Below are positions 1 through 64,000 of a stretch of 64,000 nucleotides of DNA, one piece after another. The stretch is from Posidoniimonas polymericola (GTDB lineage: Bacteria > Planctomycetota > Planctomycetia > Pirellulales > Lacipirellulaceae). Every line of letters begins with the position of its first letter. The first letter of the stretch is position 1. The position numbers and the translations under genes were made by a program. Where the stretch lies: assembly GCF_007859935.1 (NCBI RefSeq), contig NZ_SJPO01000002.1, positions 434,001-498,000 of the forward strand. The letters are read 5' to 3'. Below the pieces are notes generated by a model. That model was not told where the DNA came from. It did not search any database and saw only the letters and a program-made list of their open reading frames with translations.

Positions 1-1179
1 GCAACGCCCGATTTCATTCAAGCCCAGGTTGACGGCCGGAGACCGATGCAGCGTGTTCACATCGATCGCGTACCGCAAGCTCAGTTCGCCGGACGTGCGT
101 TTTGTCGTGTGCTTGACCCAGTACTGTCTGCCCGGCGTCATCGGCTGCTCAGCCATCCACACGATCATCGCGTCCGCCTCGCGGCTGACGCTGGGGGGGG
201 TGCCCGGACGAGCGAGCATGTCGCCGCGAGACACATCGATCTCGTCGTCGAGCGTGACGGTCACTGCCTGCGGGGCGGCGGCCGCGGGCAGGTCGCCATC
301 CCGAGTGACAATCCGCTTGACGCGTGCCTCCTTGTTGGACGGCAAAACCACCACCTCGTCGTCTACCCTCAGCGTGCCCGACGCGACCGTGCCAGAGAAG
401 CCGCGGAAGTCAGGGGTCGGTCGGTTGACCCACTGCACCGGAAACCGCAGCTCGCGGAGGTTCGCGTCGGCTCCAACGTAAACCGTTTCTAGCAGCTGCA
501 GGAGCGATGCGTCCTCGTGCCAGAGCATGTTCGAACTCGGGACGGCGACGTTGTCGCCACACAGGGCCGACAGCGGCACAAACCTGATGTCGGGGATCTC
601 GAGCTTGCTGGCAAACTCACGGAACTCGTCGCAGATGCTCTCGAACACCGACTGATCGTAGTTGACCAGGTCCATCTTGTTCACCGCCAGCACAACGTGC
701 CGGATGCCGAGAAGCGAAACGATGAACGCGTGGCGCCTGGTTTGGGTCAGCAGCCCTTTGCTGGCGTCGACAAGGATGAGCGCCAGGTTGGCGGTCGAAG
801 CGCCGGTCGCCATGTTGCGGGTGAACTGCTCGTGCCCCGGCGTGTCGGCGATGATGAACTTGCGTTTGGACGTAGCGAAGTAGCGGTAGGCGACATCGAT
901 CGTGATGCCCTGCTGCCGCTCGTCCTCGAGGCCGTCGAGCAGCAGAGCGCAGTCAAGCTCCTGGCCGGTCGTGCCGTGCTTGCGGCTCTCGCGCTGCAAC
1001 GCGGCGATCTGGTCGTCGTAGACCGCCCCGGCTTCTAGCAGCAACCTGCCGATAAGTGTGCTCTTCCCGTCGTCGACGCTGCCGCAGGTGATGAACCTCA
1101 GAAGCTCTTTGTCGGAGTGGTCGGCGAGGAACCGCTTTCCAATGTCGTCGGCAGGGACCGGCGTGCTTGCTTCAATCAT
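1..1179 (-). CDS. cysN: Sulfate adenylyltransferase subunit 1 (CysN), 3' end outside window
   Basis: GTPase subunit of ATP sulfurylase, which activates sulfate to adenosine 5'-phosphosulfate together with CysD in the cytoplasm. I translated the minus strand from the ATG at 1179; the frame stays open to the window edge (393 codons). The protein begins [18 protein letters not shown] and has the G1/Walker A motif GSVDDGKST near residue 33, as in CysN and the N-terminal half of CysNC fusions. Because the gene is cut by the edge, a C-terminal APS-kinase (CysC) domain cannot be excluded. It lies 51 bases after cysD on the same strand, the usual cysDN order, so the two are very likely co-transcribed. 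Confidence 0.93.
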
Positions 1180-1230
1180 GGGATGTACCTAGGGTCTGAG
1201 TGCGAGAAAACAACCGACGCGGCTGGTCGT

Positions 1231-2190
1231 TTAGAAGTACCCCTGCCGCTTCTTACGTTCCATCGCCGCCGCTTCGTCCCGGTCGATGGCGCGGCCCTGA
1301 CGCTCGGAGAGCCGCGTCGTCAGCATCTCGTGGACGATCGCTTCCACGGTGGTCGCGGTCGACTCGATCGCCCCGGTGACCGGGTAGCAGCCGAGCGTGC
1401 GGAATCGAACGGTCTTCATCTCCGGCGTCTCGCCGTCCCGCAGCCGCATCCGCTGGTCGTCGACCACAATCAGGTCGCCGTCGCGTTCGACCGTTGGCCG
1501 AGGCTCGGCGAAGTAGAGCGGCACGATAGGGATCTGCTCCTGCAGGATGTACTGCCAGATGTCCAGCTCGGTCCAATTAGAGAGCGGGAACACCCGGAGG
1601 CACTCGTCCGACTTCTTCCACGTGTTGTAGAGGCCCCACAGCTCGGCGCGTTGGTTGCGGGGGTCCCATCGGTGCTGGTGGTCGCGAAACGAGAAGACAC
1701 GCTCCTTGGCTCGGGAACGCTCCTCGTCCCGGCGCCCCCCGCCGATCGCCGCGTCGAAGCCGTGTTTCGTGAGGGCCTCTCTCAGTGGTTGGGTCCGCAT
1801 GACATCGGTGTAGACGCTGCTGCCGTGGTCGAACGGGTTGATCCCCGCGCGAACGCCCTCCTCGTTCACATACGCGATGACGTCCAGCCCGAGTTCACGG
1901 CGTGCGTGCCGCTCGCGGAACTCAATCATTTCCCGGAACTCCCACGTCGAGTCGATGTGCAGCAAGGGGAAGGGAGGCTTGCCGGGGTAGAACGCCTTGA
2001 GCGCAAGGTGCAGAATCACCGACGAGTCCTTGCCGATGGAGTAGAGCAGCACCGGGTTGTCTAGTTCGGCGATCACCTCACGGAGAATATAGATGCTCTC
2101 GGCCTCGAGCATCGCCAGGTGCGCAGACCTCTCGTGGTGCTGGCTAGTCTGTCGGTGCAGGGCTTGTGCCGGGGCGGCGGCTTCAGACAT
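1231..2190 (-). CDS. cysD: Sulfate adenylyltransferase subunit 2 (CysD)
   Basis: Catalytic ATP-pyrophosphatase-type subunit that adenylates sulfate with CysN. The 319-residue product is close to the family's usual size of about 300. It contains the PP-loop region [20 protein letters not shown], the family stretch [17 protein letters not shown], and the C-terminal [27 protein letters not shown] region. I chose the ATG at 2190 (MSEAAAPAQ) because a GGAG lies 9 bases upstream; the frame is open for 50 more codons upstream, but that part has no CysD character and overlaps the gene before it. It follows the carbonic-anhydrase-like gene by 94 bases and precedes cysN by 51. The placement behind dabBA is unusual for cysDN. 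Confidence 0.95.
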
Positions 2191-2284
2191 GGGACGCTTC
2201 TCCGTGGGGCAGTCGATGGCGATCGGTTGGCGGCGTGCAGGTTCTCGCACCGCGCGAACGGGCGCAGCGGCGGCGGGCCGGGCG

Positions 2285-2839
2285 CTAGCCCAGGAGCGGA
2301 CGAAACGTGTCCCGACCCGCGTCGTACGCGAGGAACACACCGCTCTCGGCTCGGTACAGCAGTCCGTGGACGCTCAACTCCCTTGACGAACAGCGGTTCG
2401 CCACCTGGGGGACCTGCAGCAACTGCTGGACCTGCAAGGCGAACCGTTCTTGGGCGGCGAGGATCCTGGTGTTGCTTTGTTGCACGCCACTCAACAGAGT
2501 CTGATAGCTGTCTCTCGACGCCGCCGCGGCGAGCGACGCCCTGCTCTGCCGACCACCGGCCAGGGTGTGCCCCACGAGCACCACCTGGTGGAGGCCCGTC
2601 TGTTCGACCGCCCAGGCAATCGCCGTCGGGAGGTGTTCCCCGTCGAAGTCCCACACGTCCTGGGAGGCTTCCAGGACCACGGCCGCTTCGCCATCGAGCG
2701 CCGCGGTGAGGTCCGAGAGCATCTTGGGGTCGTTGTGCGCGACGACCAGGCACTCGATCGGGCGGGCGGATTCGGCGATCGCGGCCTCAAGAGCCGCAGC
2801 ATGCGGGTTCTGCGGGATCGGTAGGGTGGTAACGCTCAT
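2285..2839 (-). CDS. Beta-carbonic-anhydrase-like protein with degenerate zinc site
   Basis: A 184-residue protein that follows the beta-carbonic-anhydrase fold from end to end. The segment LVVAHNDPK aligns with the usual metal motif [15 protein letters not shown] aligns with the GHxxCGG motif, and the C-terminal [17 protein letters not shown] matches the family's last strands. Of the three zinc ligands only the His of GHT is kept: the first Cys is His and the last Cys is Ala. The Asp of the Asp-Arg dyad is kept but Arg is Lys. Classical CO2 hydration is therefore doubtful; a structural or regulatory role beside DabAB, or a different metal site, is possible (inference). The start has a strong AAGGAG ribosome site. 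It sits 55 bases after dabA and 94 before cysD. Confidence 0.8.
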
Positions 2840-2894
2840 GGCAATCTCTCCTTAACGATGGTGAATAGGGTTTCGGTTCGCGGCGGGGACGCTC

Positions 2895-5459
2895 TCAGGC
2901 CACCGGTTCAAGGCCGGCCGGCGTCGAGAGCGGTTCCCACTGCTGGCGTTCGGAGTAGCGGAAGTAGACGCCGTCCTCGATAGCGACCAGTTGCATCCAC
3001 CCGTTGGAAACCAGGTCAGAGACCTCGCGGTGCTTCGCTAGGACTCCCTCAATCGCGGCCCGCGGCGCAGCGATCATCCCCAGCAGCCGCAAGGGGTGGT
3101 GCTGGTAGTGGGCGCCGTCGTGAACCGACTGCCAGGGCAGCCCGGTCATCAGGTCGCCGCCGTTTCCGGAGAGGACCCCGAACTGGCCCACCACGTTGTG
3201 CACCGTCTTGTTGCCGCTGCCGAAGTGCACGGGGTCAACCGTCGAGGCGTAGTACTGCATATTGATCCAGTTGGCCACCACCAGCGGCGCCGTCATGATT
3301 TGCTCCAGGACGGCGAAGCCCTCGTCTCGGCTCCAGTCGTAGCTGTGCAGGAACACGCGTCCGTCGAGTGATGCCCGCTTCGTCAGGTCGCGAGGAGCGG
3401 CGATGAACGCGGCGTTGCCAGCCAGTCCCCACTCGGGGCGAACCTCCGACCAGTCAAGACTCCGCCGCACCAAGTCTTCGACCCCCCTCCCCGGAAGCGT
3501 CGCCAGTCGCTCAACAGCGGTCTGCTGGGACGCAAGGTCTGCGTGCCGCTGAAGTTGCTGCAGGTCGTCCTCGTGGGAGGGAGGCAGCTGGTGGAGGTCG
3601 AAGAACTGCAGCTTGTCGGTGGTCGTGTTGTGCAGCGCGGCGACAAACCGAGTGTCGGCCGGGACCGCGATGCCTCGTTCGGCCAGCCCAAGGCGGACGT
3701 GCGGCTGGTTCAGCAGCTTCGCGGCGAGCCTGGCGTTGGATTCCCCGGAGTGGCCGCCGCACGCGCCGCAGTCGAGCCCTGCCTTCAAGGGGTTGTTTTC
3801 GGTCTGGCTGCCGTGACCGCAGAACGCGACCAGGCGAGCGAAGTTGTCGACAATCCCAATGCCGCGCAGGATCGATTCCGCCATGTCTACCTGCTCACCC
3901 GGGCCGACGCCCTGCTGTGGGAGTCCGGCGAGCGAAGGGGCGAGCTGATCACGCTCGGCCCGACGCACGCCGTCAAAGCGGCCGGGCCGACCCCGGTTAA
4001 GCCGCAGCGTCCGCGCGATTAGCTTGAGGCCGTACAGCATTCCGGCCGTCTCAACGAACGCAAAGGCGCTAATCGCCGACGCCTGAAAGCCCTTCCAGGT
4101 CTTTCTCATAAGACGCACGAGCGCACGCCGCTGGTGGGTCTTCGCGATGAGCGCTTGGTCGTGCGTCTCAAGCTCTTCGTAGACCCGGAATTTCGGTGAG
4201 ATCAACACGGGGACCTGCGGGGAGCCTTCCTGTTCGCCAAGTTCCAAAAATTCGATGGGCAACCCGAAGAACCCAGCAAACCCGTACGTCTCGACGCCGC
4301 TGGACGCGGCCTCCAGGCGTCGACGGACTCGCTCCGAGCGGACGTCGATGCAGAATACCATCTGGGCCAGAGCCGGTGCGTCGTGAACCCGTGGCGCAGC
4401 CTCGGGCCGGCTCTGGAGGCCGCCGACAATCTGCTTGCGGAACGCTATCTCGCATGCTCTCAGCAGGGCGTAGCGAAGAAGGGCCTCGCCCGACGGCTGC
4501 CCGGCTTCAGCGCGAAGCTTATTGTGACGACTCACGACAGAATCCCAGTCGACTCGGAAGTCGAAGTGCTCGGCCAGAGCGACCTCGTGGGCCAATCGCA
4601 TCGCTAGCAACCCGACCAGGTCGGTGTCTACCCTGCCCTGCTGCTCAAGCTGGCGGTCCTGGCGCCTTGTCCAGGCGGTCCAGCCAGGGGTCGCGAGCGC
4701 CTCGCACAGGAGGAAGTCCGTCCACAACTGTTCTGGGACGCCGAGACGCGACAGCAACGCCGCCACGGCGTCCTGCGGCTGGTTGGGAAGCTTTGATACA
4801 AAGCGGCGAAACCCTCGGACGCCGAGTATCTCGAAGGTCCGGTTGTGCTGAGCCGCGGCCCGCCAAGCCTGGTACAGAGGCAGCTCCCGCCACCCGCTCT
4901 GCCAGACTGCCTGGCCCTGATCGTAGTGCGAGGCGCACTGCTGGGAGACCGCTTCGCACACCCGCCGCGACCAGTTCGACCCCGTGTGGGAGTCGTACGT
5001 CTCAGCAAGCGTCCTGACCGCTCGGTTGGGTTCGCCCGACTTCGTGAAGTCAGCGTCAGCGGTGGGAACAGCCCCCTGGGGTCCTGCTAGGAACGCCAAG
5101 ACCTGGTTGACGTCGATCCGTTCGGACCCCGTCACGCCAGCGGCGACCAGTTCGTCGACCGCCGCTTCGATGTCCTCCTTCGAGAACGAGCCGCCGTCGA
5201 ACTGCTGGCGGTAGTAGTCGCCGGACATCAGCAGCTCGACGTCGGACACCGACCGCAGCGTGTGGCGCGCCCCCAGAAAGTCCTGCGTCGCGTAGCCCAG
5301 GTAGGGGTTCACCGCGACGTAGTCTTTCAGCGGCCATACCGGGGCGATGCGGTTCTGGACTGCCGTCAGCGCCTCGTAGACGGCGGTCGAGGGCTGTTTC
5401 GGCGGGCTCTGGTCCCGGGGGCCGAGCGCCGGTTGGGGCTGGGAGCTAAGGGTGGTCAT
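2895..5459 (-). CDS. dabA: Inorganic carbon transport subunit DabA (MpsB, DUF2309/UPF0753)
   Basis: Cytoplasmic, zinc-bearing, carbonic-anhydrase-like subunit of the DAB (DABs accumulate bicarbonate)/MpsAB system, which couples CO2 hydration to an ion gradient through DabB. With the ATG at 5459 the protein is 854 residues. The candidate metal-site residues are Cys370 and Asp372 in MVFCIDVRSERVRRRLE, His549 in CGHGS, and Cys564 in DCGACGGHSG. The His-to-Cys spacing of 15 is the same as in the characterised DabA of Halothiobacillus. The frame is open for 137 codons upstream of the chosen ATG, but that stretch is basic, low-quality and overlaps dabB. The gene is 68 bases after dabB and 55 before the carbonic-anhydrase-like gene. 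Confidence 0.93.
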   Translation of the reverse strand: MTTLSSQPQPALGPRDQSPPKQPSTAVYEALTAVQNRIAPVWPLKDYVAVNPYLGYATQDFLGARHTLRSVSDVELLMSGDYYRQQFDGGSFSKEDIEAAVDELVAAGVTGSERIDVNQVLAFLAGPQGAVPTADADFTKSGEPNRAVRTLAETYDSHTGSNWSRRVCEAVSQQCASHYDQGQAVWQSGWRELPLYQAWRAAAQHNRTFEILGVRGFRRFVSKLPNQPQDAVAALLSRLGVPEQLWTDFLLCEALATPGWTAWTRRQDRQLEQQGRVDTDLVGLLAMRLAHEVALAEHFDFRVDWDSVVSRHNKLRAEAGQPSGEALLRYALLRACEIAFRKQIVGGLQSRPEAAPRVHDAPALAQMVFCIDVRSERVRRRLEAASSGVETYGFAGFFGLPIEFLELGEQEGSPQVPVLISPKFRVYEELETHDQALIAKTHQRRALVRLMRKTWKGFQASAISAFAFVETAGMLYGLKLIARTLRLNRGRPGRFDGVRRAERDQLAPSLAGLPQQGVGPGEQVDMAESILRGIGIVDNFARLVAFCGHGSQTENNPLKAGLDCGACGGHSGESNARLAAKLLNQPHVRLGLAERGIAVPADTRFVAALHNTTTDKLQFFDLHQLPPSHEDDLQQLQRHADLASQQTAVERLATLPGRGVEDLVRRSLDWSEVRPEWGLAGNAAFIAAPRDLTKRASLDGRVFLHSYDWSRDEGFAVLEQIMTAPLVVANWINMQYYASTVDPVHFGSGNKTVHNVVGQFGVLSGNGGDLMTGLPWQSVHDGAHYQHHPLRLLGMIAAPRAAIEGVLAKHREVSDLVSNGWMQLVAIEDGVYFRYSERQQWEPLSTPAGLEPVA

Positions 5460-5527
5460 GGCGTGTAATCCGTTTCTAGCGAGAGTGTTTATTGGTGGCG
5501 TCTGTTTCGGTCGCTTCGCAAGTCCCC

Positions 5528-7105
5528 CTACCGAGCGGCGGCGAAAACGCGTTGAAACAAGGCGTCGACATAGAACCCGTTGGCGGCGTGAACCCGGGCG
5601 GCTTCTAGCCATTGGGGACGAAACCTCGCGACGACCGCGACGTGCAACGCCAGCAGTGCGACGAACGCACCGGCGATAGCGAGGGGCGCTGCCGCCATGC
5701 CTGGTTGAATCAGCGGGGCGACCGAGGACCGAGCGATGAAATGCTGGACCACTAGGTAACCGCCGATGTAGGTCAGGCAAAGCAGCGAGAGGGCCGCGAG
5801 CCCGCCGGTGGCCGCCCTCGCTCCGCCGCACGCCAGCACCCGCCACCCCCATGTCGTGAGGGCGAGGCACAGCAGGAAAGCCAGCACCAGCCCACCGGGC
5901 TTGCTGGACGCGTGCACCCCAGCCGTCTCCGCCACGGTCAGGTAGGCCACAGCGACCGCGGCCCCCGCGGCGACAAAGCAGGCGGCGCTCCTCGCGATGC
6001 CCGGCGTCAGCGACCTGGCGCCCCCGGTGGCCAAAGAATCAGCGACGACGCTTCCGCTGCTGAGAAAGGCGTGCGCCTTGTAGAGCGAATGGGCAATGAT
6101 GTGCAGCATGGCTGCGGAGTAGGCCCCCAGGCCGCACTGCAGCATCATGAACCCCATCTGAGCGATCGTCGAGTAGGCCAGCGCCCGCTTCACGCTGGGC
6201 TGGGTCATCATCACCACGCCGGCGAAGCAAGCCGTGAATCCGCCCACCAGGGCCAGAGTTGTCAGCGCGGCCGGGGCCGAAGCGACCAAGGGGCTCATTC
6301 GAATCATCAGGTAGCCGCCCGCGTTCACGATCCCCGCGTGCATCAACGCCGAGACCGGCGTCGGGGTCTCCATGGTGTCGGGAAGCCAAGTGTGGAACGG
6401 GAACTGCGCCGACTTCGTTGCGGCCCCGAGCATCAGCAACCAGCCAATTGCCGCCTGGACGGCAGCGGACTGCGTCGCGCCGGCCTGGCCGACGCTGTCA
6501 AACAGGGCGGACAGCTCTAGCGTCCCGAACGAGCGGAAGGTCAAGACCAGCGCGGACACCAGGAAGACGTCCCCGAGCCGGCTAATGGCGAACTTGGTCC
6601 ACGCCGCACGGTGGGCAGACTCCCGGCGCCGGTAGTGCAAGAGGAGCTGGTGCAGGCCGAAACTCGTCATCACCCAAGCAGCGAAGAACAGCAGGAGGTT
6701 GCCGGCGATCACCATCAGGGACACGGCCCCGATCGTGAAACCCAGCCAGCGAAAGTAGCGGCCCTGCAGGGCCTCGCCGTCGAGGTACCGAACCGAGAAC
6801 CGGCTTACGACCAGACCGACGAAGCTGACCAGCGTCAGCATCAACGCCGAGGCCCCGTCGTAGTACACGCTAAAGCCGAGTGGCGCGTCGTGCAGGTCCT
6901 CAAACACTGAAAAGGCAAGCGGCGCTCCGGCCGAGGCCAGGTAGGCTAACGCCAGAATGCAAGCGAGCAGCAGCTGGGCGGCCACCAAAGTGGTCGTGGC
7001 CACACGCAGCCGACCGACGTTGGCGTTCGCAACGCTCGACGGGAGAAACGCGGTGGTGAGTAGCCCCAGGACGGGGGCGATCAGCAGTGCAACAATCGTG
7101 TTCAT
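5528..7105 (-). CDS. dabB: Inorganic carbon transport membrane subunit DabB (MpsA, NuoL-like)
   Basis: Membrane partner of DabA, related to the antiporter-like NuoL/MrpA subunits. It is predicted to carry protons or sodium and drive vectorial CO2 hydration. The 525-residue product is almost entirely hydrophobic, with about a dozen or more membrane segments and NuoL-like stretches (SAQFPFHTWLPDTMETPTPV with the nearby SALMHAG, and LAYSTIAQMGFMM). The start MNTIVALLIAPVLGL at 7105 is preceded by TAGGAG. The frame is open 39 codons further upstream, but that part overlaps a terminator hairpin and looks non-coding. It is first in a minus-strand unit dabB-dabA-CA-like-cysD-cysN and is preceded by a long structured leader. 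Confidence 0.92.
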   Translation of the reverse strand: MNTIVALLIAPVLGLLTTAFLPSSVANANVGRLRVATTTLVAAQLLLACILALAYLASAGAPLAFSVFEDLHDAPLGFSVYYDGASALMLTLVSFVGLVVSRFSVRYLDGEALQGRYFRWLGFTIGAVSLMVIAGNLLLFFAAWVMTSFGLHQLLLHYRRRESAHRAAWTKFAISRLGDVFLVSALVLTFRSFGTLELSALFDSVGQAGATQSAAVQAAIGWLLMLGAATKSAQFPFHTWLPDTMETPTPVSALMHAGIVNAGGYLMIRMSPLVASAPAALTTLALVGGFTACFAGVVMMTQPSVKRALAYSTIAQMGFMMLQCGLGAYSAAMLHIIAHSLYKAHAFLSSGSVVADSLATGGARSLTPGIARSAACFVAAGAAVAVAYLTVAETAGVHASSKPGGLVLAFLLCLALTTWGWRVLACGGARAATGGLAALSLLCLTYIGGYLVVQHFIARSSVAPLIQPGMAAAPLAIAGAFVALLALHVAVVARFRPQWLEAARVHAANGFYVDALFQRVFAAAR

Positions 7106-7164
7106 GGCGAGGCTACTCCTAGTCGACGGCGACCGGGCCGCCATCCGACTTGCTCGTTGGGCAT

Positions 7165-7206
7165 AAAAAAAGCCGGGGTGAGCAAGCGATGAGCTCACAA
7201 CCCGGC
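7165..7206 (-). terminator. Intrinsic terminator in the dabB leader (T2)
   Basis: On the minus strand GCCGGG...GTGAGC pairs with GCTCAC...CCGGC across a short loop and is followed directly by seven T. It lies only 60 bases upstream of the dabB start, inside the presumed transcript. It may therefore act as an attenuator rather than as the end of an operon. Confidence 0.75.
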
Positions 7207-7352
7207 ACGTCCGTGCGGCCATGCTGACCGCCGCGGCTTAGCTCAGTTGATGTGTTTCGGTTTTCGGCGATGCGTGGCGCGGGCGTGGCTTGGCCCGCTC
7301 TTTTTCACCCATGCGACAACACGTGCCGGGAGCAAACTCTCCCGCCAGACAT

Positions 7353-7397
7353 AAAAAAAGGCCGGCAGGCTGCGTCACGCAACCGTCCGGCCTTTTT
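7353..7397 (-). terminator. Intrinsic terminator downstream of the mpsC-like gene (T1)
   Basis: A strong stem of GGCCGG with CCGGCC, continued by GGTTGCG with CGCAGCC, is flanked by A and T runs on either side and could work in both directions. It lies about 155 bases after the mpsC-like stop codon. It could end that transcript, or be a first attenuator if transcription of the dabB unit starts near 7490. Confidence 0.75.
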
Positions 7398-7552
7398 GCA
7401 CGGGCATTTCCGTCCCGTGCAACTCGAACCTGAATGAATCGTACCGATTGACATCCGAAAGCGGAGTTCAACGCGGCTGCTCAAGTCATCGGTTAAAGAT
7501 TAGAAGCGGCGTTAGCCCGCGTCAAGTGGAAGCGGAAAAAACTCTCAAAATC

Positions 7553-7927
7553 TTAGGAGCTGCTCGCCAAATCGGGCGCCCTTTCGAGCGTAAACACAAT
7601 GACCCGCTCGCCAGTCCGGGAGCTAATGTCGGTGTGCAGGCTGACGACATCCACCCCCAGGATGTCCTTGATCACCGCGTCAAGGAGCGGGCGCCCCTGC
7701 TCGATCAACTGCTGCCTAAGCTGTTTGATCAGGTACCGTGATCGTTCACGATCTTCGGACTCCGACAGCTTCATCTCGGCGGGGGTGAGAACATTTTTCA
7801 GCCGCACGAGCACCAAGTCGTCGACGATGTACGACCGCGTCTCCAGCGGCCCGCGCCCCATGAACTCCTTCTCAAAACGGATAATCGCTTGGCTGATTTC
7901 CCGTTCGATCTCTCTCTTGCTCTTCAC
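7553..7927 (-). CDS. mpsC: MpsC-family protein (DUF2294)
   Basis: Small cytoplasmic protein of the DUF2294 family, whose staphylococcal member MpsC belongs to the MpsABC membrane-potential/bicarbonate system in which MpsA and MpsB correspond to DabB and DabA. Family features seen are the N-terminal helix REIEREISQAIIRFEKEFMG, the strand VLVRLKNVLTPAE, and the C-terminal LGVDVVSLHTDISSRTGERV. The best start is a GTG at 7927 (VKSKREIERE), giving 124 residues, the family's usual length. The open frame continues 64 codons upstream, but that part is Pro/Arg-rich and looks non-coding. It lies upstream of dabBA on the same strand, separated by a terminator and a long leader, which supports a joint role. 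Confidence 0.85.
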   Translation of the reverse strand: MKSKREIEREISQAIIRFEKEFMGRGPLETRSYIVDDLVLVRLKNVLTPAEMKLSESEDRERSRYLIKQLRQQLIEQGRPLLDAVIKDILGVDVVSLHTDISSRTGERVIVFTLERAPDLASSS

Positions 7928-8187
7928 CGCAGCGACCTCGTGCAATGGCGTGGCGGACCGACCCTTCTGGTCTACCGGCTCGACCGCGGTTCGGCAAGCC
8001 CAGCGCTGACTTCTTGCTCCAGCGTCTGGCTGTCTTGACGTTCCCACTCGCTTGGCGGCGGCGAACTTGGGAGGGCCGCACGAGGGTTGGCGTGGGGCTC
8101 CCGCCACCGGCCTTTCCACGACGCTGCCGGTGGGCCCGAGCGGTCCTCGTAGTGGGACCGACCACCAAGAATCAGAAGAGGAGGGAG

Positions 8188-11100
8188 TTACCTTGCGTTG
8201 GCTTGGCTCGCCGATTGCACGCGCACCCCTCTACCAAGTCCGCTTCCCAGAGCCGAATCTGACAGCGAACTGTTCTGCGCCGGTGCTCCCGGGTCGCTCG
8301 CCACATCCTCGGTGTCACCGGCCGCGACCTCGGCAGTGCTTTGGTCGAGTGAGGGCGTTCGATATCCGTAGTGCAGCAGCAGGGAAGGCTCGTCGATGGC
8401 CGCTTCGGCTGGTCGGTCGCTGAACCGGACGTCGTCTTCGCGACCCCCGGTCTGGTCGGCCAGGGCGGCGTCGACCAGCAGCACCGCCAACCCCTCCGTT
8501 GACCCGGACTCTGCCGGCGGAGCCTCTTCGTTCATCAGCTCCTCGATTGCGAACCACCGGGGCGAGCACGTCGCGTCGGAGTCGTCGGCAAGATCCAACA
8601 AGGGCAGCGCCGCGGCGACCGGCTGAGGGGAGGCGTTCCCGTAGTTGGCGCTCCAAACGGTCTGGTCGGCGTTATCAACGAGCCCATTGCCGCTGCCGTC
8701 GGCGGACGTGAAGGGGGCGACCGAGGCGTCGATTGAATCCCGCCAAATAGTGTAGTCGGCCGCGTCGACCACGCCGTTCACGTTGTAATCGCCTGGCAAC
8801 TCCGGAGGGGCAAAGATGACAAGACTGCCGGTCTCCAAGGATTCCCCCTGGTTTCCTCTCCCGTCGGTCGGCGTGAGCCGGAGCCGGTACACGCCCGATG
8901 GCAGGTGACCGGTGGCTAGCTCTGCCGTGTGGGACCAAACATAGTTGCCAGCGACGTCGTAGTCGCCTGCGGCGCCATTGGCGGCTTCGAACTCTGTGCC
9001 CAGATCCTGCCAGGTCACGCCCTGATCGCCGCTGACCTCGATACGGACCCAGTTGTCTTCCTGAGGGGTCCACTGATCAGACAGGCCCGTTCGCCAATCG
9101 TCGGTCATGGTCCAAGACACGGCGATACTGCTGCCGGGGGTGTTCACCATGGGCGAACCTGCCGTGAGTTCCGGCTCAATCATGTCCCCAAAGGACTGCA
9201 GGACTCGGACGCGGTCGATGGGAACGTTTGCTCCGGTCAGGCGGAAGTCGGCGTCGCCATTCTGGCGGTCGCCGAAAAACGCGTCGTCGAGGTAGAAGCG
9301 AGCCGTGCGCCACTCGCCACTGTCGTCGATCGCGACCGGTGTGGCGTTCTTGTAAGTACTGCTGGTTGAGTCGTACTGGAGGTTCAGCTGGCTGCCGCCT
9401 ACGTCCTGATAAACCACCTCAACGACCGCGTTCAGGCCGGCATGCACATCGTTCGCGTAGGTTGGATCAACGTTAAAATACATGTAGAGCGACTCCGGCG
9501 TTCCGGATACCGCGCGAGCGGACCGCCCGCCACTACTGGTGGCGGCCGTCTGGCCATCGCCCGCTAGCTCTATTTGACGTAATCCCCGCTCGCTGTTGAC
9601 CGAGCCGAGGGAAGCATCGACCGTCAGGGCGTTCTCCTTCAAAACGCTGATGCGACGGATCAGCAGGTTCCCATCGAGGGCCGTGACTCGGAAGTCGGCG
9701 TCCCCCTCCTGGCGATTGGCGAACCGGGCGTCGATGAGCTCGAAGCGGTGGGTCCGCCAGTTGCCGCTGCCGGTCATGACGGCGTCCGCGGCGGCGGTGT
9801 GAGGGCTGCCGACGCCATCGTACTCTAAGCTAAACTGCCCGGTCACCAGATCGAGGTACTCGACCTCGATGGTGATGTCCCTGCCATCGACTTCGTCGAT
9901 CAGAAAGCTGTCGTCAACCCCGAAGTAGAGGAAAGAGTCGTTCGAACGGATTGCGGGCGACACCGTCCCTCGCACCGGCACGTCAACGATCTCAGCAGTG
10001 CTCTCTGGCGTCTGCACGTTTGCTAGACGATCGGGTCTTTGAGGCTCCCAACGGGCCTCGCCTCCGGTGTTCGAGCGATTCTGAAGGGCGTGTTCGGTTG
10101 GCGTTGCATTGCCGATCGCCGCCTTGCCCTGCAGGGCCTGCTTTGCCGCCCCCGTGAGCGCCATCCACCAGTCGTTCGGCCGCGGGTCGCTGACTTGGTA
10201 AGTCAGGGGATTTCCTTGCGAATCGGTGTCGGGAACCGGCGGGTCGTCGGTCGCGGGGATTAGATTGGTGCCCTCGTCGTACTCGTCGAACATCCCGATG
10301 AATAGCCAGGGAGCGTCGGTCTCGTTGACCGCGTCGTTGAGCATCCGCCAGTAGAAGTCTCCGTCTTCCCGATCCCTCGACGTCGCGGCGCTGCTGTTCT
10401 GCAGGTGCGTCCACGAGAACCCTGGGAAGACGTGCGGCACGTGCGTCGTGACGCCGCTGAGAATCCCTTCGTCAGGCGCGTAGGAGTCGCCCCCCTTCCA
10501 GTAGCCCTGCCAGGGGATGTAGGCGTCGTGGAGTCCGGCGTTGCCGACCTGGAGAGACGACTCGGTGTGTCGGCCCGCCCCGATGACATAGACGCCCCGC
10601 GACTGGAAGTAGTCGATCAGGTCTTGCTGCTGCGCCGTCGAGTAACCGTTGGTGGGACCAACGTAGAGGCCAAAAATGGCCACGACCGGCTTGCCGTCCT
10701 CGCGCTGGTAGTGCGAGTCGTTGAGCATGTCGAGCCCGTTGACGTCGGTCAGGTACTCCCAGTCGTCCTTGACTTCCTGGATGACCTGATCGCGTTGGCT
10801 GGTCGAGCCGCCGTTCTGGATGTCGTACTCGATTGCCCAGGTGCGACCGGCCTTGTGCGCGGCGTCTCGGGCGTTCACCACCGGCCACTGAGGCTCGCCC
10901 GCGTAATCGCCGCCGAAGATCCTCCGCATGAAGGAATCGCGAAAACGCTGAACAAAGGCGCCATCGATGTCGTGCTCCCGCATCCATTGGAAGTGGCGGT
11001 CGACAACCGATGCGTTCGCCGAGGAGAACAAGTAGGCCTGCTCGCCCCGGGCAGTTTGTACGCCGGGGACGGGGAACAGCTCGCTGGCGTCGTAGTCGTT

Positions 11101-11835
11101 GGGGTCGGGCCACTGTTCCACGGACCAATCGCCGGGTCCGCCCCAGTGGACGTACCCCTCGTCGGCTGGATCGTTGGGGGTGTTGAACCACCCTTGGTAG
11201 CCCGCCAGCACCTTCCCCTCAAGCGTGGCGGCGTCTACCGGCCGGCTTGGCCCCGAGTAGGGCCGTTCCCACGGCGGCGACCACGCCCACTCCAAGCCGC
11301 TATCGGGAAACGGCGTGTCGGAGATCTCGACCGACAAGACCGGCGTTCCAAAAGCCACCACTCGGAAGTCGCTACCGTTAGTCCCGTTCGCGAACTGCGT
11401 GCTGTCGAGGTAGTGGTGCGAGCTGACGAACTCTTGGGTGTCGATTCTTGTCGACCGCGTGTGGAAGTCAGTTGGGTCGAAATTCTCGCGGGTGCTGTCG
11501 TACTGCACCCGCAGCGTGCCGGTCCCCTCGTCGAAGTAGTCCACCTTGACGTAGAGGGGGTCTCCTTGGGTGTAGCCAGCAAACGCGGCGTAGGGGTTCA
11601 GGTTGTAGTAGAGGTAGGCCGGACCCACAGCGACTGCTTCGCCAGCGCGGGCTTGCAGGCTCCAAGTCCCGTCGCCGGCGTTTGAGGAGGGCGTGTTGAA
11701 CGTCAGCGACGCCAGCAGCAACCGGCCCTCGAGCTGTTCAACACGGCTCTGGCGGTGCGATTGCGTTCGGCGAACGCTGGACGCGGGGCGATAAACTTGC
11801 GCAATTCGTTTCAATACCGAGCTGCTGAGGGACAT
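8188..11835 (-). CDS. Secreted GH71/99-like glycoside hydrolase with three repeat modules and dockerin
   Basis: A 1,215-residue secreted protein. It opens with the planctomycete LEPR-xLL-type export motif (VEQLEGRLLLAS near residue 33). A GH71/99-like domain, the endo-alpha-mannosidase-related barrel, follows at about 205-595 (VLAGYQGWFNTPND; GFSWTHL). A module of about 110 residues occurs three times, once before and twice after the catalytic domain; its marks are a YxYFNV strand, an LxYDS strand and a final NGxADFR. A type I dockerin lies near nt 8690-8790 (GDYNVNGVVDAADYTIWRD). I preferred the ATG at 11835, which has AGAAGAAGAG upstream, over a GTG 10 codons earlier. It follows a PEP-CTERM gene on the same strand and probably shares its operator-bearing promoter. 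Activity on alpha-mannan is inference. Confidence 0.85.
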   Translation of the reverse strand: MSLSSSVLKRIAQVYRPASSVRRTQSHRQSRVEQLEGRLLLASLTFNTPSSNAGDGTWSLQARAGEAVAVGPAYLYYNLNPYAAFAGYTQGDPLYVKVDYFDEGTGTLRVQYDSTRENFDPTDFHTRSTRIDTQEFVSSHHYLDSTQFANGTNGSDFRVVAFGTPVLSVEISDTPFPDSGLEWAWSPPWERPYSGPSRPVDAATLEGKVLAGYQGWFNTPNDPADEGYVHWGGPGDWSVEQWPDPNDYDASELFPVPGVQTARGEQAYLFSSANASVVDRHFQWMREHDIDGAFVQRFRDSFMRRIFGGDYAGEPQWPVVNARDAAHKAGRTWAIEYDIQNGGSTSQRDQVIQEVKDDWEYLTDVNGLDMLNDSHYQREDGKPVVAIFGLYVGPTNGYSTAQQQDLIDYFQSRGVYVIGAGRHTESSLQVGNAGLHDAYIPWQGYWKGGDSYAPDEGILSGVTTHVPHVFPGFSWTHLQNSSAATSRDREDGDFYWRMLNDAVNETDAPWLFIGMFDEYDEGTNLIPATDDPPVPDTDSQGNPLTYQVSDPRPNDWWMALTGAAKQALQGKAAIGNATPTEHALQNRSNTGGEARWEPQRPDRLANVQTPESTAEIVDVPVRGTVSPAIRSNDSFLYFGVDDSFLIDEVDGRDITIEVEYLDLVTGQFSLEYDGVGSPHTAAADAVMTGSGNWRTHRFELIDARFANRQEGDADFRVTALDGNLLIRRISVLKENALTVDASLGSVNSERGLRQIELAGDGQTAATSSGGRSARAVSGTPESLYMYFNVDPTYANDVHAGLNAVVEVVYQDVGGSQLNLQYDSTSSTYKNATPVAIDDSGEWRTARFYLDDAFFGDRQNGDADFRLTGANVPIDRVRVLQSFGDMIEPELTAGSPMVNTPGSSIAVSWTMTDDWRTGLSDQWTPQEDNWVRIEVSGDQGVTWQDLGTEFEAANGAAGDYDVAGNYVWSHTAELATGHLPSGVYRLRLTPTDGRGNQGESLETGSLVIFAPPELPGDYNVNGVVDAADYTIWRDSIDASVAPFTSADGSGNGLVDNADQTVWSANYGNASPQPVAAALPLLDLADDSDATCSPRWFAIEELMNEEAPPAESGSTEGLAVLLVDAALADQTGGREDDVRFSDRPAEAAIDEPSLLLHYGYRTPSLDQSTAEVAAGDTEDVASDPGAPAQNSSLSDSALGSGLGRGVRVQSASQANAR

Positions 11836-11891
11836 CGGGCTCTTCTTCTGTGTCAATCCGACCACAGGCCGCTGCTTGGCCGTTGAATAGA

Positions 11892-11930
11892 AGAAGCTGC
11901 CACAGGTCGCTAAGGCCTGTGGCAGCTTCT
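11892..11930 (-). terminator. Perfect 15-bp hairpin between PEP-CTERM and GH71/99-like genes
   Basis: AGAAGCTGCCACAGG and its exact complement CCTGTGGCAGCTTCT enclose a 9-base loop, followed on the minus strand by a weak T-rich stretch. It lies between two genes of the same strand. It could be a leaky terminator or a 3' stabiliser that makes the secreted PEP-CTERM protein more abundant than the enzyme downstream. Confidence 0.6.
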
Positions 11931-11969
11931 CTTCAGGTGAATGCGATCGCTCGCTAATCAGCCGAGGGA

Positions 11970-12908
11970 TTAAATGCGACGAATTCCCAAGGCGACCGAA
12001 GCGGCAAAACTGGCTAGCAGCAGCCCGGTCGGTTCGGGGATGGCGTACGCCGTGGTGAACCCGGGGTTGCGGGTCAAGTCGATAGCCAGGTTCGACATGC
12101 CGAGCACTCCCTTGGCGCCGATTTTATTAGCGTTGGCGTAGTCGGTCAGGACGCCGACAAAGTCGCCCGGCAGGGTGAGTTCGCCGGACCCTTCGATATT
12201 GATGGACGAGCCGTCCTGGATAGACGGCAGCCCGGCGGCGCTCGAGATGTTGAACAGCGACAGCAATCCGCCATCAAGAATGTCGACGGTGGCGGCGCCG
12301 CCGGTGGGCGTCGACGCGTTGTCGGTGCCCAGGCCGAGGATGCCCCCGGTTTGAGAGATTGTTCCGCTGATACTGATTGTTGCTGTCCCCGTAACACCCC
12401 ACCAGAAGTGGCTGTCGGCGGTGATCGTGCCGCCTGCCTCGACGTCGATCGTGCCGTTTGAGCTTCCATTGGCGGCCCACAGAATGCGGCCGACTTCGAC
12501 GGCGCCGCCATTCATAACGACCAACGATCCCGTTGCGTTCGAGTTGTTGTTGCCAGCCAGCAGGTCCGTGACGGTTGTGAGCACACCGCCCGAGTTGACC
12601 TCGACGACGCCGCTTTCATCGACGCCTATCTGGACACGGTTGACGGCAGGGACGGCCGTGGTGACGGACACGGTGTTGTTCCCAAAATTGATGCGGGCGT
12701 CGTCGCCCGCTCCGGGCAGTCCGGGCCCGGGGGTGACGCCGTCGTTGTTGGGATTCAGACCCCAACCCGGCGAGGAGCCATCGGTTACGGCGCTCCAGTC
12801 ACCGCTCTGACGGTAACGGAACACAGCGGCGGTCGCTTGGTCTGCCGCGCCCACGGCGACAATGACAAGAATCGAGGCCAGACGGCGAGTGGTTTTGAGC
12901 CAGTGCAT
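11970..12908 (-). CDS. PEP-CTERM protein with beta-solenoid-like repeats
   Basis: A 312-residue exported protein with a signal peptide (LASILVIVAVGAADQATA), Gly/Asn-rich autotransporter-passenger-like repeats (VVEVNSGGVLTTVTD, SLVVMNGGAVEVGR) and a C-terminal PEP-CTERM sorting signal (IPEPTGLLLASFAASVALG then RRI). Such proteins are processed by an exosortase, none of which is in this window. It is a paralogue of the protein at 24612, sharing the start VxRYRxxGxW, the motif GVDESGVVEV and the segment HFWWG...TATISISGTISQTGGILGLG. It is the first gene behind the operator promoter at 13085. Its function is unknown; a surface or matrix protein tied to the carbohydrate locus is likely. Confidence 0.85.
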   Translation of the reverse strand: MHWLKTTRRLASILVIVAVGAADQATAAVFRYRQSGDWSAVTDGSSPGWGLNPNNDGVTPGPGLPGAGDDARINFGNNTVSVTTAVPAVNRVQIGVDESGVVEVNSGGVLTTVTDLLAGNNNSNATGSLVVMNGGAVEVGRILWAANGSSNGTIDVEAGGTITADSHFWWGVTGTATISISGTISQTGGILGLGTDNASTPTGGAATVDILDGGLLSLFNISSAAGLPSIQDGSSINIEGSGELTLPGDFVGVLTDYANANKIGAKGVLGMSNLAIDLTRNPGFTTAYAIPEPTGLLLASFAASVALGIRRI

Positions 12909-13331
12909 TAGCGAAGTTCCCCTGAAAAGAGACGGAAAAGAAATCGGTGAAGACTCAGAGCTGTGTTGATTCGAATTCTTCCTTGGTGGCGGCGCCGAAA
13001 CGCCACTTACCCGAAAGCCGCTGGCGAACCCTGACCGGCCACGAGTGGGCGTTGAGTAGAGAGCTTAATGACAAGAGTAATTCGAGTGTACCAAAAATGG
13101 TATGCTTGTCAAGCAGTGCGTCGTGTGGAACCGGACTGCGGACCTATTCACGCAGTGTCGATTCGATCACTTAGCCAAGGCGGCAGAGGCTTCCGGTCGA
13201 TGGTGAATTGCAAGTCACCCGATTCCTGGACGTCAGCTATGATCGGGTGTGGGTAGGTTGCAGGCATGCCCTAGCGACCTGCTTGGCCTTGGCCGCCAGC
13301 TCCTCTTGCCCTGTCCTCCCCATCGACCTCA
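12909..13331. promoter_or_regulatory. Divergent intergenic region with operator
   Basis: This 423-base gap separates the minus-strand PEP-CTERM gene from the plus-strand symporter. It contains the promoter-operator at 13085-13112. Short open frames in it show no protein character. I saw no clear second promoter for the symporter. Confidence 0.6.
13085..13112 (-). promoter_or_regulatory. Promoter 1 with palindromic operator TACCAnnnnTGGTA
   Basis: On the minus strand TTGACA (13107-13112) and TACACT (13085-13090) are 16 bases apart. The 14-bp palindrome TACCATTTTTGGTA (13089-13102) fills the spacer and covers the first two bases of the -10 box. The same arrangement occurs at 16772 and 24336. 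It points to the PEP-CTERM gene at 12908, leaving a leader of about 170 bases. Confidence 0.8.
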
Positions 13332-15326
13332 ATGCCGCTCAGTTCGTTCGACTACGCCATACTGGCCGCCTACCTGCTGATTCTGCTAACCGTTGGCCTG
13401 TGGCTGCGGCGTCGCGCCTCGGCGGGACTTGACCACTACTTGCTTGCGGGGCGAGCGACGCCGTGGTGGCTGTTGGGCGTCTCGGGCGTGATGGACTTCT
13501 GGGACCTCGCCGGGTCGGTCATCATTGTCTCATTCCTTTACCTGATGGGGCCGGCGGGGCTCTTCATCGAGTTTCGCGGCGGCGCCGTGCTGATCTTGTC
13601 CGTCGTCATGCTGTGGACGGGCAAGTGGCGACGCCGCTCTGAGTGCCGAACCGGCGCCGAGTGGATGCGGTTCCGGTTCGGTGATGGACCCGCCGGCAGG
13701 CTCGCCCAATCGGCTCGGGCCCTGGCTGGGATCGCCTTGTTTATCGGCCTGGTTGCCTACGCGACGAAGGCGCTCGCCGTGTTCCTGTCCTCAATCGTGC
13801 CTCTCGCGCCGTCGCAGATCGGTTTAGCGGTTGTCTCGCTCGTCGCAGCGTACAGCGTCTTTTCGGGGTTCTACGGCCTTGTCGCTATCCAGGGAATCCA
13901 GTTCGTCTGCGTGTTGATCTCGACGGTCTCGGTGATCAGTCTCGCGGTCCTAGCGGTTCCTCCCCTCACTGAGCTTCGCGAGATCGCAATCGAAGTGACT
14001 GGGAACCCCGGTTGGGGGCAACTCGCGCCGGGCGACTCCTTGTCCCTGCCGCCGCTGTACGCCTCTTACGAGCCGCTATTGTTTCTTGCAACTGTCTACC
14101 TCGTGCGGAACGTGCTCTTCGGAATGGGGGCGGGCGACGACCCAAAGTGCTTCGCCGCGAAGCGGGACGCGGAATGCCCGAAGCTGCTGCTGCTCTGGGT
14201 TTCGCTGATCTCGCTGCGGTGGCCAACCATGATGGCGTTCGCGGTCCTCGCGATCGTTATCGCCCACGGCGACCAGCAGCGCGGAGTAGACTACAAGTTG
14301 GCCGCGCAATCCGTGCGGACGCACTACCCTGATGATGAGTGGGCACGCGTCGTCGCGAGCATCGGCAGCGCCCCAGACGCGCAGCCACGCGAGCTTCAGG
14401 CGTCGTTGCTTAGAACGCTCGGAGAGAATTGGCCGCAGCGTCTGGCCGAAGTGACCGAACAGGGTTTGCTGGACCCAGAGAGGCTCATACCCGTTGTGCT
14501 GGAACGGGCGGTCCCAACCGGCCTGCGGGGGCTCATTCTCGTCTCATTGCTGGCGGCGGCCACCGCGGGCTTGAGCGGTTGGCTCAACCAGGCTGCTGGG
14601 TTGTTTGCGAATGACATCTACCTCGTGTGGTTTCGGCCTAGGGCCGGGGCCACGGAGCAGATTGCCGCGACCTGGGCTGTCGTCCTGGCCGTCGTCGGCC
14701 TAGGCTACTTGCTCGCCTTCTCTTCGCGGACCGTGAACGAAATCTGGTCGTGGCTGACGATGGGACTGGGGAGTGGGCTGATTGCCGCTCAGATGCTGCC
14801 GTTGTACTGGCGCCGATTCAATGGTGTTGGCTTTGCTGCCGGATTGGCGGGGGGAATCGCCGCGGCGGCGGCCCATCGGATTGCGGTCCCGGGTCTGCCG
14901 CAAGGCTTCGCCTCGCTGAACGAGGAGTGGGTGCTTCTGTCCATCGTGCTGACGGCGGGAATGGCCGCTTCGATCGTAGGAACGCTGGCGTCACCGATGA
15001 CCGACGCGTCGGTATTGCTGCGGTTCTACCGAAAGACGCTGCCCTTCGGGGCTTGGGGCGTCGAACGCGAATCGCTGACTACCGAGCAACAACGGGAGCT
15101 ATCGCGGCATCACACCCGCGAGTTGTGCGCCCTGCCGTTTGCGCTGGTCTACCAAATCATGATCTTCCTGAGCCCGATGCTCATGTTGATCGGCGACTGG
15201 TCCGCGGCCGCCGCCTGTGGAGCCGCCGCGGCCGTCGCCATCGCCCTCCTGTGGGCGATCTACTTCTCTGGGCTCAACGCGGAAGCAGAACTTGTAGGTC
15301 AGATCCAGCGTAGCGAACCGGATTGA
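13332..15326 (+). CDS. Sodium:solute symporter (SSS family)
   Basis: A 664-residue inner-membrane protein of the SSS family, which moves sugars, amino acids or carboxylates into the cell with sodium. It has about 13-14 membrane segments and the family's N-terminal pattern (FDYAILAAYLLILLTVGLWL, HYLLAGRATPWWLLGVSG, where the glycine-rich turn follows the first loop). There is a long soluble insert at roughly residues 315-395. The substrate cannot be read from the sequence, but the locus suggests a mannan-derived or related sugar. It is divergent from the PEP-CTERM gene and converges with the regulator, whose stop lies only 7 bases away. A second SSS protein is encoded at 54612. Confidence 0.88.
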   Translation: MPLSSFDYAILAAYLLILLTVGLWLRRRASAGLDHYLLAGRATPWWLLGVSGVMDFWDLAGSVIIVSFLYLMGPAGLFIEFRGGAVLILSVVMLWTGKWRRRSECRTGAEWMRFRFGDGPAGRLAQSARALAGIALFIGLVAYATKALAVFLSSIVPLAPSQIGLAVVSLVAAYSVFSGFYGLVAIQGIQFVCVLISTVSVISLAVLAVPPLTELREIAIEVTGNPGWGQLAPGDSLSLPPLYASYEPLLFLATVYLVRNVLFGMGAGDDPKCFAAKRDAECPKLLLLWVSLISLRWPTMMAFAVLAIVIAHGDQQRGVDYKLAAQSVRTHYPDDEWARVVASIGSAPDAQPRELQASLLRTLGENWPQRLAEVTEQGLLDPERLIPVVLERAVPTGLRGLILVSLLAAATAGLSGWLNQAAGLFANDIYLVWFRPRAGATEQIAATWAVVLAVVGLGYLLAFSSRTVNEIWSWLTMGLGSGLIAAQMLPLYWRRFNGVGFAAGLAGGIAAAAAHRIAVPGLPQGFASLNEEWVLLSIVLTAGMAASIVGTLASPMTDASVLLRFYRKTLPFGAWGVERESLTTEQQRELSRHHTRELCALPFALVYQIMIFLSPMLMLIGDWSAAAACGAAAAVAIALLWAIYFSGLNAEAELVGQIQRSEPD

Positions 15327-15333
15327 GGCTGCA

Positions 15334-16449
15334 CTACCGAGACGCCTGGCGGCCTTTAGCTCTGGCGACAGGAGGGCCGGACGATTCTCCCTCGAGCAGC
15401 GGCAGGTTGGTTGGCTCGTAGAGCAACGGGTGCTTCCACTGACTCTTCGCGCCCCCCTTTTCGATCCAGTCGAGGCAGTTGCTGATGAACTCGGCGGCGT
15501 TGGGGCGTTCAAACGAGGTGATCGAGGGACTCAGGTACCTGCCGAGTCCCTCGTTGTCGATGGTGCACACGGACAGGTCGGTTCCGATTTCGATGCCGCG
15601 CGCCCTGGCTCCACGCACCACGCCGAGAGCCGCCGGCAGCGTAACGCAGTAGACGGCCGTCGCCCGGCCACGGTTCGACGCGAGCCAAGCATCAGCCGCC
15701 GACATCGCCCAGTGGAAAATGTTCTCTTCTGCTGAGCAAGGCTGATCGTGGAGTACTCCGTCGGGCAGTCCACGTTCGCTGAGCCACTCGCGCCAGGCGT
15801 CAATCCGCTTCTCGGTAATCGCGTTGTGGCCCTGGACATTCAAGCAGTCGATGCGGCTGTGCCCCAACTCGGCCAGGTGGTCCAGGAGAACAAACGTCTC
15901 GCGGGGCGGGAACAGCACGACCGAAGGCACGCCCAGGTCGGTCAGATCCTCTGACAGCGACACCAGTCCATCGGCGTTGGCGAAGAGGTTCGAGGTCCAT
16001 TCGGGAATCGGCTCCGAGCTCGTGACCAGGAAGACCCCGTCGTACTCCCGAAGCGACTCGGTAATGATGGGATCATCCCAGTGGAGGTAGTTTTGCACTC
16101 GCACTCGAGCCTTGTGCGTTCGAGCCACGTGCTCCGATACCGAAAGCCACTGCTGAAGGTCGGGTGAGAACGAATCGGGCGCTAGCGATGGCGTCAAGAA
16201 CGCGATCTCGACGGAGGGGCGCTCCTGGGCGACGCGCTTCAACCGCGGGCGGCAGTTGGGAGGCCGATCGACCAGCCCCCGCCTCTCGAGTTCTCCGAGC
16301 GCCTTACGCAGCGTGACGCGGCTCACGCCGCATTCATCGGCTAGGTCGCGCTCGGCCGGCAGGCCCCCTCGGGAATAGTCTCCGTTCGCGATGCGTCGCT
16401 CTAGCAGCTCGGTTACGTGAGTAAGTTTTGACTTCGCCATCGACCGCAT
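15334..16449 (-). CDS. GntR-HTH / LacI-type sensor hybrid transcription regulator
   Basis: A 371-residue one-component regulator. The N-terminal winged helix-turn-helix of the GntR type spans about residues 8-75 (GGLPAERDLADECGVSRVTL). It is followed by a periplasmic-binding-protein-like sugar sensor at about 80-345 (SVEIAFLTPSLAPDSF; GVPSVVLFPPRET; ELGHSRIDCLNVQ; ITSFERPNAAEF). This matches the AraR-type group of GntR regulators with LacI-like effector domains, which commonly repress sugar genes until the sugar binds. It sits in the middle of the locus whose three promoters carry the same palindrome, so it is the prime candidate to bind TACCAnnnnTGGTA. An alternative ATG lies three codons downstream (16440). 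Confidence 0.88.
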   Translation of the reverse strand: MRSMAKSKLTHVTELLERRIANGDYSRGGLPAERDLADECGVSRVTLRKALGELERRGLVDRPPNCRPRLKRVAQERPSVEIAFLTPSLAPDSFSPDLQQWLSVSEHVARTHKARVRVQNYLHWDDPIITESLREYDGVFLVTSSEPIPEWTSNLFANADGLVSLSEDLTDLGVPSVVLFPPRETFVLLDHLAELGHSRIDCLNVQGHNAITEKRIDAWREWLSERGLPDGVLHDQPCSAEENIFHWAMSAADAWLASNRGRATAVYCVTLPAALGVVRGARARGIEIGTDLSVCTIDNEGLGRYLSPSITSFERPNAAEFISNCLDWIEKGGAKSQWKHPLLYEPTNLPLLEGESSGPPVARAKGRQASR

Positions 16450-17192
16450 TTCTCATTCAGCGTCCGCAGCATCAGCCCGACTGACATCGGGGGCGCTCTA
16501 GGTGGACAAACAATTCGACAGAAGATGCGCCCGTGCGGCCCGACCGCGAAGCGTACCCATGGCAGCTTTGGCGCAACGACGGGTCGGCCCGACTTCGGCG
16601 CCCCGGCTTCCCTAGCCCTCTCTTTTTTTCGGCAGTGTACTCATTGAAGTCAATGGAGTCTTGCCGAGCCCGCGGACCCCGTTGGGCAAGTGGGTCGTCG
16701 AACGCAACACCGAGCCTTCCTTCCTGGCCCCGCTTCCGAAAGAAATTCCTTTCTTTCTGATCGCAGGATGGTTGCGTTGTGTACCATTTTTGGTATAGTT
16801 GCGTCTGGCGGTGGGTCGCACGCGTTCTCATACTCACGACCTGCAGACCTGCTTTTCACTGTCTTTCGACCACTAGCTTCGGTCTTTCGATCAAGATTTG
16901 CTCTCCACTCTCAATGCGTCGTCATTCGGGCCTTAGCCCTCAGGCAACGCTGGCGGCGACCCGGCAACCAACCCATTCGATGGAGCTCGTCCAGCGGCCC
17001 AAGGGGCAGTCGGCCAAAGGCGAACTCGCAGGACAGGGGCAAGATCGTCCCACGGCGATTTTGCCCCTGCATTTCGTAGCCAACCACTTCTAAGGCCGTC
17101 ATTTCAAGCCTTGCCCACGCCGCCTTGCGCCTGCGTCGATGATTCGAGCGGGGCTTGCGGGGAACTCGCTCTTACGAAGGAGACCCACTCCG
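16450..17192. promoter_or_regulatory. Intergenic region with operator and long leader
   Basis: This stretch of 743 bases lies between the divergent regulator and the DUF1559 gene. It holds the promoter-operator at 16772-16799 and then about 390 bases of apparent untranslated leader. Open frames on both strands lack recognisable protein features. A T-run near 16622 has no convincing stem before it. Confidence 0.5.
16772..16799 (+). promoter_or_regulatory. Promoter 2 with palindromic operator TACCAnnnnTGGTA
   Basis: TTGCGT (16772-16777) and TATAGT (16794-16799) are 16 bases apart. The palindrome TACCATTTTTGGTA occupies 16782-16795, four bases after the -35 box and overlapping the first two bases of the -10 box, exactly as at 13085 and 24336. 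It points to the DUF1559-lipoprotein-sulfatase genes. Confidence 0.8.
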
Positions 17193-18251
17193 ATGCTTGA
17201 CGAGAATTGGGATGCCCAGATGAGAGTCGCCACTCGGAGGCGAGCCGCGTTTCGCCGCGGGTTTACCCTCGTTGAGCTACTTGTGGTGATAGCCATAATC
17301 GGGGTGCTGGTGGCGTTGCTGCTCCCCGCGGTCCAGGCCGCGCGGGAATCGGCGCGACGCGCCCAGTGCATCAATCAAATGAAGCAGTTCGGGCTGGCGA
17401 TCCTTAGCTACGAGACCTCCAACCGTGCATTCCCCCCCGGTTCGGTGACCTACGGGCTGTGGGGATTCCGCAATCCGGACCAGCATCCGTTCGACTGCCC
17501 TCGTTCCGAGTCCTCCAAGCACGATTGCAGCGGCGAGAACTGGGCGATTGAGTCGCTGCCCTACCTCGAGCAGCAAGCCCTCTACGACTTGTACGACCAC
17601 GACGAGCACAACCTGGAGGAAGGCGACCCGGACGGAGACGGGCAGATCAACCAAAAGGTCCGCGACGCCCCGTTGGGCATCATGCTGTGTCCCACCGACA
17701 CGTTCGCGAACGAATGGGGCGGCGCCATCGCCGCTGGTTCCTACAAGGCGGTCGCCGGCGTTATTACTCAGCAGGGAGGCTGGATCAACTGGACAAGCCC
17801 GTACGACGGTTCTGGCAACCCGATGCCCGACAAAATGAAAGAGGTTTGGAGCAGACGTGGGCTGTTCCACAACACCGGGGCGCCGGGCCTCGCCCCGTCG
17901 GAGATGCGGCACGTAACTGACGGAACGAGCAAGACCTTCATGGTGGGCGAGTTTCATGCTACCGGCGCCAACCCGCCGAGGCCTGCTTACTGGGCGCTGT
18001 CACAGCGATGGTACGCACGCGGTGAGGCCTTTGCCGACCCCCTTCTGAGGACGACGGACCTCGACAGCTGCCTCGAGAAGCTTGCTACCGTTCCGAAGTG
18101 GGCTTGCAGCCGGGCGTTTGGATCGACCCATGCCGGGAGCGGGGGCAATTGGCTGCGCATTGATGGCTCGGTCGCGTACGTCACGACGGATCTCAACGGA
18201 GAAATCTACGAAGCATTCGCAACCATTGCCGGCGAGGACGGGCTTCAATGA
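17193..18251 (+). CDS. DUF1559 prepilin-like surface protein
   Basis: A 352-residue member of the DUF1559 family, expanded in planctomycetes. It has a type IV prepilin-like N-terminal methylation/helix signal (GFTLVELLVVIAIIGVLVAL then LLPAVQAARESARR) and the C-terminal family motif with a conserved His and DG (FGSTHAGSGGNWLRIDGSVA). The exact role is unknown; pseudopilin-like filaments or glycan-binding surface fibres have been proposed for such proteins. The ATG at 17193 was chosen over an in-frame one at 17139 because AAGGAG lies about 10 bases before it. The stop overlaps the start of the lipoprotein gene (ATGA), so the two are translationally coupled. Confidence 0.9.
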   Translation: MLDENWDAQMRVATRRRAAFRRGFTLVELLVVIAIIGVLVALLLPAVQAARESARRAQCINQMKQFGLAILSYETSNRAFPPGSVTYGLWGFRNPDQHPFDCPRSESSKHDCSGENWAIESLPYLEQQALYDLYDHDEHNLEEGDPDGDGQINQKVRDAPLGIMLCPTDTFANEWGGAIAAGSYKAVAGVITQQGGWINWTSPYDGSGNPMPDKMKEVWSRRGLFHNTGAPGLAPSEMRHVTDGTSKTFMVGEFHATGANPPRPAYWALSQRWYARGEAFADPLLRTTDLDSCLEKLATVPKWACSRAFGSTHAGSGGNWLRIDGSVAYVTTDLNGEIYEAFATIAGEDGLQ

Positions 18252-18787
18252 CGCGTCTCCGAAGAAGCCCCGCTCGGGCCCGCGTTCGTATCAACCAACG
18301 GGAGCTAGGTGGCGCTACGCGTCGCGACCCGATCGCCAGCGGCCACTTCATGCCCGCTGCGTTGGGCGTTCTATTGCTGCTGGGCTCGGGCTGCAGCCCG
18401 TCGAAGTTCGATTTCGCCGACGTCGAGGGCCGCGTGCTTCTCGATGGCGAGCCTGTCAGCGATGCGAAGGTCGTTTTCATGCCGGTCGGCATGAATGAGG
18501 AAGGCGAATCGGGCCCCTATTCTCACGGGGTCACCGACTCAGACGGACGATACGCGCTGAAGACGCAAGACGAGGATGCCCGGAGCGGGGCCGTTGTCGG
18601 TCGGCACCGGGTAATCGTAAGCACGAAGCAGGCGCACCTAGACCCCAACACGATGGATCGCGAAATCATTGACGTCCCCGAGTCAATCCCGTGGAAATAC
18701 ACCTACTACAAGGAGACGCCGCTGGCGGTGGAGGTTCCGCCTGGCGGGACAAAGGACGCCGACTTTGTCCTGGAGTCTCCGCGCTAG
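18248..18787 (+). CDS. Small lipoprotein with carboxypeptidase-regulatory-like domain
   Basis: A 179-residue protein with a lipobox LLGSGCS (Cys49) after a hydrophobic stretch, and then a transthyretin-like/carboxypeptidase-regulatory fold (VEGRVLLDGEPVSDAKVVFM; SDGRYALKT; GRHRVIVS). This type is typically found next to DUF1559 genes in planctomycetes. The start at 18248 overlaps the upstream stop. An internal ATG at 18350 would put the lipobox Cys at residue 15 but would lose the basic N-terminus, so I keep the first. The role is unknown; it probably lies in the outer envelope. Confidence 0.8.
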   Translation: MTRLRRSPARARVRINQRELGGATRRDPIASGHFMPAALGVLLLLGSGCSPSKFDFADVEGRVLLDGEPVSDAKVVFMPVGMNEEGESGPYSHGVTDSDGRYALKTQDEDARSGAVVGRHRVIVSTKQAHLDPNTMDREIIDVPESIPWKYTYYKETPLAVEVPPGGTKDADFVLESPR

Positions 18788-18823
18788 CTGTGACGCTAGA
18801 CCAACCTTGAATGGCGGAAACAG

Positions 18824-21559
18824 ATGCCGCTCCAAACTAGAATCAGTCAACAGAGCGGTGGTGTGAGAAGGCCCGCCTGCGGTCCGGCCCCTGCGTGGAC
18901 CTGTCGGGCCGCGGTTGCGGCGGTAGCTCTGTTGGCGGCGCTCGCTTCAGGGATCGCCGCAACCGCGGGCCAGCAGCCGCGGCAAACGCACCCAAACGTC
19001 GTCATCATCCTGGTCGACGACATGGGCTACGGCGACCCTGGCTGCTTTAATCCTGAGTCACGCATCTCTACCCCAAATATCGATGGGCTTGCCGTGGCGG
19101 GCATGAAATTCCTCGACGCTCACGCCCCGGGTCCGCTGTGTCACCTCTCTCGGTATGGGTTGCTAACGGGCCGCTACCCATTCCGCACCGACGTGACACG
19201 CTGGCCAACGGAGCCAGTGATCGAAGACGGACAAGAAACGCTCGCGACCCTCGCGAAACGTGCTGGGTATCACACCGCCATAGTCGGCAAATGGCACCTT
19301 GGGTTCAAGGAGCGGGGCTACGATCAGCCGCTCCACGGAGGTCCGGTAGACCACGGCTTTGAGACGTTCTTCGGCATGCGCGCGTCGACCGACATTCCCC
19401 CCTACTTCTACATCCGCGGCGACCGGGCGGTCGAAGTTCCGACCGACTCGGTCGAGGATGAGTTCTCCCCGGACTGGTCACCGATCCAAGGCCGTAGGCG
19501 ACTTGGCGGAAAAATCGCGCCAGGCATGCAGCTAGACCAGACGCTCCCAAGATTCACCGACGAGGCCATTGCGGTCATTCGTGAACACGGCAAGAGCGGC
19601 AGGCAAGGGCCGCTGCTCCTCTACCTGGCGTACCCCGCGCCCCACACTCCGTGGCTCCCGTCGGCAGAGCATCGGGGGCAGAGCGACGCGGGCCTCTACG
19701 GCGATTTCGCCGAGATGGTCGATTCCGAAATCGGGCGCGTTACGTCTGAGTTGAAGGACTCAGGGATCTGGGACGACACCCTGATTGTATTCGCATCAGA
19801 CAACGGCCCGTGCTGGTCCGAAAAGGATGTGCAGCGGTTTGGCCATGATTCGGCCGGCGGACTCCGGGGCATGAAGGGCGACGCCTGGGAGGCCGGCCAC
19901 CGGATGCCGTTCATCGTGTCATGGCCGCGAGTCGTCGAGCCCGGCTCCTCGACAGAGCAGACCGTCTGCTTCACGGACCTGCTGGCGACGTTCGCGAGCA
20001 TCGTCGGAGAAAAACTCGACGACCAAATCGCTGTGGACAGCTACAACCTCTTGCCGGTGCTCCTGGGGTTTCATCCAGACGAGCGGCCCATACGACCACC
20101 GGTGGTTACCCAAGCAGGGAGCGCTCCAGAGATGTTCGCGATCCGGGGCGGCAAGTGGAAGCTCATCACAGGCCTTGGGTCCGGAGGATTCTCGAAGCCG
20201 AAACGGATTGCCCAAGATAGCGATGGGCCATCCGGGCAGTTGTACGATCTCGATGCCGATCTGCGTGAAGAGCGAAACCTGTACGCGGAACGGCCCGGCG
20301 TCGTCGAGAGAGCGGTCGAGGCCCTCAACCTCACCAGGGCTCAGCCGACGCCGCGCACCTCGCTGATCCCTGGTGCGGTCGACGCCAGCGGACTCGATAG
20401 GAAGGTGATGTGCGGCTACCAGGCGTGGTTCAATACTCCCGACGATGGAAGCGCTCTTGGGTGGAAGCACTGGGCTCGTCGCGCAGGAGACCGGTTCGGG
20501 CCTGGCAATGCAACGGTCGATCTGTGGCCGGACGTGAGCGAACTAGACGCCGATGAGCGATTCGCGACCGGGTTCACGCTGGCCGACGGGACGCCGGCCG
20601 AAGTGTACAGCAGCGTCCATCCCAAGACGGTCCTCCGCCACTTCGGTTGGATGCAAGAGCATGGGATCGATGGCGTCTTCCTGCAACGATTCGCGAACGG
20701 CCTGAACGAAGGCCCCGTGCTTGAAAACAAGAACTCCGCACTGAGGAGCGTCCGCGGCGCGGCTCTCGCAACCGGCCGGGTCTACGCAGTCATGTACGAC
20801 CTTTCGGGTTTGCGAGCCGGGGAGACCCAGCGCGTCTACCGGGACTGGGAGCGACTCTCGGAAGAAGAGCGGTTGACCTCCGATTCGCAGTACCTGTCTC
20901 ACAACGGCAAGCCACTTGTAGCTGTGTGGGGCATTGGTTTCCACGACGGCGGCAAGCCACGAGACTATTCACTGGAAGAATGCCGGACGCTCGTCTCGCG
21001 TCTCAAGCAAAGCGGCTGCGCCGTCATGCTCGGTGTGCCGACAGGCTGGAGAACGTTGTCTCGCGACTCCGTCAAAGACGCCGCGCTGCACGAGATCATC
21101 CTGATGGCGGATGTCGTGAGTCCGTGGACCCCAGGCCGATACCGCGATCGCAACGGCGTGCGCGAGCACGCGAGGAATTGGTGGCAGCCGGATGTCGAGT
21201 GGTGCGAGAAGCACGAAGTCGACTATTTACCCGTCGTTTTCCCCGGGTTTAGTTGGCACAATCTGACGGGAGCAAAGCTCGCGGAGATACCGCGCGAGGG
21301 AGGACGTTTCCTCTGGTCGCAGTTCGTCGCGGCGAAGAAAGCCGGCGCGTCGATGGCGTATGTCGCCATGTTTGATGAAGTCGATGAGGGGACAGCAATC
21401 TTCAAGTGCACGAACAACCCGCCCGTGGGCGAGGGAGTTGACTTCCTGACCTACGAGGGGCTGCCCACCGACCACTACCTGTGGCTTACCGGTGAGGCAG
21501 GCCGCATGTTCCGCGACGAGCAGCCGGCGTCGGCAAGGCTGCCTGTGAGGGAGCGATGA
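18824..21559 (+). CDS. Sulfatase fused to GH71/99-like domain
   Basis: A 911-residue exported protein with a signal segment at about 27-48. A type I sulfatase domain spans about 55-510 (VVIILVDDMGYGD, GKWHLGF, FASDNGP). A GH71/99-like domain follows at about 520-905 (KVMCGYQAWFNTPDDGS; LPVVFPGFSWHNL). The sulfatase maturation site reads CHLSRYGLLTGR (Cys106), with Leu where the C-x-P/A-x-R rule for formylglycine formation expects Pro or Ala. If matured, one polypeptide would remove sulfate and act on the same glycan (inference). The second domain is related to the catalytic domain at 8188. The gene follows the lipoprotein by 36 bases and precedes the GH92 gene. Confidence 0.9.
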   Translation: MPLQTRISQQSGGVRRPACGPAPAWTCRAAVAAVALLAALASGIAATAGQQPRQTHPNVVIILVDDMGYGDPGCFNPESRISTPNIDGLAVAGMKFLDAHAPGPLCHLSRYGLLTGRYPFRTDVTRWPTEPVIEDGQETLATLAKRAGYHTAIVGKWHLGFKERGYDQPLHGGPVDHGFETFFGMRASTDIPPYFYIRGDRAVEVPTDSVEDEFSPDWSPIQGRRRLGGKIAPGMQLDQTLPRFTDEAIAVIREHGKSGRQGPLLLYLAYPAPHTPWLPSAEHRGQSDAGLYGDFAEMVDSEIGRVTSELKDSGIWDDTLIVFASDNGPCWSEKDVQRFGHDSAGGLRGMKGDAWEAGHRMPFIVSWPRVVEPGSSTEQTVCFTDLLATFASIVGEKLDDQIAVDSYNLLPVLLGFHPDERPIRPPVVTQAGSAPEMFAIRGGKWKLITGLGSGGFSKPKRIAQDSDGPSGQLYDLDADLREERNLYAERPGVVERAVEALNLTRAQPTPRTSLIPGAVDASGLDRKVMCGYQAWFNTPDDGSALGWKHWARRAGDRFGPGNATVDLWPDVSELDADERFATGFTLADGTPAEVYSSVHPKTVLRHFGWMQEHGIDGVFLQRFANGLNEGPVLENKNSALRSVRGAALATGRVYAVMYDLSGLRAGETQRVYRDWERLSEEERLTSDSQYLSHNGKPLVAVWGIGFHDGGKPRDYSLEECRTLVSRLKQSGCAVMLGVPTGWRTLSRDSVKDAALHEIILMADVVSPWTPGRYRDRNGVREHARNWWQPDVEWCEKHEVDYLPVVFPGFSWHNLTGAKLAEIPREGGRFLWSQFVAAKKAGASMAYVAMFDEVDEGTAIFKCTNNPPVGEGVDFLTYEGLPTDHYLWLTGEAGRMFRDEQPASARLPVRER

Positions 21560-21735
21560 GTTTCGCCAGAACCGACAGCGACCAGTTCGCCGCTTAGTGG
21601 CGGCGGCTCCCTACCAGGACGACACGATCTAGGACGAAACTCCGCTGAGATCCAATCCAGGCGGGTTGGGTTTGGGCTGGCCGCCCTGCATTTCAGCCTC
21701 CAAATTGAGAGTGAGACATCATCGGACCAATACTC

Positions 21736-24021
21736 ATGAAGAACAGAACTCCCGTCTGCCTGCTGCTGCTTTCAGCCGCCCTCGCTTTGATCGCGATTCC
21801 GTGTAGCTTTGCGGAAGAGCAACCGCCCAGCAGGCTGACCCCCTTCGTCGATCCGCTGGTCGGTTCTGACGCCCATGGCCACGTTTTCGTAGGCGCCAGT
21901 GTGCCGTTCGGCGCGGTGCAACTCGGTCTGACGAACTTTCACCAAGGGTGGGACTGGTGCTCCGGCTACCACTTCTCCGACGACGTCGCGGTGGGTTTCT
22001 CGCACTTACACCTCAGCGGGACGGGCATTCCCGATTTAGGGGACATCGTCATCGCCCCCTTTGTCGGGGAGGTCAGCGTTGAGCGCGGCAGCCACGAGGC
22101 GCCGGAACCCGGCTACGCGTCACGCTACTCGCACGATCAGGAAACTGCCAAGGCGGGCTACTACGCGGTCACGCTGCTGGACGACGGTATCAGGGCCGAA
22201 CTCACAGCGACGGAGCGGGTTGGCTGGCACCGCTACACTTTCCCGGCGGGCGTGATCCCACGCATCGCTCTGGACCTTGAGTTTGAGAACGGGAACGGCC
22301 GAGCGGTCGACACGGGTATGAGAGTGATAGACGCCGACAAAGTCGAGGGGCGCCGATTCTCCACCGGGTGGGCGAAAGACCAACGGGTGTTTTTTGCGTT
22401 GCAGGCGTCAGAGCCAATCGCGTCGGTCGAATTGTTCGGCAAGGGTGAAAGGATCAGCGAGTCGGATGGCGGCGCTAAGAACAACCCCGATGTAGCGGTG
22501 ATGACTTTCGCTGAGGGGGTTAGGACCATCCTGTTGAAGGTGGGCGTCTCGCCCGTCAGCGAGGAGGGGGCGATGGCGAACATCCGCGCCGAAGCGCCGG
22601 GGTGGGATTTCGACGCCGCTGCGGCGGCCGCCGATTCTGCTTGGGAGAACGCCCTGAGTCGAGTCCGGTTCGATTCGTCGGACCAATCGCAGGTGCGGAC
22701 ATTCTACACGGCTCTCTACCACACGATGATCGCGCCTGTTCTGTACAACGACGCCAGCGGCGACTACCTCGGCGCCGATAAAGAGGTTCGACGCGAAGCC
22801 GGCCACGAGAACTACTCGATTTTCTCGCTGTGGGACACTTACCGGGCAGCCCACCCGCTGCTGACGCTGACCCAGCCTCAGCGGGTGCCCCAAATGGTAA
22901 ACTCCATGCTGGCCATCAACCGCCAGCAGGGGAAACTTCCGGTTTGGCACCTGCTCGGGAATGAGACCGACACCATGGTCGGCTACCACGCCGTGCCGGT
23001 CATTGTTGACGCGATCCTCAAGGGCTTTGAAGGCATCGACGCCGAAGAAGCGTTCGCCGCAGTCAAGGCGACCGCCATGCGCGACGAGCGCGGGCTGAAG
23101 TTCATCAAGGAACGGGGCTACATCCCGGCCGACGCCATGCGCGAGTCGGTGGCTCTCGCCATGGAGTACGCCATCGACGATTGGGCGATCGCCCAGCTAG
23201 CGAGGCGCCTTGGCCAACAAGAAGACTACGACTACTTCCTCGAGCGGTCGCAGCACTTCCGGAAATACTTTGACGAAGAAACAGGGTTCATGCGCGGGAA
23301 ACGATCCGACGGATCGTGGAACGCCCCTTTCGACCCCTTCTTCTCGAAGCACCGCGCAGACGACTACTGTGAAGGGAACGCCTGGCAGTACCTGTGGCTC
23401 GTGCCGCACGACCCCGAGGCGCTCATTGAGTTGTTGGGCGGCGCGGAACGCTTCGCGACGCGTCTCGACGAGCTCTTCGAGCAGGCGCCAACAAAGAACG
23501 CCGAGGCCTCGCTCGATATGTCGGGGTTCATCGGCCAATACGTTCACGGCAACGAGCCTAGTCACCACATCGCCTACCTCTATCCATACGCCGGCCAGCA
23601 GTGGAAGACAGCGGAACGCGTTCGTCAGATCATGGATCGAATGTATTCAGACCAACCCGACGGCCTCTGCGGGAACGAGGACTGCGGCCAGATGTCGGCG
23701 TGGTACGTCTTCTCGGCCATGGGGTTCTACCCGGTCGACCCGGTCGGCGGGCAGTACGTCTTGGGGAGCCCCATCGCTGATCGTGTGACAATCGAGCTAG
23801 ACGGGGGCGAGAGTTTTCGAGTTGTCGCGAACAACAACACGCCCAGCAACGTGTACCTCCAATCCGCCGTCCTGAACGGCAAGCCGCTTGAAGGTCCGTT
23901 CCTTTCGCATCGGGAAATCGTCTCAGGTGGAGAACTTGTGTTGGAAATGGGCCCAGAGCCGAATCGAACGCTCTGGCACGCAGCGATGGCGCGTGCTCAC
24001 AGGCCTGACAGACGCAACTGA
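21736..24021 (+). CDS. GH92 exo-alpha-mannosidase
   Basis: A 761-residue protein of glycoside hydrolase family 92, calcium-dependent exo-acting alpha-mannosidases. It has a signal peptide (CLLLLSAALALIAIPCSFA), the N-terminal domain (DPLVGSDAHGHVFVGASVPF, HLSGTGIPDLGDI), and the (alpha/alpha)6 catalytic domain with GNETDTMVGYH near residue 413 and GNEDCGQMSAWYVFSAMGFY near 647, both hallmark GH92 stretches holding acidic catalytic residues. The length is usual for the family. It lies 176 bases after the sulfatase fusion and is probably transcribed with it. With the GH71/99-like domains it is the main pointer to an alpha-mannan substrate. Confidence 0.93.
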   Translation: MKNRTPVCLLLLSAALALIAIPCSFAEEQPPSRLTPFVDPLVGSDAHGHVFVGASVPFGAVQLGLTNFHQGWDWCSGYHFSDDVAVGFSHLHLSGTGIPDLGDIVIAPFVGEVSVERGSHEAPEPGYASRYSHDQETAKAGYYAVTLLDDGIRAELTATERVGWHRYTFPAGVIPRIALDLEFENGNGRAVDTGMRVIDADKVEGRRFSTGWAKDQRVFFALQASEPIASVELFGKGERISESDGGAKNNPDVAVMTFAEGVRTILLKVGVSPVSEEGAMANIRAEAPGWDFDAAAAAADSAWENALSRVRFDSSDQSQVRTFYTALYHTMIAPVLYNDASGDYLGADKEVRREAGHENYSIFSLWDTYRAAHPLLTLTQPQRVPQMVNSMLAINRQQGKLPVWHLLGNETDTMVGYHAVPVIVDAILKGFEGIDAEEAFAAVKATAMRDERGLKFIKERGYIPADAMRESVALAMEYAIDDWAIAQLARRLGQQEDYDYFLERSQHFRKYFDEETGFMRGKRSDGSWNAPFDPFFSKHRADDYCEGNAWQYLWLVPHDPEALIELLGGAERFATRLDELFEQAPTKNAEASLDMSGFIGQYVHGNEPSHHIAYLYPYAGQQWKTAERVRQIMDRMYSDQPDGLCGNEDCGQMSAWYVFSAMGFYPVDPVGGQYVLGSPIADRVTIELDGGESFRVVANNNTPSNVYLQSAVLNGKPLEGPFLSHREIVSGGELVLEMGPEPNRTLWHAAMARAHRPDRRN

Positions 24022-24611
24022 GATTCACATCACAATCCTCGCTCCGGAACTGACGAGTAAGCGGCGAGGCTAGACCTGCCGCAGTTGGGAGTTTGGTCTG
24101 GAGCGCGTTGAGCCGCTTGGAGGCACTCTTCCTTGGCCTCCACGGCGACGCGGTGCGTGTGGCAGCAAGCTGGCCGAATAGCGTCTCGGATCCTCCCACG
24201 TGAAAGCGAGTGAATGGTGGGCACGGCGCCGCTTTGAACGCCCGTGCCGATCCACTGCCCTGCGTCGTTGGGCCGTTGGTGGAGGCAAGGGGTTCTCGAT
24301 AGCTGGCAGAATTGGTCGTGTTTTTCTGAATTCAATTGACGAGTATACCAAACCTGGTATACTCAATTGTGGCTCATCTAGGCACGGTTTGTCGCCGACG
24401 CGGCCCGGGGCACTGGCAAGTTACCCGTAGCGAAACTCGTCTTACTACGACCTCGTCGAAATGACGCCCCTGCGATTCCGCGAGACTGGGCCCAGTAACG
24501 CTTCTTGCAGCCTCTGAAAACGCCGCAATCACAGCTCATCCAGTTTTTCCTCCTCCACGCGTCGCGAACGGCCGCGTCGGCTTCGCCTCTTTGTACAAAG
24601 GATTCTCACCG
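24022..24611. promoter_or_regulatory. Intergenic region with operator
   Basis: A 590-base gap after the GH92 gene. It contains the promoter-operator at 24336-24364 and a leader of about 240 bases ending in AAAGGATTCTCACCG before the ATG at 24612. No gene is supported in it. Confidence 0.55.
24336..24364 (+). promoter_or_regulatory. Promoter 3 with extended palindromic operator
   Basis: TTGACG (24336-24341) and TATACT (24358-24363) are 16 bases apart, with the core TACCAAACCTGGTA at 24346-24359. Here the symmetry extends to 24 bp (GAGTATACCA, four bases, TGGTATACTC; 24341-24364). It points to the PEP-CTERM gene at 24612. Confidence 0.82.
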
Positions 24612-25736
24612 ATGACCACTGTCCGTACTACGCGATTCTGCTTGCTGACGGCTCTCTTTCTTACAGCAGCGAGCAGCTCCTACGCTCAAGACGTGCTGAG
24701 GTACCGAACCGGGGGATCTTGGGGCGATATCTCTGACGGGACCATCGCAGGCTGGGGGTTCAACCCCGCTCTGCCCGGAACTCGCGTGCCTACGGGCACA
24801 GACGAAGCCCGAGTCAACTGGGGTGGCAGCACGGTGACTCTCGACTTCGAGGCCGAAACCTTCAACCGACTCTTGATCGGTGTCGACGAAGCAGGCGTCG
24901 TCGAAGTGCAGGACGGGGGCGTTCTGACAACCACCCAGGACGTCGTCGTGGGGAACAATGGCTTCACCGATGGCACGATGATCGTCAGCAGCGGCGGCGT
25001 TGTGAATGTCGGACGTATTTCTTGGGTCGCGAGAGGCCCGGTTGTCGGGGACGTGCTTGGATTCCTGACCATCGAATCGGGAGGCGTCTTTAATGTGGCC
25101 AGCCACCTTTGGTGGGGCAGCACCGGGATCGCCGAGGTCAGCATCAGCGGGACGCTGAACCAGACGGGGGGCATCCTGGGCCTGGGGAGCGCCGACTTCA
25201 ACACCGTTGGCGGCACCGCGACGGTTAACGTTCTCAGCGGCGGCGAGATGAACCTCAACAACATCTTCACCACGGATGGAGAGACAAAATCGATTCAGCC
25301 CGGCTCGAAGATCGACATCCACGGGACGGGCCGGGTGACGCTGCCGGGAGATTTTGTCGACGCCCTGGGGTCTTACCGCGACGCAGGCTTGCTCCACGGC
25401 AACGGGACCCCGGGGGCAGTGACCATCGAGACCGAAGCCGGCGCTCTGCCCGACGGCGATTTCAACGGTGACGGCCTGGTCGACGCGGCAGACTACACCG
25501 TCTACCGTGACAACATCGGCAGCGTTGCTGGTTTGCCTAACGACGGTGGGCTCGGAGTGGTGGGCGACCTCCACTACGACCTTTGGGAAGCGAACTACGG
25601 TGCGGTGGCGTCGGTGCTGACCGTCGTTACAGCCGGCTTGCCCTCGGCGAGCATTTCCGCGGCTCCCGAGCCGACTTCCCTGATCCTGATCGGGATGCTC
25701 GGCGTTCTTGCGGGGCCGACTCTCCGGAGACGCTAG
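24612..25736 (+). CDS. PEP-CTERM protein with dockerin, paralogue of 11970
   Basis: A 374-residue exported protein with a signal peptide (LLTALFLTAASSSYAQ), a beta-solenoid-like passenger (VVEVQDGGVLTTTQDVVVG; LNQTGGILGLGS), a type I dockerin pair (DGDFNGDGLVDAADYTVYRD and the following DLHYDLWEANYG) and a PEP-CTERM tail (APEPTSLILIGMLGVLAG then RRR). The passenger is clearly paralogous to the protein at 11970, which lacks the dockerin. The start is the ATG at 24612 with AAGGA upstream. It is the first gene behind operator promoter 3 and is followed by a DUF1559 gene. Confidence 0.88.
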   Translation: MTTVRTTRFCLLTALFLTAASSSYAQDVLRYRTGGSWGDISDGTIAGWGFNPALPGTRVPTGTDEARVNWGGSTVTLDFEAETFNRLLIGVDEAGVVEVQDGGVLTTTQDVVVGNNGFTDGTMIVSSGGVVNVGRISWVARGPVVGDVLGFLTIESGGVFNVASHLWWGSTGIAEVSISGTLNQTGGILGLGSADFNTVGGTATVNVLSGGEMNLNNIFTTDGETKSIQPGSKIDIHGTGRVTLPGDFVDALGSYRDAGLLHGNGTPGAVTIETEAGALPDGDFNGDGLVDAADYTVYRDNIGSVAGLPNDGGLGVVGDLHYDLWEANYGAVASVLTVVTAGLPSASISAAPEPTSLILIGMLGVLAGPTLRRR

Positions 25737-25884
25737 GCGCGAAGAGCAGTTCAACTGCGCCAGATTCTCTCATTAACGTCCCTCAGCGAGGGATGCCTGT
25801 ACCGGTTTGCGCACAGCGGATCCCGCTGCTCGGCGCTCGGTGAGGTATTGCCTTCAAAGACCTCCTACGGAGTGTGGGTGCACT

Positions 25885-26916
25885 GTGATCTACCGTTCCC
25901 CGCGGAAGACCGGATTTACACTCGTCGAACTCCTCGTCGTGATTGCGATCATTGGAGTTCTCGTTGCCCTATTGCTGCCAGCAGTGCAGGCCGCTCGCGA
26001 GGCGGCCCGACGCTCGACCTGCGTCAACCAATTGAAGCAGATGGGGCTCGCGACGCTGAACTACGAGAGCACCGTTGGCGAGTTCCCAACCGGGGGGACG
26101 GAACCCTGGCACGACGAAGGCGACACAGACGTCAGGTTCGGAAACGGTTACGGCTGGATGGTCCAAATTCTTCCGTATGTCGAGAACACCAACCTCCAGA
26201 ACGTGTCGAAGGGCTATGGAGAAGGCGACCAGCAGCTGGACCGGACGGTTCGCGCTACGCCGGTCTCCCTCTATAACTGCCCGTCCCGCCGTGGCTCGAC
26301 GGTGGTGTACGAGCAATCGAACTCGGGGGCGCCCGTCAACGGGTGCGGAGGGGGCTGCGCCCTGGCCGACTACGCCGCCGCAACGCCCGCCAACATCCTC
26401 GACCTTTCGCGGCTGAGTCACGACCCTTGGTTCTGGCAAGGCCTCACACAGGGAAACGTCAATGCGGCCGCCAAGTCCAAGATCCTGCACCGCGGGCAGA
26501 GGTACCCAGTGAAGTACGAAGGGGTAATAACGAGGACCGGCATGTCGCCTCCGTGCAAGGCGAAGCACATCACCGACGGGCTGTCGAAGACCGTTGTGCT
26601 CGGTGAGAAGCGGTTGCACACCGACCGTTACGAGGTGGGAGCGCCCTATGACGACATCGGGTGGACCGACGGCTGGGACTTCGACACCGTGCGGTACACC
26701 GGCTACAAGCCGGGCCCCGACGTCCCAGAACCCATTGAAAACCCCACGCCTGTCGATCTCCGCGGTTATGGCTACCACTTCGGTTCCGCACACACAGGGG
26801 CATTCAACGCCTGTTTCGCTGACGGGCATGTGCAGCCGCTTAACTACGATATCGACATCGTGGTTTTCAACGCGTTGGGCTCCCGGGCGGATGGAGTGGT
26901 GACGGCGCCCTTCTGA
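25885..26916 (+). CDS. DUF1559 prepilin-like surface protein
   Basis: A 343-residue DUF1559 protein with the prepilin-like signal TGFTLVELLVVIAIIGVLVA and the C-terminal HTGAFNACFADGHVQPL motif. I favour a GTG start at 25885 (VIYRSPRKTGF), which gives the normal short basic leader before the helix; the open frame runs 26 codons further upstream. Cys-rich mid-region stretches (NCPSRRGS, NGCGGGCALADYAAA) are common in the family. It lies 148 bases after the PEP-CTERM gene on the same strand. No lipoprotein partner follows, unlike the copies at 17193 and 61754. Confidence 0.88.
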   Translation: MIYRSPRKTGFTLVELLVVIAIIGVLVALLLPAVQAAREAARRSTCVNQLKQMGLATLNYESTVGEFPTGGTEPWHDEGDTDVRFGNGYGWMVQILPYVENTNLQNVSKGYGEGDQQLDRTVRATPVSLYNCPSRRGSTVVYEQSNSGAPVNGCGGGCALADYAAATPANILDLSRLSHDPWFWQGLTQGNVNAAAKSKILHRGQRYPVKYEGVITRTGMSPPCKAKHITDGLSKTVVLGEKRLHTDRYEVGAPYDDIGWTDGWDFDTVRYTGYKPGPDVPEPIENPTPVDLRGYGYHFGSAHTGAFNACFADGHVQPLNYDIDIVVFNALGSRADGVVTAPF

Positions 26917-27701
26917 AAGACAACCGTCGCCGCTGGGGTCTCGTGGGGCGGGCTATTCTTGTCAACGAGAGCCACGCCGCCGGGGCGCTAGGCGGGTGCT
27001 CCCTGAAGCTGTGATCGCCCAGTACGAACAGGTAGGGAGGGGGCGGCGCCGTGCGCGCAACGGCAAAACCATCAGTTAGTTCTCGTCGACGAGGGCGTCT
27101 TCAGGCAGGTACGCGGCTCCTCTGCGGCTCTGCTAATCGGCACGGGCTCTGAGGGAGGGATCCCTGCAGAGAACGCGGCAAGACCCCCGAGGGATTGTGC
27201 GCCGTCGCCGCACCACGACGGCGTGGCCGAACGCCCGCCGCCAGGGCGTACATCGCGCGGCCCGCCGGAGACCAACGCCCCCTCAGACCTCACCAGCAAA
27301 GTCGAGCCGCTCCGTCTGGCGTCGGCGCCGGAGGCGGGTGAGCGACCGACGGCCGGCTCCGACGAAGATGAAGCTTCTTCAGCGGTAGGGAAGCCGGGGA
27401 TGAGGAGGGGCGCCGAGCAGCGGGCCGCTGTGGGAGGTTTGGCCTTCCTCTCTAGGCCGCAGCCGCTCCTTCCTGTCGCGGGCGGTCTGGTCACTCTGCC
27501 CCACAGAGGTAGTGCCTCAACCCGCGTTCACGGCGTGGAAAGCCTGGCGTATGCATGGATTCGGTCACGCAAGGCAAGCTCTCGTCGAGGCGTGCTGGCT
27601 GAGCTTGTCGCCAGCAATCTACTTGGCTCTAGGAGATCTGCGCCTACAGTAGTTGGTTTCCACGATTTGCCCCCATCTGCCCGACACTGCCGGCAAACCG
27701 C
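26917..27701. other. Intergenic stretch without supported gene
   Basis: About 785 bases of high-GC sequence between the DUF1559 gene and the ABC ATPase. Open frames exist on both strands (for example 27072-27494 minus and 27223-27786 plus), but they have Pro/Arg/Ser-rich compositions typical of chance frames and no family motif. I see no RNA gene or repeat. Confidence 0.5.
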
Positions 27702-28400
27702 ATGCTTGAGATTGAGGCGGTTCACAAGACCTACGGCGAAGGCGACGCGGCCTACGAGGCACTGCGTGGCGTTTGCCTGTCCGTAGAGTCGGGGTCCTTC
27801 ACCGCGTTGATGGGCCCCTCCGGCTGCGGCAAGTCGACGCTGCTGCACATCGCCGGGGCGATGGACCGCGTGACCTCGGGAACGGTGCGGCTGGCCGGGC
27901 GGCCGCTCGATGCGCTCTCCGACCAGCAGCTGACCGACGTACGCCGCCGGCAGGTCGGGTTTGTCTTCCAGTCGTTCAACCTCCTGCCCACGCTGACCGC
28001 CGTCGAGAACGTGGCGCTGCCGCTGACCCTGGACCGGGTTGCCGACCGCGAGGCCAGCAGCCGGGCGCAGGCGGCCCTCGAGAAAGTCGATCTCCCTGCC
28101 AAGGGCAAGAGCTTCCCGTCCCAGCTGTCAGGAGGCGAGATGCAGCGGGTCGCCATTGCTCGGGCGGTGGCGATCGAACCGGATCTGTTGATCGCCGACG
28201 AGCCGACCGGCAGTCTGGACTCGGAGAACGGGGTTCGGATCCTGGACCTGCTCGCGGAACTGAATGGTTCGCTGGGGATCACGATCCTGATGGCGACCCA
28301 CTCGCACGAAGCCGCTCGCTACGCTGGGCGTCGCCTCACGATGCGGGACGGCCGCCTCGAATCCGCCCAGGAAGCCGATGCTCTCTCTGCGAATCTTTAG
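27702..28400 (+). CDS. ABC transporter ATP-binding protein (LolD/MacB type)
   Basis: A 232-residue ATPase of the MacB/LolD/AttE group, which powers mechanotransmission-type permeases rather than classical transport. It has the Walker A GPSGCGKST (residues 38-46), the Q-loop FVFQSFNLLP, the signature LSGGEMQRVAIARA, Walker B LLIADEP and the switch His in MATHSHEAARYA. It overlaps the permease gene by 23 bases, so the two are co-translated. The partner lipoprotein at 31025 suggests an envelope lipid or lipoprotein role, as in AttEFGH clusters. Confidence 0.93.
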   Translation: MLEIEAVHKTYGEGDAAYEALRGVCLSVESGSFTALMGPSGCGKSTLLHIAGAMDRVTSGTVRLAGRPLDALSDQQLTDVRRRQVGFVFQSFNLLPTLTAVENVALPLTLDRVADREASSRAQAALEKVDLPAKGKSFPSQLSGGEMQRVAIARAVAIEPDLLIADEPTGSLDSENGVRILDLLAELNGSLGITILMATHSHEAARYAGRRLTMRDGRLESAQEADALSANL

Positions 28401-31020
28401 GCAGTTCATCCTGCGGTCGCTGGCGCACAACGGCGCGCGGTGCGTCGCCGCCGTCGCGGCGATCGCGATCGGCGTCGCCGTGATGCTCGCGGTGCGCCTG
28501 GCGAACAGCAGCGTGACAGAGACCTTCCGGGCGGCGATCGACGCGGTCGGGGGCGAGGCCTCGCTCCGCGTGCGGGGCGTCGCCGGCAGGTTCGACGAGC
28601 GGCTCTTCGGCGAACTCGACGGGCTGCTGCCCGGTGCGACCTTCAGCCCCGCGATCTCAACGATGGCGATGGTCGTCGGCGCCAGCGCCGAACCGAGCCA
28701 GACGAACCCGTTCCCGAGTGGTGAGCTGCTGCAGGTCCTCGGGGTCGACATCCTGGACGACTTCGACCTGCGCGACTACGACGTGCTCCGGACCGCCGCC
28801 GGCGACACCCGCTCCGCTCGCGAGACGCTCGGCCTGCTCAACGACCCTCGCTCGATCATCCTCACCGAGAAGTTTCTCAGGCGGCACGGCCTGCGGGTTG
28901 GCGACCCGATCCGCCTGACGTTCGACTCCGAGCAGTTCGAGTACCGCATCCGCGGCGTGCTGCTGAACAGGGGCCCCGCCCTGACGCTCGACGGCAACTT
29001 TGCGCTGATGGACATCGCCGCGGCGCAGCTTGCCGCGGACCGCCTGGGGAGGCTCGACTACGTGGATGTCCGGCTCCCGGAGGGCGCCGACCCACAGGCG
29101 GCACTGGAGCGCCTCCGCGAGCGCTTGCCGGAAGCACTGGTCGTCGAGGAGCCGGACGCCTCCTTCGGTCGAACCAACACTATGATCGCGGCCTTCCAGT
29201 TCAACCTGGAGGCCTTGAGTGGCGTTGCGCTCGTGGTGGGGCTGCTGCTAATCTACAACACCGTGGCGATCTCGGTAGCGGCTCGGCGTGATGAGATTGG
29301 CGTCTTGAGGGCGACCGGAGCCTCGCAGCGAACGGTCATGGGGCTGTTTCTCGGCGAAGCGTTCCTCCTGGCGACGCTCGGGACCACGATTGGGCTTCCC
29401 CTAGGTCGCGCGCTGGCGTCGTATGCCGTTGCCGGTGCCGCTCAGACGGTCGAGACGTTCTATATCGCGGGCGTGGCCGAGTCTTCCGCCAGCCAGCTGC
29501 GTCTGACCCTGGGCGACGTCTTGTTCGCGGCCGGTGTGGTGGGCCCGCTCTCCCTGCTGGCGGCGGCTATCCCGGCCCGCGACGCGGCGCGGGTCTCGCC
29601 CGTCGAGGCGGTGCGGGGCAACGGGCAGCAGTTCACGAAGCCCCGGCTGCGGCAGAAACACGTCGGGTTAGTCGCCTGCCTGTTGCTGGGCTGGGCCCTC
29701 ACCCTGGTCGGGCCGATCGGCGGCCGCCCGGTGGCCGGGTTTGGCGCCGCGTTGCTGATCCTCTTGTCGGGCGTCTTCCTCAGCCCGGTGCTGCTGTCGC
29801 TGCTGTGCCGGTTCGCCAGTCGCCTGGGCGCCGTGGGCGGGATGCCCGCCCGGGTGGAGATGCGTCTGGCCGGGGCGAACGTCGTCAGCGCCCTGCCCCG
29901 CGTCTCGATCTCGGTAGCCGCGCTCGCCGCGGCGCTGTCGATGATGGTCGCCATCGCGATTATGGTGGGCTCGTTCCGTGAGACGGTGACCGTGTGGTTG
30001 GACTCGGCGTTCTCGGCCGACCTGGCGGTGAAGCCGGTGATGCAGTCCTCGAGCGTGTCCGAAGCCCGGCTCTCGGACCACGCGATCAACGTGATCCAGA
30101 CGGACCCCGACGTGGCCGACACGGTCGGCGCGCTGTCGCGGCAGATCCCCGACGGGGACCGCGTGCTGAGAATCGCGTCGACGCGACTCGACCGGACGCT
30201 CCGCGAGTCACGCAGGCTCTTCAAACAACCGCCCCTGGCGGCGATCGAAGCGGGGGGCTTCGAGCCGGGTCAGGCGTTGGTCTCCGAACCCCTGGCCCTG
30301 CAGCGCGGGCTTGGACGGGGCGACACGCTCAGCCTGCCTACCGACAACGGTCGCCAGCAGGTCACGATCGCCGGGGTCTACTACGACTACTCCAGCAATC
30401 AGGGAACCGTCTTGCTGGACGAAGCGACCTACGCGGCGTTCTTTCCGCAGAGCGACCCCTCTCCCCGTCCCCAGAGCCTCTCGATCCTGCTGAAGCCGGG
30501 GGCCGACCCCGCGGCCGTTCGGCGACGCATCAACGACCGCCTCGGCGACGACGAACAGGTCTACTGCGTCACCAGCCAGGAGATACGCACCGAGGCGATG
30601 CGGATCTTCGACAGCACCTTCACGATCACCTACGCGCTGCAGCTGATCGCAGTGATTGTGGCCGGCGTGGGCGTCGCGTCGACCCTCGCCACCCTGATCC
30701 TCGACCGGAAGCGGGAGCTGGGTCTGCTCTGCCTCGTCGGCGCGACGCGGCAGCAGATCCGCCGCGTGGTGCTCTGCGAAGCAGTCCTTGTCGGCCTCGC
30801 CAGCCAGGTCACCGGGGTTGTGTTGGGCGTGCTGCTCTCGGCGGTGTTGATCCTGGTCATCAACGTGCAGGCGTTCGGCTGGACCATCCAGTTCCGGCTG
30901 CCGTGGGCGTTCCTGGCTGGGTCCAGCTTGTTGGTGGTCGCGGCGGCGGCCGCTTTCGGTTGGTTCCCCGCGGTCAGGGCCGCCGCGATGAACCCACTGG
31001 CGACAACCCGGGAGAATTGA
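28378..31020 (+). CDS. FtsX-family ABC permease
   Basis: An 880-residue inner-membrane permease with two FtsX/MacB-type units. An N-terminal membrane helix is followed by a periplasmic domain at about 40-270, three helices at about 275-400 (LVVGLLLIYNTVAISVAARR), more helices at about 425-540, a second periplasmic domain, and final helices from about 755 (LQLIAVIVAGVGVASTLATL). The length is typical for fused permeases of this class. Stop and next start are 4 bases apart, so ATPase, permease and the AttH-like lipoprotein form one operon. A role in moving lipids or hydrophobic compounds across the periplasm is inference. Confidence 0.9.
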   Translation: MLSLRIFRQFILRSLAHNGARCVAAVAAIAIGVAVMLAVRLANSSVTETFRAAIDAVGGEASLRVRGVAGRFDERLFGELDGLLPGATFSPAISTMAMVVGASAEPSQTNPFPSGELLQVLGVDILDDFDLRDYDVLRTAAGDTRSARETLGLLNDPRSIILTEKFLRRHGLRVGDPIRLTFDSEQFEYRIRGVLLNRGPALTLDGNFALMDIAAAQLAADRLGRLDYVDVRLPEGADPQAALERLRERLPEALVVEEPDASFGRTNTMIAAFQFNLEALSGVALVVGLLLIYNTVAISVAARRDEIGVLRATGASQRTVMGLFLGEAFLLATLGTTIGLPLGRALASYAVAGAAQTVETFYIAGVAESSASQLRLTLGDVLFAAGVVGPLSLLAAAIPARDAARVSPVEAVRGNGQQFTKPRLRQKHVGLVACLLLGWALTLVGPIGGRPVAGFGAALLILLSGVFLSPVLLSLLCRFASRLGAVGGMPARVEMRLAGANVVSALPRVSISVAALAAALSMMVAIAIMVGSFRETVTVWLDSAFSADLAVKPVMQSSSVSEARLSDHAINVIQTDPDVADTVGALSRQIPDGDRVLRIASTRLDRTLRESRRLFKQPPLAAIEAGGFEPGQALVSEPLALQRGLGRGDTLSLPTDNGRQQVTIAGVYYDYSSNQGTVLLDEATYAAFFPQSDPSPRPQSLSILLKPGADPAAVRRRINDRLGDDEQVYCVTSQEIRTEAMRIFDSTFTITYALQLIAVIVAGVGVASTLATLILDRKRELGLLCLVGATRQQIRRVVLCEAVLVGLASQVTGVVLGVLLSAVLILVINVQAFGWTIQFRLPWAFLAGSSLLVVAAAAAFGWFPAVRAAAMNPLATTREN

Positions 31021-31024
31021 TCGG

Positions 31025-32206
31025 ATGGCGAACGTCACGTTGGTTTTGGGCGTCGCGCTGTCGATTGCCGCGCTCGTTGGTTGCTCCAACGACCGGGCGG
31101 ACATTGCCCCCTCCACAAAGTCGCTGCTGGACGAGTCGACGGCCACCCCGGCCGAGGGCCAAGCCGATGCGGCCTGGGCCAAGGCCCTCCAGCCGCGCGA
31201 GTTCAACTTCCCCGCCGACCACGGCGCCCACAGCGACTACCGCATCGAGTGGTGGTACTTCACCGGCAACCTCACGACGCCCACCGGCCGTCGGTTCGGC
31301 TACCAACTCACGTTCTTCCGGACCGGCATGCTCCGCGAGCCAGAGAACCCATCACGGTGGGTCGTCCGCGACCTCTACACGGCGCACTTCGCCGTTTCCG
31401 ACATCCGCGCCGAGAAGCACTCCTTCGCGCAGCGGACGCGGCGGGCCGGCATCGACGCGGCGGGCGCCGCGACCGGACGGCCGCAGGTTTGGAACGGCGA
31501 TTGGCGGGTCGAGGCCGAGGGGGACACGCACCGTCTGACCGCTCAGGCAGACGACTTCGCCATCGACCTCGCCCTCGAACCGGGCAAGGGGGTCGTGCTG
31601 CAAGGCGCCGGCGGCCTGAGCCAGAAGGGCGCGGCCGAGGGCAACGCGTCGCACTACTACTCGATGCCGCGGATGCCGACCGCGGGAACCCTCACGGTCC
31701 ACGGTGAGACCTTCTCCGTTACCGGCGACAGCTGGATGGACCACGAGTTCAGCACCAGCTTTCTGGAACCGGGCCAACGCGGTTGGGACTGGCTGTCGCT
31801 GCAGCTTGACGACAACTCGGAGCTGATGCTGTACCAGATGCGTCGGTCCGACGGCTCGTTCGACCCGTACTCCTCGGGTTCCTTCGTGGGTGCCGACGGC
31901 GCTTCGACAGAGCTGCGCTCCACCGACTTCCGCCTCACGCCGGGCAAGACCTGGCGTTCAGAGGCCACCGGCGCCCGCTACCCGCTGTCCTGGCAAGTCG
32001 AGGTCGACTCGCTCGGCCTCAAGCTGCAGGTCACCCCGGCGTTCAAAGAGCAAGAGATGGCCACCGAAGCTACTACCGGCATCGCCTACTGGGAAGGCGC
32101 TATGGAGGTCAGCGGATCACGCGGGGCAAGGCCGATCGCGGGACGCGGCTACCTCGAGCTTACCGGGTACACTGAAACCGAACTTGGCTCGCTGCTTGGT
32201 CGGTGA
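31025..32206 (+). CDS. AttH/CrtC-like lipocalin-fold lipoprotein
   Basis: A 393-residue protein with a lipobox (AALVGCS) and the two-lobed lipocalin fold of the AttH/CrtC family (PF07143), whose members include carotenoid 1,2-hydratase and the AttH protein of AttEFGH clusters. Diagnostic stretches are FPADHGAHSDYRIEWWYFTG near the start, the central SWMDHEFSTSFL and GWDWLSLQLDDNSELMLYQM. It directly follows the FtsX permease. The context argues for an envelope lipid-binding role rather than a carotenoid enzyme, since no carotenoid gene is nearby. Confidence 0.88.
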   Translation: MANVTLVLGVALSIAALVGCSNDRADIAPSTKSLLDESTATPAEGQADAAWAKALQPREFNFPADHGAHSDYRIEWWYFTGNLTTPTGRRFGYQLTFFRTGMLREPENPSRWVVRDLYTAHFAVSDIRAEKHSFAQRTRRAGIDAAGAATGRPQVWNGDWRVEAEGDTHRLTAQADDFAIDLALEPGKGVVLQGAGGLSQKGAAEGNASHYYSMPRMPTAGTLTVHGETFSVTGDSWMDHEFSTSFLEPGQRGWDWLSLQLDDNSELMLYQMRRSDGSFDPYSSGSFVGADGASTELRSTDFRLTPGKTWRSEATGARYPLSWQVEVDSLGLKLQVTPAFKEQEMATEATTGIAYWEGAMEVSGSRGARPIAGRGYLELTGYTETELGSLLGR

Positions 32207-32299
32207 TGGACCGGAACCCCGACCGGCCGGCCCCACGCACACCAATCACGCTAGGCTCTTCCGCGCACCAGAAGAGCGCCCCGCCAGAAGGTAGTAACG

Positions 32300-33304
32300 A
32301 TGCCGCCCTTAGTCGACCGCCAATCGAACGTCGCCATCGTGGGCGCCGGGATCTCGGGACTCGCGGCGGCTCGAGTCCTGCGCAAAGCGGGCGTGAGGGT
32401 CACGCTGTTTGACAAGGGGCGACGGGTCGCCGGCAGGATGTCGATCAAGAGTACGGCGGGCGGCTTCGCGTCCGACCACGGCGCCCAGTACTTCACTGTC
32501 AGGGACCCCCGCTTCCAGGCGCAGGTCGGGCAATGGTTCGAGCTCGGCGTGGCGTCGGAGTGGCGGGGGCGGATCGGCGTGCTGCGAGCGGGCCAATTCA
32601 CCGCCAGTGACAAGCCCCACCATCGGTTTGTGGGGGTTCCTGGCATGAACGCGATCGCCGCGCAGCTGGCAGACGGGCTGGATGTCCGTTCGAGTTGCAA
32701 GGTCGTCGACCCGCGGCGGACCGAACGTGGCTGGCGGCTGGCTGACGAGCAAGGTCGCGACCTCGGGAGCTTCGACTTCTTGGTGGCGTCCGCCCCGGCG
32801 CCGCAGTCGGCCGAGTTGCTCCACGCGGCGCCCCCGCTGCAAGAGCTCGCGAACAGCGTCCGCATGACCGCTTGCTGGGCCGTGATGCTGGCGTTCCGTG
32901 AGCCGCTCGGGCTCGCTTGCGACGGCGCGTTTGTCGAGGATTCGCCGCTCTCGTGGCTGGCCCGCGACAGCAGCAAGCCCGGCCGGGCGCCGGACCGGGA
33001 CACCTGGGTGCTGCACGCTTCCCCCGAGTGGTCCCAGCAGCACCTCGAAGACGACCGGGATGCGGTCCTCGACGCCCTCACCAGCGCCTTCTGGGAGGCG
33101 ACCAGAGCGTCGCGGCGTCCCGCCATCTGGTTCGCCGCGCACCGTTGGCGGTTCGCCCTGCCCCCCGAGCCGTTGAGCGAGCCATTCTTGCTCGACGTTC
33201 CGTCCCGGAGCGCGGCGTGCGGCGACTGGTGCGGAGGCCCCCAGGTAGAAGGAGCCTACCTGAGCGGCGTGCGACTTGCGGACCGGCTGCTGCAAGATGA
33301 CTAG
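32300..33304 (+). CDS. Renalase-like FAD-dependent amine oxidase family protein
   Basis: A 334-residue flavoprotein with an N-terminal dinucleotide-binding motif (VAIVGAGISGLAAARVLRKA), the following DKGRRVAGRMS and a HGAQYFT stretch typical of the renalase-like NAD(P)/FAD group, plus a C-terminal FAD motif region (AACGDWCGGPQVEGAYLSG). The substrate is unknown; renalase proper oxidises off-pathway dihydro-NAD(P) isomers. It lies 93 bases after the AttH-like gene on the same strand and may be the last gene of that operon. Confidence 0.85.
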   Translation: MPPLVDRQSNVAIVGAGISGLAAARVLRKAGVRVTLFDKGRRVAGRMSIKSTAGGFASDHGAQYFTVRDPRFQAQVGQWFELGVASEWRGRIGVLRAGQFTASDKPHHRFVGVPGMNAIAAQLADGLDVRSSCKVVDPRRTERGWRLADEQGRDLGSFDFLVASAPAPQSAELLHAAPPLQELANSVRMTACWAVMLAFREPLGLACDGAFVEDSPLSWLARDSSKPGRAPDRDTWVLHASPEWSQQHLEDDRDAVLDALTSAFWEATRASRRPAIWFAAHRWRFALPPEPLSEPFLLDVPSRSAACGDWCGGPQVEGAYLSGVRLADRLLQDD

Positions 33305-33441
33305 TTGAGAGCCAACGGAAGTCGTCCGGATTAAGGTCGCCGGAGAAGCCGGTGGGGCTGGCAGCTGCTGAGGCGCCTAGAGCGGTTGGACAGCTTGAGG
33401 GCACGATCAAGAATTCGCCCGCCGGCTCTTGGAAACCCCAC

Positions 33442-36400
33442 TCACCAAGCAAGCACGGAAGCAAAGGCCGCGTCGCGCACTCGTCTTGCGAGGCCATCCT
33501 CGGGTGGCTTGGCCGAGTCCGCCTCCTCAGGCGACCAGTGTCCCCTGCCCTCCTGTGGATTATCCGTTTCCGACGCTCGCTGGACTCTTGCTGAGGGAGC
33601 CAGCAAGAGGTTGGTGGGGCGCCCTTGAGGGATGGGGGGATGCGATGCCATGGCCTCTGACGCCGGCGCGATGGCTAACGTCTCGCTGGGCATCCAGACA
33701 GTGAGGTCTTGCCGGTTGTCGGAGGCGGCTACGGGGGGCGCCGGCGCCGCGAGGGCCGCTGCCGGAACGACGCTCGGAACAAAGAGCAGCTGAGACAGGT
33801 CGAGGGCTTCGTCGCTAATACGAACCTCGTCGATAAGGGCGTTGACCCAGTCGGCGGCGTTGCCGTTGTAGGCGCCGCGGCCGACCGAGAAGGCCGAGTT
33901 GGTGCTGTAGAGCACCTCGCCCGAGGGCCCACGGAAGTCGGCGCCGTACATTGCGTCGACGATGGTGTAGTCGCCGGTCTCACCCGCGATGAGCAGCTGG
34001 GCGGAGTCGCCGTCGCCATCGATCCATTCCACGAACAGCTGGTTGGGCTCGCCGCCCGGGAAGTTGTCCCCCCGGACCTTGACCTGCAATGGGGCGACGG
34101 GGCTGCTGACCGGCGCGCCGTCCTTGCCGACAAGCGTTTGAAAGCCGCCGAGCGCCTTTAGCCGGAACGCGAACTCGACGGTCAGCGCCTCGAACGTGTG
34201 CGTGTTGATCGGGCTGCCGGAGCTGACGTTCCCGTCGTTCCGTCCCGGGCCGTCGCCGCCCGGCCCAAAGTCCAGGGAGAGCGTGTTGGGAAGCCCGCTC
34301 CTGAGCGCCAGCGGCGATACGTCGGTCGAGTAGCTGGCGGCCGTGGACGACGCCTCGATGGTCTGCATCGGGTTGCCGGACCCCGAGGAGTCGACCACCG
34401 AGACTTCCCCCGCAATGACCGGTTGGCCGGCGGGCCCCTCCTCGTGACGCCAGTACGCGAGAGTCGGGTCTTGCCCTGGGGGGACCGCCCCGCGGTTGTC
34501 ACGCCAGAGGGCGTAGTCGCCGGCGTCGATGACGCCGTTGCGGTTGGCGTCGGCGCCCACGCCGGGGGCGACGACCAAGCCGTAGCTCCCGCGCCAGACG
34601 GCGTAGTCGGACCGGTCGACCAGCCCGCTGCCGTCGAAGTCGCCGACGAGCAGCGGCCGCTCGGGGTCTGGTAGGCCACCGGGGACCGACTGGGGCGTGG
34701 ACGTGGGGACCGGCTCGCCAAAATCGGGGTTCCCCGCCGCGTCAAAGGCGAACTCCTGCAGTAAGATGTCGCGGTCCTCCTGGAAGTTCGCCGGGTCGTG
34801 GTGGGCGTGGTACACCATCCAGTGCTCCGACCCGTCGAGCGACGTGGTGAACGAGGCGTGCCCCGTGCCGACGATGGCGCCCGCCTGACTGAACACCGGC
34901 GACGGGGACTTCTGCCACGACGACCGCTCGAGCAGCGAGCCGACGCCGTCGTACGTCAGCCGCCCTAGCGCGTACTCGTGCCGCCAGTAGCCGCTGCCCG
35001 AGTAGATGATGTGCAGCTCGCCCTGGTGCGCCAGGATCTGGGGGCCCTCGTTGATCGCTAGCCCTTGCCTCTCCCACGCGTAGTCTGGCGTGCTGATCAG
35101 GTGGCGGTCCCCGCTGATGGTGAGCGGGTCGGACATCTCGGCGATGTAGAGGTTCTGCTGGCCATTGGTCGCCCCCGGCCAACCCGACCAGATGAAGTAC
35201 AGCTGCCCCTGCCAGTCTAGCACCGTGCCGTCGATCGCCCACCGGTCGGTCGCCGCTGCGATCTGGCCCCGGAACACATAAGGCCCCATCGGGTCGGGGT
35301 CGTCACGCTCGAGCACGTACATGCGGTGGTTGGCGTTGTCGCCATCGGACGCCGTGAAGTAGAGGTACCACTTGCCGTTGTGATGAAAAATCTCGGGCGC
35401 CCACACCTGCTGAGAGTAGCTTGTCCCCAGCGGCGCGGTCCACGCGACGACGGTCGAGCTGGCTGCGTTGCTGGGATGAATGTCGACCAGGGCGTCGGCC
35501 TGGTCGATCAGCACCGACCGGCCTGCCGATCGGACGTGCAGGTAGCTGTTGTTCCACTGGGTAACGTACGGGTCCTGGCCGGGGCCGAGCGGATTCTGAA
35601 AGGTAAGCTCCGTCGGCTTCGCGGCCCGCAGGTTCTCGGTACGGATGACCTGCGTCTGGTTACCGGTCTGCCCCTCGCCCGACCACGATAGCGATACGCC
35701 GGCGGCGCCCGATTGGTCGTAGTAAGTAATGCGGACATCGTACCACTTGCCGGCTTCGAGCTGCTTGACGCCGGTCGCCGTGCGGGTCGTGTGCGGCTGC
35801 CAGTCGTCGACCACGAGCTCTCCGTCCACCCACAGCCGGACGCCCTCGTCGCTGGTCACAGAGAACGTGTAGGCCCCACTGTGGTCGGGGCGGACCTGCC
35901 CCGTCCACTCCACCTGGAAGCCGTCGGCCGCCACCGCGGGGTGGGCAGACGCGGCGCCCCAGTCGAAGTCAATGTTGGCGTCGTACCGGCTGGCCGCTCC
36001 GCCGGCGCCGTCGGCGTAGCTGCCAAAGAGCCCCGCCGGGCTCGTGTACAGCTGCGAGGCAGGGACCACCTCGCGCGGCAGGCTGGAACTCGACCACTCG
36101 AGCTGGACCTCGGCCGAGCCGTACTGCTCGTAGTAGTCGACGCGGATGTCGTAGCGTCGCCCGGAGACCAGCGAGACCGTCGCCGAGTCGACCGTGGTGT
36201 TGTGCGGGTCCCAATGATCGATCAGCAGCCGACCGTCGACCCACAAGCGGACGCCCTGATCACTGGTCGCGTAGAAGGTGTAGTCCTCTGAGTAGGCGGC
36301 CCGGACCTGACCGGTCCAGCGGACGCTGAAGGTGCTGGGGGCGACGCCCGGCGCCGGAGAACCGGTTCCCCAATCGAAGTCGACGGCCTCGACGCTCTCG

Positions 36401-36546
36401 TAGGCGAGGCCGGTGAAGCCTTCGTTGTGGAAGTACTGTGCTGCGAGCCCCCCCGCGGAGAGGAGCGTCCGCTGCTCGAGCGTTTCGAACCATCTGCGTC
36501 GCGTTGGGTTTCCACGCTGACTTGGCGCCTGTCGATCGTTCCGCAT
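33442..36546 (-). CDS. Secreted PA14-GH43-dockerin-LamG protein
   Basis: About 1,034 residues. The N-terminal export motif is FETLEQRTLLS, followed by two PA14 domains at about 30-310 (TSDQGVRLWVDGRLLIDHWD and a near copy). A GH43 five-bladed propeller spans about 320-620, with the three acidic sites GQDPYV, WAIDGTV and INEGPQI. A type I dockerin pair lies at about 635-685 (VGDFDGSGLVDRSDYAVWRG) and a LamG/concanavalin-like domain at about 690-960. GH43 enzymes are mostly arabinofuranosidases and xylosidases. The ATG at 36546 precedes the export motif best; the frame is open 41 codons further. The last 50 or so residues come from a dispersed repeat also present at 50824, so the natural stop may have been lost. 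Confidence 0.87.
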   Translation of the reverse strand: MRNDRQAPSQRGNPTRRRWFETLEQRTLLSAGGLAAQYFHNEGFTGLAYESVEAVDFDWGTGSPAPGVAPSTFSVRWTGQVRAAYSEDYTFYATSDQGVRLWVDGRLLIDHWDPHNTTVDSATVSLVSGRRYDIRVDYYEQYGSAEVQLEWSSSSLPREVVPASQLYTSPAGLFGSYADGAGGAASRYDANIDFDWGAASAHPAVAADGFQVEWTGQVRPDHSGAYTFSVTSDEGVRLWVDGELVVDDWQPHTTRTATGVKQLEAGKWYDVRITYYDQSGAAGVSLSWSGEGQTGNQTQVIRTENLRAAKPTELTFQNPLGPGQDPYVTQWNNSYLHVRSAGRSVLIDQADALVDIHPSNAASSTVVAWTAPLGTSYSQQVWAPEIFHHNGKWYLYFTASDGDNANHRMYVLERDDPDPMGPYVFRGQIAAATDRWAIDGTVLDWQGQLYFIWSGWPGATNGQQNLYIAEMSDPLTISGDRHLISTPDYAWERQGLAINEGPQILAHQGELHIIYSGSGYWRHEYALGRLTYDGVGSLLERSSWQKSPSPVFSQAGAIVGTGHASFTTSLDGSEHWMVYHAHHDPANFQEDRDILLQEFAFDAAGNPDFGEPVPTSTPQSVPGGLPDPERPLLVGDFDGSGLVDRSDYAVWRGSYGLVVAPGVGADANRNGVIDAGDYALWRDNRGAVPPGQDPTLAYWRHEEGPAGQPVIAGEVSVVDSSGSGNPMQTIEASSTAASYSTDVSPLALRSGLPNTLSLDFGPGGDGPGRNDGNVSSGSPINTHTFEALTVEFAFRLKALGGFQTLVGKDGAPVSSPVAPLQVKVRGDNFPGGEPNQLFVEWIDGDGDSAQLLIAGETGDYTIVDAMYGADFRGPSGEVLYSTNSAFSVGRGAYNGNAADWVNALIDEVRISDEALDLSQLLFVPSVVPAAALAAPAPPVAASDNRQDLTVWMPSETLAIAPASEAMASHPPIPQGRPTNLLLAPSARVQRASETDNPQEGRGHWSPEEADSAKPPEDGLARRVRDAAFASVLAW
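33498..33635. repeat. Dispersed repeat copy A
   Basis: About 137 bases that match 50824-50960 in the same orientation at roughly three quarters identity by eye. Shared blocks include GGCCGAGT, TGTCCCCTGCCCTCC, CGACGCTCGC and AAGAGGTTGGTGGGGCGC. Copy A overlaps the 3' end of the GH43 gene. Confidence 0.7.
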
Positions 36547-36889
36547 GCTCTCACTAACCGCGTCATGTTCCGTGGGGCCGGCGTAGGCGCCCGGTACGCC
36601 GTCCGCGACCGCGTTTGCCCCTTCGGCAGCGGAGGTCCCAGGCAATTCCCGTGGGGCCGCCTGCAGCAATCGACGGCTTAACCCCTGGGGCGAACCCGTA
36701 TTATACCGACGCAGAACGCGCGTCTGCGTGCGGTCGTCCGCGGCCCTCGGCTCAGATCGAGGCCAGAAAGGGAGATCTCCCCCTCACGCCATGGCGGACG
36801 CAGCCAAGCGGGACGCCCAGTTACTGGAGTGACTCCCCCACGCTCGCTCTGCGGAGCAGCGGTGATGGTCCGCCACGCGGCGTCGCGGG

Positions 36890-37640
36890 CTCGATCTTTC
36901 GCTTACCCATCCCCGACTCCAAATTTGCATGGACGAAACTTCGGGAGCGGTCGAAGATCCCGGTTGAGACCGACCGAGTCGGTTTGCCCCTGTACGTCCC
37001 CGACAACGAGACCTGTCGACTGGATTGGGCGCAGTACCTGCCCGGTATTCGCGTGCCCCTGATCGTGAAGTGGCCCAGCCGCGTGGCGGCAGGCGGGGTC
37101 CGCAACGACTTGGTGAGCATGCTGGACGTGACGGCGACGATTGTTGACGCCGCCGTCGTCAAGTGCCCCGATACTTTCGATGGGCGCCCTCTGTGGGGCG
37201 CCGCTTACGAGCAGCGAGACTGCGTCTTTGCCGCTCGCGACAGCATCAACGAGGTTCACAACCCAATGCGTTGTGTTCGCACCCAAAAGTTCAAGTACAT
37301 CCGGAACTTCGCTCCAGAGCTTGGCTACTGGGAGGGGAAGTACTACGAGAAGAACCGCCCGATGCTGCCGGAGATCCGCATGCTGGCGGCGGCCGGGCAG
37401 CTCACGCCGTCTCCAGAGCTCATCCTCAAAGCAACGGCGCCGGCAGAGGACCTGTACGATCTTTATGCAGACCCGCACGAGGTCAACAACCTGGCTGCGT
37501 CCCCTATTCGTCAGGCAACTCGCAGCCGTTTGCGGACGAAGCTTGATCGATGGATTGTACCGACCGGCGACACGGGCCTCGAACGCTGGCACGCGGAAGG
37601 CGGCGGTGGAGAACGAGTTCCAGCCGGGGGGATCCGGTAG
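36890..37640 (+). pseudogene. Broken sulfatase, N-terminal half and internal part missing
   Basis: The plus-strand frame ending at 37640 encodes the C-terminal half of a type I sulfatase: GIRVPLIVKWPSRVAAGG, DVTATIVDA, and a long tail with RTQKFKYIRNFAPELGYWEG and DLYDLYADPHEVNNLAA. The active-site motif, metal ligands and the SDNG segment are absent. A short upstream sulfatase piece (RVGLPLYVPDNETCRLDWAQ) runs straight into GIRVPL, where about 80-100 residues normally lie between, so there is also an internal deletion. There is no plausible start codon. I read this as a decayed gene, next to a transposase remnant. Confidence 0.75.
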
Positions 37641-37719
37641 CGTCGCTAGCGGCTGGTGACAGAGCTAGCGCGGCAAACGGGGCGGCCGTGCGCGAGCTGA
37701 AACGAGAGTTGAGCCTACA

Positions 37720-37946
37720 GTAGACAAGAATTGATCTGACACACGGGTGTTCGAGGCATGGCCGTCGGGCCGCGTGTTGCTCAACGAGTCGTGGCGATGA
37801 GCACCCATCAGAAGATTGCTAGGAACCGCGTCGGTCTGCGGGAGCAGGCGAATCCGCAGGGCAGCGTCTCGCGGGCGTGCCGCATCCTCGGCTGCAGCCG
37901 GGACAGTGGCCTGCGACTTGCCGCCCGGATGCCGCAAGATGACTAG
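37720..37946 (+). mobile_element. IS481-type transposase remnant
   Basis: Residues from the ATG at 37797 read MSTHQKIARNRVGLREQANP then GSVSRACRILGCSRDS, the N-terminal helix-turn-helix of IS481-family transposases. The frame then loses similarity and stops at 37946, and the catalytic DDE domain is absent. The upstream TTGATCTGACA near 37731 resembles an IS481 terminal sequence. It is a remnant, not an active element. Confidence 0.6.
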
Positions 37947-38136
37947 GTGGCAACTGACGCCAGCGGAGGATCCGCAGAGTAATTGGAGAAAAGGCTCCGC
38001 GTCCACAACATCGCGACGCACCTTTGCCGCGAAACGGTCGGCGTGGTCGGACCGATCGACGGAGCGCGTCGCGGCCAGTGTGCAACCGTAGTCAGTGGCT
38101 GATCGCCGCGGGCTAACGCATTGCCAAGTGGACGGG
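37947..38136. other. Short gap without supported feature
   Basis: No gene, hairpin or repeat was recognised between the transposase remnant and the end of the giant gene. Confidence 0.4.
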
Positions 38137-41100
38137 CTAGCCGCGGCTAGGAGAACTAAGCACCTGTTCTGTCAGCGTTGCTGTTGATCCGTCTGAAGCC
38201 GCCGGCTCGTCGGCATCGGAGCCGATAGCCTGGTCGTAGTCGGCTCGGTAGGCAGTAGCGAGCGGGCGCCGCGCCTGCTCAATCGCAAGCAGTTCCAGCA
38301 GATCATCCGTCACCGGGCCGATCGATGTGGTTGGAGTCGGCCGACTAGCAGGCTTCACGATCGGTGGTCCAGTGTCGATAGCGGCAAACGCGAGCGCATT
38401 GATAGCGGCTTCGGTCCAGGCTGCCTCCGACGACGCCAACGGGGCCTCGACCGGCGCGGGGTCAATCATCAGCGGGTAGTCCTCGACTTCGCCGTCCGCG
38501 GCCAGGCCCTCGGGGCCGAGCTGGCCATGGGTGCTGATGCGGAACCGAGCGTAGGTCGTTCCCAGCTGGGCGTCCGCCGGGACGTCGAAAGCGAGCTCGT
38601 TGATGCCGAGCCCGGCGGGGACGCTGGCAAACACCTGTTCTCCGTCGTCGTCCCAGCTGCCGTTGCCGTTGAAGTCGATCCAGGCGTCGAGCAGTCCTGC
38701 GGCTCCCTGGACCTCAACCGTGGCCGAGGCGCCTTCCTGCCCGGCCTGCACAGTGGTGAGCAGCACTCCGTCGTCGTCGAGGTCGCCTACGGCAGTGTCC
38801 GAAGGCGCGGCGTCGGACGAATCGGCACGCGTCGCTCCCAGACGCGGGTCGACGTCGGTCAGGCGAGAGTGCCGGGCGCCGTCGTCGGCCAGGAGCGTAG
38901 CGTAGGGCGCCGGCGCGTCGCCGAAGTCGCCGCCAGGCTCGTCGCTTTGAACCGCGCCACTAAGCCTGCTTGTGCCGGTGACCGCGTACTTGGGGCCTCC
39001 CCGAAACCCGATCGAGAATGGTTCGTCTAGTTCCGAAAGCCCGTCATCGACGGCGTTCAGGGCGATCGTAGTCGAGTTGCTGCCAGCGGGGATAACGACC
39101 TGGCGGGCGCTGAGACCGTTGACGGTGTAGTCGACGTTGAACCCCGCCGTTCCGCTTGGGAGCAGCTCCAGCGTAAAGTCCTGATCGAGCTGCTCGGTGC
39201 GAGTGAAGGTCACCTCGAGCGGCTCTCCACCTTCCAGCAGATCGGTTCCGCTTGTGGTGACATGAACGGAGGGGACGTTGACAAACCAAGTGAGGCCCTC
39301 GTAGCCGCCTGTGACGATGTCCAGATCACCGTCGCCGTCGAGGTCGCCTATCTCCGCACCGAACCAGCCGTACGCACCCGCTATCTGCGTCAGAAACACT
39401 CGCTCCGGCTGGGCGACTCGCGCGTCCCGCCAGATGGCGTAGTCGACGGCGTCGACCCTGCCATCGGCGTTCCCGTCGGCACGCGGGGCGACGCCGACTT
39501 CTCCGTACGTCGAACGCCACACTTCGTAGTCGGCCTCATTCACGACTTGGTCGTCGTTGTAGTCGCCGCGGAGCCGGTTCTCTTGCCACGTCAGGAAGGG
39601 CGCCCCGCTGTACACCGCGTCGAGGTCGCCGTCGCCGTCAACGTCGGCGGTCGTCACACTCGACGCGTTGTAGGCCCAAAAGGTGCTGGGGAGCTCGGTA
39701 AACCGGCCGGTTCCATCATTCTCGTACCAAGACCCGGGTGAGGAGTAGATCCCAGACGTCGCGATCAGGTCGGTGTCGCCATCGAGGTCAAAGTCGCCTG
39801 TCGTAAGGGTCCCGTAGCGAGAAAAACTCTGCGTTGGGCGAGGATCGGTCAAGCGGGCGGTGAATTCCTGGCTGCCGTTGTTCTCAAATGTCACGATTCG
39901 AACGCCGGCGGCGCTCGCGACGACGAAGTCCAGATGCCCATCTCCGTTTAAGTCGGCTAGGTTCGCGTTACTAGCAGGGTAGGGCGAGGGTCGACCGAAG
40001 GGGATAACGCGTCGCGTGAAGGCCGCCGTGCCGTCATTCTCTAGCCACGCGAAGTTCTCGAGTGTCGGTGATCCGTCATTCGATCCATAGGTTAGGCCGC
40101 CGAAGAGTAGGTCGATGTCGCCGTCGGAGTCGATATCTCCTACGGCGTACGTCGAGACCGAGTCCATGCCAGCAGGGCCTTCAATTGCCAAGAAGCCGTC
40201 CGCCTGCTGCAGAAAAACCCCTAGCGTATCGGGGGCGCCGCTGACTCTGGCCACCCCGAGCACATCTAGGAGGCCATCGCCATTGAGGTCGACGACCTCA
40301 GGCTGCAGGATCGTCAGCGAGGCGAGGTCGCCGACAGTGTGCTCTGCGAAGCGGGTATCGCCTAGGTTTTCCTGCCAAACGATGGTCTGCCGGTTCAGCA
40401 CATAGACGACGTCGAGGTCGCCGTCTCGATCGAAATCCACGACATTCGGGTAGGTGGCGTCCGACTCGGGGGCGCCGATGGCGCCCGTGGCGAAGGTTGG
40501 GACCTTGCGTTGCGCCGGGGCGATGGTCAACAGGTAGTCTTCTACCTCGCCGTCATCGGCGGCGCCGACAATGCCGAGTCCGCCCGTGGTGCTGACGCGG
40601 AACCGGGCGGCGGACTGCCCTGGCAACGCCCAGCCGGGCGTGGTGAACAAGAGCAGATTCTCACCCTCGGAAATTGGCTGGCCGGCGAACACGTGCTCGC
40701 CCGGCCCGTTCCAGGTGCCGTCGCCGTCGAAGTCGATCCAGGCGTCGAGCAGGGCGCCGTCAGGTGCGTCGCTGAGCTCGACGGTCACCTCGGACGAAGC
40801 GTTGCCCGGGTAGGTCGCGGCGAACACGACGCCGTCGTCACCGGCGTCGCCCGCCGCGTCGGCGGAGTTGAACCCCGCGCCCTCGGTCGTGCGGGTGGCG
40901 CCGAGGTAGGGGCCGGTCGCCCAGTGGGCGGCGCCTCCGCTGGCGGCGTTCACCGGGTAGGGGAAGGGGGCGTCGCCGTAGTCGGCGATATCGGGGTCGC
41001 AAAGAATGACCCCCGCGGCCCTGCCCGGCTGCCCCAGCAGGTCGACAATAATCGATTCTGCCAACTCGACGACACTGTCCTCGATTGGGCGGATGACGAT

Positions 41101-44100
41101 CTCAACAAACGGTGAACCAGCTGGAATCTCAGTGGCGATAACGGCGGGGCTGCTCACACTTGCCCCTTCGATCAGGTAATCCTCGCCAAGGGTCGCTGTT
41201 CCCGACAGGGCGAGCTCGACGTTGATGCCGCGGTGGCTGGCGCTGCCCACCTCAACGCGGATCACGATCCCCAAAGTCGAGTCTTCCACGACCGCAGACG
41301 GGCCGGAGCTCAGCGAAATCTTGAGGGGCTGCGACCAGCGAGTGACTTCCCCCGAGGATTCCCAGGCGAGGAGGTCGAGCGTTCCGTTGCCATCGATGTC
41401 GCCAACCGCCAGTGTGCTCGACTTGATATCTAGATGAGTTTCGGAAAGACCCGAGGCGCCGTCATACTCCAGCACCACTGCTTCGTCGTCGTTGCCAACG
41501 GCGATTTCCATCCGACCGTCGCCGTCGAAGTCGCCGATGAGGGGGCGTTGCCAGTATCGAGAGGACGACAGAGTCTCGTAGTAGCCAAACTCGCCGCCGT
41601 CGTTGACATGCCATCGGACGGACCGTCCGATCGTGATGACATCCAGGTCGCCGTCGTCGTCAATGTCAACTGTTGTGGCGTAGTTGTGATTGCTGGCGAG
41701 AGACAGGTAGTTCTGCTTGAACTTGCCATGGCCATCATTCTGCAGCCAAATTGGATTCAGGCCGTGCAGGTCACCGGTGACCACGATGTCGACGTAGCCA
41801 TCGGCGTTGACGTCGGCAACCTCGAGGTCAACGGGGCCGGCGTCGAAGGAGCTCGTCGCATAATCACCAATCAGGTGGAGCTCGTAGCCGCCGGCAGCGG
41901 CCTCGAGCCACAGGACTTCTCCGTTCTTCCTGGCGACAACAAGGTCGGGCGTCCCGTCGGCGTTGATGTCAGCGGCCACAGCGTCCATGACATCCTGGAA
42001 CGACTCGTCGATGGTGCGGTAGGTGAACCCGCCAATCCCGTCGTTCTCAAGCAGGCCAAAACCGCCCTGCGAGTAGCCGTTGACCCAGACGAGCAGGTCC
42101 GGGGCGCCGTCCTGGTCGATGTCAGCTGGTGAGACCCCGTCAACCCGCCGGCCCAGCTCTCGAAGCACGTAGCTCTCATCGCCGGTGTTCTCGGCCCAAT
42201 GTTCTCCTGAGGAGGGCAAGCGGGGAAGCAAGTCGAGGTCCCCGTCGCCGTCCAGGTCGATTGCTTCCAGTCGTTGGTAAGACCTGTACTGCCCATTTAG
42301 GGTAGTAATCGCTCCGGCCTTCGCGAATTCGCTAGTCGTAGCCGGAGGCGCCTCAATGGTGATCGCGTAGTCCTCGACCTCGCCGTCGGCGGCCGGCCCG
42401 GCGTAGCCCAGACCTCCCGCGGTGCTCAGGCGGAACCTGCCGTACGCCACGCCCGGGTTGGCCCAGGCCGGGACTTTGATAATCAGCGTGTTGTCGCCGA
42501 CCACAACCGGCGCGTCGGACAGGATGTGCTCGCCAGGACTGTCCCATGAGCCGTCCCCGTTGAAGTCGATCCAGGCGTCGACACGGCCAGGAGCGTCCTG
42601 AACGGCGATAGCAACTATGCCCTTAACGCTGCCCGGGAAAAGCCCTACGAAGGAGACTCCATCGTCATCGTCGCCATTCGCCGCGGCGCTCGGTGAGCCG
42701 TTTGTTTCCAGGCTCGAGCTTGCGCCGAGCCTTGGGCCCTGGATGCCGACTGGGGAGGGGGCGTGCAGGGCGCCATTTTGCGCGAGCAGCGTTGGGTACG
42801 GCGCGGGAGCGTCGCCGAAGTCGGCCAGCGTGTCGTCGCTGGTGATGGTGAATTCAAAGTCCGCTGCTTCGCCGGCCCGGTACCCCCGGCCGGGGGCGAG
42901 CGTAGCAACTAGCGTCTCGTCGCTCTCGACCACGAGGTCGTCGATAACCGAGAGCGAGTAGGTGGCAGACCGTTGTCCCGCGGGGATCGTCAGCAGGAGG
43001 ACGCCGGGCTCTCGGAGCGTCGCCCCCAACAACTCGTAGTCATCGAGATACTCTGCTCCGCCCCCGACAAGCAGGGCAAGCTCAGTTGGGACCAGCCGGG
43101 CGTGGTCAAGCTCGACGACAAGGTCGAGAACGTCCCCCTCGCTGGACAACGATTGTGCGTTCTGAAGGGATATCTCAGCTGTGACCACGTTCTCGAGCCA
43201 GTTGATCATGTCCGACCCGGCGGAGAGCGCCACCTGGTCGAGGTCTCCGTCGCCATCCAGGTCGACGCTGAGCAGCGGGGTGTGCAGCACGAAGGGGTCG
43301 GTTTGCGACGCGAGCGTGAACTGGCCGTCCCCATCGTTCGCGTAGAAGTACGAAACGCTGTAGCTGACGCCATCGAGCACAACGAAATCGAGGTCTCCAT
43401 CTCCATCGAAGTCGCCCACCTCGGAGTCTTTGTACTCGTAGCTGTGTCCCGACGCCCGGGTAATGAGCGTGAAATTCTGGCTGCCGTCGTTTTCGTACCA
43501 GGCGACACGCAAGCCGCGGGCGGAGAATGCGATGTCCAGGTCGCCGTCCAGATCAATGTCGACCGGGTTCGTAGCGCGTATCCCCCCTCGCGCGTCGATG
43601 ACATGCGGATCGAAGTCGCCTTCACCGTGATTCTCGAACCAAGTAACAGCGGCAATGCTGCTGCGGACACTTCTCGCGGTGACAACATCAATGTCGCCGT
43701 CTCGGTCGATGTCCGCCAGGCTCAGATTGTCCGCGTAGCCCAGCTCGCCGTTGATCGCTCGCTCTTCAAAGTAGCTGGGGGCCGTGCGGCGGAACCAAGA
43801 GAGTCGCCTGTCTTCGTGGCTCAAGACAACGATATCGAGCGAGCCGTCACCGTCCATGTCGGCGATAGCGGCAGAGCTGGGGAGGCCCCAGTTGGCGGCA
43901 ATCAGGTAGGAGCTAAAGTTGCCCGCACCATCGTTCTCGAACCACTTTACCCACTGTTCCCCCCCAGTAACAAAGTCGACATCGCCGTCTGCGTCGAAGT
44001 CCCCGCTGCTCAACACGCGCCCCGTGGCGCCAGCGATCTCTCGGATTTCGAAGTTCTCGTTTCCGTCGTTCTCCAGCCAAGCAACCTGAGACGGTTCAGA

Positions 44101-47100
44101 CAACTCTGCGAGCAGATCCATGTCGCCGTCGCCGTCGATGTCGGCCGCCTCAAGGCTCTCCGGATTGAAATCGGTTTCAGAAATCAGCAGGCGCCGCAGG
44201 AAATCGCCCCCGGTCGCGGCCGGAGACGCGATCGCTACGATATAATCTTCGACCTCCCCATCGACCGCCACGCCGTAGGGCGTGGGGCTCCCGGTCGAAC
44301 TCAGGCGGAAGCGGGCGTAAACCGGTCCGGCTCCAACGTGGCTTGGCACATCAAAGCTAAGCTCGTTCTGGCCGACGTCGACGCTAACGGAATTGAAGAT
44401 CTTCTCGCCCACCCCTCCCCAGGAGCCATCGGCATTGAAGTCGATCCAGGCGTCAAGAAGGCCGCCGGCGCCGCTAACGGTGACGGTGATCGTGGCGTCC
44501 TGCTGACCGGGCCGAAGCTCGCCAAACACGACGCCGTCGTCGCTGCCGTGGGCATTCGCCTCGGCGTCCGGCGTACCGTCTGGCTCGCTGCCGAGGAGCT
44601 CGCCCAATAGGGGGGCATTGGCCGGGTCGGCGGTCGGGGAGTGACGGGCCCCGTCTTCGGACAGGAGCGTCGCGAAGGGGGAGGGGGCGTCGCCGAAATC
44701 GGAATACAAGTCATCGCTAGAAATCACAATCGTCGCGCTGGTTTGGCCAGATAGCACGTAGTTGGCGCCGTCCCGAAGCTCAAGAAGCAAGGCCTCCGAG
44801 GTTTCAATATGGAAGTCATTGAGTGCGACTAGTTCAAGTCTCGCCATCCTCTCACCGCGTGGTATTGTGATCACGCCAGTGTCGCCATCATAGGAGGTAG
44901 CTCCAACGAGATCGTAGTCAGAGCGATAGTCTGCGGCGCCACTGAGGCTGAATGCGACCTCGACAGAAGTGTTAACGGCCTCTTGGGTAGTGAGGGTGAT
45001 GGAGAGCGGCCGCCCGTCAGCTTCCCCGATCAAACCCTGGTTGATCGCCAGTTCAACCGAATGGGCCAGTTCTGTCCACTCGACGCCTTCGGCACCAATT
45101 CTTCCCGTCAAGAGTTCGAGGTCGCCGTCGTTGTCGAGGTCCGCGGCGACTGGTAGCTGGGCCCCGTTTGCGGGCGACATCGCGTGCTCGACAAAGCTCC
45201 CCGAGCCATCATTTTCGTACCAGGCGAAACCCCCGGTGCTAGAGATGTTGACCGCGAGATCAAGATCAGAGTCGCCGTCGAGGTCGACCACCTCGATGGA
45301 ATGAACCGCGTGCGGGGAGCTCGGGAACGCATTGATTTCGTGCTGGGTGAAGACCTCGCCTCCGTCGTTCTCTAGCCACACGAGCCTCTCGTCGTCTTCA
45401 GACCAGGCGACGATATCGGTGTCGCCGTCGGCGTCAAAATCGCCAGCTGATACAGCGGTGGAATAGCCTAGGCCGCCGACTGCAAGCTGCTCGATATGGT
45501 TCCCATCGCCAGCGTTCTCGAACCATAGGACGTCGCCGTTAACGGAAGCGACCAGCACATCAAGGTCTCCATCGCCGTCGATGTCTCGTGCGACTGAGTC
45601 CCAGGGCTGGTAAAGGCCAGCAGACACGATCTGCTCGGTAAAAACTTGTCGACCGTCGTTGAGGTACCAAGCGATCGTCCTGTCGGAACCCGAGGAAACC
45701 CCAAGAACGTCAATGTCGCCGTCCCGATCCACATCCGACGCTGCAACCATTCTGGGGTCTCTCAGCGACGGAAACGCATTGCGCCGGACGAATGCTAGCT
45801 GGCCGACGTTCTCGTACCACAACACGCTGTCTGCTACTGCAGAGCCAACAAGCAGGTCTAAGTCGCCATCAAGGTCTAGATCCGCAGTGGAAAGGGCGTA
45901 CCCAATTACCCTCTCACTGTCGATTAGGTGGTTCGCGAAAATACCGCCGCTAAGATTCTCCCGCCACACCAGGCCGCCATCCCCCAGCGAGGCGATGATG
46001 TCGACGTCCCCATCGCGGTCCAGGTCGGCAGTGGTAATAGAGTCGGCGTACATGACGGTTGGGTCGAGCTCGCCGCCGTACTGCAAACTCCCGTTTGCCT
46101 GAACAGGAGGCGTAATCAAGAGCTCATAGTCTTCGACCTCGCCATCACCGGCGACGCCAGATACAGCGAGCCCACCGTGGCTGCTGATCCGAAATCGGGC
46201 ATAGGTGACTCCGGGAGCTGCGGTGGCCGGAACGGCGAAGAACACAGGAGTCAACCCGACTTCCAGCGGCAGACCGGCGGCAATCTGTTCCCCGGGCCCA
46301 TCCCAGGAGCCGTCCCGGTCGAAGTCGATCCACGCGTCGAGTCGGCCTGGTGCGCCGCTTACTTCGACAACAGCAGTAGCGGCGGACTGCCCCACTCTTA
46401 CCTCCGCGATTGTGACGCCGTTGTCGTCGTCGGCGCTGGCGTCAGCAGAGAGGAGCCCGTCTGGTTCCAATGACAGCGACGCTCCGAGCATGGGCGTGTT
46501 CGCGGACGACTCGCTGTGCAGAGCGCCATCGCTGGCGGACAGTGTTGGATAGGGCGCGGGGGCATCACCGAAGTCGCCCCCAAATTCGTCACTCAGGATG
46601 GATCCTGACGCCTCGAAGTCGTCTCCAACCGCGTAGCCCGCTCCTGGGAGTAGTTGCACGACTACCGACTCTGCTCCCTCGAAAAGCGAGTCATCCAGGG
46701 GCGTAAATGATAGTTCAATAACGGTTTCCCCGGGCGGGAACTCTGCCTGTCCAAGGCCGCCCTGGAGCGCTACAGGGCCGCCGACGACGTAGTCAAGGCC
46801 ATGCGCCGCAGAGCCGCCGACCGAGAAGCCGACCACTGTCGGGTTCACGCTTGGGTGGGAGAGTTCAAGCCGAAACCTCAGCGGCGAGTCGGGGGAGACT
46901 TCCGAGGCGACCCCGTTGAGCACCGTCACGCTGGCATTGACGACGTTCTCGTACCACGCCAATTTGTACGGAGAATTAAATGCCTGCAGTAGATCGAGGT
47001 CGCCGTCCTGGTCTATGTCCCCGATGGTCATGGCCCCACCGCCCGCAGCGTATGATGGATCGCTGGCCGAGAATTGCTCTGCCCCATCATTCTTGTACTG

Positions 47101-48612
47101 GACAAGAACGCGAGGTGCGGCCCCCGAGGAAGTCGCTATGTCAGTGTCGCCGTCGCCGTCCCAGTCACCTGCGAGGATTTGCTTGCCGCCGACGGTGCCA
47201 GTTTCTGTCCCTAGGATTAAGTGTTCACGAAACCCGCCGTTTCCTAGATTCTGGTACCATCCGACCGCGCCTGTCAGCCCAGAAACCGCCGTCAAATCAA
47301 ACATCCCATCGCCGTCGACATCAATCACCACAGGTTGATTTGGGTTGCCGAACGATGTTGGTACTCGCCTCTTGGTGAAGTTCCCAGAACCGTCGTTTTG
47401 CAGCCAGTCGATGTTGTAGAAGAAACCGCCGCTTCGTTCCACAAGGATGTCGAGATCCCCGTCGCCATCCAAGTCGACGGCCTCAGCACCGATCGCGTTG
47501 TAGAGGTCCGATGCAATCTGGTGTTCGGTGAAGTGCTCGAGTCCATCATTCTCATACCACGAAACGGTGTGTTCGAGGCGTGTTGTGCCGAGAAGGTCGA
47601 GGTCGCCGTCCCCGTCCAGATCTACGAAAGAGACATCTGACGCCGTGTTCGCATTGTAGGAAACAATGTGTTCTGTGAATGATTGTGAGCCGTCGTTCTC
47701 GTACCACGCAACCTTGTCGTTGTAGTTAGAGGCTGCCGCAAGGTCTAGATCTCCGTCAGCGTCAAGGTCTGCCACGGCAATCGAGGTGGGGGCGTCAAGC
47801 GTGTTGGGGACAAGGTGTTCGCTGAAATCTAACTCGCCACCGTTCTCTAGCCATACGATTGCGTCGCCGCCAAACGACAATGAGACGATGTCAAGATCTC
47901 CATCTCGATCAAGGTCGAGAGTCACGAGCTTCGTAAGGGGGACCGAGGTATGCGCAATGTAGGTCGGAGCCGCGTATTCGCCCGCCGACTTGGATGGTGA
48001 CGAGACCTCAACGATGTAGTCTTCTACCTCTCCGTCAAGCGCTGGACCGAATGGGCTCAGTCCACCGATTGTGCTAATCCTGAACCTCGCCGAGGTGTGG
48101 CCGGCCTGGGCCCAAGATGGGACCTCGAATCGAAAGCTGTTTTCGCCGTCTGAGACTGGGGCGTTGCGAATGATTTGATCGGTCGCTCCGTCCCACGAAC
48201 CGTCGCCGTTGAAGTCGATCCATGCGTCGAGCCGCGCGCCGGCTGGAGCGTTCTGGACGTTCACGGCCACCGTCGCGTTGGCTTGGCCAACTCGGATCTC
48301 TCCGAACGTAACTCCGTCGTCGCCGGAGTCGGCGTCGGCAGCTGCGGAGGGTAGCCCATTCATTTCGGCTGTGCGTGTCGCACCAAGCTGCGGGCCGACC
48401 GCTTCGTGTCGCGGGCCGTCATCCGCCAGCAGCGTTGGGTAGGGCTCCGGCGCATCGCCGAAGTCGGCCGCCAGCAGGCGGCGCCCCTCGAGCAGTTCGA
48501 ACACGAGCGACCGGCCACCGCTCAGCCGGGCGAGGCGGTCGCCGCGACGGTTTCTTCTGGGCGGCTGAGCCTTGCCGCGGCACTCGTTGCCAAACGCACG
48601 ATTCCAAGCCAT
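38137..48612 (-). CDS. Giant secreted repeat protein (GEVED, FG-GAP/VCBS, Calx-beta, dockerin)
   Basis: A 3,491-residue secreted protein. After an LEPR-xLL-type motif (ELLEGRRLLAADFGDAPEPY) it repeats a unit of about 625 residues five times. Each unit has a GEVED domain starting DFGDAP and ending in GEVEDY, a run of FG-GAP/VCBS repeats with calcium-loop motifs (DLDGDGDLDLL, WYENDG), and a Calx-beta domain. A sixth GEVED domain ends the repeats before an 80-residue acidic tail. GEVEDY falls near residues 194, 825, 1450, 2077, 2689 and 3374. A dockerin pair is inserted in unit five (about 3017-3064; GDYNDDQVVNEADYEVWRS). The ATG at 48612 follows CAGGA; the open frame continues 58 codons upstream. 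An adhesin or calcium-stiffened surface fibre is likely. Confidence 0.88.
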   Translation of the reverse strand: MAWNRAFGNECRGKAQPPRRNRRGDRLARLSGGRSLVFELLEGRRLLAADFGDAPEPYPTLLADDGPRHEAVGPQLGATRTAEMNGLPSAAADADSGDDGVTFGEIRVGQANATVAVNVQNAPAGARLDAWIDFNGDGSWDGATDQIIRNAPVSDGENSFRFEVPSWAQAGHTSARFRISTIGGLSPFGPALDGEVEDYIVEVSSPSKSAGEYAAPTYIAHTSVPLTKLVTLDLDRDGDLDIVSLSFGGDAIVWLENGGELDFSEHLVPNTLDAPTSIAVADLDADGDLDLAAASNYNDKVAWYENDGSQSFTEHIVSYNANTASDVSFVDLDGDGDLDLLGTTRLEHTVSWYENDGLEHFTEHQIASDLYNAIGAEAVDLDGDGDLDILVERSGGFFYNIDWLQNDGSGNFTKRRVPTSFGNPNQPVVIDVDGDGMFDLTAVSGLTGAVGWYQNLGNGGFREHLILGTETGTVGGKQILAGDWDGDGDTDIATSSGAAPRVLVQYKNDGAEQFSASDPSYAAGGGAMTIGDIDQDGDLDLLQAFNSPYKLAWYENVVNASVTVLNGVASEVSPDSPLRFRLELSHPSVNPTVVGFSVGGSAAHGLDYVVGGPVALQGGLGQAEFPPGETVIELSFTPLDDSLFEGAESVVVQLLPGAGYAVGDDFEASGSILSDEFGGDFGDAPAPYPTLSASDGALHSESSANTPMLGASLSLEPDGLLSADASADDDNGVTIAEVRVGQSAATAVVEVSGAPGRLDAWIDFDRDGSWDGPGEQIAAGLPLEVGLTPVFFAVPATAAPGVTYARFRISSHGGLAVSGVAGDGEVEDYELLITPPVQANGSLQYGGELDPTVMYADSITTADLDRDGDVDIIASLGDGGLVWRENLSGGIFANHLIDSERVIGYALSTADLDLDGDLDLLVGSAVADSVLWYENVGQLAFVRRNAFPSLRDPRMVAASDVDRDGDIDVLGVSSGSDRTIAWYLNDGRQVFTEQIVSAGLYQPWDSVARDIDGDGDLDVLVASVNGDVLWFENAGDGNHIEQLAVGGLGYSTAVSAGDFDADGDTDIVAWSEDDERLVWLENDGGEVFTQHEINAFPSSPHAVHSIEVVDLDGDSDLDLAVNISSTGGFAWYENDGSGSFVEHAMSPANGAQLPVAADLDNDGDLELLTGRIGAEGVEWTELAHSVELAINQGLIGEADGRPLSITLTTQEAVNTSVEVAFSLSGAADYRSDYDLVGATSYDGDTGVITIPRGERMARLELVALNDFHIETSEALLLELRDGANYVLSGQTSATIVISSDDLYSDFGDAPSPFATLLSEDGARHSPTADPANAPLLGELLGSEPDGTPDAEANAHGSDDGVVFGELRPGQQDATITVTVSGAGGLLDAWIDFNADGSWGGVGEKIFNSVSVDVGQNELSFDVPSHVGAGPVYARFRLSSTGSPTPYGVAVDGEVEDYIVAIASPAATGGDFLRRLLISETDFNPESLEAADIDGDGDMDLLAELSEPSQVAWLENDGNENFEIREIAGATGRVLSSGDFDADGDVDFVTGGEQWVKWFENDGAGNFSSYLIAANWGLPSSAAIADMDGDGSLDIVVLSHEDRRLSWFRRTAPSYFEERAINGELGYADNLSLADIDRDGDIDVVTARSVRSSIAAVTWFENHGEGDFDPHVIDARGGIRATNPVDIDLDGDLDIAFSARGLRVAWYENDGSQNFTLITRASGHSYEYKDSEVGDFDGDGDLDFVVLDGVSYSVSYFYANDGDGQFTLASQTDPFVLHTPLLSVDLDGDGDLDQVALSAGSDMINWLENVVTAEISLQNAQSLSSEGDVLDLVVELDHARLVPTELALLVGGGAEYLDDYELLGATLREPGVLLLTIPAGQRSATYSLSVIDDLVVESDETLVATLAPGRGYRAGEAADFEFTITSDDTLADFGDAPAPYPTLLAQNGALHAPSPVGIQGPRLGASSSLETNGSPSAAANGDDDDGVSFVGLFPGSVKGIVAIAVQDAPGRVDAWIDFNGDGSWDSPGEHILSDAPVVVGDNTLIIKVPAWANPGVAYGRFRLSTAGGLGYAGPAADGEVEDYAITIEAPPATTSEFAKAGAITTLNGQYRSYQRLEAIDLDGDGDLDLLPRLPSSGEHWAENTGDESYVLRELGRRVDGVSPADIDQDGAPDLLVWVNGYSQGGFGLLENDGIGGFTYRTIDESFQDVMDAVAADINADGTPDLVVARKNGEVLWLEAAAGGYELHLIGDYATSSFDAGPVDLEVADVNADGYVDIVVTGDLHGLNPIWLQNDGHGKFKQNYLSLASNHNYATTVDIDDDGDLDVITIGRSVRWHVNDGGEFGYYETLSSSRYWQRPLIGDFDGDGRMEIAVGNDDEAVVLEYDGASGLSETHLDIKSSTLAVGDIDGNGTLDLLAWESSGEVTRWSQPLKISLSSGPSAVVEDSTLGIVIRVEVGSASHRGINVELALSGTATLGEDYLIEGASVSSPAVIATEIPAGSPFVEIVIRPIEDSVVELAESIIVDLLGQPGRAAGVILCDPDIADYGDAPFPYPVNAASGGAAHWATGPYLGATRTTEGAGFNSADAAGDAGDDGVVFAATYPGNASSEVTVELSDAPDGALLDAWIDFDGDGTWNGPGEHVFAGQPISEGENLLLFTTPGWALPGQSAARFRVSTTGGLGIVGAADDGEVEDYLLTIAPAQRKVPTFATGAIGAPESDATYPNVVDFDRDGDLDVVYVLNRQTIVWQENLGDTRFAEHTVGDLASLTILQPEVVDLNGDGLLDVLGVARVSGAPDTLGVFLQQADGFLAIEGPAGMDSVSTYAVGDIDSDGDIDLLFGGLTYGSNDGSPTLENFAWLENDGTAAFTRRVIPFGRPSPYPASNANLADLNGDGHLDFVVASAAGVRIVTFENNGSQEFTARLTDPRPTQSFSRYGTLTTGDFDLDGDTDLIATSGIYSSPGSWYENDGTGRFTELPSTFWAYNASSVTTADVDGDGDLDAVYSGAPFLTWQENRLRGDYNDDQVVNEADYEVWRSTYGEVGVAPRADGNADGRVDAVDYAIWRDARVAQPERVFLTQIAGAYGWFGAEIGDLDGDGDLDIVTGGYEGLTWFVNVPSVHVTTSGTDLLEGGEPLEVTFTRTEQLDQDFTLELLPSGTAGFNVDYTVNGLSARQVVIPAGSNSTTIALNAVDDGLSELDEPFSIGFRGGPKYAVTGTSRLSGAVQSDEPGGDFGDAPAPYATLLADDGARHSRLTDVDPRLGATRADSSDAAPSDTAVGDLDDDGVLLTTVQAGQEGASATVEVQGAAGLLDAWIDFNGNGSWDDDGEQVFASVPAGLGINELAFDVPADAQLGTTYARFRISTHGQLGPEGLAADGEVEDYPLMIDPAPVEAPLASSEAAWTEAAINALAFAAIDTGPPIVKPASRPTPTTSIGPVTDDLLELLAIEQARRPLATAYRADYDQAIGSDADEPAASDGSTATLTEQVLSSPSRG

Positions 48613-49330
48613 TCCTGTGCCGCCTGAAGCTTTGTCGACTGCCCCTTTTGAGCTCGGGCAGTGGGATCCGGGAGAAGCCCCTAGTATACACGGATTGACG
48701 CAAATTAGGCACTTCTGAGGTGGGTTTTTGCCCTGACGCCAGCGGTCGGAAGTGAACGCGTGGCTGCTTGGTCGTGGTGCGACCAAACCTGCTGGTGGTA
48801 CGTGAATTGACGCTACGTTACGCGATTACTCCCTCTCTTATTCCGGCCGGGCCTACCCGTCGGAATACGAGTCCGCCCTGCAGGCCGCCCTTGCTAGTCT
48901 GAGGGCTTTTTTCCCTCAGGAACTCGGCGGGACCACGTTCGAGATCGCCGTCGGCGCGGTCGATTGGGCTCAGACCAGCCACCCCAGCAACTGGTATTAG
49001 ATCAACCCAGGCGCCTGCGGGTTTGAGGTCGGCAGGTATCGAGATTCGGTCACCGCCGACGCTGCTGCCTCGACCCGCGGGCGATCCTACGATTGCGAGA
49101 GCCGCTGGCTCAACCACAGGGACGCAGTCCAGACCTGCACAGACCGAATTTCTGGTCCGGGGATAACGGCTCAGTAGTGGCTAGTTCGAAAGCTGAAGTC
49201 GCGCAACGAGGACCACGGGTCCTCTGCCCGCGGCGTCTGCTGCGCCAGTGCGGCAAGCATGATTGCTACGGAAGCCACGCCGCGGTCTTGTCGGGTTAGT
49301 CCCGAGCGAGTCCCTGGAGGGCCGAGGAGG
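48613..49330. other. Intergenic region, possible protein fragment
   Basis: No full gene is supported. On the plus strand an open frame from 48806 to a TAG near 49000 lacks a start codon but looks protein-like (YSGRAYPSEYESALQAALAS, GGTTFEIAVGAVDWAQ), so it may be a remnant. A 7-bp hairpin CTGAGGG/CCCTCAG around a T-rich loop lies near 48899-48919. Confidence 0.35.
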
Positions 49331-50647
49331 CTATTTATTGTAGGACACCCGCCAGATCACGCCGCCGTCGTCGTCGCTGACCAGCAAGTCGCCCTGCGTG
49401 GTCACCTCGACACTGACGGGCCGGCCGTAAACCTGGCTCGCGTCCCCGTCGGCAATGAAGCCCGCGAGGAAGTCCTCGGGCGGCTGGGGTCGGCCGGCCT
49501 CGTCGAACGGCACGAACACCACCTTGTAGCCGGCGAATTTGGCGCGGTTCCATGACCCATGCTGACCGACAAACGCCCCTTGGTGGTAGCGCTCGGGGAA
49601 CTTGTCGCCGGTGTAGAACGCGAGGCCCAAGGACGCGGTGTGCGAACCGACCGGCACGTCCGGGACGATCGCTTGGCTCGCCAATTCCTCGTGAGGGTCT
49701 TCACCCCACCGGGGGTCGGGCAGGTCCCCGTAGTACGAGTAGGGCCAGCCGTACCACCCTCCCCGGCGTACACTTGTGAGGTAGTCGGGGACGAGGTTGT
49801 CGCCGATCTCGTCGCGTTCATTGACCGCGGTCCACAGCTCCCCCGTCACGGGGTTGTAGTCCATGCCGACTGGGTTCCTCAACCCCGACGCGTAGAGCTC
49901 TTCGCCGGACCCGTCGGGGTTCATTGCCAGGATGCACGCGCGTCGCTCCTCCTCCTCCATGCCGTGCTCGCCGACGTTGCTCGATGACCCGACCGTCACG
50001 AGCAGACGCCCGCCATCGTTCGTCGCCAGTAGGTTGCGGGTCCAGTGGTGGTTGTAGCCACCAGCGGGGAGCTCAGCAATCCGCTCGCCTTCGCCCTCGA
50101 GCCGCGTCATCCCGTCGCGGTAGGGCCATCGCATCACCGAGTCGACATTCCCGACGTAGAAGTAACCGTCGACGACCGCCATGCCGTAGGGCTGGTTGAG
50201 CCCGTTTGCTTTGCTGGCGAACTCGAACCTCTTATCAACCGAGCCATCGCCATTGGCGTCGCGGAGCAGCACGATGCGGTTGGGGCTGTTGCGGGCGTCG
50301 TCGCTAAGGGCGACGAAATAGCCTTCGCCGGTCGGGGCGATGTAGACCCGGCGTGGGTGGTCGAGGTCCTCTGCGAACCTGGTCACCGTGAAGCCATCGG
50401 GCGCCCGCGGCGCCGCTCCCTCGGGCCACGGCACAACCTGACTACGCTTGGTGGTCGGTTCCGACGCGTAGGGGGGCGGCAGGGTCAATTCGCCTACCGC
50501 TGTCGACACGGTGACTGGGGGTTGGGCGGCCAGCTTGGCTTTCTGGGCGTCAGAGAGCGACTCGGCAACCTCGGCGTCGACCGACCTGCTCGAGCCGAGC
50601 AGCAGGCAGGCAGCGAGAACTACGACCTTTTGACGTCCTATTCGCAT
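49331..50647 (-). CDS. PQQ-dependent sugar dehydrogenase-like protein (sorbosone dehydrogenase family)
   Basis: A 438-residue periplasmic beta-propeller with a signal peptide (KVVVLAACLLLGSSRSVDA). It resembles the soluble glucose/L-sorbosone dehydrogenase family, seen in DGFTVTRFAEDLDHPRRVYI, HHWTRNLLATNDGGRLLVTV, GSSSNVGEHGMEEEERRACI and the stretch GLRNPVGMDYNPVTGELWTA followed by NERDEIGD. It would oxidise sugars with pyrroloquinoline quinone and feed electrons to the respiratory chain. The substrate is unknown and no PQQ synthesis gene is in the window. I chose the ATG at 50647 (MRIGRQKVV) because it begins the signal peptide; an ATG 13 codons upstream is possible. Confidence 0.85.
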   Translation of the reverse strand: MRIGRQKVVVLAACLLLGSSRSVDAEVAESLSDAQKAKLAAQPPVTVSTAVGELTLPPPYASEPTTKRSQVVPWPEGAAPRAPDGFTVTRFAEDLDHPRRVYIAPTGEGYFVALSDDARNSPNRIVLLRDANGDGSVDKRFEFASKANGLNQPYGMAVVDGYFYVGNVDSVMRWPYRDGMTRLEGEGERIAELPAGGYNHHWTRNLLATNDGGRLLVTVGSSSNVGEHGMEEEERRACILAMNPDGSGEELYASGLRNPVGMDYNPVTGELWTAVNERDEIGDNLVPDYLTSVRRGGWYGWPYSYYGDLPDPRWGEDPHEELASQAIVPDVPVGSHTASLGLAFYTGDKFPERYHQGAFVGQHGSWNRAKFAGYKVVFVPFDEAGRPQPPEDFLAGFIADGDASQVYGRPVSVEVTTQGDLLVSDDDGGVIWRVSYNK

Positions 50648-50823
50648 GGTTATCAATCTCTCTTCTTCGGAAGTCGCGGCTGACAACGCAGGGTCGCCTC
50701 ACGGAGGCCGACCTCACCCGCGATTTTAGCAACCTGCGTGCCAACAGACAGCTCGGTGACGCTCTGTGGGTTGGCCTCGTTGCAGCAGTGGCTTGCCCGC
50801 TCGCCGTTGCTGCTGGGCATCAA

Positions 50824-50960
50824 CCTGGGGTGGATCGGCCGAGTTCGCCTCGGGATGCATTGGGTGTCCCCTGCCCTCCCGTGGGCTACCTGTACTCGAC
50901 GCTCGCAGGACCCTTTTTGATGGAGCCACCAAGAGGTTGGTGGGGCGCAATTGGGGGCTG
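50824..50960. repeat. Dispersed repeat copy B
   Basis: Matches 33498-33635 in the same orientation with a few short differences. The shared 18-base block AAGAGGTTGGTGGGGCGC is exact. Read on the minus strand both copies give PTNLL(L/V)APS and EGRGH. This copy lies outside any gene. Confidence 0.7.
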
Positions 50961-51129
50961 GCCGCTGCCCCGGCGTCGTCGGTGTAGCTCTCCTAAAGAA
51001 TCAGCAAGCCGCACCACGTTGCTGCACGTCACAAGTCGCCACGCCGCGTTTCGACCAAGCCGAGAGGCTGAGGACCGAAAACGCCTGCAAGACGAGTTTT
51101 CTTCACTGATCGCGAAAACGGTGCAAGAA

Positions 51130-51151
51130 TTGAACTAGTTTAACTAGTCAA
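51130..51151 (+). promoter_or_regulatory. Palindromic operator of the toxin-antitoxin operon
   Basis: TTGAACTAGTTTAACTAGTCAA contains two ACTAGT boxes three bases apart in a nearly symmetric 22-bp site. It sits 12 bases before the antitoxin start and next to its AAAGGGAGG ribosome site. Phd-type antitoxins usually repress their own promoter at such sites. Confidence 0.6.
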
Positions 51152-51163
51152 AGGGAGGTCGCT

Positions 51164-51409
51164 ATGCCCCACGCCGAATGGAATATTGCCGATGCGAAGA
51201 GCAAGCTCAGCGAGGTGCTCAATCGAGCAGAACAGCAGGCGCAATTCATCACACGGCGGAACCGCCAGTACGTCGTTCTTGGCGGCGAAGAGTACCGGCG
51301 TCTAACCGGAGACGTTGCAAGCCTGAAGGAATTGATCCTGAGCGGCCCCAGCCTGGAAGGCCTCGACCTGGAGCGTGATCCTAGCCTCGGCCGGGAGTTG
51401 GAGCTGTGA
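51164..51409 (+). CDS. Phd/YefM-type antitoxin
   Basis: An 81-residue protein of the prevent-host-death family. The N-terminal DNA-binding part reads WNIADAKSKLSEVLNRAEQQ and then QFITRRNRQYVVLGGEEYRR, the classical Phd pattern. A C-terminal tail (SLEGLDLERDPSLGRELEL) probably covers the toxin. It has a strong AAAGGGAGG ribosome site. Its stop codon overlaps the toxin start (GTGA), so antitoxin and toxin are translationally coupled. Confidence 0.9.
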   Translation: MPHAEWNIADAKSKLSEVLNRAEQQAQFITRRNRQYVVLGGEEYRRLTGDVASLKELILSGPSLEGLDLERDPSLGRELEL

Positions 51410-51843
51410 GAACCCTGCTCGACACCTGCGTCCTCTCAGAAATCCAGCGGCCGCAAGGCAACCCACGGGTTCGTGAGCGGCTGGAAGCCCTCCCGCCGGA
51501 AGCCATCTTCTTGAGCGTGCTGACCCTCGGGGGATTGAGGAAGGGGATCAACAAGCTGGCGCCGAGCGCCAAAAAAAAATCACTGGGGGTGTGGTTCGAC
51601 CAGGTCGTGAACTCCGCCGAGGACCGTATCTTGCCGGTCGATCTTGAGACCGCCGTGATCTGGGGCGAGATCACCGCCAGCTCGGCAGCAAAGGGTAGGC
51701 AGATTCCAGCCGTCGACGGCCTCCTCGCAGCCACCGCCCTGCGGCATGGGCTGCACCTGGTGACCCGCAACATCACCGACTTCGTGTCGACCGGAGTGAT
51801 GCTCATTAATCCCTGGGAAGACCTGTCGGCAAAGCCCCGTTGA
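51406..51843 (+). CDS. PIN-domain toxin (VapC/FitB-like)
   Basis: A 145-residue ribonuclease-type toxin with the acidic residues of the PIN active site in LLDTCVLSEIQRP, in ILPVDLETAVIWGEI and in IPAVDGLLAATALRHGLHLV followed by TRNITDF. It is typical for VapC/FitB proteins that cleave tRNA or rRNA when the antitoxin is degraded. The start codon is GTG at 51406, overlapping the antitoxin stop. A run of nine A (about 51570-51580) inside the gene encodes KKK and could be prone to frameshifting. Confidence 0.9.
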   Translation: MRTLLDTCVLSEIQRPQGNPRVRERLEALPPEAIFLSVLTLGGLRKGINKLAPSAKKKSLGVWFDQVVNSAEDRILPVDLETAVIWGEITASSAAKGRQIPAVDGLLAATALRHGLHLVTRNITDFVSTGVMLINPWEDLSAKPR

Positions 51844-52438
51844 ACGAAGTGACGCCCAGGATAGCCCCACGGCCATCTCCAGGGGACGGGACGCGCGCCG
51901 GAAAAGACGAAAGCGATGTCCGGCCCGTGGGGATGCCTCGGGCTTCCGTTCTACCGCGGTCTATTCCTATTGATCACCGCGCGGCGAATGCTGCCCGTTG
52001 CCGATAATCTCCTCCGCAGAATGCTTCTTCCATCGTGGCATCTTGAACCTCCTTCACATGACGTCCACGCAGAGCGATTATCGCTCCACCTGTGGACTCG
52101 TTTGAAGGGGGCAGGTCATCGCCGCGAACTGATGACCAGCCGCACACCGTCGCTGGTGCGGAGCGTCTCGTTGGTCGTCTTGCGGGCCTTACGTTTTCCC
52201 GAGTTCGATTTGGCCGCGTCGGTGGAGCGGATGTGACCGACGCACTGTTAGCCGCGTATAGCGCTTCGGCGTCGTGAGTTGGAACGCCCGCGAGACTTCG
52301 CAAGATTCTCGCGGGAATGCATCGTCTGGTTGGCGGCTCCTTGCCGGCACAAACGGGAGCTGCTAAACATCCCAGGGCGCCGCGTCGGGCAAGGACCGAC
52401 TCGGACGGCGACGATCATTGAATACCGCGGAGGAGCCA
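51844..52438. other. Intergenic stretch without supported gene
   Basis: About 595 bases between the toxin gene and the oxidoreductase. Several frames are open but none has a clear family or start signal. A startless minus-strand frame at 52117-52247 ends in a protein-like KTTNETLRTSDGVRLVISSR and could be the tail of a lost gene. Confidence 0.4.
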
Positions 52439-53278
52439 ATGCCAACGGGCAGGATCGGTCTCGTTGACGACTGTCTCGACAATTTCCACGCGAAGACCTA
52501 CCTCGCCGCCTTCCGCAGCGAGTTGGCGGACCGTGGCTGGGAGGTGACCGGCGCCTTCGCTTTGCAGAACGGCGAAAGCAGGCGGTTCGCGGACGAGCAC
52601 CGCGTGCCGCTCGTCGACAGCATCGACGACCTTGCTTCCCACGTTGACGCGTTCGCTATCCTAGCGCCTTCTTCGCCGCAGACGCATCTGCCCTTGTGCG
52701 AGCAGGTGCTTCCCTACGCCAAGCCAACCTTTGTCGACAAGACCTTCGCGGTCGACTACGGGCAGGCGTGTTCGGTTTTTGACCTCGCCGACCGTTTCGC
52801 GACGCCAGTCCAGACCACCTCGGCGTTGCGGTCAACGAATATTCAAGCCTACTGCCGTCAGCTGCGGGCCCCCATTCGTTCCATCACCGTGTGGGCGGGC
52901 GGCGACACCTTCGACGAGTACGGCGTGCATCCGGTCGAGCTTGTCATTAGCTGCCTGGCCGTCGCGCCAAGCCGGCTGGTGACCTCCACCTCTGACCCGT
53001 TGATGACGATCCTACTCGATTTCCCGGATGGAGTCGCGGCGACGATCCATTTCAACGCTCGCGAGCATCTACCCTTCGAAGCACTCGTCGAAAGCGCAGA
53101 GGACAAGCGGCTGCTGCGGGTTGACGACTCTCGCCTGTTCGTAGACGCGGCGCGGGGCATTCTCGACTTCTTTGACGCGGGCCAACCGCTGGTTCCTCGA
53201 GAACAGACGCTGTCGGTGATGCGCATCCTTGACGCCGCGAAGAGGCCGGAGGCCGGCACAAAGTGGGTTGGCCTCTGA
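52439..53278 (+). CDS. Atypical Gfo/Idh/MocA-family protein
   Basis: A 279-residue protein related to the Gfo/Idh/MocA dehydrogenases by its overall plan: a Rossmann half at about 1-125 and an alpha/beta half with EYGVHPVELVISCL, equivalent to the family's GxHxxD region. Key cofactor marks are changed. The N-terminal glycine-rich loop is replaced by RIGLVDDCLDNFHAKTYL, and the usual EKP is VDKTF. It is also shorter than the usual 330-380 residues. It may be an enzyme with altered cofactor use or a non-catalytic partner of the normal protein at 53483. The ATG at 52439 has GGAGGAG five bases upstream, which decides the start. Confidence 0.75.
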   Translation: MPTGRIGLVDDCLDNFHAKTYLAAFRSELADRGWEVTGAFALQNGESRRFADEHRVPLVDSIDDLASHVDAFAILAPSSPQTHLPLCEQVLPYAKPTFVDKTFAVDYGQACSVFDLADRFATPVQTTSALRSTNIQAYCRQLRAPIRSITVWAGGDTFDEYGVHPVELVISCLAVAPSRLVTSTSDPLMTILLDFPDGVAATIHFNAREHLPFEALVESAEDKRLLRVDDSRLFVDAARGILDFFDAGQPLVPREQTLSVMRILDAAKRPEAGTKWVGL

Positions 53279-53482
53279 CGGAACCGATGCCTGGGGGCCG
53301 GCCGGCCGCGCTATTGTTGTTCGTTTTGCCGCCGGTCATACTCCGGGTCGAGGGGCGACGCGCGGACCCCGTTCGGCGCGCCGCTTGGGCGTCGTCCGGG
53401 TTGCCGCACGCAAGACACTGACCAGGCGCCGCCGGCCGGGGAGTGCGTCATCCGATAGACCGTTCGAGACAAGAATCAAACC

Positions 53483-54544
53483 ATGATGCGATTTGGGATC
53501 ATCGGAGCCGGCGCGATCGGCGAGAAGCACGCCGAGGCGGCCGAGTCCGCGGGCTTCCAGGTGGCAGGGGTTGTAGACCAAGACCTTGAGCAGGCCAACC
53601 GCCTCGCTGCGCAGCACGGGGCCTACGCCGCCCGCGGGTGTGCGAGGATTTGGGACGATCCCTCCATTCAGGCGGTGGTGATCGCGGTCCCGAACAGCCT
53701 CCACAGACCATTGGCGATTGACGCGATGCGGTCTGGCAAGGACGTCTTGCTCGAGAAGCCGATGGGGCTCACCGCCGGCGACTGTGACGAACTTGTCAGT
53801 TTGGCGGAAGACCTAGGTCGCATCTTGCAGGTGGGGTACGCCCACCGCTTCACGTCAGTCGGCAAGGCCGCCATGGCCCACGCGACTTCGGGGGAGCTGG
53901 GCGAGTTGTACCACGCCAAGGCCCACCTGCACCTGCGGCGCGGGATCCCCGGCCTGGGCAAGTGGTTCACAACCAAGTCGCTGTCCGGCGGCGGCGTTCT
54001 GATCGACGTCGGGGTGCACCTGATCGACCTGGCGACGCACCTGATGGGGCAGCCCAGGACCGCGACGGTCAGCGGCAAGGCGTACTCGGTGTTTGGCGTG
54101 AGGATGGAGGACTACGTCTACGAGTCAATGTGGGCGGGGCCGCCCAACTACCAGGGCGTGTTCGACGTCGACGACCACGCCACCGCGCTGATTACGTTCG
54201 AGAACGGAGCGACGCTCGACCTGCAGGTGGCGTGGGCGTGCAACCTGCCTCAGGCGAGCGCCCCCGATTCCATGTTCGCCCTGCTGGGAGACCGCGGCGG
54301 CCTCTCGTTCGAGCTGTTTGGCGACCACCTCAACGTGCGGACCGACGCTGACGGGCGCCTGCACGAGGCCAGCGTCGACCTGCCCGACGAGGACCGGCTG
54401 GTCCTGCAGCTGCACGATTTCGCGCGGGCGGTTGCGACACGCCACTACGGCGTCGGGGCCACGCCCTGGCAGGCGAGGAACGTGCAGGCGATCGTGGACC
54501 TTATTTACCGCTCCAGCGAGACGGGGCAGGTCGCCTACGCCTAG
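53483..54544 (+). CDS. Gfo/Idh/MocA-family NAD(P)-dependent oxidoreductase
   Basis: A 353-residue sugar or inositol-type dehydrogenase. It has the Rossmann motif FGIIGAGAIGEKHAEAAE, the cofactor-binding EKPMGLT, the substrate-side RFTSVGKAAM, and the family motif GGGVLIDVGVHLIDLATHLM, whose Asp and His are catalytic-site residues in the family. Length and motifs are normal. It lies about 200 bases after the atypical family member and 67 before the symporter, all on the plus strand. The substrate is unknown; an amino sugar or sugar acid would fit the neighbours. Confidence 0.92.
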   Translation: MMRFGIIGAGAIGEKHAEAAESAGFQVAGVVDQDLEQANRLAAQHGAYAARGCARIWDDPSIQAVVIAVPNSLHRPLAIDAMRSGKDVLLEKPMGLTAGDCDELVSLAEDLGRILQVGYAHRFTSVGKAAMAHATSGELGELYHAKAHLHLRRGIPGLGKWFTTKSLSGGGVLIDVGVHLIDLATHLMGQPRTATVSGKAYSVFGVRMEDYVYESMWAGPPNYQGVFDVDDHATALITFENGATLDLQVAWACNLPQASAPDSMFALLGDRGGLSFELFGDHLNVRTDADGRLHEASVDLPDEDRLVLQLHDFARAVATRHYGVGATPWQARNVQAIVDLIYRSSETGQVAYA

Positions 54545-54611
54545 GGCCTACGCCGCGGCGATCACCCATCGGTAAGCACCGGGCCTTCGTTGCCCTCAAT
54601 GCCCAGCCAGC

Positions 54612-56546
54612 ATGCACGCCTGTCAGGTCCTTGGAGCCGCCACGACTATCGACCGGGCGCTGGTCGTGATCTACCTCGTTGCGACGCTCGCGATCGGCCT
54701 GCTCGCAAGCCGTGGGCTGCGCCGCACGTCTGCCTCAGGACGAGACCTCGCGGCCGGGACCGATAGCGAGGACGCCTATTTCCTCGCCGGGCGCCGGGTG
54801 CCGGGATGGATGAACGGCGTGTCATTCGCCGCGACCGCCTTGAACGCCGACGTCGGACCGACGTACTGCGGTTTCGCGGTCGTCGTGGGCCTGCCGATTG
54901 CCTTCTTCTACCTTCCGCGGTTCGCGCTAGCCTGGATGATCGCCGCCCTGGTGTTCGCGGTTCGCTGGCGCCAGCTCCAGATCCGCACAGGACCGGAGTT
55001 CTACGCGCTCCGTTTCTCGGGGAGTCGCACGCGATTCATGCGCGTCTACTCGTCCTTGTTTGCGATCGCAGTGAACATGGCCCCGTGGATCGGGGCGGGC
55101 CTGCTCGGCGTCCACAAGGTATTTGGACCGGCGTTCGGCATCGAGGACAAGACCACAACGCTGGCGATCGTGTTGCCGGTGCTTGTGGCGTACGTCTGGA
55201 TCGGAGGGTTCGCAGGGGTGGTGCTGACCGACGTCATGCAGTCGCTTGTAATCTTGCTCGCGAGCGGCATGCTCGTCGTTTCGGTGCTCTGGGAGCACGG
55301 TGGTCCTGCTGGCCTGGCCGCTGCTGTCGAGAACGCCCGCCCGGGCAGCTCCGCAGAGATCCTTTCAACTTGGCCGACCTGGGGGCACCGGGTGCTCGGT
55401 CCCGCGGTTGTCTTGGCGTGGCTGCTCGTTCCAACCGTCGGGCGGGGCGGCGCGGTCGACCTCGAGGGGCAGCGGCTCTTCTCTTGCCGGAGCGACCGCG
55501 ACGCGGCGAAGATGAACGTCTGGGGGGCGGCGGGGCTCTTTGCCATGCTGCTGCTGCTAACGCTCCCTACCCTGGGGCTGCTGGTCAAGCATCCCTGGCT
55601 CTACGACGCCGACCCTGGGCGTCGCGAGGAGGCCTACTCGATGCTGCTGAGCGAGTACCTGCCGTCGGGTTTCTTCGGCATCGCCCTCTCGGCGCTCCTC
55701 GCGAGCGTCATGTCCACGATCTCCAGCCACCTGAGCTACGGCTCGCAGACGCTGGTCAACGATGTCGCTCGGCAGCTGTCACCCGACTCCAGGTTACTCG
55801 CACCGGGGTCTCGTTCTGCCGTGTGGGTAGGCCGCTTCCTGATGCTGGCGGTGCTCGCGGCGGGGATCATGGTGGCCTATCACGCGGATTCGTTGATCGG
55901 GATCGCGATCGTGCTGGCGGGCATGTACGGCGCGACGGCCAGTATCTACTGGGGCCAGTGGTGGTGGTGGCGCGTGAACTTCTGGAGCTGGCTGACGGCG
56001 ATGATCGGGGGCCCCTGTATCTTCCTGACGCTGGGCGGATTCACGGCCCTTGGGCGGAGGATCCCGGGCCTGCTCAGCCTGTTCCCTTCCTGGGGGGCGG
56101 CTCGGTCGGCGAGTGAGTCGGCAGCTCAGGGAATGGACATGCTGCAGGCGGCCCTGGGCATGGCGTTGACATGCGTCGCGTGGATCCTGGCGACGCTCGC
56201 GACGAGCCCCGAGCCAATGCCGGTGCTGGTTCGCTTCTATCGGCGGGCGAGGCCGATGGGCCTCTGGGGCCCCGTGCGCGAGCGCTGCCTGCAGGAGGAC
56301 GACTCGTTTGTGCCGCCCCCCCGGAATCTCCTGCTCCGTGGCCTGCTGGCGGCGGTCGTTGGGGCCTCGACGCTGGTCGCCGGCGTGCTCGGGGCATCGG
56401 TCTGGTTCGTCGGACGCTGGGCTGAGGGCGCCGTCTACCTCGGAACCGCCGTCGCGACGGGCGTGTGGTTCGCAAGGTTGTTTGACCGGCAGATGCGCCT
56501 GCTCGGAGCGGACCAACCGGAGCCCAGGCGGGCGCCGGACGCTTAG
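54612..56546 (+). CDS. Sodium:solute symporter (SSS family)
   Basis: A 644-residue membrane protein with about 14 helices and SSS family stretches: RALVVIYLVATLAIGLLASR, AYFLAGRRVPGWMNGVSF, YCGFAVVVGLPIAFFYLPRF, VWIGGFAGVVLTDVMQSLVI. The C-terminal 100 residues resemble those of the symporter at 13332 (PVLVRFYRRARPMGLWGPV versus VLLRFYRKTLPFGAWGV), so the two are paralogues. It likely imports the sugar handled by the oxidoreductases upstream. Its stop codon overlaps that of the convergent AnmK-like gene. Confidence 0.88.
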   Translation: MHACQVLGAATTIDRALVVIYLVATLAIGLLASRGLRRTSASGRDLAAGTDSEDAYFLAGRRVPGWMNGVSFAATALNADVGPTYCGFAVVVGLPIAFFYLPRFALAWMIAALVFAVRWRQLQIRTGPEFYALRFSGSRTRFMRVYSSLFAIAVNMAPWIGAGLLGVHKVFGPAFGIEDKTTTLAIVLPVLVAYVWIGGFAGVVLTDVMQSLVILLASGMLVVSVLWEHGGPAGLAAAVENARPGSSAEILSTWPTWGHRVLGPAVVLAWLLVPTVGRGGAVDLEGQRLFSCRSDRDAAKMNVWGAAGLFAMLLLLTLPTLGLLVKHPWLYDADPGRREEAYSMLLSEYLPSGFFGIALSALLASVMSTISSHLSYGSQTLVNDVARQLSPDSRLLAPGSRSAVWVGRFLMLAVLAAGIMVAYHADSLIGIAIVLAGMYGATASIYWGQWWWWRVNFWSWLTAMIGGPCIFLTLGGFTALGRRIPGLLSLFPSWGAARSASESAAQGMDMLQAALGMALTCVAWILATLATSPEPMPVLVRFYRRARPMGLWGPVRERCLQEDDSFVPPPRNLLLRGLLAAVVGASTLVAGVLGASVWFVGRWAEGAVYLGTAVATGVWFARLFDRQMRLLGADQPEPRRAPDA

Positions 56547-57634
56547 GACCACGGCCCCCGCGCCGTCGACACACCGGCGCAATTGGCGACGCGGCAGCCG
56601 GTGGTTTCTGGCGTTGTAACGGGCAGCCCGCGCTGGTAGCGAATCGCGAGCCAGCCGAAGCACTCCGCCTCCAGGGTGTCGGGATTGAGTCCTCGTTCGC
56701 CAACGTTGCGCAGCTCGCCGATGGCGGCGCGGAGCCTCTTTAGCAGCAGCGGGTGGCGGCTGCCGCGACCGGTCACCCAGGTCGACTCGGGGACCTCGGG
56801 CAGCTGCCGCACGGCGAGAGAAATGGCTTCGGCAATGATCGCGCAAATGGTGGCCGCGCCGTCCTCGGGCTCTAGTCCCGAGACGTCGATTCGTTCAAAA
56901 TCCGAACGAGTTGGCGAACGCGGCAGCGGGCGTTTGAAAAACGGACTTGCGAGCGCGTACTCCACCGCCCTCTCGTGCACCACTCCCCGCAGTGACACCT
57001 GGCCCTCGTCGTCGTCGGTGGCTTCGGCGACTTCCTGGACCCATTCGTCAAGCAGTTCCAGCCCCGGTCCCACGTCGCCAGCGATGATCTCATTGGCGGG
57101 GCTCAGCCAAGTCAGGCTGCACACAGCCCCTAGGTTGAGCATCAGAGCGGGGCGCGGCTCCTCGGACATCAGGGCCCAGTGGTACATCGACTCGAGCGGC
57201 GCGCCCTGGCCGCCGATCGCGATGTCATGCCGGCGGAAGTCGGAGACCACCGGCAGCCCAATCAACTCCGAGAGCAGCCAAGGATTGCCGATCTGAAGCC
57301 AGATCCCTTCTTCGGGCATCCGGCGAACCGTGTGCCCATCGATCCCGACCGCGGCGACCTGCTCGAACTCCTTGGGGTGCCGGCGCCGCAGCGCGCCGGC
57401 CGCCCGAGCGAAGTGGTGCGTCAGTTCCTTTTCGAGCCGCGCTAGCTCGGTGATCGGCAGGTCATTTTGCGTCGCCTCAAGCAGCCCCCACTGCAGGGTC
57501 TGCGGGCACGGCAGGTTCACACCCCCAATGGGACGGATGTCGTCGCGGCCGTCGCTGTGGATGAGCGCGGCCTCGACCGCGTCGCCGGTGACGGTGGTCA
57601 GCATGCCAATGGCGTAGCGGTGAGGTTGGTCCAT
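56543..57634 (-). CDS. Divergent AnmK-like kinase (anhydro-N-acetylmuramic acid kinase family)
   Basis: A 363-residue protein of AnmK length and plan. AnmK converts anhydro-MurNAc to MurNAc-6-phosphate in cell-wall recycling. The substrate/catalytic stretch DFRRHDIAIGGQGAPLESMY is well kept. The ATP-site motifs are altered: TTVTGDAVEAAL where MSGTSxDGxDAAL is usual, GIDGHTVRR for GxHGQTxRH, NLGAVCSLT for NxGGIANxT, DVGPGLELLDEW for DTGPGNxLxDxW, and TGRGSRHPLL for the GGGAxNPxL loop. It may use a different sugar or be poorly active. The ATG at 57634 gives the normal family N-terminus; 131 open codons upstream are not supported. It converges with the symporter and is divergent from the XylR-type regulator. 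Confidence 0.8.
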   Translation of the reverse strand: MDQPHRYAIGMLTTVTGDAVEAALIHSDGRDDIRPIGGVNLPCPQTLQWGLLEATQNDLPITELARLEKELTHHFARAAGALRRRHPKEFEQVAAVGIDGHTVRRMPEEGIWLQIGNPWLLSELIGLPVVSDFRRHDIAIGGQGAPLESMYHWALMSEEPRPALMLNLGAVCSLTWLSPANEIIAGDVGPGLELLDEWVQEVAEATDDDEGQVSLRGVVHERAVEYALASPFFKRPLPRSPTRSDFERIDVSGLEPEDGAATICAIIAEAISLAVRQLPEVPESTWVTGRGSRHPLLLKRLRAAIGELRNVGERGLNPDTLEAECFGWLAIRYQRGLPVTTPETTGCRVANCAGVSTARGPWS

Positions 57635-57809
57635 CGCTTCAATAGTTAGGGTGGTGGGCCGGCTCCCGAAGCGCTTCCTCCGTCGGCCCTGCCTGCCTAT
57701 TCTAGACCAGACGCCTTCTGAGAGGGCGCCGCTGCCGACTCGAGCCCAACTTCGACGGAAAGCCGTGGACGGCGCCTGACCGACCGTTCCCCCAGCCAGA
57801 GGTGCTTCG

Positions 57810-58967
57810 ATGGCGATACCCGAGGTTGGCGTGCTTGTCGAATTCGACTCGGCCTGGGGCAGGAACCTGCTGCGCGGCGTCGCCAGCTTTGCCGACAAGT
57901 TCGGACCGTGGAACCTGCTGATCGATCCGCACCACAACCCGGCCAATCGCACTATCCCTCCCGCCTGGCGGGCCGACGGGCTGATCGCCAGGATTTCGAC
58001 GCCGCTGCAGTTCCAACGGTTGGTCACCAGCGGCGTGCCGGTTGTTGACGTGGGCGACTCCTACGTGGGCGCGGAAGAAACCGATTCGGTGGTCACGGAT
58101 TTCCACGCATGGGCGCATTCCGCGATCGAGCACTTCCGCAGCAAGGGGTTCGAGAGCTTCGCGTATTTCGCGCCGCCTAGTCGCGACTACTCGAACTATC
58201 GCGGGAAGGTGTTTGCTTCCTTGCTGGAGCAGCAGGGGCTGGCCTGCGCCCAGTACCGGCCGGGCTACCGGGTAGGCCGGCAGATCAGCCCCGAGGAGTA
58301 TCGCCGACGCGTCACCCGTTGGCTGTCGCAGCTCGAGACGCCGGTCGCGGTGCTGACATCTGACGCGGTCCAGGGGAAGTCGTTGGTTGAAGTTGGCGTG
58401 CTGGCCGGCCTGGCGATTCCTGATGACGTCGCCGTCCTCGCGGGTGACTCGGACGACCTGTTGTGTGAGGTTTGCTCCCCGCCCTTGTCGAGCATCGAGG
58501 TTGCCAGCCACCGGATTGGCTTTGAGGCGGCAAGGCGGCTTGCCGCGAGACTCCGTGGAGAGGCCCCCACGGCGGCGGCCGTCTTAGTCGAGCCGCTCCG
58601 GGTTCACAGCCGCCAGTCTAGCGATGTCCTCGCCATTGACGACCCCATGGTCGTCCGCGCGCTCCGCTTTATGCAGCAGCACGCCTGCCGCGGGATCGGG
58701 GTGGCCGAGGTGCTCGAAGCGACGCCGGTGACTCGACGCCAGCTCGAACGCTCGTTCAAGAAGAAGCTTGGACGTCTTCCCGCTGAAGAGCTCCGCCGAC
58801 TGCGACTCGAGCGCGGCCGGCAGCTGCTGATCGAGACCGAGCTGTCTATCGACCAAGTGGCGGAAGCGGCTGGGTATGCCGGCGCGACGCAATTCGGAAC
58901 CGCGTTCCGCAGCAAGTACGGCGCGACCCCGCTGCAATTCCGGCGGCACGCACAGCCGCATGGGTAA
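57810..58967 (+). CDS. XylR-type regulator (LacI-like sensor plus AraC helix-turn-helix)
   Basis: A 385-residue transcription factor. A LacI/periplasmic-binding-protein-like sensor spans about 1-275 (EVGVLVEFDSAWGRNLLRGV; PDDVAVLAGDSDDLLCEV; PPLSSIEVASHRIGFEAARR). A C-terminal AraC DNA-binding domain spans about 280-385 (RRQLERSFKKKLGRLPAEEL; IDQVAEAAGYAGATQFGTAF). This is the architecture of xylose regulator XylR, common as a local activator in planctomycete sugar clusters. It is divergent from the AnmK-like gene and 172 bases upstream of the PEP-CTERM cluster, and could control either side. Confidence 0.9.
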   Translation: MAIPEVGVLVEFDSAWGRNLLRGVASFADKFGPWNLLIDPHHNPANRTIPPAWRADGLIARISTPLQFQRLVTSGVPVVDVGDSYVGAEETDSVVTDFHAWAHSAIEHFRSKGFESFAYFAPPSRDYSNYRGKVFASLLEQQGLACAQYRPGYRVGRQISPEEYRRRVTRWLSQLETPVAVLTSDAVQGKSLVEVGVLAGLAIPDDVAVLAGDSDDLLCEVCSPPLSSIEVASHRIGFEAARRLAARLRGEAPTAAAVLVEPLRVHSRQSSDVLAIDDPMVVRALRFMQQHACRGIGVAEVLEATPVTRRQLERSFKKKLGRLPAEELRRLRLERGRQLLIETELSIDQVAEAAGYAGATQFGTAFRSKYGATPLQFRRHAQPHG

Positions 58968-59007
58968 GGCGGTGTCGCAAACGGTGGAAAAAATATCGCA
59001 GATAATT

Positions 59008-59036
59008 TTGACCACTGATCCGAGCCTCGGTACGCT
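59008..59036 (+). promoter_or_regulatory. Predicted promoter before the PEP-CTERM/DUF1559 cluster
   Basis: TTGACC (59008-59013) and TACGCT (59031-59036) are 17 bases apart, following an A/T-rich stretch in otherwise GC-rich DNA. It would give a leader of about 100 bases to the ATG at 59140. This is sequence resemblance only. Confidence 0.45.
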
Positions 59037-59139
59037 AACTCCCAGTCGCCGCGTCCGCACGGTGATCACAGAGATAAGGCCTGCTTGATGCGCCCGCTTG
59101 GAATCCTCGCCCCACCTGCACCCTCTGGCTAGACGTCTC

Positions 59140-60246
59140 ATGAACCACAAACTCCCCGCCGCAAGCGCCGTTCTCGCTTGCGTCCTGACGCTTCCTGGCG
59201 CCGTGTGCGCCGCGACCTTCGTGGAAATTGCTCGGTTTGACGTTTCGGCGTCCGCGGACGCGAGTTCTGCCTCGTACATCGGCAACAACCCATCGGCGGT
59301 CGCGTGGAACGGCCGGCAGCTCTTCATCGCCGGTTTCAATTCGTCTGGTGCTCAAGCGAACACGGCGATCGCAGAGATCACCAACGCGGGTGCGACGGGC
59401 GTCAACGCAGCTTCATTGAGCGAGGCGTTCGCCGATCTCGCGACTCCCAATCTCCGGGGCTACTCGGGCCTCGACCTGCAAGGCTCCGTTCTCGTGGCCG
59501 CCTACGACGACGGCGCCGCCGACCCCAACGGCATCCAGGCCCTGGACGCGTCGTCTCGCACGCAGACGTGGGCCAAGAACGCCCGCGGCGGCAGCGGCGT
59601 CGCCTTCGACCCCGGCTTCGGCGGGGCCGACCAGGGCGTCGCCTGGACCACCTTCGGCAGTGGGCGACGAGCGCTGCAAGACACGGCTACGGGGGCCGAC
59701 CTCTACAACACCGCCGATGGCATGATCATCAACACCGGCTCTGGCTCGTTCTGGCGCGACATGGACTTCGACCCCGCAACCGGGGACATCTACGCCCGTC
59801 GCTCCAACGGCGTCATCATGAGCACGAGGACCGGCGGAAACTCGGTCACCGCAACGTCGGAGCTTGTACCCGTTGACACCGGCGCGGACTTTGTCGCCGG
59901 TCACATGATCAGTTTCCTCGCCGGCACGCCCGACGGCGACCTGCTGATCTACAACGACCGCCCGGCCACGGTTTCGGGCCAGCCGTTTGCTTCGGCCGTC
60001 AAGCTGATCGACACCAGCGGGACGCCCGAAGCCGCGACGTTCTCCTTCATCGGCGGCGGGACGCCCGCGGACGGAAACGGCTACTACGACTTCGACTACG
60101 ACCCCGCCACCAGGACGCTCGCGATCGCCGACTTTGCCAATCGGAACGTCCATGTTTTCGGCGTGGTTCCCGAGCCGGCGGCGTGCCTCGTGCTCGTCTC
60201 GGGCTTGCTGGTTGGACCGGCATGCCGCTTCCGAGGAAGGCATTGA
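59140..60246 (+). CDS. PEP-CTERM protein, tandem paralogue 1
   Basis: A 368-residue exported protein with a signal peptide (ASAVLACVLTLPGAVCAATF), a propeller-like body of unknown function and a PEP-CTERM tail (VVPEPAACLVLVSGLLVG then RFRGRH). It is a tandem paralogue of the next gene, sharing xEIARFDVS, NPxAVAWNG, the pattern GGSGVxFDPGF and SGRRALQD. An exosortase would cleave near PEP; none is in the window. The start at 59140 directly precedes the signal peptide. It is first in a plus-strand run extending to the window end. Confidence 0.85.
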   Translation: MNHKLPAASAVLACVLTLPGAVCAATFVEIARFDVSASADASSASYIGNNPSAVAWNGRQLFIAGFNSSGAQANTAIAEITNAGATGVNAASLSEAFADLATPNLRGYSGLDLQGSVLVAAYDDGAADPNGIQALDASSRTQTWAKNARGGSGVAFDPGFGGADQGVAWTTFGSGRRALQDTATGADLYNTADGMIINTGSGSFWRDMDFDPATGDIYARRSNGVIMSTRTGGNSVTATSELVPVDTGADFVAGHMISFLAGTPDGDLLIYNDRPATVSGQPFASAVKLIDTSGTPEAATFSFIGGGTPADGNGYYDFDYDPATRTLAIADFANRNVHVFGVVPEPAACLVLVSGLLVGPACRFRGRH

Positions 60247-60314
60247 GCGACGCGCTTCGCGTCAAATTCGGTTGGCGACACCTCGGTTCTCTGCTGCAAA
60301 TTTACAGGTAAACT

Positions 60315-61736
60315 ATGCGACTCTCTCACTGCGCAACGAGCGTCTCCGCTGTGGCCCTGGCGGTTGTGCTAGTCGGCCAGGCCGCGGCGATCGAATTCAA
60401 CGAGATCGCCAGGTTCGACGTGAGCTTTGCTTTCAGCTCGGACCTGGACCCTGACGACACCAGCGTCGACGACAACCCCAAGTTCATCGGCACGAATCCC
60501 CTGGCGGTCGCCTGGAATGGGAGCAAGTTGTACCTGGGCGGCCACGACAACTTCGGGTCGTCGCTGCTGCCGATTGGTTTGATCGAGGTTCTGAACCCGA
60601 CACGCACCGGGATCAACGTGCTCTCTGACGCTGATTTCGGCCCCAAGTTTGGCGAGATCTTTCAACCGCTGGGGCGGGGCTACACGGGCTTGGAGCTCTC
60701 GGGCAGCGGCTTGGCGGCCGCGTACGACGATGGCGCCGCATCGGGTGACGCGATCCAGCTCTTCGACACAAGCAGCAACTCCCTGCTGTGGGACCTGAGC
60801 GACGCCGGCATTACAGGCCGCGGTGGGTCGGGTGTCGGCTTTGACCCTGGCTTCAATGGTGCGGACGCGACCCCTGGCGTCGCGTGGACCCAGTTCGCCA
60901 GCGGCCGCCGTGCGCTGCAAGACCCGGCCACCGGTGCCAGCGAGTACCTGCTCGGCTCGGAGCCGCTTGGCTTTCAGTGGTTGCCGGACAGCCCGCCGGG
61001 GTCCAACTTCGCACGCGACTTCGCCTTCGACCCCGCCACCGGCGACATCTACGTCCGTCGCAACAACGACATCGACGCGGCGGACCGGTCGGGCGACAAC
61101 GCGACCACCAACCGTCGCACGATCGTTGACGACCCCACCGACGCCGGCGCCTTCAAGCTTGGTCAGAAGATCGAGTTCCTGGAGGGCACGGCGGAAGGCG
61201 ACCTGCTCATCTACAACGACAGCGTGGTTGCGAGCACGGACCAGCCGTTCGTCGACGTCGTTAAAGTCGTCGACACGGACGGCGTGGCCAAGACCGCGAC
61301 GTTTAACCTGCTGGGCGGGCTGACCGGCGCCGACATCGCGGATGGCGCTGGGATCTACGATTTTGACTACGACCCCATCAGCAAGACGCTTGCTGTGGTG
61401 GACTTTGTGAACCGGAATGTGTTTATCTTCGGTGTGGGCAGCGGCGGCGAAGTACTGGTCGGCGATTACAACGACGACGGCGTCGTGGACGCAGCCGACT
61501 ACACCGTTTGGCGGGATAGTGAGGGCGTGAGTGTCACTCTGCCTGGCGAGAGTCCGGACGCGACCACCCCTGGGCTGGTCGACGCAGAAGACTACGCCTT
61601 TTGGCAGGCGAACTACGGGGCGGCGGCAGCGGGCAGCCTAAATGGGGCTGCCGCCCCAGAGCCGACCGGTCTCGCGATTGCCGGGACGCTCGCCTCGCTT
61701 ATTTTGTGCGGTCGCCGACGCGACTGTGCGACCTAA
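60315..61736 (+). CDS. PEP-CTERM protein with dockerin, tandem paralogue 2
   Basis: A 473-residue exported protein with a signal peptide (VSAVALAVVLVGQAAA), the same propeller-like body as the gene before it (EFNEIARFDVSF; GRGGSGVGFDPGFNGAD; FASGRRALQDPATGAS), an added type I dockerin pair (VGDYNDDGVVDAADYTVWRD and GLVDAEDYAFWQANYG) and a PEP-CTERM tail (APEPTGLAIAGTLASLIL then GRRR). It follows its paralogue by 68 bases and overlaps nothing. The pairing of one copy with and one without a dockerin repeats what is seen for the other PEP-CTERM pair (11970 and 24612). Confidence 0.87.
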   Translation: MRLSHCATSVSAVALAVVLVGQAAAIEFNEIARFDVSFAFSSDLDPDDTSVDDNPKFIGTNPLAVAWNGSKLYLGGHDNFGSSLLPIGLIEVLNPTRTGINVLSDADFGPKFGEIFQPLGRGYTGLELSGSGLAAAYDDGAASGDAIQLFDTSSNSLLWDLSDAGITGRGGSGVGFDPGFNGADATPGVAWTQFASGRRALQDPATGASEYLLGSEPLGFQWLPDSPPGSNFARDFAFDPATGDIYVRRNNDIDAADRSGDNATTNRRTIVDDPTDAGAFKLGQKIEFLEGTAEGDLLIYNDSVVASTDQPFVDVVKVVDTDGVAKTATFNLLGGLTGADIADGAGIYDFDYDPISKTLAVVDFVNRNVFIFGVGSGGEVLVGDYNDDGVVDAADYTVWRDSEGVSVTLPGESPDATTPGLVDAEDYAFWQANYGAAAAGSLNGAAAPEPTGLAIAGTLASLILCGRRRDCAT

Positions 61737-61753
61737 AAGCACCGGATGAATCC

Positions 61754-62815
61754 ATGAGCTCAAGATCTGAGCGTGCTCGCCGAGGCTCGGCCGGCTTCAC
61801 GTTAGTCGAGTTGCTGGTCGTGATCGCCATTATCGGAGTGCTGATCGCGCTGCTGCTCCCGGCCGTGCAGTCCGCGAGAGAAGCGGCGCGGCGCAATTCG
61901 TGCAGCAACAACCTCCGCCAGCTCGGCATCGGCTGCATGAACTACGCATCGACCTACGGCGACGCGCTCCCTCCGGGATTCGCCGGGTGGGAGTTCGATG
62001 AGCAAAGGCGGCAAGCCAAGTGGAACTTCACCAAGAAGAGCATCTTTTCCCGGATCCTGCCCTTCATCGAAGAGCAGGCCGCGTACGACCAGATTGACTT
62101 TGAGTACGAACGCAGCAGCAGCCCGTACAATGACCCGGCGCAGACAACCATTGTGTCGACCTACCTCTGCCCAAGTTGGGACGTGCCTCCGGTGCGCTCC
62201 ACCTCGGAGGACGGCAGCGGGATCGGATCGTCGACTGCCTACGCCTACCAGCACGGGGCGCTGGTTACCTACTCCGGCTGCTCCGGGGCCGACGCCGCCA
62301 CCATCGCCAGCCTCAGCGGCGGGGGGAGCTACTCGCCAGAGGAGATCGCCAAGCTCCGCGTTCAAACCCCCTACGGTCCCGTTTATCGCAATGGCGCCTT
62401 CACGTTCGACGTGATCGAGCCCGTGCCGAACCGGTTCTTCGGCAAGGAAGAGCCTCGGAAGCTGAGGCAGATCACCGACGGGACCTCGAATTCATTCATG
62501 ATTGGGGAGTTCGTCGACACGCCCTGCGAGACCTACTCTTCCTGCGTCGAAAGGCCCTACTTCAACCGCCCCTGGTACCTGGGCGGCTTTCAGAACGCGC
62601 CCTACCACCTGAAGGTGCTGCTCAACCAGCCCAACTCGAAGCTCGACAAGTTTTCGGCGCCGTTTGTCCAGCGGCCCTTCAGCAGCCTGCACACCGGCGT
62701 CGTGCAGTTCGTCTACTGTGACGGGAGCGTCCGGCCGGTTGCCGAGAGCATCGATTTTCTCACGTACTTAGGGCTCGGAACGGTGAACGGCGGCGAGATT
62801 ATCAATGGCATCTAG
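61754..62815 (+). CDS. DUF1559 prepilin-like surface protein
   Basis: A 353-residue DUF1559 protein with the prepilin-like N-terminal signal AGFTLVELLVVIAIIGVLIA and the C-terminal motif HTGVVQFVYCDGSVRPV. The ATG at 61754 gives a short basic leader (MSSRSERARRGS); the open frame upstream belongs to the end of the preceding gene. Its last 11 bases overlap the start of the lipoprotein gene. It belongs to the same arrangement as the copy at 17193. Confidence 0.9.
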   Translation: MSSRSERARRGSAGFTLVELLVVIAIIGVLIALLLPAVQSAREAARRNSCSNNLRQLGIGCMNYASTYGDALPPGFAGWEFDEQRRQAKWNFTKKSIFSRILPFIEEQAAYDQIDFEYERSSSPYNDPAQTTIVSTYLCPSWDVPPVRSTSEDGSGIGSSTAYAYQHGALVTYSGCSGADAATIASLSGGGSYSPEEIAKLRVQTPYGPVYRNGAFTFDVIEPVPNRFFGKEEPRKLRQITDGTSNSFMIGEFVDTPCETYSSCVERPYFNRPWYLGGFQNAPYHLKVLLNQPNSKLDKFSAPFVQRPFSSLHTGVVQFVYCDGSVRPVAESIDFLTYLGLGTVNGGEIINGI

Positions 62816-63368
62816 TGCTAGGCGGCTGCCGCCACTCGTTCTGCTGTGCGCCGCCTTGGTCGGCTGCGGCGGGGCCGGCGGTCGGCCGGAGACGGTCCCG
62901 GTCAGCGGGAAGGTGCTGCTAGACGGGAGCCCGCTGGCGGTTGGTCAGATCGTGTTTCAGCCCATCAGCGGCGGCCAGCCCGCGGTGGGTCACCTGTCCG
63001 GCGACGGGACCTTCACGCTGGGCACCTACAGCAGCGACGACGGCGCGGCCGTGGGGCTGCATCGAGTTCGCGTCACCAGCTACTCGACGCAAACTGGGCA
63101 ACCATCATCGGAAGCGGGCGGCGATTCGCTGGGAGAGCTCTTGGTGCCCGAACGCTACGCTAACTTCTCGACCAGCGGGCTCGAGGTCTCGGTGCTGGCC
63201 GCCGGCAACGCGCCGTTCATCATCCAGCTTATAGACGACGAGAAAACGCAAAGCGAGGACGGCGAGGGCTCGGGATCCGACCCCAACTCCGACCCAGACG
63301 CGACCGATAGTATCGATAGTCCTGAGGCGCCGGGCTCCGACGTCCTCGAACCAGCCGCTGAGGAGTAG
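62805..63368 (+). CDS. Small lipoprotein with carboxypeptidase-regulatory-like fold
   Basis: A 187-residue protein with a lipobox (AALVGCG), the repeat-family opening VPVSGKVLLDGSPLAVGQIV, and the stretch GLHRVRVTSYS. An acidic, low-complexity C-terminal tail (about 45 residues rich in Asp, Ser, Pro, Glu) is absent from its neighbour. It overlaps the DUF1559 gene by 11 bases, which implies translational coupling. Same family as the product at 63394 and, more distantly, that at 18248. Confidence 0.85.
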   Translation: MASSARRLPPLVLLCAALVGCGGAGGRPETVPVSGKVLLDGSPLAVGQIVFQPISGGQPAVGHLSGDGTFTLGTYSSDDGAAVGLHRVRVTSYSTQTGQPSSEAGGDSLGELLVPERYANFSTSGLEVSVLAAGNAPFIIQLIDDEKTQSEDGEGSGSDPNSDPDATDSIDSPEAPGSDVLEPAAEE

Positions 63369-63393
63369 AACGGAGTTGTTTCATCTGCGTCAA

Positions 63394-63837
63394 ATGAGCC
63401 CGCCCTATTTCGCCCTCCTCGGGGCGGTGCTGCTGACCCAGCTCGGCTGCTCCTCCCACCCCAGCGTCGCGCCGGTGAGCGGGAAGGTCACCCTAGACGG
63501 GGAGCCGTTGAGGTTCGGCAGCGTGATGTTCCAAGCCGTCAGCGGCGGGCAGCCGGCTACTGGCAAGATCCAGGAAGACGGAACCTTCTCTCTCTCGACG
63601 TTCGGAGACGACGACGGCGCGATCGTTGGGAAGCACCGCGTCCGCGTGGTCTGCTACTCCTCCCAAGACCCTGCGGTAGCCGCGGCCGCCGGACCCGCGG
63701 GGGATTCCCTCGGGCGATTGTTGATCCCAGAGAAGTACACGTCGCTCGGCGCTAGCGGTCTCACAGCCGAGGTGCCAGCGGACGGGCTTTCGGGGCACGA
63801 GATCGCCCTCGAGTCGGGGAAGGCGGGGGGCCGATGA
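63394..63837 (+). CDS. Small lipoprotein, paralogue of the preceding gene
   Basis: A 147-residue protein with a lipobox (LLTQLGCSS), APVSGKVTLDGEPLRFGSVM and KHRVRVVCYSSQ, closely related to the protein encoded at 62805 but without the acidic tail. A TTG six codons upstream (63376) is immediately preceded by GGAG and could be the true start. Its stop overlaps the next start (ATGA). The two lipoproteins probably arose by local duplication. Confidence 0.82.
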   Translation: MSPPYFALLGAVLLTQLGCSSHPSVAPVSGKVTLDGEPLRFGSVMFQAVSGGQPATGKIQEDGTFSLSTFGDDDGAIVGKHRVRVVCYSSQDPAVAAAAGPAGDSLGRLLIPEKYTSLGASGLTAEVPADGLSGHEIALESGKAGGR

Positions 63838-64000
63838 ATCGGGTCTCGCAACCCAGAGGGCCTGGCTGTCTGTGGCGATTTGCGTGGGCGGTGGCGATCC
63901 CCTTGGCCTTGTGCGGGCCGGCGGCGACCGAGACGATCGACGCCGGTCAGTACGACGTTGTGATCTGCGGCGGGTCGGCCGCTGCGCTCGCCGCGGCGTT
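63834..64000 (+). CDS. FAD-dependent oxidoreductase, 5' part only
   Basis: The first 55 codons of a gene cut by the window end. It has a signal-peptide-like start (WAVAIPLALCGPAATE) and then a dinucleotide-binding beta-alpha-beta motif (YDVVICGGSAAALAAA). This resembles exported FAD-dependent oxidoreductases of the PF12831 type often found in planctomycete glycan clusters. The ATG overlaps the stop of the lipoprotein gene. The assignment rests on the short N-terminus only. Confidence 0.55.
   Translation, partial: MNRVSQPRGPGCLWRFAWAVAIPLALCGPAATETIDAGQYDVVICGGSAAALAAA

Follow-up and report, generated by a model that had tools for sequence, protein, structure and literature searches.

In the planctomycete Posidoniimonas polymericola, a single open reading frame joins a complete S1 sulfatase to a second complete domain that is predicted to adopt the fold of glycoside hydrolase family 99 (GH99), and the same architecture recurs in five other genomes. 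The gene lies in a window of 64,000 nucleotides (contig NZ_SJPO01000002.1, positions 434,001 to 498,000), the whole stretch of DNA that was analysed and in which all coordinates without a locus name are given. We lean, by a modest degree, towards reading its product as a secreted two-domain enzyme that would desulfate a sulfated alpha-manno-type polysaccharide and then cleave it internally, with trimming by a GH92 enzyme. The least expected feature of the fusion is the activation motif of its sulfatase, which departs from the consensus and was missed by the earlier note on this DNA. The parts of the gene are as follows:

18824-21559, plus strand: fusion gene, S1 sulfatase and GH99-like domain, 911 amino acids (open reading frame, Pfam, recurrence in five other genomes)
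18824-18970, plus strand: signal-peptide-like N-terminus, residues 1-49 (sequence read by eye)
18986-20332, plus strand: S1 sulfatase module, residues 55-503 (Pfam and solved relatives)
19139-19153, plus strand: activation motif C106-H-L108-S-R110 (+2 residue Leu, not Pro or Ala)
20333-20386, plus strand: short inter-domain linker, residues 504-521, about 18 residues (comparison of the fusions)
20387-21538, plus strand: predicted GH99-fold (GH71/99-like) domain, residues 522-905 (Pfam, structural model, fold search)
21377-21388, plus strand: E852-x-x-E855, aligned to the catalytic Glu pair of BtGH99 (alignment and conservation)

The frame opens with ATG and continues for 911 codons with zero internal stops, and Pfam, structural modelling and recurrence bear out the original observation that one uninterrupted frame encodes a whole sulfatase and a whole GH71/99-like domain. 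Among 197 genomes searched in the order, the fusion is present in G464, G543, G468 and G504, the last being Bythopirellula polymerisocia Pla144 (L082, L137), all members of the same family as P. polymericola; among 392 searched across the phylum, a complete fusion was recovered from G092, which belongs to a different class and whose protein is 59% identical over residues 31-907. The architecture is thus present in six separately assembled genomes from five genera and two classes, with every frame open from end to end and with linkers that have diverged in sequence and are similarly short. Because six genomes share an open fusion with such a linker, the junction at about nt 20333-20386 is real. 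The two genes are neighbours in Verrucomicrobiota, so that one lost stop could join them and the fusion could be an assembly or sequencing artefact of two adjacent genes; the earlier note had itself named as a weakness a sequencing error hiding a stop near nt 20380. The homologous fusions refute this: complete frames in six separate assemblies, with diverged linkers of similar length, rule out both a lost stop and faulty assembly, and we assign that explanation a negligible probability. Purifying selection acts on both halves: between G543 and G504 the sulfatase has a dN/dS of 0.14 and the hydrolase half one of 0.09, and between P. polymericola and G464, a pair for which dS is high, the values are 0.14 and 0.18, respectively. 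A full-length AlphaFold2 model built from six sequences was too poor (pLDDT 53, pTM 0.43) to place the two clefts relative to each other.

The C-terminal 391 residues were modelled separately by AlphaFold2 on an alignment of 126 sequences, with a mean pLDDT of 97.1 and a pTM of 0.94. The possibility that the second domain does not fold as a hydrolase was examined in this way and proved not to be the case, the model predicting a GH99 barrel. The best 36 matches in a fold search of the PDB are all GH99 structures (BxGH99, BtGH99 and human MANEA), the best with an E-value of 4.8e-19 and a TM-score of 0.70 and with identities of 16-18% to the GH99 structures, whereas GH71 structures first appear at ranks 38-39 with TM-scores of 0.45-0.48; the domain is therefore GH99-like rather than GH71-like as judged from its predicted fold, and a GH71 affiliation was ruled out by the same search. 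The GH99 part of the earlier designation 'GH71/99-like' thus stands and the GH71 part falls away: 'glycoside hydrolase family 71/99-like' is the NCBI label for such proteins, and GH99-like describes the modelled domain better. A literature search on 'GH71/99-like' returned nothing useful. The Pfam profile Glyco_hydro_99 (PF16317) matches residues 785-894 (E 8.2e-8) with 32.2 bits, just short of its curated cut-off of 33 bits, which is exceeded by relatives encoded separately from a sulfatase in L105 (37.8 bits) and L140 (34.3 bits). BtGH99 is the sole sequence match of the domain in the PDB, and the alignment of MFDEVDEGT with SFNEWHEGT places E852 and E855 at the positions of the E-x-x-E that forms the catalytic Glu pair of GH99; each of the two residues is at least 90% conserved across the 126 relatives. 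In a separate architecture from one genus, proteins of about 727 amino acids carry a GH99-like domain and, after it, one resembling Mala_s_1 (PF22701; L007:604-2784, minus strand, and also L008-L012).

The N-terminal module matches Sulfatase (PF00884) over residues 57-395 with an E-value of 4.9e-50, covering positions 1-300 of the 301 in the profile. Its nearest solved relatives, at about 30% identity, are S1_15A (9bas, 209 bits), 7oze and S1_15B (9bau). The nucleophile Cys, the Arg, Lys and His, and the metal ligands that define S1 are all present, and across the six fusions there is no variation at the ten catalytic and metal residues, which were assigned from homology to AtsA. Membership of S1_51 was ruled out by the low score against OpSulf1 (9FVT, S1_51), 63.6 bits against 209 for S1_15A.

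The activation motif CHLSR fails the consensus [CS]-x-[PA]-x-R. Among 4058 sulfatases, the +2 residue was Pro in 87%, Ala in 369 and any other residue in less than 1%, and rare exceptions to the consensus have been recorded (PMC5066984). A DNA pattern for CHxSRYG sulfatases found matches in 20 of the 197 order genomes and three more in the phylum sample, with Met at +2 in 11, Val in five, Leu in five and Pro in two; with three verrucomicrobial members added, the CHxSR sulfatases group in one 26-member clade (support 100/100), in which +2 is Leu, Met or Val in 22 members and Pro is kept in four. The P. polymericola genome holds 31 other readable sulfatase motifs, with Pro at +2 in 25, Ala in two and another residue in four (CCQTR, CSNTR, CGVSR and CATNR, in the sulfatases L204, L212, L229 and L231), along with nine genes with a formylglycine-generating enzyme (FGE) domain.

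These observations bear on whether the sulfatase half works as an enzyme at all. It might remain unmodified and lack formylglycine-dependent sulfatase activity; its role would then be that of a module binding sulfated chains, with the hydrolase as the sole enzyme. The rarity of residues such as Leu, Met or Val at +2 would suit such a role, as would the impairment of iduronate-2-sulfatase by a Pro-to-Leu change at this position in mice, a change that causes severe disease in people (PMC10185571). We consider this improbable: the Cys, the Arg and each of the metal ligands are invariant, purifying selection acts on this half as on the hydrolase half, four clade members retain Pro, and the genome contains both further sulfatases in which +2 is unusual and the nine FGE-domain genes. 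Conservation of the site thus argues for sulfatase activity, and the motif argues against ordinary maturation. A bolder proposal, which we put forward tentatively and regard as rather doubtful, is that the C-H-[M/L/V]-S-R sulfatases make up an S1 clade of their own that would be active without the Pro or Ala considered necessary for formylglycine formation, either because an FGE paralogue, permissive or dedicated, matures them or because they function without formylglycine, and that their joining to a GH99-like domain would constitute a desulfate-then-cut enzyme assembled independently in planctomycetes. The clade, which has kept everything except the proline, is a natural test case for the strictness of the activation motif.

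Elsewhere, the two proteins are encoded side by side. The sulfatase (63%) and hydrolase (62%) reading frames abut or overlap slightly in the verrucomicrobial MAG VER1 (L105), the two genes lie about 55 nt apart in an Opitutales MAG (L140), and in Haloferula rosea (L146) both are on the same strand, separated by a further sulfatase gene; in L119 a double sulfatase of 940 amino acids is encoded immediately upstream of the hydrolase. A Mariniblastus MAG encodes the order sulfatase, GH99-like domain, sulfatase in one frame of 1406 amino acids (L154:4402-8619, plus strand); its sulfatases are of a different S1 type (28%), and this fusion appears to have arisen independently. Within the order, a CHxSR sulfatase is present in 11 of 15 genomes with this hydrolase clade versus nine of 182 others, and in six of ten versus nine of 182 once the five fused genomes are removed (Fisher p 1e-5, kinship ignored). 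An adjacent same-strand sulfatase accompanies nine of 23 loci of this clade versus four of 53 other GH71/99-like loci (p 0.002), a split that was made after the tree had been seen. Because sulfatase and hydrolase are fused in several lineages and neighbours elsewhere, a functional coupling between them is supported. In L077, a protein of 1054 amino acids with a 3-keto-disaccharide hydrolase domain fuses a sulfatase to GH43 directly upstream of a GH71/99-like gene (L077:2534-7046, plus strand).

In a quick tree of the hydrolase domain, a clade of all fused domains was rejected (p-AU 0.0003), and a clade of the family's fusions with the unfused G555 copy was not (p 0.35). The sulfatase tree did not reject the fusions as one clade (p 0.30). 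Two joinings, or a later exchange, are likely, though this falls short of proof. The Mariniblastus fusion and the PbSulf1-GH195 protein described below, with other sulfatase types, would add further independent events, and GH99-like domains thus seem to have been joined to sulfatases more than once.

The substrate is suggested by the surroundings of the gene, in which the following features were found:

8188-11865, minus strand: second GH99-like protein, 1225 amino acids (38% identity; kept in fusion-bearing relatives)
13332-15326, plus strand: sodium:solute symporter, probable sugar importer (kept in G464)
15334-16449, minus strand: GntR-type regulator with a sugar-binding domain (kept in G464)
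17139-18787, plus strand: two genes upstream of the fusion, one DUF1559 pilin-like (also in G464 and G459) and one small and lipoprotein-like
21736-24021, plus strand: GH92 family protein, next gene downstream

The GH92 gene starts 176 nt 3' of the fusion, and GH92 is a family of exo-alpha-mannosidases. The protein at 8188 had been described as a dockerin protein of the same hydrolase family; the family assignment is upheld by the 38% identity, but for the dockerin Pfam gives only a match below threshold (E 0.04, 14.6 bits, cut-off 22.9). A named relative occurs in Rubripirellula obstinata (L083), and a third GH99-related gene of the P. polymericola genome (L233:4395-5921, minus strand; G000 contig C4) scores 54.2 bits, above the Pfam GH99 cut-off, and ends in weak matches to dockerin and PEP-CTERM. 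The window further contains a DabA inorganic carbon transporter beside a proton-antiporter-type partner (2895-7222, minus strand) and an open frame of 3549 amino acids (38137-48786, minus strand).

Similar gene sets occur in other genomes. G459, a member of the family without the fusion, has the order DUF1559, small gene, GH92, one gene, GH71/99-like, and GH92 also accompanies the hydrolase family in Akkermansiaceae (L085/L086). Plasmid pPP5 of Persicobacter psychrovividus (Bacteroidota) carries a single run of SusC/SusD, a GH71/99-like gene, a sulfatase whose motif is CAPAR and three GH92 genes (L234:1456-23974, plus strand), a plasmid-borne candidate for a sulfated-mannan locus; the idea that its sulfatase forms an S1_51 bridge to GH195 was unsupported, 9FVT being absent from its matches at E 1e-30. 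Since GH92 lies within 6 kb of this hydrolase family in two of 80 named loci, a mannan substrate is inferred from few loci, and sulfated alpha-mannan is our best guess for this lineage rather than for the whole family. That rarity also favours a different account, in which both domains are active and coupled on another sulfated glycan and the neighbouring GH92 belongs to a different pathway. The sulfatase, which is nearest to the S1_15 type rather than the mannan-specific S1_51, is compatible with such a glycan, and the sulfatase-GH43 fusion of L077 suggests that other sugars are processed there. The exclusively GH99 alpha-mannan enzymes at the top of the fold search, and the company of GH92 in G459, Akkermansiaceae and Persicobacter, speak against it, and we regard it as possible, with clearly less confidence than the alpha-manno-type reading.

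On that favoured alpha-manno-type reading, the protein would be exported, as its signal-peptide-like N-terminus suggests, and the S1 sulfatase would take one sulfate off the polysaccharide, after which the tethered GH99-fold domain would use Glu852 and Glu855 to cut internally at or beside the desulfated sugar. The GH92 encoded next door would trim the released oligosaccharides, and the fusion would serve to hold two consecutive steps together outside the cytoplasm. The earlier note had suggested 'processive desulfation-then-cleavage'; the order is plausible, having been demonstrated for the analogous PbSulf1-GH195 (PMC13063451), whereas nothing in sequence or structure supports 'processive', and 'sequential' fits better. 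Such a reading would extend desulfation followed by cutting in one chain to the planctomycetes, a sulfatase-rich group.

The two domains normally occur as separate proteins, as had been noted, but fusions of sulfatases with glycoside hydrolases have precedents (PMC6388578, PMC13063451). S1_7 is known with GH10 or GH32, and S1_15 with GH29 (PMC6388578); these combinations, like the present fusion, place an S1 sulfatase and a glycosidase in one chain and are known from PVC bacteria, but involve hydrolase families other than GH99-like and presumably other substrates. The GH99 endo-alpha-mannosidases and mannanases (BtGH99, BxGH99, human MANEA) share the predicted fold and the E-x-x-E pair with the fusion domain, which differs from them in its low identity and in a Pfam score at or just below the cut-off. 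The closest counterpart is PbSulf1-GH195 of Polaribacter sp. Hel1_33_78, in which an S1_51 sulfatase is joined to a hydrolase distantly related to GH99. It desulfates C6-sulfated alpha-1,3-mannan and then cleaves the chain, with GH92 and a second sulfatase completing the breakdown (Krull et al. 2026, PMC13063451). In Ochrovirga pacifica, OpSulf1 and OpGH195 each have a gene of their own, and action of the sulfatase has to come first (PMC13063451). Both systems have a sulfatase ahead of a GH99-related domain, a GH92 in the locus and split-gene relatives, the hydrolase halves being likened by description; they differ in that the planctomycete sulfatase is not close to S1_51, and in that the published system has T9SS and SusCD where the planctomycete locus has a symporter and a GntR regulator. 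The two-step enzyme logic is therefore already published, and what differs here is the type of sulfatase and its unusual activation motif.
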